Source: a virus. From it: DNA of 33,476 nucleotides. The notes beneath the pieces were generated by a model. The model was given only the letters and a program-made list of their open reading frames with translations, was not told where the DNA came from and did no database searches. This document shows positions 1-33,476 of the stretch, piece by piece. The first letter of the stretch is position 1. Each line of letters opens with the position of its first letter. Location: positions 1-33,476 of the IMG/VR virus record IMGVR_UViG_3300035698_030612, one strand, 5' to 3'. Both the position numbers and the translations under genes were made by a program.

Positions 1-176
1 TAGTCCATATTGTGCCGCCAAGGATTTGGAGTTATACCATCATTAACTGGTTCATAATGCGCATGTTTTTTTAAATAAGAGTTAGCCTGAACACACAATT
101 GCCTAAAGCCCTCTATATCTTTAAAATCATATAGTTTTTCTGCTAATTTTAAAATTCTTACAAAAGATTCAGTCAT
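1..176 (-). CDS. Unknown protein, N-terminal 58 residues (cut by window edge)
   Basis: An open frame begins with ATG at 176-174, directly after the TAA of the upstream CCA-adding enzyme gene (177-179), and runs open to the left edge. The visible residues begin MTESFVRILKLAEKLYDF and continue as a mainly helical, charged segment ending in PNPWRHNMD. An AGGCGGA sequence inside the end of the upstream gene can serve as the ribosome binding site, so the two genes look translationally coupled. I do not recognise the family. The leading helix resembles in style the helical motif of the small proteins at 3386-4304, but this is too short to call. Confidence 0.6.
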   Translation of the reverse strand, partial: MTESFVRILKLAEKLYDFKDIEGFRQLCVQANSYLKKHAHYEPVNDGITPNPWRHNMD

Positions 177-953
177 TTAATCCGCCTGATTATCCACTAG
201 GTGTTGAACCATATGATTTTTAGTTATCTCTTGCATCATGAGCTTACTCAAAGGTATTATAGGCAAAAGTTTATATTTTGTAAGCATATCTAATGCCCTT
301 TTCGGATCTATGTTAAGTATTTGATTTATTTGCTTTTTAACATGTCCTGTGGAAAGATCTTTGATTCCGCCTCTGTATTTTAGCATTGCTTCTGAAAGTT
401 TAGGATCCACATTTAAATTGAACTGTAGTGCTAACCTTATTGCTCTTAATATCCTTCTCGCATCGTGTCCAATGGTTAATTCTGGATCAACTGGAGTTAT
501 TAAAACTTTTTTTGCCGCATCTTTTAATGCTCGGCCAGTTTTATCTACAGGATCTTCAGATAAATCCATTGGCTGTAATAAAGTATTTATTGTAAAATCT
601 CTACTATATAATTCTTTTTCAATATTCGATGGTTTTTCAATTCCCATCTTCTTTAAAATAGGTTCTATTCCAGGAAGTTGAAAATTGTTCGAAAAATCTA
701 GTCTAATGTTTGAAAAATCTAAAGATGAGTGTCCATCATCATATACTCTAAAATTTGCATCTGGCCATTCTCTACTAGCATTCATTGCTAATGATAAAGA
801 ACTAGAATCACCAGTAGTAACATCTATATCCTTTATATTCGATGGTAAACCAAAAACTTTATCTCTTGGTAACCCGCCAACTATATATGGTTTTGATATG
901 TCATTTTTATCGGCTATAGTTTCCAACGACTTAAGCAATTCAGATAATTTCAT
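177..953 (-). CDS. cca: tRNA nucleotidyltransferase (CCA-adding enzyme / poly(A) polymerase head family), short form
   Basis: This protein belongs to the class II CCA-adding enzyme/poly(A) polymerase family, which builds or repairs the 3' CCA end of tRNA from CTP and ATP. Visible motifs are VGGLPRD at residues 25-31, the catalytic DID at 42-44, SRDFTINTL at 118-126, DPVDKTG at 134-140 and the neck-helix motif RRILRAIRLALQF at 166-178. At 258 residues it has the head and neck but little of the body and tail of the usual roughly 400-residue enzyme. Its ATG overlaps the stop region of the upstream 537-residue gene. Phages carrying this gene often carry tRNA genes too, but none is in this window. 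Poly(A) polymerase activity, or a reduced CC- or A-adding activity, cannot be excluded from sequence. Confidence 0.9.
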   Translation of the reverse strand: MKLSELLKSLETIADKNDISKPYIVGGLPRDKVFGLPSNIKDIDVTTGDSSSLSLAMNASREWPDANFRVYDDGHSSLDFSNIRLDFSNNFQLPGIEPILKKMGIEKPSNIEKELYSRDFTINTLLQPMDLSEDPVDKTGRALKDAAKKVLITPVDPELTIGHDARRILRAIRLALQFNLNVDPKLSEAMLKYRGGIKDLSTGHVKKQINQILNIDPKRALDMLTKYKLLPIIPLSKLMMQEITKNHMVQHLVDNQAD

Positions 954-2566
954 TATTTTCCTTTAGGCATCTCGGGAATTTCTCCTACTCCAGGTTCTTC
1001 TGCTACTTCAAAAGCGTCCTCTTCTCTAGATTTACTAGGAGATGATTCTTCACCCTTTCCCATAATTTCTTCCATATCTATATCAGGAGCTTCTTCTTTG
1101 CCTTCTTCCTTAATACCACCTTTCAATTTTTCTATTATTTTGTTTAATCTAGTTCCAACATAAATGTTTAATTCTAAAGCTTTAGCAGTAGCCTCACCTA
1201 ATTCTGGAAAATGTGACGCAATGTTAAGAGAATCTAATATCATATCTGCTTTAGACAAAGCTCTTACAAATTGCCTTTCACCTAGTTGTTTAGACAAAGG
1301 CTCAATAACATCTAAAACATCTTGAATAGTTTTTCCTGAAAAAGGATTATCTCCATTTTCTTTAGAAGGCGGAGCAATATCTGGTAATTCTTCTTCAGGT
1401 GGTTTTGGAGGACTCTCTGGTTCTGGTAGCTCTTTATCAGCTCCTTCAGGAGCCTCCATGCCTTCCAAACCTTTATCTAGCCCCTCCAGACCTTCCAAAC
1501 CTTCAGGGGGAACAGCACCTTCTGGAGCGCCCATATCTCCCATATCTCCCATATCTCCCATATCTCCACCAGTATCCTGCTTTGTCTGATATTCTTTACC
1601 ACTCAAAGCTTTCTCTATTTGACTTGCCAAATCTTCTGGTGATGCAGCGATTTTTCTAAGTTCAGCAGCTCCTTCTGAAAAACCATTTTTTTCCCAAATC
1701 CCAGCAGTTCTAATAATACAATCACTTACCGTATTCGCACTTACTATAGGCGAGCTACTTAACATCATTACTTCTCTTTTTAAATCAGAAAGCGCCTGAT
1801 GTAATCTATTATAAGTTTCTGGAGTCCAAACACTTACGAATTGATATAAAAGTCTTTCAGCAGAATTTAATCTACTGATCAAAGCTGCTTTATTTTCCGC
1901 AGAAGTTTTCTCTCTTTTCTGTCTTACTTGTGGTAAAATTGGCTGCGTTGGCTGCATAGTAGGTTGCCTAACTGACTGCGTTGGCTGCATAGTAGGTATT
2001 TCAACAGGTGCGGCAGTTCTATTAATTCCATATTTTTCATGGTTCTTCGACTCGTAATACTTAGCCCAGTCACTGAAGTCTAATTTATCCATGGGACTCC
2101 ATCCCTCCGTTATTCTTTTACTAGCAGAATTTCTATCTTCACCTTCTCTCATAGCCACATATATCTGACTCAGAGCATTAACCCACTTATTAAGGTCTCT
2201 TTTAGGTTTTATATTTTTTTCACCAACACCCATTGTATTTGGATAAGCTTTTTTATTAAAAAGTTCTTTAAGAGAAAGATATACGGCTTCACGAATTTTT
2301 GTTAAATCTACATTTTCTTTACTTTTAAGTTTTTTAAAGGCTGCGAAAATTACCTCATCTCTATTACTTAAAGTCGGATATCCAAATTCATGGCAAAGGT
2401 CATCACAAAAATTATCTAAATAAAAATATAAATTTCTTTCTCTATCATTTTCAACATTAAGGTTAGACATAGTTTTAATATCATCATGAACTAATTGCTG
2501 AAGATCAGGAGTAATACCTGTATCTGACATATTAACTAAAAGATCATCTGAATAGTTAGTTGACAT
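953..2566 (-). CDS. Unknown low-complexity protein, possible virion or packaging component
   Basis: This 537-residue protein is not recognised. Residues 1 to about 175 look globular and helical. A Gln/Pro linker follows, with two copies of an 11-residue unit beginning PTMQPTQ, and then a second helical part. A strongly acidic, Pro/Gly/Glu-rich region contains four tandem GDM units and several GLEG units. The C-terminus is acidic (ending VGEIPEMPKGK). The start ATG lies 11 nt inside the end of the upstream gene, with GGAGG about 12 nt before it. The long disordered acidic region and the position in the leftward block suggest a scaffold-like or internal virion protein, but no catalytic motif is visible. 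Confidence 0.8.
   Translation of the reverse strand: MSTNYSDDLLVNMSDTGITPDLQQLVHDDIKTMSNLNVENDRERNLYFYLDNFCDDLCHEFGYPTLSNRDEVIFAAFKKLKSKENVDLTKIREAVYLSLKELFNKKAYPNTMGVGEKNIKPKRDLNKWVNALSQIYVAMREGEDRNSASKRITEGWSPMDKLDFSDWAKYYESKNHEKYGINRTAAPVEIPTMQPTQSVRQPTMQPTQPILPQVRQKREKTSAENKAALISRLNSAERLLYQFVSVWTPETYNRLHQALSDLKREVMMLSSSPIVSANTVSDCIIRTAGIWEKNGFSEGAAELRKIAASPEDLASQIEKALSGKEYQTKQDTGGDMGDMGDMGDMGAPEGAVPPEGLEGLEGLDKGLEGMEAPEGADKELPEPESPPKPPEEELPDIAPPSKENGDNPFSGKTIQDVLDVIEPLSKQLGERQFVRALSKADMILDSLNIASHFPELGEATAKALELNIYVGTRLNKIIEKLKGGIKEEGKEEAPDIDMEEIMGKGEESSPSKSREEDAFEVAEEPGVGEIPEMPKGK
1531..1566. repeat. Four perfect tandem copies of a 9-bp unit in a coding region
   Basis: The unit ccatatctc occurs four times head to tail on the plus strand. 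On the minus strand it encodes four GDM tripeptides in the acidic linker of the 953-2566 protein. The reading frame is kept whatever the copy number, so slippage would change only linker length. Confidence 0.95.
1943..1997. repeat. 22-bp direct repeat, 33-bp period, in a coding region
   Basis: The 22-nt sequence at 1943-1964 (beginning ctgcgttggctgc) recurs exactly at 1976-1997. On the minus strand the 33-bp period encodes two 11-residue Gln/Pro units, each starting PTMQPTQ, in the linker of the 953-2566 protein. Confidence 0.9.
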
Positions 2567-3299
2567 CTTCTAATTCGGCCTCCTCAATGTGAGTTTCAAG
2601 AGCATTTTTTACTTGGCCGTGAATAGCACTTATACTCTCAGTCTTTTTCTTATAAGTTAAATCAGACATTTTAGCATTTAATCTATCATAAAATTTAACA
2701 GCCAATGTTGGTTCCATTTCTTCAAGAACTTCCCTAATGGCCTCTCTAATAATAGAGACTTGGTCTTCTATGACCGTTATGTTAATGTTCGTATCTATTG
2801 TATTTTCTGATATCTTCTCAACATATTTTGCCCATTGCTGAATGGTAGTTGTCCAACTAGCAAAATATTTGTGCAAATTGCCTTCAGCAGCTATTGACAA
2901 CTCTCCTCTAGCTGACTGGTCAAACAAATCTTCAACCCTAGCCTTAACTAATGTTAAAAGTTCGCGCAATTGTTGAGGAATATCCACATGCATGTCTATC
3001 GCTTCACGCAATTTTTCTTTATATGCGGGCATTTTTCTAAGTTGCGCATCTTCTTTTTTAGATTCTTTAATTTCCCTATTTTCTCTAGCCGCAACTTTAA
3101 CCGCATCTAAGGCAGCGCCCTCTAAATTCAGTTTTTCTTTTCTAAACTTTTGTAACGTCGGCGAAGAAATATGCAGCTTCTTATCATTAGGATGCATCTC
3201 CTTTATCATCTTGGCTACAGTTCTAACCCCCTTACCTTGTGTTAACATCTTAACTATTAAGTTTTTATTTGGATGAGAAAATATTTTTTCAAAAGTCAT
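2556..3299 (-). CDS. Unknown helical protein with an HTH-like N-terminus
   Basis: This 247-residue, mostly helical protein begins with a segment (residues about 12-55, with GKGVRTVAKMIKEM followed by SSPTLQKFRKEK) that resembles a helix-turn-helix DNA-reading element. A charged coil follows, then a conserved-looking helical bundle and an acidic C-terminal end. A DNA-binding head joined to an oligomerising helical region is the layout of many phage small terminase subunits, and the position at the head of this block would fit. That is inference only, since no large terminase is in the window. The start ATG has only a weak GGTG site. A structured 86-nt gap lies upstream. Confidence 0.75.
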   Translation of the reverse strand: MTFEKIFSHPNKNLIVKMLTQGKGVRTVAKMIKEMHPNDKKLHISSPTLQKFRKEKLNLEGAALDAVKVAARENREIKESKKEDAQLRKMPAYKEKLREAIDMHVDIPQQLRELLTLVKARVEDLFDQSARGELSIAAEGNLHKYFASWTTTIQQWAKYVEKISENTIDTNINITVIEDQVSIIREAIREVLEEMEPTLAVKFYDRLNAKMSDLTYKKKTESISAIHGQVKNALETHIEEAELEDVN

Positions 3300-3317
3300 T
3301 ATACACCATAAAGAAAA

Positions 3318-3373
3318 CGCCCGTAAAGATATTTATGTGTAGTTAAATACGCATAAATTAATTTTGTCGGGCG
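3318..3373 (-). other. Nested stem-loop in the gap between two leftward genes
   Basis: CGCCCG (3318-3323) pairs with CGGGCG (3368-3373). Inside, ATTTATGTGTA (3331-3341) pairs with TACGCATAAAT (3348-3358) apart from one wobble, around a 6-nt loop. On the minus strand the outer stem is followed by TTTTCTTT. This could be a weak terminator or attenuator after the 3386-3985 gene, or an mRNA processing structure. A CATAAATA sequence, one base from a T4-type late promoter box, lies in the same place (3330-3337). Confidence 0.4.
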
Positions 3374-3385
3374 GAGAGACATTTG

Positions 3386-3985
3386 CTAGTTTACTCTATT
3401 TAAAATTGACTGACGACTATCATATATCCTCATTGGAATGCCGCCATAATTGCTACTTGTAGGAGTCTGTGCCGCTACACTTCCACCCGGAACGATCTGT
3501 CCTTGATAATTTTTATATCCTGATTCATAATTATAAATCATTCCATCCATCGGACATTGATAAACTCTTTCAGAAATTCGTGATGTTTGTACCCCTATGT
3601 GATCAGGACAATATCGTGTAGATAAAGAACCTTCCTCAGGGTATTGTATTATCTCTTCTTCTTCTACTACTTGCTTATTTTCTTTTGGAAAAAAACCATA
3701 ACCAACATGTTCATCAATTTTATTTGCAATTTTATAAAATCCTAATTCATCCATGTGATTAGCTAACTCTATAACATTTTCCAATGTAGCAATTTTATTC
3801 TTTTTGTTATAGAAATCGATTAGTCTTTTTAAATATCCTATTTTTTTAAGAAGGTCTTGGACTTGAGCATCATTTCTTCCACGAAGAAGATTAGCAGCAG
3901 GATTTATTTCAGCATCATATAGCGAATCTAATTGAGTCATTAGCTTAGAAAAATACTTCATATAGCACGCTTCAGTATCGTTCAT
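3386..3985 (-). CDS. Unknown protein with helical motif and possible zinc knuckle
   Basis: This 199-residue protein is not recognised. A helical N-terminal half ends in a motif, NVIELANHMDELGFYKIAN, at about residues 68-86, which reappears in altered form in the next upstream gene. After an acidic stretch there is YCPDHIG and then YQCPMDG about 18 residues on; these cysteine and histidine pairs may bind zinc. The C-terminus is Gly/Ser/Gln-rich. The start is well supported by GGAGG 6 nt before the ATG. A TATAAATA box lies 17 nt upstream of the start codon, inside the previous gene. Confidence 0.8.
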   Translation of the reverse strand: MNDTEACYMKYFSKLMTQLDSLYDAEINPAANLLRGRNDAQVQDLLKKIGYLKRLIDFYNKKNKIATLENVIELANHMDELGFYKIANKIDEHVGYGFFPKENKQVVEEEEIIQYPEEGSLSTRYCPDHIGVQTSRISERVYQCPMDGMIYNYESGYKNYQGQIVPGGSVAAQTPTSSNYGGIPMRIYDSRQSILNRVN

Positions 3986-3986
3986 C

Positions 3987-4304
3987 TTATTCCTCCAACA
4001 TAGTATTTATAATACTATCTACATTGTTTGCCGCAATATAGTTTTTTTCGCTATCCATTTTGTCAGCTAACTTTATTAAATTATGAATAAGATCTGCTTT
4101 TTTAAAATCTTCTACAAAGGAATATTGTTCAATAGCTTTTCGAATGAAGTCGCCAAAGGGCTGCATTTGTTGACGAAGTTTTTTTATTGCGTTTACCTTA
4201 TCTTGAAGGGTAGTTCTGTTGCCAGCCTCTAATGTCTTAATAGACATTTCAAAGATATTCTTAAAATTACTTAAGTTCTTAAGATCAACTAGAGGCCCAG
4301 GCAT
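3987..4304 (-). CDS. Unknown small helical protein sharing a motif with its neighbour
   Basis: This 105-residue all-helical protein contains NLIKLADKMDSEKNYIAANN near its C-terminus, which matches the pattern LAxxMDxxxxYxxAxxxD in the 3386-3985 protein. The two probably share an ancestral module. The start codon overlaps the stop of the 4304-5980 gene in a TAATG junction, so its translation is probably coupled to that gene. No enzyme motif is visible. A small structural or assembly role is plausible from position only. Confidence 0.8.
   Translation of the reverse strand: MPGPLVDLKNLSNFKNIFEMSIKTLEAGNRTTLQDKVNAIKKLRQQMQPFGDFIRKAIEQYSFVEDFKKADLIHNLIKLADKMDSEKNYIAANNVDSIINTMLEE
4003..4010 (-). 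promoter_or_regulatory. TATAAATA box upstream of the 3386-3985 gene (candidate late promoter)
   Basis: The minus strand reads TATAAATA at 4010-4003, the T4 late-promoter consensus, 17 nt before the ATG at 3985. It sits in a short inverted repeat (TAGTATT/AATACTA) in the end of the previous gene. Chance matches to this octamer are expected several times in a window this AT-rich, so only the position supports it. Confidence 0.3.
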
Positions 4305-5980
4305 TAATCACCCACTAAGACCTTGGCAGTACTGAAAAATCCGCCATCAGCTTCTTTTCGAGCTTGGTAACTAGATTTCTTATGATAAATACCAGACGCA
4401 TCTCTGATCAAATCATGAGCAGGAAGACCAAGTTTTTTATGTACTGGGTATAAAGAATTAGGTGTGCGAACAAACTGGTCACTATCATCAAAAGACTGCT
4501 TTAAGTTATTTTCAGATTGTTTAATACCAGTAAGCATAGCGTGGTAATCAGCAACTACTGTGCGATAAGTACCTTCATCAAATCTTTGAGAAATGATTTC
4601 CATTACTTCATCACAAGTGTCAAAATCTTGTTTGGATGCTGATTTTACAATAGCATCTTTTAATTCGTGTAAAGCCATACCGTAAAGGCTACTGTCACGG
4701 TTAACTGATACTTCATTGTAACAGGTTTTCTTCATCGCCAAAGCGTGTATGTTAGGCGCATTAAACTTTGCAACATAATCATTTTTTGCAAATACGGAAG
4801 GTAGAAGAGGTGCGTTACCATTCATCTCAATAGGAACTTCAATATTCAATTTACCATTAGGAGTATTCAATGTGGCTTCACAAATAAACCCATCATGAGT
4901 CGGTAAAGCGACTTTAACTTGAGATCCCTTAAAACCCATCGATCCTAGTTCAGCTATAATCATTCGTTTGGCAAGACGAACAGTAGCTTGAGGATAACCA
5001 ACGGCGGCTTCCATAATACCCTCTTCTAGTTCGGAAGCAACTACTTTAAGTTCCTTTGGCATTGGCGTTTCAGGAATTTCAACATCTCTCAAACTGGCTT
5101 TTTGATTTGGCAGATTTGCAAAAAGACCTGGAGAAGAAAGACCTTCGGTACCATTTTGTTGTGGCAACACTGATGCTACCTTATTAAATTCATCATTTGA
5201 AACTGCTTTTTGACTTGAGTTTGTTGCTAAATCTAATGAATTTAATATAGCTGTAACATTAGGCAACTTATCATTTCTAAAAGAAGACTCATCAAGATAT
5301 ATTCTTAAATCCGTTGCATTAAGATTTTCGAACCTATTACCAGCAACAAAAACACTAGGAAGTTTAGTTCCACTAGATTCTGCTGGGATATAGACTCTAA
5401 CAGCTCCACGGTTAGTGTCAAGATCTGCCGCAAAAACTAAAAATCTAGCATTGCCACCAGCAAATCTAACTCTTGAATTTCTAAAGCCCATAGACTGTAG
5501 CTCTAATTCAACTTTGTTTTTAGCATTAGATGCAAGCTGGGGATCATAACCTTCAACTCCTGGTTGAAAAATTTGTTCCAAGCCGCTCTGGACTTTAGTG
5601 TCAACATCATAGCTTAATGGCTCTCTGGTAGGATCATCTCTTAATCCTCCAATATGCTCAGGGTTGGTAACATCCCTCTCTCCCACTTTCGACAGGAGTA
5701 GATCTCCTAACACTTCTCTGAACCTTGTGCCACTAGCATTAAGTCCAACTAGCTGATTATAGATTTTCTCCATATCACCTTGAGTAACTAGAACGTCAGG
5801 ATTTTTATGATATGCTTGCTCAACAACACTAGCCACCGACTTAATAACGATGTCCTGAGGATGATCCTCAGCAGCTTTTTGCAATCTAGTATTAAGATCG
5901 CCAATTACATAGTGTCTCCCTTGTTCTAATTTTGCTAGCAAAAGTTCTGCCTGACTTTTGAGAGCATTAAAATTAGTCAT
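4304..5980 (-). CDS. Unknown protein with an internal domain duplication, probable virion protein
   Basis: This 558-residue protein has two copies of one domain, at about residues 148-225 and 334-412. Both contain ELxSMGFxxSxV, then a beta-rich stretch with xTxxGxxxxxIPxE, then LPSVF and a downstream NA. The duplication is clear by eye. The remaining sequence is mixed helical. The start ATG follows GGAGG with 9-nt spacing and a TATAAATA box about 20 nt upstream, which suggests strong late expression. The family is not recognised. Size, expression signals and position suggest an abundant structural or internal virion protein. The stop codon overlaps the next start (TAATG). Confidence 0.85.
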   Translation of the reverse strand: MTNFNALKSQAELLLAKLEQGRHYVIGDLNTRLQKAAEDHPQDIVIKSVASVVEQAYHKNPDVLVTQGDMEKIYNQLVGLNASGTRFREVLGDLLLSKVGERDVTNPEHIGGLRDDPTREPLSYDVDTKVQSGLEQIFQPGVEGYDPQLASNAKNKVELELQSMGFRNSRVRFAGGNARFLVFAADLDTNRGAVRVYIPAESSGTKLPSVFVAGNRFENLNATDLRIYLDESSFRNDKLPNVTAILNSLDLATNSSQKAVSNDEFNKVASVLPQQNGTEGLSSPGLFANLPNQKASLRDVEIPETPMPKELKVVASELEEGIMEAAVGYPQATVRLAKRMIIAELGSMGFKGSQVKVALPTHDGFICEATLNTPNGKLNIEVPIEMNGNAPLLPSVFAKNDYVAKFNAPNIHALAMKKTCYNEVSVNRDSSLYGMALHELKDAIVKSASKQDFDTCDEVMEIISQRFDEGTYRTVVADYHAMLTGIKQSENNLKQSFDDSDQFVRTPNSLYPVHKKLGLPAHDLIRDASGIYHKKSSYQARKEADGGFFSTAKVLVGD

Positions 5981-6000
5981 TATCGTTGCCTCCAGTTTTG

Positions 6001-6008
6001 TATTTATA
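6001..6008 (-). promoter_or_regulatory. TATAAATA box upstream of the 4304-5980 gene (candidate late promoter)
   Basis: The minus strand reads TATAAATA at 6008-6001 in the 58-nt gap between genes. This equals the T4 late-promoter box read by gp55-type sigma factors, and the window encodes a sigma factor of that general kind at 22458-23015. Initiation a few bases downstream would leave a short leader carrying the GGAGG site and the ATG at 5980. Confidence 0.4.
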
Positions 6009-6038
6009 TTAGAAATTATTATCGTTTAGTTGCTTATC

Positions 6039-6968
6039 TTATTCGTCTTTTTTTAAGTGCAACTCTAAGGCTGCAAGTTTTGGGTCGGTACCAGCTTTTT
6101 TGCACAGTTTCATTTCCAAAGCTGCAAGTGCCGGAATGTCATCAGCAAATCCCTCACCGGTAAGACCTTCCATTGGATCATTGGAACCGCCAGTAGGTAA
6201 AACCGCCTTATTTTTAGGTGCTTGTTTCACCGCTGGAGCCCATTTCTTTGCCAACTGATTAGTTGCTCTATCTCTGCGCATTTGAAGTTGTTTTTTAGCA
6301 TATTCTGTTTGGCTTGGCTCTACAGAAACTTGTCCGGGGGTAATGGTAGGTATTAAACTGAAATTGGGATTGAAAAGTTTTTCATCCAAATCTCCCTGAG
6401 TTAAACTTTGCCATTCGGGAATAATTTTATTTCTTTCATCCGGTGTCATATTTTGCCATTGTCTTAATTTTTCATTTTGCTCTGGCGTTCCTGCCTCTAC
6501 AACAATTTCATCACCAAACATTTTTTTAAGAGCTTCTTTCTTTATTTGAGGAAGGCTAGAAACCATTTTTTCAACAAAACTGCTACTACTAGCAAGCTTA
6601 TTAAAAATAAGCCCCTGAAGAACTTTTCCATCTTCGGGGGTCAAGGCGCCATGATCGGCTGAGGTAATTCTTGTTACGGGAACACCTTTATAAGAAACAG
6701 TTAGGTTGGCAAATTTGCTATCTGGCAAAACCGACCAATTGGAAACAGCTTTAATCTCATCTGTATCTTCGGGCAATGAAAACGTGCGAACTAAAAAATC
6801 TCCATCATCAGCAGATTGAACCTGCCACAGATCATCTGTCTCATCCCCCTTTAAACGAAAAAAGTCAAAAGCAACTCTTATCATTCTATGCTCATTTCCC
6901 CTTACTGCTAGTTTGTTTTTATCCAACAATTTTTCTACTCCAGAAAGGTCCAACTCAAACTTATTCAT
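6039..6968 (-). CDS. Unknown protein, first gene of the leftward block
   Basis: This 309-residue protein is not recognised. I place the start at ATG 6968-6966 (MNKFELDLSG) because GGAGG lies 8 nt before it; the longer open frame back to 7028 adds 20 hydrophobic residues with no ribosome site. The N-terminal half looks globular. The middle is Gln/Pro-rich, and a Lys-rich region follows. The C-terminus has two copies of a short helix, ALAALEMKL and KLAALELHL. It is the first gene after the 6969-7258 gap and presumably starts a separate transcription unit. Virion function is inferred from position only. Confidence 0.8.
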   Translation of the reverse strand: MNKFELDLSGVEKLLDKNKLAVRGNEHRMIRVAFDFFRLKGDETDDLWQVQSADDGDFLVRTFSLPEDTDEIKAVSNWSVLPDSKFANLTVSYKGVPVTRITSADHGALTPEDGKVLQGLIFNKLASSSSFVEKMVSSLPQIKKEALKKMFGDEIVVEAGTPEQNEKLRQWQNMTPDERNKIIPEWQSLTQGDLDEKLFNPNFSLIPTITPGQVSVEPSQTEYAKKQLQMRRDRATNQLAKKWAPAVKQAPKNKAVLPTGGSNDPMEGLTGEGFADDIPALAALEMKLCKKAGTDPKLAALELHLKKDE

Positions 6969-7258
6969 TATTATAGCCTCCAAAAATATGAGCTTATTGT
7001 TCGTAATGTAAAATACGTTGCCAAACAATTATCCTTGGCAACCGTATAAATTCTCTAGTATTATGATATTATGATATTAATAGAAAATAAAATGCTTAAA
7101 CACACATAATGGAATAAAAATTATACATATTTAAACAAACAATTATTCATTTTCTTCTCTAAATATATGAAATTACAGCAAAACGCAGCAAGAACGGAAA
7201 AATGACGCATTGCGTCGCCCTAGAAAATAGACCTACTAATCCCTTGTATATTGCTATT
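6969..7258. other. Non-coding gap separating the two gene blocks; probable promoter region
   Basis: No credible gene lies here. The region is very AT-rich. On the minus strand a perfect TATAAT hexamer occurs at 7125-7120, but no convincing -35 element is found 16-18 nt before it. Other features are a duplicated ATGATATT (about 7063-7079) and an inverted repeat, GACGCA-T-TGCGTC, at 7204-7216. Since a strong terminator lies just upstream (7259-7298), this gap must hold the promoter for the 6968-leftward block, but I cannot pick it with confidence. Confidence 0.55.
7204..7216. promoter_or_regulatory. Perfect 6-bp inverted repeat, possible operator
   Basis: GACGCA and TGCGTC are separated by one base. 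It is the most GC-rich short element of the gap and lies between the terminator and the presumed promoter of the leftward block, a sensible place for a dimeric regulator to bind. No protein partner can be named. Confidence 0.3.
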
Positions 7259-7298
7259 AAAAAAAATAAAAAGGCCCTAAGACGAATCTTAGGGCCTT
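7259..7298 (-). terminator. Strong rho-independent terminator
   Basis: A perfect 12-bp stem (7271-7282 with 7287-7298) has a 4-nt loop that reads TTCG on the minus strand. It is followed on that strand by a T-rich run (TTTATTTTTTTT). It begins 7 nt after the stop of the 7305-7538 gene and closes the replication/recombination unit. Confidence 0.93.
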
Positions 7299-7304
7299 AA
7301 ACAA

Positions 7305-7538
7305 TTACCTTTTTATTAAGTTTCGAATACATAGATCACTATACATATCTTTAGCCACAATATTTACCGAGTCTATCTTTCTTTTTTGTCCTTGAATTTC
7401 CATATAAAATAATTTTTTACCTACAATGGATGCTATCCTTACATTGATGTTATCATTTTCATTAATATATACTAAAACTTCTTCTGCTGGACTAAATTCA
7501 AAAATGTCAGAACCAGATGCAACTGTTACTACGAGCAT
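7305..7538 (-). CDS. Unknown small beta-rich protein
   Basis: This 77-residue protein, beginning MLVVTVASGSDIFEF, is mostly predicted beta strand with several Val/Ile-rich stretches and a basic C-terminus (NLIKR). The start is supported by GGAGG 7 nt before the ATG. It is the last gene before the 7259-7298 terminator, next to the sigma-region-4-like gene. I considered CsrA because of the MLVV start and the length, but the CsrA core motifs are absent. Function unknown. Confidence 0.75.
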   Translation of the reverse strand: MLVVTVASGSDIFEFSPAEEVLVYINENDNINVRIASIVGKKLFYMEIQGQKRKIDSVNIVAKDMYSDLCIRNLIKR

Positions 7539-7560
7539 TTAATATCCTCCGCCTATGACA

Positions 7561-8016
7561 TCACCATTCGTTGTCAAAGGAGTCTTTCGCCCTTAAGTTT
7601 TCCATTTCCTCTAAAATTTCTTGCACCGCAACATCTTTCTCACAAACCTTTTTAAGTTTTTTAATAGCACCGCCATATCTTTTTTTACCATTTGCATAGT
7701 CTATATTACCCATAAGTAATTTGTGTACGGTTGTCTGATGAACTCCCAATTGCTCAGCTATTTGTATCTGTGTCTTTCCCTCTAATCTAAGCGTTACGAC
7801 TTCGCACTGCCTTTCAGTTAGATTAGTGTTAATGATTCTCAACACTTCCTTCATTAACTGTTGTCTTAATTCATAAAACTTTTCAGAGTATTTAGCTAGA
7901 TTAAGCTGTGGTCCAAGACCATCTATCAGTGGGAAATCATTTAATATAGCTGGATCAACAGCTATCTCTACAATTTTATATTGATATGAGTCAGATTTAT
8001 TACGTTTACGAACCAT
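7561..8016 (-). CDS. Sigma-region-4/LuxR-type helix-turn-helix protein
   Basis: The clear feature is a DNA-binding helix-turn-helix: LTERQCEVVTLRLEGKTQIQ followed by IAEQLGVHQTTVHKLL. This is the signature of sigma-70 region 4 and LuxR-type domains, which read the -35 element or an operator. No region 2 is present, so the protein is not a complete sigma factor by itself. I chose the start at 8016 (MVRKRNKS, 151 residues) because AGAGG lies 8 nt upstream and it avoids overlap with the primase gene. The frame also extends to an ATG at 8067, which has an AAGGGA site. It could be a transcription regulator or the separate -35-reading half of a split sigma. Confidence 0.8.
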   Translation of the reverse strand: MVRKRNKSDSYQYKIVEIAVDPAILNDFPLIDGLGPQLNLAKYSEKFYELRQQLMKEVLRIINTNLTERQCEVVTLRLEGKTQIQIAEQLGVHQTTVHKLLMGNIDYANGKKRYGGAIKKLKKVCEKDVAVQEILEEMENLRAKDSFDNEW

Positions 8017-8038
8017 ATATAATACCTCTGCCGAGTCA

Positions 8039-8812
8039 TTATTTCCACAGGGGTTTAATATTACCATAATTTCCCTTTGAATTTATAACTGTTAAAAACT
8101 CTTCTACAGAATGATTAAGAAAGTATTCATCTATATCCTTTATATTTTCAGGAAAAGGATTAGAAGCGAGAAGATTAATTCCATCGTATTGTTTTTTATC
8201 AACAATATTTTGTGCTCTAAGTTGAGCTTCTTCTTCATTATCAAAAACAAGAATGATTTTGTCGGTATATCTTGATAAAAGTGCTATGTGTCTGGTAGAT
8301 AAATACTTACCACAAACGGCTACTACATTCTCCAACCCTTTTTGATGCGCAGCTATAACATCAAAATACCCTTCAACTACATATACTACGCCTTTTTCTA
8401 AAATACTTTTTTTAGCAAAATAAAGCCCAAAAAGGTTATTGCTCTTTTTATATATGGAATTCATATATTTAGGTATTCCCTTTTTAGCTCTCTCTATTTC
8501 TGATAATCTTGTTCTACCAGCTAAAGCAATATAGTTTCCATATGCATCTTTTATTGGCATAACTAAATCTTGAATTTTAAATCTGCTATGTGAGGCGTGG
8601 TATATAATATCTATTTCTCTAAGTTCTTTAGGATTTTCTTCTTTAAACAACTCTCTTAAATCTTGAGGAAACAATCCTATTTGAAATTTATCTATATATT
8701 CTTGTTTTATTTGCCTTTTTTCGAGCAGATATGCCATAACTTCTTCATCTTTCAAAAGACGGCTATGGCAAATTTTAGCTACTCGTGCAAAAATCTTACT
8801 TGCACTTTTCAC
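8039..8812 (-). CDS. dnaG: DnaG-type primase catalytic (TOPRIM) fragment without zinc domain
   Basis: This 257-residue protein aligns with the RNA-polymerase domain of bacterial DnaG, which makes RNA primers on lagging-strand DNA. Residues 25-50 (EKRQIKQEYIDKFQIGLFP) match the domain's entry, then MPIKDAYGNYIALAGR (85-100) and PKYMNS (114-119). The TOPRIM motifs are VVEGYFDV (145-152) and LVFDNEEEA (188-196), where the usual DGD acidic pair is DNE. The CHC2 zinc-binding domain that normally precedes this region is missing, as is the C-terminal helicase-binding domain. A separate CHC2 protein is encoded at 29486-30127. The start is GTG at 8812 with AAGGA upstream; an overlapping ATG is out of frame. 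Confidence 0.88.
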   Translation of the reverse strand: MKSASKIFARVAKICHSRLLKDEEVMAYLLEKRQIKQEYIDKFQIGLFPQDLRELFKEENPKELREIDIIYHASHSRFKIQDLVMPIKDAYGNYIALAGRTRLSEIERAKKGIPKYMNSIYKKSNNLFGLYFAKKSILEKGVVYVVEGYFDVIAAHQKGLENVVAVCGKYLSTRHIALLSRYTDKIILVFDNEEEAQLRAQNIVDKKQYDGINLLASNPFPENIKDIDEYFLNHSVEEFLTVINSKGNYGNIKPLWK

Positions 8813-8817
8813 ATTTA

Positions 8818-9147
8818 TTATTCCTTATCTTTATTTTCTAAATACATTTTCAGACCTTTAATAAAAGCTGCCGTAACTGGTACTTGATTACTACAAGATT
8901 TACAATATGCTTTATCACTTTCAACATATAGTTCTCTATGGCACTTACACTGACTACAATTAGCTTGAAAAGCTGTCTTTGCTTTACTTCGTAGTACTTG
9001 TCCTATAGATGCGAGAGCTTTTTTAGTAAAAGGTGTAATGTTTGCAATAATGTTACCACACTCTGCACATATTACTTCTCCAGAATCTCTATCTAGCTTA
9101 GCTTCACTTTGCTGTAAACAGCCTTTGGTCGTACAATTTATAAGCAT
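8818..9147 (-). CDS. Double zinc-ribbon protein
   Basis: This 109-residue protein contains two zinc-ribbon-like units: C5 and C10 with CAEC at 27-30, and CSQC with CKSC further on. The two units look related in spacing (the strand between the pairs is 16-17 residues), which suggests duplication. A short helical segment, PFTKKALASIG in the first and VTAAFIKGLKMYL in the second, follows each unit. It lies between RecA and the primase core, with a strong AGGAG site before the ATG. A nucleic-acid or protein-binding role is inferred. It might supply zinc-domain functions to neighbouring replication proteins, though it lacks the CHC2 pattern. Confidence 0.8.
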   Translation of the reverse strand: MLINCTTKGCLQQSEAKLDRDSGEVICAECGNIIANITPFTKKALASIGQVLRSKAKTAFQANCSQCKCHRELYVESDKAYCKSCSNQVPVTAAFIKGLKMYLENKDKE

Positions 9148-9149
9148 AT

Positions 9150-10307
9150 CTACTCCTCCTCAGTTTCCTGAATTATTTCATCCCACCCTGCATCTTCATC
9201 ATCTTCAGTTTTATTAATGACAAGAGGACCTTGAGTGCGAATAGCTTCTTTAGCTTCTTTAATTTTTTCAAACATTTCTTCTTCTAGTTTGTTTTCTTTA
9301 ATGGCATTATAAAATATATCTCTGCCAGAATACTTTTCATCACCATATAAATATGTTCTATTATTTGGTCTAGTAACTACACCATACTTAATTGCCAAAT
9401 CGCCAATTTCAATATGTCTGTCTACAACTCCATCTACATATTGAACTCTAAATTCACAAGACTTCATAGGAGGAGCGACTTTATTCTTATCTATTCTTGC
9501 CATAACTATGTGGCCAATTGGGTCACCATTGTCATCAAGTATTTGTTTATCTTTCGCCATTGATTTAGTAAAATTGACCATCATAGAACAATGGTGCTTC
9601 CACGCAGAGCCTCCAGGCGTCCCTTCTGGATTACCAAACATCTGGCCGGGATTAATTCTAACTTGATTTATGGCAATAAACATAACACCAGTCTCACTTA
9701 ACATTGGTGTTATTTTCCGCAATTCTGGCGGCAAAAATCTTGCCATAAGAGCCATATTACTTTTACCAGACTTGCTAGCCATTTCTAACGGAGGAGCTAT
9801 TGCCGCAACGCTATCTAATACAATAATTCCTAATCCTGACTTTTCTGCTCCTCCCATATTTTTAACAATATCTAAAAGTCCTGGTTTTACCTTTGACTTC
9901 CCGATTTCTTTATGCGGCACGCCACATAACATTTCAAAAATCTTTGCGGCGTCATTTTTTCTTGATATGCGCAATTTATCTTTGCTTACATCAACTCCTA
10001 AACTTTTTGCCCAATCTTCATCATAAGTAAACTCTGCATCTATAAACAGCGCCCAGTTTTTAGGGTCTCGACTCTGCCATTCTTTAATAGCCATAAAACT
10101 CATTAAAGTCTTACCACTACTTTCTCTTCCAGCAAATTGAATTATTCTTCCCATTGGGTTTCCCCAAATTCCCAGAACATCATCTAATGCTAGACTTCCC
10201 GAAGATAATGCGGTTACCTGTTCTACATCTGCCAAACCATTGTCGCCGTAGAGCTTTTCCATTTCACCCCATATGGCTTCCATACTACTCTTCTCTTTTT
10301 TCACCAT
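9150..10307 (-). CDS. recA: RecA/UvsX-family recombinase
   Basis: This is a RecA-type strand-exchange ATPase: it forms a filament on single-stranded DNA and catalyses pairing with homologous duplex. Walker A is GRESSGKT at residues 60-67, with the catalytic glutamate in FIDAEF (E92). Walker B is IIVLDS (161-166), and the switch glutamine is in AINQVR (Q215). The loop after it has GTPGGSAWKHH, matching the RecA L2 and core region. Length 385 is near bacterial RecA (about 350), with an acidic C-terminal tail (EEE) typical of RecA. AGGAGG sits 6 nt before the ATG, which lies inside the end of dnaJ (23-nt overlap). Confidence 0.97.
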   Translation of the reverse strand: MVKKEKSSMEAIWGEMEKLYGDNGLADVEQVTALSSGSLALDDVLGIWGNPMGRIIQFAGRESSGKTLMSFMAIKEWQSRDPKNWALFIDAEFTYDEDWAKSLGVDVSKDKLRISRKNDAAKIFEMLCGVPHKEIGKSKVKPGLLDIVKNMGGAEKSGLGIIVLDSVAAIAPPLEMASKSGKSNMALMARFLPPELRKITPMLSETGVMFIAINQVRINPGQMFGNPEGTPGGSAWKHHCSMMVNFTKSMAKDKQILDDNGDPIGHIVMARIDKNKVAPPMKSCEFRVQYVDGVVDRHIEIGDLAIKYGVVTRPNNRTYLYGDEKYSGRDIFYNAIKENKLEEEMFEKIKEAKEAIRTQGPLVINKTEDDEDAGWDEIIQETEEE

Positions 10308-11271
10308 TTTGTCCTCCTTGTTTTATAGTGGCATCCAGCTCTTTTAACAAGCCTTTTTGTTCCACTGTAAGGTCTTCTGGTAATTTCATATTTATCTGAA
10401 CAAAATGATCTCCCTTTTTTCCTGAAACATTTTTCATTCCAGATTCTTTAATTCTAAGGACAGTACCAGGCTGACAAGTAGGGACTATTTTGACTAATTT
10501 TTCTCCAGATAGGGTTTTCACCTTTATACTTCCGCCAAGCAATGCTTCAAAAACACTTACCGTAGCACTACTTGCGGTATCTAACATATTTTGGGCAAGC
10601 TCATACTCTTTATGAGGAACATACAATATAATAATGTTCAAATCTTTTTCAGGAACTATTTTTGCTCCGTGAGCTATACCGGCAGGAATATCAATCGTAA
10701 GTTTTTGAGTTTTTCTAATATTTCCAGATCCATTACAACCAGCACACTTTGAAGAGACTTCTTTTCCAAAACCCTTACAACTTGAACAGGTCGTTACCAT
10801 GTGTACGACGCCATGTTGTACTCTGACTTGTCCGTTGCCATTGCAGTTTTTACAGGCATTATCTGTAAATATAAATCCGTTGCCCTTACAACTTTCACAC
10901 TTTACAGAATTAGCAATTTCAATTTTTTTGCTACATCCAGAATAAGCTTCTTCTAAAGTAATTCCAACTTTCCCAGTTCTTACAGATTTAGTGTTTCTTC
11001 CAAACGGATTTCCACCGCCGAAATGCATATTAAACATTTCATTAAATTTAAACATATCGTCTATATTATTAATGCCAAAATCCATATTTGGCGCTTCTTG
11101 CCAGTTATTCTTCTTTAAGGTTTCAAAAGCTTCGCTGATCTCTTTAAATTTTTCTTCATCTCCCGAATGTATGTCGGGATGCCATTTCATAGCAAGATCT
11201 TTATATGCCTTTTTTATTTCATTTTCTGAAGTGCCTTTTGAGACGCCCAGAACATCATAGGGATTACTCAT
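10285..11271 (-). CDS. dnaJ: DnaJ (Hsp40) co-chaperone, full domain set
   Basis: DnaJ delivers unfolded clients to DnaK and stimulates its ATPase. The J domain (residues 1-60) has HPD at 31-33. A short Gly/Phe-rich part follows (to about 92). The zinc domain has all four repeats: CESCKGNG (125-132), CKNCNGNG (140-147), CSSCKGFG (162-169) and CAGCNGSG (176-183). The C-terminal substrate domains follow, with a recognisable ALLGGSIKVKTLSG. At 328 residues it is somewhat shorter than the E. coli protein. No dnaK or grpE is visible here, so it presumably works with the host DnaK. It sits between the ruvC-like gene (8-nt overlap) and recA (23-nt overlap). Confidence 0.97.
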   Translation of the reverse strand: MSNPYDVLGVSKGTSENEIKKAYKDLAMKWHPDIHSGDEEKFKEISEAFETLKKNNWQEAPNMDFGINNIDDMFKFNEMFNMHFGGGNPFGRNTKSVRTGKVGITLEEAYSGCSKKIEIANSVKCESCKGNGFIFTDNACKNCNGNGQVRVQHGVVHMVTTCSSCKGFGKEVSSKCAGCNGSGNIRKTQKLTIDIPAGIAHGAKIVPEKDLNIIILYVPHKEYELAQNMLDTASSATVSVFEALLGGSIKVKTLSGEKLVKIVPTCQPGTVLRIKESGMKNVSGKKGDHFVQINMKLPEDLTVEQKGLLKELDATIKQGGQNGEKREE

Positions 11272-11869
11272 TTATTTCTCCACGTTTAATTAAATCTAAA
11301 CAGCATCCCCAAGCAGTAGCTATTCCATCAGCTTCATCATAGGTTTCATCTTTAATATTATGTTTAGAATTTAACATATCATCAAAGCGTGGCTCTAATC
11401 CCAATCTTATAATATTTGGTAAATCCGTTTTAGCTATTGTAGTAGTTCTTTTAAGAGATTTTTTAATTGTAGCTCTTATTGTTTGAACCGGATAAAATAA
11501 AATCTCTTTATTAGTCTGCCTATATGCCGATAAAGCTATTGTTCTATTAAACACAGCCAATGTGGTAATTGTTTTTGCTCCCGACTTTCCCTTCATAAAA
11601 AGCAAAATATCTTCTACCGCTATATGTGATGGAGCAAGTTCTTCACAAAGATCAGATATTTTTATATATATGTCATTTAATCTATCAACTATAGAATTCT
11701 TGTTATCAAGAGGTTTGATGTGTCCGTATGAAATTAAAGACAGAGAGTGGTCGCATCCTATTGAAATAAGTCCCCATCCAACAGTCTTAGAACTGCAATC
11801 TAATCCTAAAACTCTAGTTTGAGAGTTTTTGTTTGATAAAACTATAATTCTTTCTTTTGTCTTAACCAT
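11264..11869 (-). CDS. ruvC: RuvC-like Holliday junction resolvase
   Basis: This 201-residue protein has the RNase H-fold pattern of RuvC endonucleases, which cut Holliday and branched DNA symmetrically. LGLDCSSKTVGWGLI (21-35) carries the first acidic residue, D24. IAVEDIL (83-89) carries E86. DETYDEADGIATAWG (174-188) carries the final acids, D178 and D181. A basic segment (IKKSLKRTT) lies between. The 20-residue N-terminal extension before the first strand may mean the true start is later, but the ATG at 11869 follows the previous stop directly. In a phage this enzyme would resolve recombination and packaging intermediates, with RecA encoded just downstream. Confidence 0.9.
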   Translation of the reverse strand: MVKTKERIIVLSNKNSQTRVLGLDCSSKTVGWGLISIGCDHSLSLISYGHIKPLDNKNSIVDRLNDIYIKISDLCEELAPSHIAVEDILLFMKGKSGAKTITTLAVFNRTIALSAYRQTNKEILFYPVQTIRATIKKSLKRTTTIAKTDLPNIIRLGLEPRFDDMLNSKHNIKDETYDEADGIATAWGCCLDLIKRGEINE

Positions 11870-12478
11870 TTAATTTGTTTCCACTTCAGAGAAACTGTTT
11901 TCTGCCAAAACATCTAAAATATAACTAAGTTTATGTCCTACAAGGCCAATGTCTTTATTGTTGTTTTCTTCGAAATTCATACATCTTGTGGCCATTTCAG
12001 CCATGTCTTCTCTTCCTTCCAAGTCCATAGCTTTTTTGAAATCTGTCCACGATCCATTATATAACTGATCTCTCAATGCAGCTAATTGCTCAGGAAATAT
12101 TTCAAAATCTTTATTAAGATCGCTAAACATAGAAAGATCAAGTCTGCTAAAATCAAGTTGTTTAATAAATTCTTTAGAAAAAATATCCACGTCTTTTAGA
12201 CAAGCGTGTATTCTTTCGAGATAAGTTTTTAATGATCGTGAAGATGGAAGAACAGTTCCAATAAAAAATGTCATATTGGAATCTTGTTCATCTCCAAAAG
12301 TAGGTTGAGAACATCCGAAGCCATGTTTGTGAGTGATCTCCATCAGAGTAAAAATTAACTTTTGACTGATGTGATCTCTATCAAAGATGACCTTCGCCTC
12401 TATAACAGGCGGCTTAGAAGAAATATATAATATTTTATAATCATCTTCTATTTTAATTACTTTAAACTTATTAGCCAT
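11870..12478 (-). CDS. Unknown protein
   Basis: This 202-residue protein is not recognised. It starts with a basic, beta-rich segment (ANKFKVIKIEDDYKILYI), and the rest is mixed, ending in a helical acidic C-terminus. There is no cysteine cluster, P-loop or membrane segment. It begins just after the single-stranded DNA binding protein's terminator, with a modest AGG site, and ends one base before the ruvC-like gene. It therefore opens the 12478-7305 unit, expressed either by terminator read-through or from an unseen promoter. Confidence 0.75.
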   Translation of the reverse strand: MANKFKVIKIEDDYKILYISSKPPVIEAKVIFDRDHISQKLIFTLMEITHKHGFGCSQPTFGDEQDSNMTFFIGTVLPSSRSLKTYLERIHACLKDVDIFSKEFIKQLDFSRLDLSMFSDLNKDFEIFPEQLAALRDQLYNGSWTDFKKAMDLEGREDMAEMATRCMNFEENNNKDIGLVGHKLSYILDVLAENSFSEVETN

Positions 12479-12491
12479 AAATACCTACATG

Positions 12492-12543
12492 AAAAAGAAC
12501 CAGCGAGCCCCACAAACCGCGTTAATTTCGGGGCTCGCTGGTT
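12492..12543 (-). terminator. Strong rho-independent terminator after the ssDNA-binding protein gene
   Basis: A perfect 14-bp GC-rich stem (12498-12511 with 12530-12543) encloses an 18-nt loop. On the minus strand it is followed by CTTTTTC. It begins about 10 nt after the stop at 12553. The plus-strand side is also T-rich, so the hairpin could work in both directions, but no plus-strand gene needs it. Confidence 0.9.
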
Positions 12544-12552
12544 TATTTTATT

Positions 12553-13245
12553 TTACGCGTCGTCGTCTCCGAAATCGAAAGTACCTTCTTCAACTTCTGG
12601 TTTTACACCAGCTTCTGTATTTGTCACGACAGCTGAACCAACAGCATAGTGCTGACCCGCACGAGTTGCACCACCACTTAGAGGCGCATTACCCATCTTT
12701 TCTGCAACCTCTTCAGGCGTAGATGGTTGGGTAAACTTAGAAATTTCTACTCTCTCAAGAAAAGCTTCGACAGCAGTTACTTCCTCGTCTGTAAGGTCCT
12801 TCATTTTAGGACTTGGTAATACGGAATATAGAGGAGTCGTGCCTTTCGGCCCGCGTTTAATATTAATATCATATCCCATTACTTGTCCCCAACTATGCTT
12901 ATACATTTCGTTCCAATCTTCAGAGCTGACATAATCCCTAATACCCTTGTAAATCTGACTTCCGATTTCAAGGATCTTAACTACTCCACCAGCTCTCTCA
13001 ATCACTCCTAGATACCAACGAGTTTGAGATTTAACTCCAGAACGACACAATGGGCAGTTGTTAATTGCACAGCGAATTTTACGAGTGCTGCCAGCAGCAT
13101 CTTTTGTCCAGTGAACAACAAACTGATAAGGGTTTGTTACAACCCTAACAACATTGCTACCTTCCGCAAGATTCATAAAATCATTCTGTCCAGAAACATC
13201 TCCATCGTCCCAACTCGCTAATTGTCCATATTTTACTTCGGCCAT
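12553..13245 (-). CDS. T4 gp32-like single-stranded DNA binding protein
   Basis: This 230-residue protein is a phage single-stranded DNA binding protein. A candidate zinc site is H45, C59, C64 and C67, in the same order and similar spacing to the His-Cys-Cys-Cys site of T4 gp32 (the last pair is CPLC, two residues apart). Aromatic and basic residues surround it, as expected for an OB-fold DNA groove. The C-terminus is a Gly/Glu/Asp tail ending FDFGDDDA, like the acidic protein-docking tails of gp32 and SSB. A strong TAGGAGG site precedes the ATG, and a strong terminator follows. Both fit the high expression expected for such a protein. Its partners here would be DnaE, RecA and the primase. 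Confidence 0.88.
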   Translation of the reverse strand: MAEVKYGQLASWDDGDVSGQNDFMNLAEGSNVVRVVTNPYQFVVHWTKDAAGSTRKIRCAINNCPLCRSGVKSQTRWYLGVIERAGGVVKILEIGSQIYKGIRDYVSSEDWNEMYKHSWGQVMGYDINIKRGPKGTTPLYSVLPSPKMKDLTDEEVTAVEAFLERVEISKFTQPSTPEEVAEKMGNAPLSGGATRAGQHYAVGSAVVTNTEAGVKPEVEEGTFDFGDDDA

Positions 13246-13352
13246 TTCCTTTTCCTCCTAGTTCCCTTGGTGCTTCTTGCACATATTCGGGATGTAAGTT
13301 TATTTGATGTTGCCTCAAAAAATAATTTTTTCGATTTCTTCAACATCTTCAT
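13233..13352 (-). CDS. Possible small basic ORF (39 residues)
   Basis: An ATG at 13352-13350 overlaps the stop of the upstream gene in a TAATG junction. It opens a 39-residue frame, beginning MKMLKKSKKLFFEAT and ending RRKRKWPK, that runs across the ribosome site and start of the ssDNA-binding protein gene. It would otherwise be the 106-nt leader of that gene. There is no clear ribosome site beyond coupling. It could be a leader peptide, or chance. Confidence 0.25.
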   Translation of the reverse strand: MKMLKKSKKLFFEATSNKLTSRICARSTKGTRRKRKWPK

Positions 13353-13657
13353 TAACGCGGCTTATATATTAAACTTTTTATATATTCTATATTTCCTGTT
13401 GGGATTATAAGAGAACAAATTTCAAATTTTGATAAATCTTCTTTTGTTAAATCATCGTCCCAAGAACTCATGTTGTCAGTCCAAAATCCTATCACGGATA
13501 TTAAACCATTAATAGAATCTTTTACTATATCCGTCTTCTTAATAACAACAAAAAATTTGTTTGAAGATTTTGTCATTTGTTTTTTAAAAACAATTAAATA
13601 AAATGGGGGCTGTGGACTGGTACCAACATGCATATCTATATTAAATTTCTCTACCAT
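13352..13657 (-). CDS. Unknown small protein
   Basis: This 101-residue protein is not recognised. It has several beta-type stretches (FYLIVFKK, KFFVVIKK, ICSLIIP) and a WTDNMSSWDDD acidic patch. Its ATG lies 7 nt inside the end of the upstream candidate UvsY-like gene, with GGTG ahead. It sits between that gene and the gp32-like gene, so a role in the recombination/replication machine is plausible, but nothing in the sequence shows it. Confidence 0.7.
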   Translation of the reverse strand: MVEKFNIDMHVGTSPQPPFYLIVFKKQMTKSSNKFFVVIKKTDIVKDSINGLISVIGFWTDNMSSWDDDLTKEDLSKFEICSLIIPTGNIEYIKSLIYKPR

Positions 13658-14166
13658 GATTTTTCACCAAAAGATTTATCATCATGTCCAATAGTTTCTG
13701 AAAAACCTGACATTCTTTGATGTTTATATTCACCTCTCAACCTTTCTTTCATATACTGATGTGCTTTAAGAAACCAATCATGTCTATTTTCAAAATTCTT
13801 TTTAGCCACATATGCTTCATTATATGTATTTTCAGCATTAATAAAATCTTCATGACTCTCAGAATATGCTTCCCTTTCTTTAACCGTTTTATATCCAGCG
13901 TCTCTAGCCGCTAAGAACAATCTTTGTCTCACAGTATTCTTATTGCCTCTAGTTCTGGCTTCAAGAAGGGTTAGAGTTGATAATATTTCACTACACCTAT
14001 CGGCAGCACGCAAATATTGTGCCGCCAACTTATCAGCATTAGGTATATCTAAATTCGCATCTCTAGGCATAGATTGCGCAAGTTCATTAAATTCAGATAT
14101 ATCAATTGCAAGCGGATCGAAACCTTCTAAATTCAATGCTTGCCTAACTGTTAGAAATTCTGCCAT
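13651..14166 (-). CDS. Helical protein, candidate UvsY-like recombination mediator
   Basis: This 171-residue, mostly helical, charged protein is not firmly recognised. The C-terminal two thirds (roughly residues 65-155) run as long helices rich in Lys, Arg, Glu and Tyr, ending with FLKAHQYMKERLRGEYK. Size, helical make-up and position next to the gp32-like gene resemble phage recombination mediators such as T4 UvsY, which load UvsX/RecA onto gp32-coated DNA. I see the general pattern only, not a signature motif, so this is inference. AGGAG precedes the ATG with good spacing. Confidence 0.55.
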   Translation of the reverse strand: MAEFLTVRQALNLEGFDPLAIDISEFNELAQSMPRDANLDIPNADKLAAQYLRAADRCSEILSTLTLLEARTRGNKNTVRQRLFLAARDAGYKTVKEREAYSESHEDFINAENTYNEAYVAKKNFENRHDWFLKAHQYMKERLRGEYKHQRMSGFSETIGHDDKSFGEKSW

Positions 14167-14168
14167 TT

Positions 14169-14435
14169 TTAGACTCCTAACTTATCTTCCATGCGCCTTA
14201 AGCGCTGATTAATCATAAGGTTTTGTAAAAATACAAGAATCGCCCATGCAACTTCTTTTCCAATTGGCGGTCTTATAATTGATATGCATCCATCCGAATC
14301 AACATCAAACATATCGTGGAATTGATCTTTACCAGAATAACCACCCAATGTAAAAGATTCAACTAATTTATTATAGTAGTCAAATTCGTCATCTGTCATT
14401 TCTATTTTTTTATAATCAATAATGCGAAATGACAT
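14169..14435 (-). CDS. Unknown small protein with one hydrophobic segment
   Basis: This 88-residue protein has an acidic N-terminal half (including DEFDYYNKLVESF and FDVDSDGCISIIRPP). A hydrophobic helix follows at about residues 60-77 (VAWAILVFLQNLMI), with a basic end (NQRLRRMEDKLGV). The hydrophobic stretch is borderline for a membrane span and could equally be a buried helix. Its start overlaps the stop of the upstream zinc-ribbon gene (TAATG), with AGGAG ahead, so the two are coupled. Confidence 0.75.
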   Translation of the reverse strand: MSFRIIDYKKIEMTDDEFDYYNKLVESFTLGGYSGKDQFHDMFDVDSDGCISIIRPPIGKEVAWAILVFLQNLMINQRLRRMEDKLGV

Positions 14436-15028
14436 TACCCACTCCTACGGAAAGAACTATCTCCTCCTCCGTTCATAGCATTTCTTTGTTTGGCAAGTCT
14501 TGCTAACCTCTCTCTTTCTAGAACAGGATTTGCGGCTCCTTCAGTAAATACAGAGTCGGCAATAGGCATGTCTTCATCGCTACCAGATTCAAACACATCT
14601 CCCAATTCTGCTTGGAGTTGATCAACCATATTGTATTTTTTCCTTACAACATCTTCCATAATTCTTTCTCTTTCTTTATCAGAAATTCCTTCTGGAATCT
14701 CTGGAGAAACAACTTCACTACTATCATTTTGCATAGCCCTTTTCATTGAACTTGGTGGAGCTACTTTCACATTTCTATGTGTTGCTGATTTGACAGAAAC
14801 ACTTTCATTTCCACCACTTAAATCATACTTCGTAACTATTGCAGTTGCTATAGTGTGAGCCGTTTCTTCTCTTACGGCAGCCAATTCTAGAATGGTTTTA
14901 CTAACATCTTCTATCAAAGCTAAAGACTCTTCATCCATAATAAGTCCGCCACAAGACGGACACTCATTTCTGGCCAAAGCATGTTTAAATGATGGAAGAA
15001 TTTCAGTACCACATGTTGAACATAACAT
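14435..15028 (-). CDS. Unknown protein with N-terminal zinc ribbon
   Basis: This 197-residue protein starts with a zinc ribbon (CSTC, then CPSC about 20 residues later, followed by GGLI). A helical region and a long polar, acidic, probably disordered part (DVFESGSDEDMP) follow, and then a basic C-terminus (ERLARLAKQR and Gly/Ser/Arg). I chose the ATG at 15028 because GAGGTGAG lies just before it; the frame can extend 9 nt to a GTG. It is the first gene after dnaE and may serve as an adaptor, but the function is unknown. Confidence 0.75.
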   Translation of the reverse strand: MLCSTCGTEILPSFKHALARNECPSCGGLIMDEESLALIEDVSKTILELAAVREETAHTIATAIVTKYDLSGGNESVSVKSATHRNVKVAPPSSMKRAMQNDSSEVVSPEIPEGISDKERERIMEDVVRKKYNMVDQLQAELGDVFESGSDEDMPIADSVFTEGAANPVLERERLARLAKQRNAMNGGGDSSFRRSG

Positions 15029-15049
15029 TAAACTCACCTCTTTAACTAT

Positions 15050-15098
15050 TATTAACTTAATTTATATTAATAGTTTGTCAAGTATTTTTTACAAACTA
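15050..15098 (-). promoter_or_regulatory. TTGACA box and AT-rich inverted repeat after dnaE, possible weak promoter
   Basis: On the minus strand a perfect TTGACA (15081-15076) is followed by an AT-rich stretch ending in TTAATAATAG. No -10 hexamer stands at 16-18 nt; the nearest lies about 20 nt away. TAGTTTGT (15071-15078) and ACAAACTA (15091-15098) form an 8-bp inverted repeat around it that overlaps the dnaE stop. It could give the 15028-leftward genes extra transcription, or act as an operator. Confidence 0.25.
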
Positions 15099-18000
15099 TA
15101 AGCTTTTTCTATTTCTCTTAACATAAGGGATTTTGTTCCATTAAACTCGCTTACTTGACAAACAGCCCTAAACGGTCTTCCTACTATTATTAACTTTTTA
15201 GCCTGTTCATACTTGTCTGGCCAAATTGTAAGTTCCGTTTCAGTACCAACAGCATCTTCTATTAAGTACTTCATCATCGGCTGACCTTTATATCTTCCTG
15301 TTTTTATTTTAAATTCTCTTAAAAATGACTTGGCTATTGCCTCAACAACCATTTGATGTCTATTTGGAAGAATCCTAAGTCTACCTATTGGTGTGATGTT
15401 ATATCCAGTAAAAAATCCGGGAAACAAATCGTTTAAGGAGCCTGAAATCAACTCTCCGAGAACTTCTTTTTCACATCTTAACTTTTCTTGTTGAGACCAA
15501 TCTTCTCCTGGGAAATCAATCGGAAACTCATCAACTGCCATCCCTGAACTATATCCATCTTTTACTTTCTTTTTAAGATATAGTTTCATTTTATCTCTAA
15601 TTTTTTTAGCCCCATCAAAAGCATCTTTTCTCGTAATATCAAAAGAGTCGAAACAACCTGATTTCGCAAGAACTTCTAACTTCGTTTTATTAACTACTCT
15701 TGCGTTTAACCTATACAGAAAATCTTTAAAAGATCCATATGGTTGATTACTTATAACTTCAGATATAGCTTTTTCTCCCATACCTTTTATGGCAGAAAGT
15801 CCCATAACAATAGTTTCTTCATCTAAAACTTCATATCCAGAACTGCTTCTATTTATATCTGGAGGTATAATTTTTACTCCAATTCTCCTACATTCCGTTT
15901 TAGCCATATTTATCTCATCTTCTCTGTTTAAACCTCCTTTGTTTGTTTTTACTTTTAAATATGCGGCCAAAAACGCGGCTGGATAATGGCATTTTAAAAA
16001 TGCCGTAATATAACTGTTTATTGAATAAAGAACCGCATGGGATTTATTAAATCCGTATCCGCTAAACTTTTCTACCACAGTATCCCAAATCTCTTTAGCA
16101 AGTTCATATTCAACCTTGTGGGTATTCATCGTACCTTCGATAAACTCCGTTTCTAACTGTAAAGCTAACTTAGGGTCTTTACCCTTTAATTTTGTATATT
16201 TTCTAAGTCCATCAGCTTTATTGAGATCCCAACCAGCAACTTCTTTCGCGACATCCATAAGTTGCTCTTCCATAATACATAAGCCATATGTCTGTGACAA
16301 ACATTTTCCTAAACTTGGATGTAAATATTCTGGGCTACTTGACCCAAATCTTCTGTCTATATACATCTGTCGTTCATTTTTAGAAGACGGACGACCCAAA
16401 GCGTTAATTGCGGCTATGTCCAATATGGTTCTTGGCTTAATTTTTTTACACAAAGATACCATCATACTTGATTTCCCTAATTGGAAAACACATTTAGTAT
16501 GACCATCTTGAATCATTTTATAAGTATCGGGATCATCAAGAGGGATATCCGTCATTTGCTTTGGTCCATCATGAATTCCAAGACGCTTAACGTTTTTAAA
16601 TGTCTCATCAATAACATCTAAAGTAGATATTGCTAAAAAGTCCATTTTAACTAAGCCGACTTTTTCACATCGGTTTTTCTCATATTGAACTGCCGTAATA
16701 CCATTTTTATCAACTCTAAGTGGAGCGAACTCAATAATGGGAATGTCAGATACCACCATTCCAGCCGCATGGGTGGAATACTCTTTTGGCATTCCAATAA
16801 TAGCATCTGCATATTCCATAAGTTCCGGGCACCTGTCGGCAAACTTTTTAAGCTCTGGAGAAAGCTGAATAGCTCTTTCAAGAGTCTTTACTTTGTTTTG
16901 CTTATGATCCATATCTGGAATAACTGCCTTAATTGCTTCAGCCACTCTTACATAGTACTCTCCCTCACCAATAAGGTTTGGCATAACATTCCTCATAGTT
17001 TTAACTAGATCTGGAATTACATTTTTTGGAGTATATGTATTAATGTTAGATACTTGGGCACAATGATCTCTACCATATTTGTTTCTAACATATTCTTGAA
17101 CAGCATCTCTGCCAGCAGATGTAAAGTCAGTGTCAATGTCTGGTAAATCTTTTTTATAAGCATTTTGAAATCTTTCAAATAAAAGATTATATTCTAACGG
17201 ATCTACACCATGAATGTCTAAAAGATGAGCAACTAGAGAACCGCCGACCGAGCCGCGCCCGTAACCTACCAGAATATCATGGTTTTTTGCCCACCTGATA
17301 AAATCTGCCGTAACCAACAGATAGGAGGAAAAGTTATTTGCTTCTAATATTTTAAGTTCTTTCTTTACTCTATCCCATCTTTCTTTTTTAAAGTCTTTTG
17401 GCATATGAGAAAACTTTTTCTTAAAACCTTCTACTACTCTATACCTCATATATTTTACATCTGTAGACATGTTTTTAGGAAAACTAATACTTTCTGACCA
17501 TTTTGAAAATGCGTCGAAATCATCTTCACCAGTTGGATCAAAAACCGGCAAATGATTTCCTACAGTTTCCATATATTTAGGCTCTTCACACATTTCTGCA
17601 ATTTCCACAGTATTTTTAATTGCTTCTTCAGCAATAGTTTTCCCATGATGTTTTTCTAAAAATGTATATATTTCATCTCCGCTTTTAACATAAAACTCAT
17701 CTATTCCATATCTATGCCTATCAGGGTCATCCACCGGTTTTTTAGAATTAATTGCCATTAAAACATCGTGGATCTTTTCAGACTCTCTAGTTATGTAATG
17801 TGCATCGCCCGCTACTATTATTGGAATTCCAAGTTTCTGTGAAAGATTAATTAACTTTTTATTTAAAAATATTTGGTCTACTCTATCATTTTTTAATCCA
17901 TGTGGCTGAATTTCTACATAAAATCTGCCATCATATATTTTTGCCAACCGTAATGCAGTTTCATTTAAACTTTCATCATCATCATTAAAAACGTGTTCAG

Positions 18001-18469
18001 CAAGTATCCCACCGCAACATGCTGACATTGCAATTATACCTTCTGAATACTTTTCTAAAGCCGTCCAATCTACTCTTGGAAAAACTCTACCCATTGCAAC
18101 TACTTTATTTTGAAAACCTTCATAATTAATTTTCAATAAATTTTTATATCCCACTTCATTTTGGGCTAAAAGAACAATATGTTTTCTTTTCTCAGTTCTA
18201 GCTCTTTTTGTTTTGCTATTTTCATCAATTGGTAGGTTTTCATACGAACGCACAAAATACATTTCACAGCCGGGAATGAACTTAATACCAGTTCGCTTTG
18301 ACGCTTGAAATGCGTCAAAATGACAAGCAAGTGTTCCGTGATCCGTAACTGCTAAAGATTTTTGTCCTAGTTCATTTGCTCTGTTAAATAGATCGTCTAC
18401 ATACGACAGAGCGTCCAACATCGATCCCAAATTGGTATGCATGTGGAGATTAACAAACTCTCTAGACAT
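15089..18469 (-). CDS. dnaE: DNA polymerase III alpha subunit (DnaE) with PHP domain
   Basis: This 1126-residue C-family replicative polymerase is near the usual bacterial length (E. coli 1160). The N-terminal PHP domain keeps a full set of candidate metal ligands: H9, H11, D19, H44, E69, H97, C151 or C152, D222 and H224. This suggests an active built-in 3'-5' exonuclease, unlike the degenerate E. coli domain. The polymerase core has YGRGSVGGSLVA (403-414), PDIDTDF (443-449) with the two catalytic aspartates, and VKMDFLAIS with the third. GYGFNKSHAVLYS marks the fingers/thumb region. A C-terminal OB-like domain (LTIWPDKYEQ) follows. No epsilon or clamp gene is in the window. GGAAG precedes the ATG. 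Confidence 0.97.
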   Translation of the reverse strand: MSREFVNLHMHTNLGSMLDALSYVDDLFNRANELGQKSLAVTDHGTLACHFDAFQASKRTGIKFIPGCEMYFVRSYENLPIDENSKTKRARTEKRKHIVLLAQNEVGYKNLLKINYEGFQNKVVAMGRVFPRVDWTALEKYSEGIIAMSACCGGILAEHVFNDDDESLNETALRLAKIYDGRFYVEIQPHGLKNDRVDQIFLNKKLINLSQKLGIPIIVAGDAHYITRESEKIHDVLMAINSKKPVDDPDRHRYGIDEFYVKSGDEIYTFLEKHHGKTIAEEAIKNTVEIAEMCEEPKYMETVGNHLPVFDPTGEDDFDAFSKWSESISFPKNMSTDVKYMRYRVVEGFKKKFSHMPKDFKKERWDRVKKELKILEANNFSSYLLVTADFIRWAKNHDILVGYGRGSVGGSLVAHLLDIHGVDPLEYNLLFERFQNAYKKDLPDIDTDFTSAGRDAVQEYVRNKYGRDHCAQVSNINTYTPKNVIPDLVKTMRNVMPNLIGEGEYYVRVAEAIKAVIPDMDHKQNKVKTLERAIQLSPELKKFADRCPELMEYADAIIGMPKEYSTHAAGMVVSDIPIIEFAPLRVDKNGITAVQYEKNRCEKVGLVKMDFLAISTLDVIDETFKNVKRLGIHDGPKQMTDIPLDDPDTYKMIQDGHTKCVFQLGKSSMMVSLCKKIKPRTILDIAAINALGRPSSKNERQMYIDRRFGSSSPEYLHPSLGKCLSQTYGLCIMEEQLMDVAKEVAGWDLNKADGLRKYTKLKGKDPKLALQLETEFIEGTMNTHKVEYELAKEIWDTVVEKFSGYGFNKSHAVLYSINSYITAFLKCHYPAAFLAAYLKVKTNKGGLNREDEINMAKTECRRIGVKIIPPDINRSSSGYEVLDEETIVMGLSAIKGMGEKAISEVISNQPYGSFKDFLYRLNARVVNKTKLEVLAKSGCFDSFDITRKDAFDGAKKIRDKMKLYLKKKVKDGYSSGMAVDEFPIDFPGEDWSQQEKLRCEKEVLGELISGSLNDLFPGFFTGYNITPIGRLRILPNRHQMVVEAIAKSFLREFKIKTGRYKGQPMMKYLIEDAVGTETELTIWPDKYEQAKKLIIVGRPFRAVCQVSEFNGTKSLMLREIEKAYSL

Positions 18470-18472
18470 ATA

Positions 18473-18790
18473 TCACTTCCTTTTTTGTTTTTTCACATAA
18501 TCTATCAGAGCCTCCTCAAAAATAGCCAGCAGATTTGTTTTTTCTGGCTTTTTCAAGGAGAACCTAATTTCTTTAAGTCTTTTTACTCCGGTTATCGCAA
18601 ACTCACCATTTTCTATTCTAAGTAAACTTGTCTTTTCGAAAGAGATAGCGGGAATGCCCAAAGGTTTTAAAAACTCTAATATTTCCACCCCAATACTATT
18701 AGGAATTCTATATACATAAGAATTTTTGGTACAAGCACAGTTTTTTGGATCTATTTTTATAATCCCCGCTTCTTTAATTAGTTTATCCAT
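18473..18790 (-). CDS. Unknown small protein upstream of dnaE
   Basis: This 105-residue protein is not recognised. It contains a Cys pair (NCACTK), a mixed middle, and a basic helical C-terminus ending DYVKKQKRK. It stops 3 nt before the dnaE start codon. The ATG has no visible Shine-Dalgarno sequence, so translation may depend on the gene upstream. Tight linkage to dnaE suggests a polymerase-related role, without direct evidence. Confidence 0.7.
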   Translation of the reverse strand: MDKLIKEAGIIKIDPKNCACTKNSYVYRIPNSIGVEILEFLKPLGIPAISFEKTSLLRIENGEFAITGVKRLKEIRFSLKKPEKTNLLAIFEEALIDYVKKQKRK

Positions 18791-18802
18791 ATTTTAAAAT
18801 TA

Positions 18803-19183
18803 TTAGTCTGATCTCTGCATAGTAAGTTCAACTTCTTGATTTTCACTTGAATGTATGCCCAAAGATCTTACCAAATCTCCATCATCATCATTTTCTCTAC
18901 TTGCTTCAAGAACTACTTTAATTTTATCCTGATTTACAACAAAACTACTAACTACTAATTCGTGTGAACTCGTTGTAATTGCATCATGCGAATTTCTTAA
19001 TGCTGCTCCAACAGTTGATGAATCCGCAGCGGTACAATGAAGTTCTAGAGATTCTAAAACATCAGCAATACCTCCATCTCCAGCTCTAATATCATCTTTA
19101 AGTGCTTCTAAAACTACTTTTACTTTGTCTTGCTTAACTGTAAAAGTAGAAATATTAAATCCTTGAACTACTCTTGTTGCCAT
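18803..19183 (-). CDS. Unknown protein with an internal tandem duplication
   Basis: This 126-residue protein holds two related halves. Residues 14-51 (FTVKQDKVKVVLEALKDD, then LESLELH) match residues 81-111 (FVVNQDKIKVVLEASREN, then VRSLGIH). The shared pattern is FxVxQDKxKVVLEA plus an acidic loop and LxxH. The linker is Ser/Ala/Thr-rich. The family is not recognised. It has AAGGAG before its ATG and lies just downstream of the trigger factor gene. The repeats suggest a two-lobed or self-pairing small domain. Confidence 0.75.
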   Translation of the reverse strand: MATRVVQGFNISTFTVKQDKVKVVLEALKDDIRAGDGGIADVLESLELHCTAADSSTVGAALRNSHDAITTSSHELVVSSFVVNQDKIKVVLEASRENDDDGDLVRSLGIHSSENQEVELTMQRSD

Positions 19184-19193
19184 TATTAACTCC

Positions 19194-20534
19194 TTATCCT
19201 AGTGGGTTATCAGGTATGATATCAAGATCCGCATTTGAATCTGATTCTTCACCTTTAACAGTTATGGCTGCTTGACTTAAGATAAAATCCATAACTTTTT
19301 TATACTTCAAAATACTAAAAACTGAATCCAGCATTCCTTTTTCTTGCAATTCTTTCTTTAAAACTAAAACACTAACCTCTTTGGCTTCAGCTTCGTTTTT
19401 CAAAAGCTCTTCGAACTCTTCTTTTTTAACTGCTAAACTTGGCTCAGCATCATAAACAGCATCTAACATAAACATTCTTTTAACATTTCTTTTTGCCATG
19501 TTTTCAACATGATCTGCTATTGACGGATCAGAATTTTCCATAAGACCAAGTTGATTAACTACATATCTTTTTTCATCCGTAATCCACTTTTCTGGAACAT
19601 CAAAATCATGTATTTTTAAAAGCTTATCAACTATTTGCTCTTCCAACATATTTCGTTCTTTTTTAGTAGCTTCTTGTTGCACATATCGCTTAAGGACATT
19701 TTTCAACTCATCAAATGACGGAGCCTCCATTTTTTCTGCAAGTTCTTCATCTGTTGGATTTTCTGTTCCTAATACTTTTTTGATAGTTATTTGGACAGGA
19801 GCTTTTTTTCCGCCATAATCTTTCTCTTCATACACATACTTGGCAGGAAGTTCAATTTCTTCAACTAAAGAATCCCCAACTTTAAATCCTATAAGGTTTT
19901 CTCCAAAAGGAGGCTCTTGTCCAGATGTAATTAAGAATCTATGGTCTTGTCCAGAAGATAAGAGTTTTTCTTCACATGTCACAGAAAAATCTACCAAAAC
20001 TACCGTATTGTTTTTAACCTTATCTATATCACTTTCATTTTGATATTGTTTCCTCGCATCTTCTATGTGGTCTTCTAACATCTTTTCAACATCTTGACTA
20101 GTTTTCTCTAATTGCATTCCGACATATTCTGTAGGATTTATCTCTGGTCTAACTTCCATTAAAATATCACAAGAGAATGTGCCATCAATATGTATTTTAG
20201 CTAGTTCTATTTTAGGCTCTGTTAAAGCGTGAAGTTTGTTTTCAAAACAAGCGTGTAAATAACCCTCTTGAGAGAGAGCCGTTAAAACTTCTGTTTCAAT
20301 TTCGTCTTTACAAACCCTCTCAACTAGTTGAATTGGTGCCTTTCCCCTTCTAAAACCTTTCATTTGCCTTCTTTTATTGACTTTTGTAGCCACTTTGTCT
20401 ACGGCCATCTTAACAGCTTCTACATCATATGTTATATGAACTTTTCTTTCTAATCCACCCACACTTTCTACAATTACTGTGTGATGCCAATCTTCTTTCT
20501 CTTCAACAACACTCATTTTTTCTTCAATGTCCAT
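19194..20534 (-). CDS. tig: Trigger factor (ribosome-associated chaperone and peptidyl-prolyl isomerase)
   Basis: Trigger factor binds at the ribosomal exit tunnel and shields nascent chains. The N-terminal domain carries the ribosome-docking signature GFRRGKAP at about residues 60-67, followed by the family's conserved helical region (IQLVERVCKDEIETEVL). A middle FKBP-like domain (VLVDFSV, FGENLIGFKVGDS) and a long helical C-terminal chaperone domain follow. At 446 residues it matches the bacterial length (about 430), with a polar acidic tail ending DNPLG. I prefer the second of two adjacent ATGs (20534) because AAGGAG then has 5-nt spacing. The start overlaps the end of the zinc-finger gene. 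The call is firm; a complete trigger factor is unusual in a phage. Confidence 0.95.
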   Translation of the reverse strand: MDIEEKMSVVEEKEDWHHTVIVESVGGLERKVHITYDVEAVKMAVDKVATKVNKRRQMKGFRRGKAPIQLVERVCKDEIETEVLTALSQEGYLHACFENKLHALTEPKIELAKIHIDGTFSCDILMEVRPEINPTEYVGMQLEKTSQDVEKMLEDHIEDARKQYQNESDIDKVKNNTVVLVDFSVTCEEKLLSSGQDHRFLITSGQEPPFGENLIGFKVGDSLVEEIELPAKYVYEEKDYGGKKAPVQITIKKVLGTENPTDEELAEKMEAPSFDELKNVLKRYVQQEATKKERNMLEEQIVDKLLKIHDFDVPEKWITDEKRYVVNQLGLMENSDPSIADHVENMAKRNVKRMFMLDAVYDAEPSLAVKKEEFEELLKNEAEAKEVSVLVLKKELQEKGMLDSVFSILKYKKVMDFILSQAAITVKGEESDSNADLDIIPDNPLG

Positions 20535-22461
20535 CATTTCTCCTTATTTTATCTATTTTAGTCTTCGCTACCACCACTTTGTTTTTCCAAAATTCCCAAA
20601 ATGACGAATCAACGTTTCCAGTTTCTTCTTCATCTAATATTTTTTTAATAACGTTTTTCAACACCTTTGTTCTAAGTCTTAACATTCTCTGGATAGGTGC
20701 ATGAGTAGGATGTCCAGACATTATTAAGGCGTCTATTTTAACTACATCTCCAACTTCTAACGAAGAGTTAGAGCCCAACTTTATAGACTGCCAACTAAAA
20801 AAATCGACATCTTTTAAATGATTTTTATATTTATCAGAAACACTATTTGTAATTTTATAGATACCGTAAATTTTAGCCATTCGTGGAGAATAAGAGTCTG
20901 ATAAAGATCGAACATTTATATTACTTACAATCTTTCTTTTCGAATTAACTTCAGACATAAAAGATATTACAGGGCCGCCAGAAAATTTAGGTCCACGACA
21001 AAACCACTTTATATCTTTAAGATCAGCTATTTTAGGATCTAGTTTTTTAAACTTTTTAATATTTTTCTCTATAACACTGATCCATTCTTGGAAAAATGTA
21101 AAATGTATTGAAACTTCAGTCCCCCCTTTTTTATTAGACTGATTAAAGAAATATATTGAAGCATCTTTCCAATATTTTGAAATCCACACTATTGAGGCTT
21201 CGTAAAAACACCAAGACATTAAACCAGAAACGGATCTAATATTGAGTTTTGACATATTTATTATAATTTCATTTATAATAAATTCTGCATATTGTTTGTG
21301 CTGAATATCACTGTTGTCGCTATATGTTGCCGCAATGTTATTTTTAGATTTACTATTTATAGTATCTTCAGTGTTATCAACATCTAGTGAATTAAGTTCT
21401 TCTTTTACCCAAATAGATATCGCGGGCAATCCCGTCAAAAATCCTGACATCTTTTTAAATCCGGACCTAGATTTCAACGCGCTTCTAGGAGTGAACTTAG
21501 TATCACAAAACGGACACGTCAAGTCAAAATCCATCAATTCTTTAGGAGGATGTTTAAATGATTTTGTATTTTTTGTTATTGAGAAGTTTTTCAACACGCC
21601 ACTTAAATTAACTTCTTTAGAATTTGTTGTTTTTTCATCCACACAAGTTAGTGGAACAAAGTTGCCGCTACAATTATCTGAGGGACACACACAAGTTACG
21701 CCACTAAAACGATCTGAAAAATATGATACCTTTTTAAGCGTTTTTAAACAAATATTTTTTTCTTTAACATTTGCCTCAAGGTTTCTTTTAATATCGGAAC
21801 ACCTTGGACAAGAAAACTGTTTAAAAGAATGCCTTATTACTGGAGTTTTAAATTTATTTTTTGAAGAAAGACACATTGGACAGGCTAAAGTAGAAGTTAG
21901 TTTAAATCCCATATCTGTTGCTATTTCACGAATAGTTTCATTTTTAATAGATTTTATTATATAACCGCTAGGTTCAGATAAGTAAATTTTAGAAAGCCAT
22001 TTCCTCTTTAAATATGTTTTTAAAGAGTGGTCTACTTTTTCTATTATTTTGGCTATTCTGGCTTTTCCACAAGAAAGATCTTCTAATTGTTTTCCAGAAA
22101 CAGTTACTTCATTTTTTTCGTCATCAGAAAATAGTGGAAACTGTGCAGATCTCTGTATAAACCGTCTCCACTTCACACTGTCAAACCACATTTTACCAAA
22201 CAGTATAATAGCATTTGGTAAAATCCACTTGTTATAAACTTCTACGTTGTTTAAACATGCTGGCCAATTTTCTGGATTTCCAACAACAGCATTAAATTCT
22301 TTTTTAGAGTCTATGTTTGAAAATATACCTAAAGCATATTCTCTATTTGGACTTGGCCAAATGCCATCGGATTGATATCGTCTTTCCTCTTCAAACAGAA
22401 TTTCTTCAGGTCCTATTTCTGTAGCATGTTTGGAAAGCCATTCCCTTGCTTCATCTGTCAT
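20524..22461 (-). CDS. Large multi-zinc-finger protein coupled to the sigma factor, function unknown
   Basis: I place the start of this 645-residue protein at ATG 22461, which overlaps the sigma factor stop in an ATGA junction and has AAGGAAAG ahead; the longer frame would overlap by 55 nt. A helical N-terminal part is followed by several cysteine pairs: CPMC (194-197), CPRC (218-221), CVC with C264 and C273, and CPFC (316-319). These probably form two or three zinc ribbons. The C-terminal half has Trp-rich stretches and no recognised catalytic motif. Pairing with the sigma gene suggests a transcription partner, for example a late co-activator or polymerase-binding protein, but this is inference. 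Confidence 0.75.
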   Translation of the reverse strand: MTDEAREWLSKHATEIGPEEILFEEERRYQSDGIWPSPNREYALGIFSNIDSKKEFNAVVGNPENWPACLNNVEVYNKWILPNAIILFGKMWFDSVKWRRFIQRSAQFPLFSDDEKNEVTVSGKQLEDLSCGKARIAKIIEKVDHSLKTYLKRKWLSKIYLSEPSGYIIKSIKNETIREIATDMGFKLTSTLACPMCLSSKNKFKTPVIRHSFKQFSCPRCSDIKRNLEANVKEKNICLKTLKKVSYFSDRFSGVTCVCPSDNCSGNFVPLTCVDEKTTNSKEVNLSGVLKNFSITKNTKSFKHPPKELMDFDLTCPFCDTKFTPRSALKSRSGFKKMSGFLTGLPAISIWVKEELNSLDVDNTEDTINSKSKNNIAATYSDNSDIQHKQYAEFIINEIIINMSKLNIRSVSGLMSWCFYEASIVWISKYWKDASIYFFNQSNKKGGTEVSIHFTFFQEWISVIEKNIKKFKKLDPKIADLKDIKWFCRGPKFSGGPVISFMSEVNSKRKIVSNINVRSLSDSYSPRMAKIYGIYKITNSVSDKYKNHLKDVDFFSWQSIKLGSNSSLEVGDVVKIDALIMSGHPTHAPIQRMLRLRTKVLKNVIKKILDEEETGNVDSSFWEFWKNKVVVAKTKIDKIRRNDGH

Positions 22462-23015
22462 ACTTTCCTTGCTTCTTTTAATTTTCTCCTTAAAGCTCTG
22501 GTAATTCCCCAAGGAGAAAAGTTTTCATCACTGGCGACTTCAGATATCTGGTCTCCAACTACAAATATTCTAAACATTATGTTCTTCCATCTATTATCCC
22601 AAGTCTTTATTCTTTGAGATAACTCAATTTCAATATCAGGGTCTCTTCTGATAGCTGCAAAATTACTCTCATCCGACATACATACAAAATCTAACTTGTT
22701 TCTTATATTTTTTCTAAACAGATCTATAGATTTGTTTTTGCCAATTTTATATAAAAATGTTGAAAGGGATGCACCTTTTTTAGGATCATATTTAACAATA
22801 GACTCTAACATTTCTAAACATATTTCCTGTTTAGCATCATCTATGTTGAAAAACATTCCTCTTTCCAAACTATTAAGTGCCATTGATGTTATAATGGGGT
22901 TCATAATTTGGAAAACTTCATGAAACCCTGTTCCGTCAGACGTATCTATGTAGACATTCTTATTAAGAACGGAAACGTTTCCATGGAAACGCTTATTTAT
23001 ATTCAAGGTTTTCAT
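22458..23015 (-). CDS. Phage RNA polymerase sigma factor (sigma-70 family, gp55-like)
   Basis: This 185-residue protein has a clear sigma-70 region 2, which binds core polymerase and opens the -10 element. At residues 57-102 it reads FNIDDAKQEICLEMLESI, then YDPKKGASLSTFLYKIG, then IDLFRK. A second conserved helical part at about 140-185 (FRIFVVGDQISEVASDEN and ITRALRRKLKEARK) looks like a reduced region 4. The small size resembles T4 gp55, the late sigma. It would redirect host polymerase to phage promoters, possibly the TATAAATA sites at 4003 and 6001. The start has a weak GGT site and follows the nuclease stop closely. The next gene overlaps it by ATGA. Confidence 0.88.
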   Translation of the reverse strand: MKTLNINKRFHGNVSVLNKNVYIDTSDGTGFHEVFQIMNPIITSMALNSLERGMFFNIDDAKQEICLEMLESIVKYDPKKGASLSTFLYKIGKNKSIDLFRKNIRNKLDFVCMSDESNFAAIRRDPDIEIELSQRIKTWDNRWKNIMFRIFVVGDQISEVASDENFSPWGITRALRRKLKEARKV

Positions 23016-23018
23016 TTT

Positions 23019-23777
23019 TTACCAGGTATTTAGACAGGGATGTTTGAAATCACACCAATCACATAATATAGAAGGTTTAGAAATCCACCTTTCTTCTTCT
23101 GTGATGTTTTCAGCATATTTTATAAGATCCTTTTTAATTTTTAATATATCTTCCTTATTAAAATCGTATGATATTAACATACCGCCGAATCTCATCATAA
23201 TATAAGATCCTCTAAATCTATCCAGATCTGGATATTTTTCTAGCAAATATATGCCGTATGTGTTGAGTTGAAAGGGCTCCATATATTTAGGATTTTTATT
23301 TGTTTTATAGTCTTTGATATGGAGAGTACCATCTTGGTCTCTATCTAACCTGTCTACAAAACCTTGTACAGAAAATCTCTCATCTAATGCTATATTAAAT
23401 TTATCTTCTAATGCTATAATTTCAGATCCAATACCATCTGTTTCCATTCTTTTGAGATATTCTGTAAGTAGATCTCTTGCCTCTAATAGAATCCCATGAT
23501 TTAATGGCTTTTCTTTTTCCATAGCCTCACGCTGTCTGGCAAAAGAGGTCTTCATTACTTTTTTTAAATTAAATATAGATTTTTTATCATCAGTTTTAAA
23601 CTCTTCATGAAAAAATTCTAAAGCTCCATGAACTAAGGTTCCAAGGTCAAAATGAAGCCACTCTTTCCTAGGCAACCTTTCAATGTAGGTATAATAATAT
23701 TTTCTTGGACACTGTTGGTAAGTTTTTACTCTTGATGCCGATAAAGTGAGTATTACGTTTTCTTTGTCTTGTTCCAT
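23019..23777 (-). CDS. PD-(D/E)XK nuclease with candidate Fe-S cluster (Cas4/RecB/AddB type)
   Basis: This 252-residue protein is of the RecB/Cas4 nuclease family, which trims DNA ends. Family motifs are the N-terminal SASRVKTYQQCPRKYYY, the active-site histidine in GTLVHGAL (H50), GFVDRLDRD with D142, IKDYKTNK with D156 and K158, and QLNTYGIYLL with Q170 and Y174. Four cysteines, C23 and then C239, C242 and C248 near the C-terminus, match the iron-sulphur staple of AddB and Cas4. It probably processes DNA ends for recombination or replication. AGGAAAA precedes the ATG. There are no cas genes or CRISPR repeats nearby, so a spacer-acquisition role is not supported here. Confidence 0.9.
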   Translation of the reverse strand: MEQDKENVILTLSASRVKTYQQCPRKYYYTYIERLPRKEWLHFDLGTLVHGALEFFHEEFKTDDKKSIFNLKKVMKTSFARQREAMEKEKPLNHGILLEARDLLTEYLKRMETDGIGSEIIALEDKFNIALDERFSVQGFVDRLDRDQDGTLHIKDYKTNKNPKYMEPFQLNTYGIYLLEKYPDLDRFRGSYIMMRFGGMLISYDFNKEDILKIKKDLIKYAENITEEERWISKPSILCDWCDFKHPCLNTW

Positions 23778-23798
23778 ATTTTCCTATTTACTTAACTG

Positions 23799-24692
23799 TT
23801 AAATGCCGCTTCTCTTATTATATACCCACTTGAACACTAGAGGACTAGAAAAGTTCCTAGCCCCAATGTTAACTGGTAAAGTAGACGGCTCAAATTTTTG
23901 AATACTTTTAACCCAACGAGTTTCATTATGATCAAAATAGTATGATACCGAAAAACCCTTTTCTTTATTATATAGAGTTCTTACCAATCCGCCAGATACA
24001 TATGGTTGAGGCTCATAAAGAGTTCTTCCGCTTAAATATTTCGTAATATCCATCATACTTCCGTAAGGTTTGTTAATAGGATATATCGATTGATCCTCAT
24101 ATCCATCTCTTCCATCCATAACTATATAGAGAGATTTAGGATTAAAAAATACATTTTGATCGTTTGTAGAACTTGCTGTGTGACTTATAGACGAGAGTTT
24201 CTCTCTCTGAGCTTCTGGTATAGGTCCCATAGTAATTATCGTTCCTGGGCTCATCTGGGGCAATCCAGCCCTAGAATATTTGATTTCTAAATCTACTAAC
24301 TCAATATCTGATGACCTAACTGGTACTACAACTTCATTTTGATCATCAGTTCCATATCCATCTGTAAGTACAGGTTCAACTCCATAAGCGTCTACCGCAA
24401 CCCCTATTCCAAATTCCGTTGTTCCGTATGGTATTTCTGTAGTATCTGTTGAATATGTAGTATCCAACCAACCAACATCAAGTCCACTAATAGCATAGGC
24501 TCTAAGCCTTACCGAAACTGTTGTAGGCATTGTTATAGGTTTGATAAATACTTCAGAAAAAATTGATGGTACAGATCCATCTAATGTAAAATATATAGTT
24601 GACGGCATATTGGAAGATAGCGAAACAACCTGCGGTATTCCAGATATTAACTGAACTACTGATTCCTCAGCAGTAATTGTAATAACAGCCAT
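23799..24692 (-). CDS. Probable virion protein with chitobiase-like C-terminal beta-sandwich domain
   Basis: This 297-residue protein has an N-terminal beta-rich domain (about residues 18-70) with IYFTLDGSVPS followed by alternating Thr/Val strands. This is the pattern of the chitobiase/hexosaminidase C-terminal domain, often used in phage surface or tail proteins. The middle is Gly/Tyr-rich (YGTTEFGIG, DGYGTDD), and the C-terminal part is mixed beta. No signal peptide is seen. A structural appendage or adhesin is the best guess. It is out of place among replication genes, so it may be a moron-like or decoration gene. GGAG lies 12 nt before the ATG. Confidence 0.65.
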   Translation of the reverse strand: MAVITITAEESVVQLISGIPQVVSLSSNMPSTIYFTLDGSVPSIFSEVFIKPITMPTTVSVRLRAYAISGLDVGWLDTTYSTDTTEIPYGTTEFGIGVAVDAYGVEPVLTDGYGTDDQNEVVVPVRSSDIELVDLEIKYSRAGLPQMSPGTIITMGPIPEAQREKLSSISHTASSTNDQNVFFNPKSLYIVMDGRDGYEDQSIYPINKPYGSMMDITKYLSGRTLYEPQPYVSGGLVRTLYNKEKGFSVSYYFDHNETRWVKSIQKFEPSTLPVNIGARNFSSPLVFKWVYNKRSGI

Positions 24693-24709
24693 TTATTATG
24701 TACGCTCCA

Positions 24710-24883
24710 TTATTTGGGTTGAGGCCCTTTATATGTAATCAAGAATCCTATTTCTATTTTCTTCCACGAACAATTTGATAAAAATTCAACTAAAGTATAT
24801 TTTTCAAACAATTCTTTATACCAAAAATCTATTGCTCTTCTTCCCGCTTTTTGTAAAGTAAGTCCTACAAACTCTTTTATCAT
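24710..24883 (-). CDS. Unknown small protein
   Basis: This 57-residue protein begins MIKEFVGLTLQKAGRRAIDF and ends KGPQPK. I chose the ATG at 24883 because GGAGGTG stands 5 nt before it; an in-frame TTG at 24907 would include the ribosome site in the protein. The sequence is partly helical and amphipathic, with no motif I recognise. It lies between the kinase-like gene and the virion-like gene, with a 66-nt gap upstream. Confidence 0.7.
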   Translation of the reverse strand: MIKEFVGLTLQKAGRRAIDFWYKELFEKYTLVEFLSNCSWKKIEIGFLITYKGPQPK

Positions 24884-24949
24884 TAGGCACCTCCGTAGGG
24901 CACCCAATGAATTTCATATTATCAGATGCCCAAAATATAATAAGGTATA

Positions 24950-25504
24950 TTATCTTTCGGGTCCATTAATTTCCTTCGTCAGTACAACTATTTTGATCAT
25001 CTGATCAATCTTTCTATTTAAATCTATTAAGTCTCCTGTGTTAAATACTACAGCATTTCCTAATAAATATTTAAGATCTATCTTGGTTTCAATAATTGGG
25101 CCGCCCAATGAAAAGTCTTTTTCAAAATCTCTAACAACAATTATGAACAGGCTCTTAATATTCCGCAACGCTTTTAATTCCTGAAAGGTTCTGACATCAG
25201 ATATAACCGCATCTGAATTGAGAAGTTCAATCTTATTTATTACAGGGGCTATAAAACAGTCTTCTCCAATCTCTAATTTCTTTTTTTCGCTATACTCCCA
25301 AAGACCCCTTCTCCAAACAAACCCTCTCTCTGTATGCCTGGCAGATTTAAAATCTGCTTCAGTTATGCCAATTGATAAAAAGTAATTTTTCTTAATTTCA
25401 TCAGCAAAAGCAAATCTCTTAAACCCGTGTTTTTCAACAAGAATTTTAGCTATTTCATCTTTTCCAGAACCTGGAGCACCTATTAATCCAATATGTGTGT
25501 TCAT
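24950..25504 (-). CDS. P-loop kinase, probable deoxynucleoside monophosphate kinase (T4 gp1-like)
   Basis: This 184-residue protein carries a P-loop, GAPGSGKD, at residues 9-16. A nucleotide-binding segment follows (FAFADEIKKNYF), and further on are a lid-like basic region (ARHTERGFVWRRGLWEY) and VISDVRTFQEL. The pattern of GSGKD then FADxIK resembles T4 gene 1 dNMP kinase, which supplies dNTP precursors. Other small P-loop kinases cannot be excluded. AAAGGAG precedes the ATG at good spacing. It lies downstream of sbcC in the same direction. Confidence 0.8.
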   Translation of the reverse strand: MNTHIGLIGAPGSGKDEIAKILVEKHGFKRFAFADEIKKNYFLSIGITEADFKSARHTERGFVWRRGLWEYSEKKKLEIGEDCFIAPVINKIELLNSDAVISDVRTFQELKALRNIKSLFIIVVRDFEKDFSLGGPIIETKIDLKYLLGNAVVFNTGDLIDLNRKIDQMIKIVVLTKEINGPER

Positions 25505-25539
25505 TCTAACTCCTTTAAATAATAGAAAATTGATAGGTT

Positions 25540-28290
25540 TTACTGTTTAAGTACACTCCCTGACGGACCTTTTTGAATTGTTATGATATTTTCGAACTTC
25601 TCTTTCATGGAGTCGTTATGTGTTATAACAAGTATTTTCATCTTTTTAGCCAGAACATTTATTGTTTCCGACAAGGCTTCAATGCCCTGTCTATCCAACG
25701 CTTGATCAACTTCATCTAAAAGCAAAAACTTAACATTACTGCCAACACGTCTCATAAGCAACTGACTCAAAGCCAACCTGAGTGCTATAGACATTCTAAC
25801 TTGTTCTCCACCACTAAGATCACCAAAATCAAGTATGTCGTTATTTATATTGATCTTTATATCAAAATTTTCTTTCCAAGTGCCCGTAGTAGTTTGCTTT
25901 TGTGTTACAAAATCTATAGTCATTTGATCATTACAAATTTGTTTTAGTATAAAATTCGTATACTTACGCAGATCCTCTGTAACATTTTCCATAATTATAG
26001 ATTGAATTCCATCTTTTCCAAAAGCTTTAGATATATTAGAATATACATCTATACTATTAGATATTTTATTTTTCTGTTCTTCAAGTGTGCGTTTTTCAGA
26101 AAGTCTTCTTTCTAATTCCTCATCATATCCTTGTAAGTATCCTAATTCAATACTTAATTTCACCATTATTTTCTTAACATTTTCATTACTTAAGAAAAGT
26201 TCATCTCTCTCCTCTATTGCTTTTTCTAATTGCGATTCTATTAAAGATGTTTCTCCATGAGATTTTTTTAAAACAATAAGGCGATGTTTATCCTCTTCAA
26301 AAGTGATTAAGTTTTCTGCTATTTTTATTATTTCTTTTTGTATAGCCTCATTATTTCTAGTTATATCTGTCGTGACAGACATTTTTTTAGAAATTATAAG
26401 ACCATATCTTTCAACATTAACCCTTGCCTCAAAGGCTTTGTTTATGGCTTTTTTTTCTTCTTGTATAGAAGAAATAAGACCATCTACTAGTGCCGTCTCC
26501 TCTTCTATTCTGTTTTTAATAAATTTTTCTTTTGCCGACCTCCTGTTAAGAACTCCTTTGGGATTTTTAACTTCTATTAAACAAGTCGGACATTCTTTGC
26601 CTGGTTTTAAAATTGTCAGATTTTTAAGATCTTTTTTAAGCCCATCTATAATAATTTTGTGATCATCTCTTCTATTAACCTTATCGTCCAGTGAAGACTG
26701 ACTATACAAAGCTCTCGGTGCTCGGCTTTTGTATATTTCTAAAAACCTATCTTCACCTGTCCCTCTGTCAGGATGTTCTACCAAAAGTATCTCTTTATAA
26801 AAATCTTCAATCTTATTTTCTAATAATCTGCATTCATTTTCTGCAGCCGAGTAATCGGAAACATTTTTAATCAGTTCTTTTTTTAACTCTTTTCTTCGCA
26901 AAATAATTGATTTAGACATTTTTACTATTATGTCTAACTCTTCTTTATTTTTTTTACTATCAAACTTCCCGTCAAACGCTAGCATATTTTCTATTTTAGA
27001 AATTTCACTTAATTTAATTGAAAGCTTTTTTTCTGCAACTTCCCCCTTTTTTTCTAAAGTAGACATATGTTCTTCAATTTCTTTTATTTTATCATCATTT
27101 TCTTTCTTTTTTACGTCCACACCACTAATAACTTTAATTCGCTCTTCTAAAACTTCCTTTTGTGATGAAAACTTCTTTTCAGATTTTTTAGATATTTTGT
27201 AAAATACATCCCAAATTCCTATTTGCAGCACTTCTTTTAGAACTTCCTTTCTTTCTGAAGTGCTGGCCGATGCGAATCCTGAAATATCATTTTGTCTAAA
27301 GTAATTAGAATTAACAAACGTACTATCATTCATATTTATTACTTCTACAATTTTTCTATTTGTTATAGTAGAGGTATCACACGACAAACCTTCAGAATCC
27401 CAGTTATCTTTCATTTTTTTAAAAAAAGCTACATCGGTGGTCGCAGACTTTTTATCAAGTTTTCTTATAATTTTAAAATGTTCTCCGTTAGATTCAAATT
27501 CGAAAATAACAGTACAAGACGCCTTTCCTCTTTTAACAACTTTATTTTTAGTACTAAATCTGCTTTTACCATAAAGAGACCATCGCATCGCATCGAAAAT
27601 GGCCGAGTTGTGAACGATAAATGTTTCTGCAATATAAAGATGCTCTTTAGAATTAACCTCTATATCAAAACATTCTATTTTTTCACTTTGCTGCGATATA
27701 TTAGTAATTCTGGTCCATAAAATATCAGAATCTCCAACCTCCTTGTTACCACCATATTTTAAATAATTTTTTCGTGACATAGCGTGGTTTGAAAGTCTGG
27801 TTTTATCTATCCCTTTAGTTGTTGACAAAGATTTACAAAATTTTTCAGGTACGCCATCAAAAGGGATTGTTCTAGTTTCTGCTATCCAATCTCCAATAGA
27901 TAAGTTTTCACTTGAAATGCAACCACTGGGTGTAAGAAAGGGATGCGTAGCTGCCGCAACTATTTTGGCTCCACTAGATGTTTCTATACTTAAAACATTC
28001 TTTTTTCCTAACTCAAACCAATTAACGACTTCTACTGGAACTACCTTGCCACTAACCATTCCTAACGTTTTTTTCCTTTTTTCCTGAACGAATGTTTTAA
28101 TGTCAATAGCCTCTTTTTTGTCGACATCATATATTAATGTATCTCCAGAAAGGCACTTTCCGACGCCATTGGAGACATCTGGATTTCCACTATGAGCACC
28201 TATTAAAAGAGCCACGTTAAACTGCGTAAAGTCTAATTCGGAATAGACATGTGATATGAAATTTTCCAATGTCAATTTGAGTGGGATCAT
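25540..28290 (-). CDS. sbcC: SbcC/Rad50-type ATPase (T4 gp46-like) interrupted by an intein
   Basis: This 916-residue protein is the SMC-like partner of the SbcD/gp47 nuclease, acting on DNA ends. The N-terminal half of its ATPase has NGVGK split from SAIF by an intein at residues 46-228. After splicing the Walker A motif NGVGKS is restored, and the host protein would be about 733 residues. A long coiled coil is rich in Lys and Glu, and the zinc hook is CPTC at 567-570. The ABC signature LSGGEQ (825-830), Walker B FLLLDEVDQ (855-863) and the switch histidine in ITHN follow at the C-terminus. The start overlaps the sbcD stop (ATGA). Confidence 0.95.
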   Translation of the reverse strand: MIPLKLTLENFISHVYSELDFTQFNVALLIGAHSGNPDVSNGVGKCLSGDTLIYDVDKKEAIDIKTFVQEKRKKTLGMVSGKVVPVEVVNWFELGKKNVLSIETSSGAKIVAAATHPFLTPSGCISSENLSIGDWIAETRTIPFDGVPEKFCKSLSTTKGIDKTRLSNHAMSRKNYLKYGGNKEVGDSDILWTRITNISQQSEKIECFDIEVNSKEHLYIAETFIVHNSAIFDAMRWSLYGKSRFSTKNKVVKRGKASCTVIFEFESNGEHFKIIRKLDKKSATTDVAFFKKMKDNWDSEGLSCDTSTITNRKIVEVINMNDSTFVNSNYFRQNDISGFASASTSERKEVLKEVLQIGIWDVFYKISKKSEKKFSSQKEVLEERIKVISGVDVKKKENDDKIKEIEEHMSTLEKKGEVAEKKLSIKLSEISKIENMLAFDGKFDSKKNKEELDIIVKMSKSIILRRKELKKELIKNVSDYSAAENECRLLENKIEDFYKEILLVEHPDRGTGEDRFLEIYKSRAPRALYSQSSLDDKVNRRDDHKIIIDGLKKDLKNLTILKPGKECPTCLIEVKNPKGVLNRRSAKEKFIKNRIEEETALVDGLISSIQEEKKAINKAFEARVNVERYGLIISKKMSVTTDITRNNEAIQKEIIKIAENLITFEEDKHRLIVLKKSHGETSLIESQLEKAIEERDELFLSNENVKKIMVKLSIELGYLQGYDEELERRLSEKRTLEEQKNKISNSIDVYSNISKAFGKDGIQSIIMENVTEDLRKYTNFILKQICNDQMTIDFVTQKQTTTGTWKENFDIKININNDILDFGDLSGGEQVRMSIALRLALSQLLMRRVGSNVKFLLLDEVDQALDRQGIEALSETINVLAKKMKILVITHNDSMKEKFENIITIQKGPSGSVLKQ
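27607..28155 (-). other. Mini-intein inserted in the Walker A motif of the SbcC/gp46 homologue
   Basis: The intein runs from C46 to N228 of the precursor (183 residues). It begins with CLSGDTLIYD (block A), has the block B core THPFL with T115 and H116, and ends with FDIEVNSKEHLYIAETFIVH then N, the F/G block, followed by serine as the +1 residue. A Cys first residue, a terminal His-Asn and a +1 Ser are the standard splicing residues. No LAGLIDADG or HNH endonuclease block is visible, and 183 residues is too short for one, so this is a mini-intein. It splits GK|S of the P-loop, a favoured and highly conserved insertion site. Confidence 0.93.
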
Positions 28291-29489
28291 TCGGAATACC
28301 TCTCTTTAATTATCTTGCTACCAATTTTTTTCATTTTCTCTTTCATATCTTTATCATCTATAAACTCTAAGTAATCCAAAAAGGATTTTAACGGATCTAT
28401 TCCCTCAGTTATAGTAGCTTTTCGTAATTGTCTTTTAGTAACTACTTGAACATGTATGTTAACGCAATGACTAATCTTTACCTCTTTTTTTAAGAAAATT
28501 TTGATTTTATCCTTATCTAAATCATATGTTGATTTTTCATTTATAAAAATATTAATTCTTACAATAGAATCTATCATATCATTCTTTTTTGAAAACTCAC
28601 TTAAAAATTCGATACACTCTTTCGTTACTTTACTACTCTTTGTAGTAGACTTATCTATAGTAATGTCATAGATCGGTCTAATTGGCAAGTTTTCAAATTT
28701 AAATAGGATATCGTTGTTAATAACTTCAACAAGCAATAGGTACTTGTTTTGCCCCGCATCTCCAAAATCTTTTCTTTCCATAGATCCTACATACGCAATG
28801 AGCGGATCTTTTCTAATAATTTGATGAGGGTGTACATGACCCATTATCACTCCATCTATTCCATTAAACATTGATTGGGGCAGGACAACTTCTCCTCCAT
28901 GTCCTTCTAAAACAGTATTTCCAAGCATTGTTCCTTGCAACATGAAATGACCTATTAATATTTTCGGGCCATCTTTAATGCTCCTAATTTCATATTGAAG
29001 CCTGTCTCGCAACCTGTCAACCGCTTCATCATTACTTTTACAATCTAACATTCTTTTTGTTCTAAAAGGAAAAAATATTAAATTTATAACATCTGAAGTG
29101 GTACTATCAGTACAAGCAATACTGTTTATATCAGCATAAACATGAACTCTGGGCAATTTTAAACATCTTAAAACATCAATTGTTGTAGCTCTCTGTTCTT
29201 GTATTAGGTCGTGATTACCAATAACAATGTGAGTATGTATTCCAAGTTCAGATAATCTTTGAATTTTTTCGGAAAACATCCCCAGCTCTGATGCTTGTGG
29301 ACGACGATATTCAAAAACATCTCCAGTTATTACTAAATGTTTTACTCCATTATTAATCATGTAATCAATTGTAAAATCAAAAGTATTAGAGAAATCAAGT
29401 AGTCTGGAATTTAACTGCCTATGTGAATCTATTCTTCCTAATGAATAGCCCCCACCAAAATGTGTATCGCCAAGAATAACTACTTTCAT
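28287..29489 (-). CDS. sbcD: SbcD/Mre11-type nuclease (T4 gp47-like)
   Basis: This 400-residue protein is the nuclease partner of the SbcC/gp46 homologue, processing double-strand ends for recombination. Calcineurin-fold motifs are GDTHFGG with D8 and H10, ITGDVFE (D57), GNHD (91-94, with N92, H93 and D94), IGHFM and GHVHPH near residue 230. A capping domain and a helical C-terminal part rich in Lys/Glu, likely to bind the partner, follow. The start overlaps the stop of the CHC2 gene by ATGA, with GGTGAATT ahead. The stop overlaps the next start, so the pair is coupled. Confidence 0.95.
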   Translation of the reverse strand: MKVVILGDTHFGGGYSLGRIDSHRQLNSRLLDFSNTFDFTIDYMINNGVKHLVITGDVFEYRRPQASELGMFSEKIQRLSELGIHTHIVIGNHDLIQEQRATTIDVLRCLKLPRVHVYADINSIACTDSTTSDVINLIFFPFRTKRMLDCKSNDEAVDRLRDRLQYEIRSIKDGPKILIGHFMLQGTMLGNTVLEGHGGEVVLPQSMFNGIDGVIMGHVHPHQIIRKDPLIAYVGSMERKDFGDAGQNKYLLLVEVINNDILFKFENLPIRPIYDITIDKSTTKSSKVTKECIEFLSEFSKKNDMIDSIVRINIFINEKSTYDLDKDKIKIFLKKEVKISHCVNIHVQVVTKRQLRKATITEGIDPLKSFLDYLEFIDDKDMKEKMKKIGSKIIKERYSE

Positions 29490-30127
29490 AATTCACCATT
29501 TTTATTTCTTTTAGAAATGCTCTTTTTAACCTTATCTGCTAAATTCTTAGCATACTCCCAATCTTCATGTCCTATGTTAGATAAAAATTCGTCTACCTTT
29601 TCTCCAACTTTTTGTGTCCATTTAAATTCTTTTTCAAATGAACTCGTTCTTATAAACTTTTTAATATAACCTCTTATAGAATTACCTATTTCCAACAAAT
29701 AAGGCTCTATGGTTTTCTGAGGATCAAAAACTGGTGATAAAAATTCTAATGAATCTAGTTTTAATTCATCCCACTTTCCATCCTTATCCATAATTCCTAT
29801 ATCTTTGGCTAATTTTTGGAGTGCTATTAAAGGGGGAGTTCCGTCAACAAGACTTACAAAATTTATAACTGTTCCAGTCGCATTACAACTAAAACAAAAA
29901 AACGAATTTGTTATATCAGATACAAACATAGACGGCGTTCGCTCTCTTCCATTGTTTCCTTTCCCTTTGTGAAAAGGACAGAAGCATCTGTGTGTAAATT
30001 CTTGCCCGGTAATTTTGCTTTCTAACTGAAGTCCATATTTGTTCATAAGTTCAACTATAGATACTTGTGAAATTATTAGATTTCTATATTTCCAAGCCGT
30101 GTCGGGATCGTTTTCTAAAAATTCCAT
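29486..30127 (-). CDS. Free-standing CHC2 zinc-finger primase protein
   Basis: This 213-residue protein carries the N-terminal zinc-binding domain of DnaG primases, which reads the initiation triplet on template DNA. It has CPFH (C50 and H53) and FFCFSC (C78 and C81), with the lead-in QVSIVELMNKYG and the end GTVINFV. No TOPRIM or polymerase motifs follow. Residues from about 105 on are helical and charged and match nothing I recognise. The catalytic half of a DnaG is encoded separately at 8039-8812, so the two probably form one primase. GGTGGAAT stands before the ATG, which lies inside the end of the FtsK-like gene. Confidence 0.9.
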   Translation of the reverse strand: MEFLENDPDTAWKYRNLIISQVSIVELMNKYGLQLESKITGQEFTHRCFCPFHKGKGNNGRERTPSMFVSDITNSFFCFSCNATGTVINFVSLVDGTPPLIALQKLAKDIGIMDKDGKWDELKLDSLEFLSPVFDPQKTIEPYLLEIGNSIRGYIKKFIRTSSFEKEFKWTQKVGEKVDEFLSNIGHEDWEYAKNLADKVKKSISKRNKNGEL

Positions 30128-31170
30128 ATTTTATTCCACCATGTTTTTTTTCTTATGTTGTTAGATATTTCTGTCTCAGAAATAAAAGAACCTTTAAATC
30201 TCGTAAAATTGTGACCAGTGCAATTTATAATTGAATCACCCTTGCCAATAAGTCTTTCCGCACCATTTCTATCTAATAAAATTCTACTATCAATTGGCGA
30301 ACTTACCTTACAACTCAATCTTCCTGGTAAATTAGCTTTAATAAGGCCAGTAACCACATCTACAGATGGTCTCTGTGTTGCTACAACTAAATGAATACCA
30401 CACGCACGAGATTTTTGTGCCAATTTACATATTAATTCTTGAGTTTCTTTTTTAGAAACCATCATTAAATCAGCTAACTCATCTACTACAATAACAACAT
30501 ATGGCATTATACCTTTATAAGTTGATATGTCTCTACACCCTTTTCTTTCTAATTTTGAAAACCTCTCTTCCATTTCTTCTACTAAATTCTTTAACAATTC
30601 TATTGAATCATTTACGTTTCGAGCTATTGGCCCATACAAATTGGACATATTTTTATAATAAGAAAACTCGACTCGCTTAGGATCTATGAGAGCAAAATTT
30701 ATATAGTTATTTTTATTTAACAATAGACTATTTATTATCACTTGTAGCATTATGGATTTTCCCGAACCTGTTGTTCCACCGATAAGTAGATGAGGCATTT
30801 TTACCAAATCAACTATCATGGGTGATCCATTTCTACATTTGCCCAGAGCAACTGGAAGTACAGCTTTTGAGTTTATAAATTCTGGACTATCAATTACATC
30901 TTTGAAAAATATGGTCTCAGGTTCTGAAATCATAATCTCCATTCTAATTATACCTTCTTTTGTAATTGGATAGATAATAGGCTCTGACAGAGCCTTTAAA
31001 GATAACGCTATCTCTGTTGCAAACTTCTCAAGTTGCCTATATGTTCCGCCTGGGTTCAAAACTATGTCAAATGTTAAAAACGTATTTTCTATTTTACATT
31101 GTTTGATATCTGCTTTGATCTTTAATTGTTCAAATAGAATGTTAAGCCTGGCTGTAACATCCTTGTACAT
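30115..31170 (-). CDS. ftsK: FtsK/SpoIIIE-type DNA motor domain, soluble
   Basis: This 351-residue protein contains the FtsK motor ATPase: Walker A GGTTGSGKS (131-139), LIDPKRVEF (161-169), Walker B VVIVVDELADL (225-235), and the FtsK signature AQKSRACGIHLVVATQRP with the downstream GRLSCKV and DSRILLD. The roughly 120 N-terminal residues resemble the alpha domain. There is no membrane segment and no gamma DNA-reading domain, so it is a cytoplasmic translocase. Possible roles are genome segregation, chromosome resolution or packaging aid. AAAGGAG precedes the ATG, and the stop lies inside the next gene. Confidence 0.92.
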   Translation of the reverse strand: MYKDVTARLNILFEQLKIKADIKQCKIENTFLTFDIVLNPGGTYRQLEKFATEIALSLKALSEPIIYPITKEGIIRMEIMISEPETIFFKDVIDSPEFINSKAVLPVALGKCRNGSPMIVDLVKMPHLLIGGTTGSGKSIMLQVIINSLLLNKNNYINFALIDPKRVEFSYYKNMSNLYGPIARNVNDSIELLKNLVEEMEERFSKLERKGCRDISTYKGIMPYVVIVVDELADLMMVSKKETQELICKLAQKSRACGIHLVVATQRPSVDVVTGLIKANLPGRLSCKVSSPIDSRILLDRNGAERLIGKGDSIINCTGHNFTRFKGSFISETEISNNIRKKTWWNKIWNF

Positions 31171-31353
31171 TTAACTCCTTTTGATAGTTTCTTTTCTAAT
31201 CCTATCACATAAATTTTTTAATAAATAATAGATACGGCGAGCTTCTATATCTTCTTTTCCATATATTTTTTTAAATGTTTTTTGATATTCTGCCTGTTCT
31301 GCATCCAATTCAACTAAAATTTTAGCAATAACAGCCTCTATCGAATCTGTCAT
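31171..31353 (-). CDS. Unknown small helical protein
   Basis: This 60-residue, all-helical, charged protein (MTDSIEAVIAKILVEL, ending RKETIKRS) is not recognised. Its ATG overlaps the stop of the upstream gene by 4 nt with AAGGAG ahead, and its stop directly precedes the ftsK-like start. It could be a small subunit or adaptor for that motor, judging from position only. Confidence 0.7.
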   Translation of the reverse strand: MTDSIEAVIAKILVELDAEQAEYQKTFKKIYGKEDIEARRIYYLLKNLCDRIRKETIKRS

Positions 31354-31925
31354 TCTCCTTCCTCTATAGAAATTTTAAGACCTAATCTTTTTGCCTCTTC
31401 TATAAGGTAATTCTTATCTGAATCTTGTGTTGCCGGATCCTTCTTTTCCAAAACTACTACTCTATCTTTAAGCTTTTTGTGTTCATAAGCCAGTTCGTTA
31501 CCAGCATCCCTTAATAATAAACTGAGCCTAACTGCATATATGCTAAGACTAAGGACACCTTCTCCTTCTTCTGGATTTATATTGTCTACAGCAATTGCTG
31601 CTCTAATCAGATTATCAATCATTATTGCTTCGCGTTCTTTTTCTTTATCTGTTTTATTTATCTTAAGAGTTTTCACATTAAGCAATTTACCAAATTCTCT
31701 CATAACTCCTATCAGTTCTTTTTTTGCGTTTTGAAGATTAGTAATAAACTTAACAGCATCTTCTGTCGGGGGAGCTATTTGTTCGTTTGGTATGTTTGGT
31801 TTAACGTTTTGTATTATTTTTGGTTTTTCTTGTTTTGGCTTTTCCCGCACTTTTGGAGCTTTTGATTTTAACTTCACTCCGCCCCGTGCTGGTTTTATCT
31901 GTTTTAGGTCTATTTTGTCTGCCAT
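31350..31925 (-). CDS. Unknown protein with basic N-terminus
   Basis: This 191-residue protein has a strongly basic, Pro/Lys-rich N-terminus (SKAPKVREKPKQEKPK), probably disordered. A helical domain (about residues 60-165) and an acidic end (SIEEGE) follow. The start is well supported by GGAGG (31935-31939), 9 nt before the ATG. The first 125 nt are also the coding end of the upstream gene in another frame. The basic tail suggests nucleic-acid contact. Family not recognised. Confidence 0.75.
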   Translation of the reverse strand: MADKIDLKQIKPARGGVKLKSKAPKVREKPKQEKPKIIQNVKPNIPNEQIAPPTEDAVKFITNLQNAKKELIGVMREFGKLLNVKTLKINKTDKEKEREAIMIDNLIRAAIAVDNINPEEGEGVLSLSIYAVRLSLLLRDAGNELAYEHKKLKDRVVVLEKKDPATQDSDKNYLIEEAKRLGLKISIEEGE

Positions 31926-32493
31926 TTTTCACAACCTCCAAAAGGATAGGTATATTTTTATCGAACCTAACACATTTATCACATGGACCTCCTGAAGGAA
32001 ACTCATGTTGTTCGCTAAATAATCTAAACATACAAGATATGTTATGTACATACTGACACATATCGTTACAGAAAAAGAATTTAGGTTCTATACTATTTCT
32101 CACATCTTCATAGTGTGTAATAAGAAGTTGCTTTTTAAGTTTTTCCTTCTTACTTTTTTCTTTTCTTTCTATTTCTTCTCTTTTTTTTCTCTCTTCTCTT
32201 GCAAATCTTCTAGCAATCACTTCTTGCTTTTGCTTTTCACGAGCCTCTTTTTTTGCTTTTTTTGCTTTTTCTATTTCATTCTTTTTTCTAGTAGACCATT
32301 TAAGCCATTTTGTATCAGTTTTGGCCAAACTTCTCATTTTTTTTAAGGCAGATAGAATTGGAACTTTGGGTATACGTTCTTCAATCAGAGAGGTTCTGTC
32401 TTTATAATTGTCCGCATCTTTCCAACACTCGTATAGTAAGTTAAGTTGATCTTTAGTAAATTTTTTTTTATTAGATGTTTTTCTACCAACCAT
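31801..32493 (-). CDS. Unknown Lys-rich protein with a Cys-rich centre
   Basis: This 230-residue protein is not recognised. An N-terminal globular part may be helical DNA-binding (FTKDQLNLLYECWKD), and a long Lys/Arg/Glu helix (about residues 70-120) follows. Then come six cysteines (CNDMC, C with MFRLF, and CDKC), which may bind zinc, and a very basic tail. I start it at the ATG of 32493 because a TTG at 32502 has no better site. The last 125 nt overlap the next gene in another frame. Confidence 0.7.
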   Translation of the reverse strand: MVGRKTSNKKKFTKDQLNLLYECWKDADNYKDRTSLIEERIPKVPILSALKKMRSLAKTDTKWLKWSTRKKNEIEKAKKAKKEAREKQKQEVIARRFAREERKKREEIERKEKSKKEKLKKQLLITHYEDVRNSIEPKFFFCNDMCQYVHNISCMFRLFSEQHEFPSGGPCDKCVRFDKNIPILLEVVKNGRQNRPKTDKTSTGRSEVKIKSSKSAGKAKTRKTKNNTKR

Positions 32494-32514
32494 TTTTACC
32501 AACCTTTTATCAAT

Positions 32515-32961
32515 TTATAAACCTAGATCACCTAATTTTGCATTAATTATAACCTCTAAAGAATAGAGAAGCGCGTTGTCATGGTTTCTATTATCATCAT
32601 TTAGAATATTAGCACCAATTACATGTAAAATTTCATGTGCAAAAGCACTTCTTGCAAAACTTCCTCTCCAAGCAACTCTACATATATTACCCGTAGTTGC
32701 ACCACTATATATTTTATCTTGATATACTACTACAGCTGAAAGATTTCCAGTAGAAGGGCTAGGGTAAATGTCTTTCCACCACTCAATGGTTATAGCCTTA
32801 ACTGTATTTTTTACTTTAGTTTCGTCAAGTTCTTTTTTTACGCATTCCTCAATAAAAATGTCTAAAACTTTGGAATGATCAGCGATCGATGGTAGTGCTG
32901 CTATTTTTCTTCGATTGATGGTGCATCCTTGTGTTGTTTTTTCTTTTTTACTAAAACACAT
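32515..32961 (-). CDS. Metalloprotease-like protein (HExxH)
   Basis: This 148-residue protein has a zinc-protease motif, AHEILHVIGANI (H109, E110 and H113), with H127 as a possible third ligand. Strand-like VAVVVYQDKIYSG-type residues precede it (AVVVYQDKIYSGATT). The start overlaps the lipoprotein stop in a TAATG junction. A longer start (32988) would add 9 residues inside the upstream gene. No signal peptide is seen, so the protein may act in the cytoplasm, or be released at lysis. Family not named; a peptidase role is likely but substrate unknown. Confidence 0.75.
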   Translation of the reverse strand: MCFSKKEKTTQGCTINRRKIAALPSIADHSKVLDIFIEECVKKELDETKVKNTVKAITIEWWKDIYPSPSTGNLSAVVVYQDKIYSGATTGNICRVAWRGSFARSAFAHEILHVIGANILNDDNRNHDNALLYSLEVIINAKLGDLGL

Positions 32962-33317
32962 TAGTGTTTCACCGATTTTATAACACAATTTACTTGTTCA
33001 TTTTCTTCAAGAACTGACCTAGAAAATCCTCTAACATTAAACATTAAATCGTTTCTTGGTTTTACATTTACCACGACCTCACCAAATAAAGTTTCATCAG
33101 GAAATTCACATCGTACTTTAACAGTTACTTTAGAGTATTTCTTATTAATAAGTCTTAATGTAATGTTTTTAAGTTTGGTTTTATCATTTTTGTTGACCCA
33201 TGACCAATCTGAATCTAGATAAACATCTGTCGTAACCCCTCTGTGATTAAAATTAATCTTAAAAGGCGCACAAGACACCATTAAAACCAACGCCATAAGG
33301 CATACTATCTTTTTCAT
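32961..33317 (-). CDS. Small lipoprotein
   Basis: This 118-residue protein begins with a signal peptide, MKKIVCLMALVLMVSC, with lipobox-like LMVSC (C16). The mature part is beta-rich and basic with no enzyme motif. I start it at ATG 33317 because GGGAGGA stands 5 nt upstream; an ATG further up lies before that site. It would be an envelope lipoprotein of the host. Phage lipoproteins often alter the host surface, for example in superinfection exclusion, but that is inference. The start overlaps the cysteine desulfurase stop (TAATG), and the next start overlaps its own stop. Confidence 0.8.
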   Translation of the reverse strand: MKKIVCLMALVLMVSCAPFKINFNHRGVTTDVYLDSDWSWVNKNDKTKLKNITLRLINKKYSKVTVKVRCEFPDETLFGEVVVNVKPRNDLMFNVRGFSRSVLEENEQVNCVIKSVKH

Positions 33318-33476
33318 TATTCCTCCCATTCATATTCGTTTGTAATTCTAACTGCTTCACCTATATGTTTTGCAGCTAGTTCTATTTCTTTTTCTGTATT
33401 AAATCTTCCTATTCCAACTCTAATAGAGTTAACTATCTCTTCTTCTGGAATAGATACTGCTTCCAAAACATATGAA
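33317..33476 (-). CDS. Cysteine desulfurase (NifS/IscS type), C-terminal end only
   Basis: The visible 52 residues, cut by the right edge, include SIRVGIGRFNTEKEIELAAK, then HIGEAV. This is the C-terminal signature of NifS/IscS cysteine desulfurases (SIRFSLGRFTTEEEI-type), which release sulphur from cysteine for Fe-S clusters or tRNA thiolation. The active-site cysteine and pyridoxal-phosphate lysine lie outside the window. The stop overlaps the lipoprotein start (TAATG). A phage copy could feed Fe-S assembly, such as the four-cysteine nuclease at 23019-23777, but that is inference. Confidence 0.85.
   Translation of the reverse strand, partial: SYVLEAVSIPEEEIVNSIRVGIGRFNTEKEIELAAKHIGEAVRITNEYEWEE

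Follow-up and report, generated by a model that had tools for sequence, protein, structure and literature searches.

A predicted trigger factor, inherited together with DnaJ, in the replication block of a huge-phage lineage

The stretch of DNA analysed here, referred to as the window, is a linear IMG/VR record of 33,476 bases. It carries, all on one strand, a replication and recombination module made up of a DnaE-type polymerase, a single-strand DNA-binding protein (SSB), RuvC, DnaJ, RecA, split primase domains, SbcC/D, an exonuclease and an FtsK-like ATPase (Table 1); no tRNA and, over the 33 kb, no recognised virion gene was found in it. The trigger factor (TF) gene lies between the exonuclease/sigma-like pair and the polymerase, with dnaJ ∼5 kb past the polymerase. 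It is an uninterrupted frame of 447 codons; read on the plus strand, the interval is stop-riddled. The original prediction, 19194–20534, located the gene correctly but left the minus strand unstated; of two tandem ATGs it took the second, at 20534, and the frame begins with the first, at 20537. An AAGGAG Shine-Dalgarno sequence lies 5' of these ATGs, and the upstream gene, which encodes a zinc-ribbon protein, runs 14 bp into the TF gene (spacing in relatives, −32 to +11 bp). The overlap of the gene ends suggests that the two proteins are co-translated. The zinc-ribbon protein is a conserved neighbour only in clade A, the clade of the window TF, and neither its sequence nor its low-confidence model gave a Pfam, PHROG or PDB match (E≤0.001).

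Table 1. Features of the window and, in the last row, of two relatives.
Feature	Position	Strand	Evidence or remark
Phage trigger factor (predicted), 447 aa	19194..20537	-	Pfam, NCBIfam, AlphaFold2, PDB matches
TF ribosome-binding domain (RBD)	residues ~19-133		GFRRGKAP loop at 61-68
TF FKBP-like domain	residues ~170-259		
TF helical C-terminal chaperone domain	residues ~134-169 + 260-422		
TF C-terminus			disordered acidic tail, last residues IPDNPLG
Zinc-ribbon protein, 662 aa	20524..22512	-	conserved upstream neighbour in clade A
DnaE-type DNA polymerase III alpha	15089..18469	-	conserved downstream neighbour of TF; block anchor
SSB	12553..13245	-	
RuvC-like resolvase	11264..11869	-	left border of DnaJ/GroEL slot
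DnaJ	10285..11271	-	Pfam; J domain (HPD), CXXCXGXG zinc finger, C-terminal domain
RecA-like recombinase	9150..10307	-	right border of DnaJ/GroEL slot
Sigma-70 region 2 protein	22458..23015	-	upstream of TF
PD-(D/E)XK exonuclease	23019..23777	-	conserved upstream border of TF slot
GroEL in DnaJ slot, two relatives	L159:15927-17567; L162 ~7354-9010		

Pfam recognised Trigger_N (6.6e-25) and Trigger_C (8.3e-14) in the product, which scored 199.6 bits with the NCBIfam tig equivalog TIGR00115 (cut-off 180.2), and E. coli TF structures aligned with it end to end. In the AlphaFold2 model (pLDDT 92.9) all three domains are present. The top PDB matches of the model (Foldseek, VIA) were the E. coli and T. 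maritima TFs, with full-length matches to 1w26 and 3gty. Compared as a whole by VIA, it gave Z 19.5 over ∼400 residues with an rmsd of 8.3 Å, which fits hinge differences; the RBD alone matched 1oms with Z 13.6 and an rmsd of 2.4 Å. Residues 171–261 matched FKBP and SlyD structures (Z 9–10.6), and residues 275–422 are modelled as the helices of the C-terminal chaperone domain. From the family matches, the score above the tig cut-off, the full-length alignments and the model, we conclude that the product is, as judged from sequence and predicted structure, a genuine trigger factor. It is full-length, as had been claimed, and the docking signature GFRRGKAP and the helical chaperone domain are where they were expected; the isomerase-like middle domain has the proposed FKBP fold but has lost the usual isomerase pocket. 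Chance resemblance and a truncated TF were considered and rejected. In one relative (G003, L014:1094-2448) a frameshift at the RBD/FKBP junction splits the TF into ORFs of 157 and 298 aa; the split may be an error of sequencing, a sign of decay or the mark of a TF truly made of two parts.

Assignment of the window to a phage, as originally predicted, follows from its IMG/VR record and from a syntenic clade A relative of 340 kb (G010/L111), in which genes for the terminase large subunit, portal, tail sheath, baseplate wedge and tail fibre, and 15 tRNAs, were found. The terminase of this relative shows at most ∼25% identity to the best GenBank phage hits, among the matches listed, indicating that cultured phages give poor coverage of the lineage. 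Relatives of the TF were gathered by scanning IMG/VR with the polymerase and then with TF alignments, with follow-up searches; this route was needed, a scan of IMG/VR with the single TF sequence having given no match. The search of other large phages that had been proposed thus yielded ∼70 phage relatives: TF was present in 72 IMG/VR contigs, the window included and some of them near-duplicates (12 in clade A, 5 in group B, 10 in group C and 45 more reached through the polymerase). The largest were of 481, 459, 452, 435 and 433 kb; some of these phages are of 340–481 kb. Scanning genomes with the alignment of clade A returned no bacterial relative, and the model found no match among BFVD viral structures at E≤0.001, which is not proof of absence. 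TF of this lineage was not found in GenBank phages; the matches there were gut or wastewater contigs without annotation. The sole annotated case, ‘Acinetobacter phage MD-2021a’, proved to be a bacterial contig with tig-clpP-clpX and leuA. L247 (CAKLQH020000005.1) and several OR84xxxx and MT83xxxx GenBank ‘phage’ records are likewise bacterial (tig-clpP-clpX) or bacterial-looking, a trap for automatic claims of phage genes. Three IMG/VR matches (L125, L130 and L131), which lacked DnaJ and clustered with bacteria, were dropped.

The balance of conservation between domains was compared in ten aligned members of clade A. Mean pairwise identity was highest in the RBD (0.60), followed by the C-terminal domain (0.50) and the FKBP domain (0.42); in the bacterial TF set the order was reversed, with FKBP (0.40) above RBD (0.31). 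The GFRxGK signature is retained in all aligned viral TFs except for one F-to-Y change. Bacterial TFs usually possess the residues of the isomerase pocket, which chaperone function does not need. At these positions, numbered as in E. coli TF by alignment, all clade A members aligned (10/10) had I195 deleted, G197 lost, F233 replaced by V and F177 by L, I or V. The pocket residues are intact in group B TFs and partly so in group C. The window TF lacks the usual pocket of bacterial TFs, a character that was not used in assigning it to the family. Prolyl-isomerase activity is unlikely in clade A TFs. The combination of a best-conserved RBD with a degraded pocket, considered with what is known for E. 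coli (PMC8185961), suggests that docking on the ribosome and chaperoning, rather than isomerisation, have been under selection. A further character restricted to clade A TFs is the terminal motif [IV]P[DE][ND]P[LF] (window 19194–19220), found in the window TF and in 8/10 clade A blocks checked; L140 and the split copy of L135 do not have it, and none of the other ORFs in the checked blocks contains it. The motif looks like a short binding or recognition tail.

The genes around TF keep their order in three deeply divergent groups: SbcC, DNMK, a CHB_HEX-domain protein, exonuclease, sigma region 2, TF, polymerase, SSB, RuvC, DnaJ, RecA, Toprim and sigma region 4, with some members undetected in some loci and RecA moved or undetected in groups C and D. 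This synteny is kept across ∼60 loci. The end of TF lies 548–3361 bp from the polymerase start (median 1350, n=60 loci), and DnaJ starts 2.6–8.6 kb after the polymerase (n=54). Several proteins of the block are interrupted or divided. The SbcC-like gene of the window (25540–28290) contains an intein (Intein_splicing 3e-13), polymerase ORFs in L134, L136, L138, L139, L146 and L150 exceed the usual size by 1.3–2.5 kb, probably through inteins, and Hint/LAGLIDADG domains were seen in the portal gene of the 340-kb relative. The sigma-70 region 2 protein and a sigma region 4-like helix-turn-helix protein (7561–8067) are separate, small, ∼15 kb apart and both conserved in the block; they are possibly a split sigma factor. 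The primase is split as well, with the DnaG zinc finger CHC2 (29486–30127) and the DnaG catalytic core/Toprim (8039–8812) in separate genes ∼21 kb apart.

The presence of DnaJ in the window had been noted before and holds, the protein having all three expected domains, although it scores below the curated cut-off for the bacterial DnaJ equivalog (225 versus 377 bits). Every contig searched in groups A and B has DnaJ, as do 7/9 of group C, where the two contigs without it stop ∼5.4 kb after TF, short of the expected DnaJ position, and 41/41 TF-carrying contigs of the next set. Among loci with long enough flanks, 51 had both genes, 7 had neither, none had DnaJ without TF, and three cut loci had TF without DnaJ (Fisher 2.8e-7, a value from related sequences that overstates independence); for two of the three (G047 and G062), DnaJ lies further along the contig. 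TF and DnaJ are inherited together. All 21 phage DnaJs compared share the HPD motif unchanged, and a search of 41 contigs gave no DnaK, from which we conclude that host DnaK is the likely partner of the phage DnaJ.

Two relatives carry the same block with GroEL exactly between RuvC and RecA, in the slot of DnaJ, and have no DnaJ. One of them (G031; GroEL of 546 aa, Cpn60 1.5e-54) has complete flanks and no TF either; in the other (G034; GroEL of 552 aa) the TF slot lies off the contig. Strict exclusivity of TF and GroEL was tested and rejected, as GroEL is present, away from the block, in four TF-carrying phages (G010, G012, G033 and G067). The exchange, seen in two contigs, is displacement within the slot rather than strict exclusivity. 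We read the occupation of the DnaJ slot by GroEL as evidence that the function of the slot is protein folding.

The phylogenetic check proposed with the original prediction, host gene against old phage lineage, came out in favour of the latter. In a tree of 99 rows, all viral TFs (51/51) fell on one side of a branch separating them from 48 bacterial TFs (support 95/91), and the same branch was recovered with 46 rows (97/96). In the first tree 25/28 viral rows grouped together; the other three were the bacterial-like outliers, left out later. The trees are unrooted and have long branches, and several phyla are absent from them, for example Patescibacteria and Planctomycetota. Forcing clade A to join Bacillota TFs, Desulfobulbales-type TFs or Bdellovibrio/Geobacter TFs was rejected by the AU test (p 1e-6, 0.0015 and 0.008, respectively). 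The closest bacterial TFs share 22–29% identity with the viral TFs. Identities of TF and polymerase were correlated over 53 loci (Mantel r 0.968, 0/999 permutations), again with independence overstated by relatedness. Given the single viral branch, the rejected groupings and a divergence that tracks the polymerase, the viral TF is, on this phylogenetic evidence, an old phage lineage and not a recent host gene. The window TF is nested in no sampled bacterial group, and the two objections raised in advance, that the contig is bacterial or that the gene nests within a single bacterial genus, do not hold for it.

We consider it probable that the protein is a phage-adapted TF, a ribosome-docking holdase that forms, with the phage DnaJ and host DnaK, a folding pathway carried by the phage. 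During infection, the GFRRGKAP loop would dock the phage TF on uL23 of host ribosomes, at the exit tunnel. The helical cradle would then shield nascent chains, presumably chiefly those of large, abundant phage proteins, with the FKBP domain serving as structure or binding surface and having no role as a prolyl isomerase. Chains would be handed on, and the co-inherited DnaJ would recruit host DnaK, since these phages carry no DnaK. TF and DnaJ would together make a two-step phage pathway that works alongside host TF and may compete with it. A supplementing role fits as well as the originally proposed replacement of host TF, under which phage proteins would fold preferentially. We infer the timing of TF action, its benefit to the phage and any displacement of host TF.

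A different function, off the ribosome, is conceivable. TF and DnaJ could act mainly in folding or remodelling the replisome (polymerase, SSB and RecA) encoded alongside them; in every group examined the replication block contains both genes, and TF evolution follows the polymerase. Replication of lambda likewise uses DnaJ and DnaK. Nevertheless, shared position may mean only early or middle co-expression, and a role off the ribosome would not demand that the RBD be the best-conserved domain of clade A; we regard this explanation as unlikely, and it is the conservation of the RBD that makes a co-translational folding role the favoured one. The phage TF could also be a competitor or decoy that occupies uL23 to exclude host TF, signal recognition particle (SRP) or SecA, or to blunt a defence that senses folding, rather than to fold phage proteins. 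TF, SRP and SecA do share uL23 (PMC8185961). Phage T4 ModB ADP-ribosylates Arg45 in the FRK motif of host TF (PMC3014915), so that the docking site matters to phages, and bNACHT25 sensing has been linked to DnaJ, according to work cited in PMC12619734. A decoy, however, would have no need of the conserved C-terminal chaperone domain or of a DnaJ inherited along with it, and the GroEL that fills the DnaJ slot in relatives points to folding. We judge this second possibility improbable, somewhat more so than a replisome chaperone.

Still less probable is a role chiefly as an adaptor that feeds substrates to ClpXP. In E. coli, ClpXP degrades lambda O and SsrA-tagged proteins faster with the help of host TF (PMC7804408), and ClpP is encoded in 3/5 group B and 5/9 group C contigs; it is, however, encoded in 0/12 clade A contigs, the window among them, and the phage TF is not adjacent to clp genes. 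Finally, the bacterial tig genes in mislabelled phage records and the three IMG/VR outliers raise the prospect of recent capture of a host gene, or bacterial contamination, with no phage function. The single supported viral branch, the rejected joins with three bacterial groups, the synteny and the structural genes of the syntenic relative leave this with next to no credence.

TF is treated as a housekeeping protein of bacteria and chloroplasts. The phage TF shares with bacterial TF (tig, TIGR00115; E. coli 1W26, 2MLX and 2VRH) its three-domain architecture, GFRxGK loop and full-length alignment, and differs in sequence (∼20–29% identity), in the pocket lost from the clade of the window, in the clade A tail, and in its location in a phage replication block rather than beside clpP and clpX. 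We rate it as a variant of a known family, not a new kind of system. Its match to phrog_26774 (3.6e-38, residues 21–426, labelled ‘unknown function’), a family in which PHROGs v4 had already clustered some TF-like phage or prophage proteins without annotation, indicates that databases already contain such proteins, unnamed. The open-access literature searched gave no description of a TF encoded by a phage, and TF is unmentioned in the main text of papers on jumbo phages (PMC7824862), bS21 phages and moraphages (PMC12619734). According to a viral survey of the Southern Ocean, its viral proteins included no TF analog that could be detected (PMC8407431). As here, the DnaJ-like Rki of RB43 (Perrody 2012) and the DnaJs of jumbo phages and moraphages (PMC7824862, PMC12619734) are predicted to recruit host DnaK; those other J-domain proteins are described as sporadic or without TF, whereas here DnaJ is constant and linked to TF, and moraphages have a family B polymerase where the TF lineage has a DnaE-type enzyme. 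Phage GroEL/GroES-type chaperonins are also phage-borne folding machinery, but belong to an unrelated family and act post-translationally, unlike a ribosome-docked TF. Huge phages are likewise known to carry factors for the host translation apparatus (Al-Shayeb 2020, PMC7162821), listed as IF, EF, RF, rpS21 and PDF; neither ‘trigger factor’ nor ‘chaperone’ occurs in the main text of that report.

Taken together, TF and DnaJ suggest that these phages come equipped with a large share of their own machinery for protein folding, which they bring into the host. We propose, tentatively, a large lineage of huge phages with an obligate, vertically inherited TF–DnaJ folding module in the replication block, its isomerase disabled in the clade of the window and the module displaceable by GroEL in the same slot, which would make nascent-chain folding semi-independent of the host. 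The clade A TF would then offer a natural example in which evolution has disabled the isomerase domain of a TF and spared docking. Conservation of a viral TF in huge phages would make the reason for phage-borne chaperones testable, and would add the exit tunnel to initiation and elongation among the parts of translation that phages take over.
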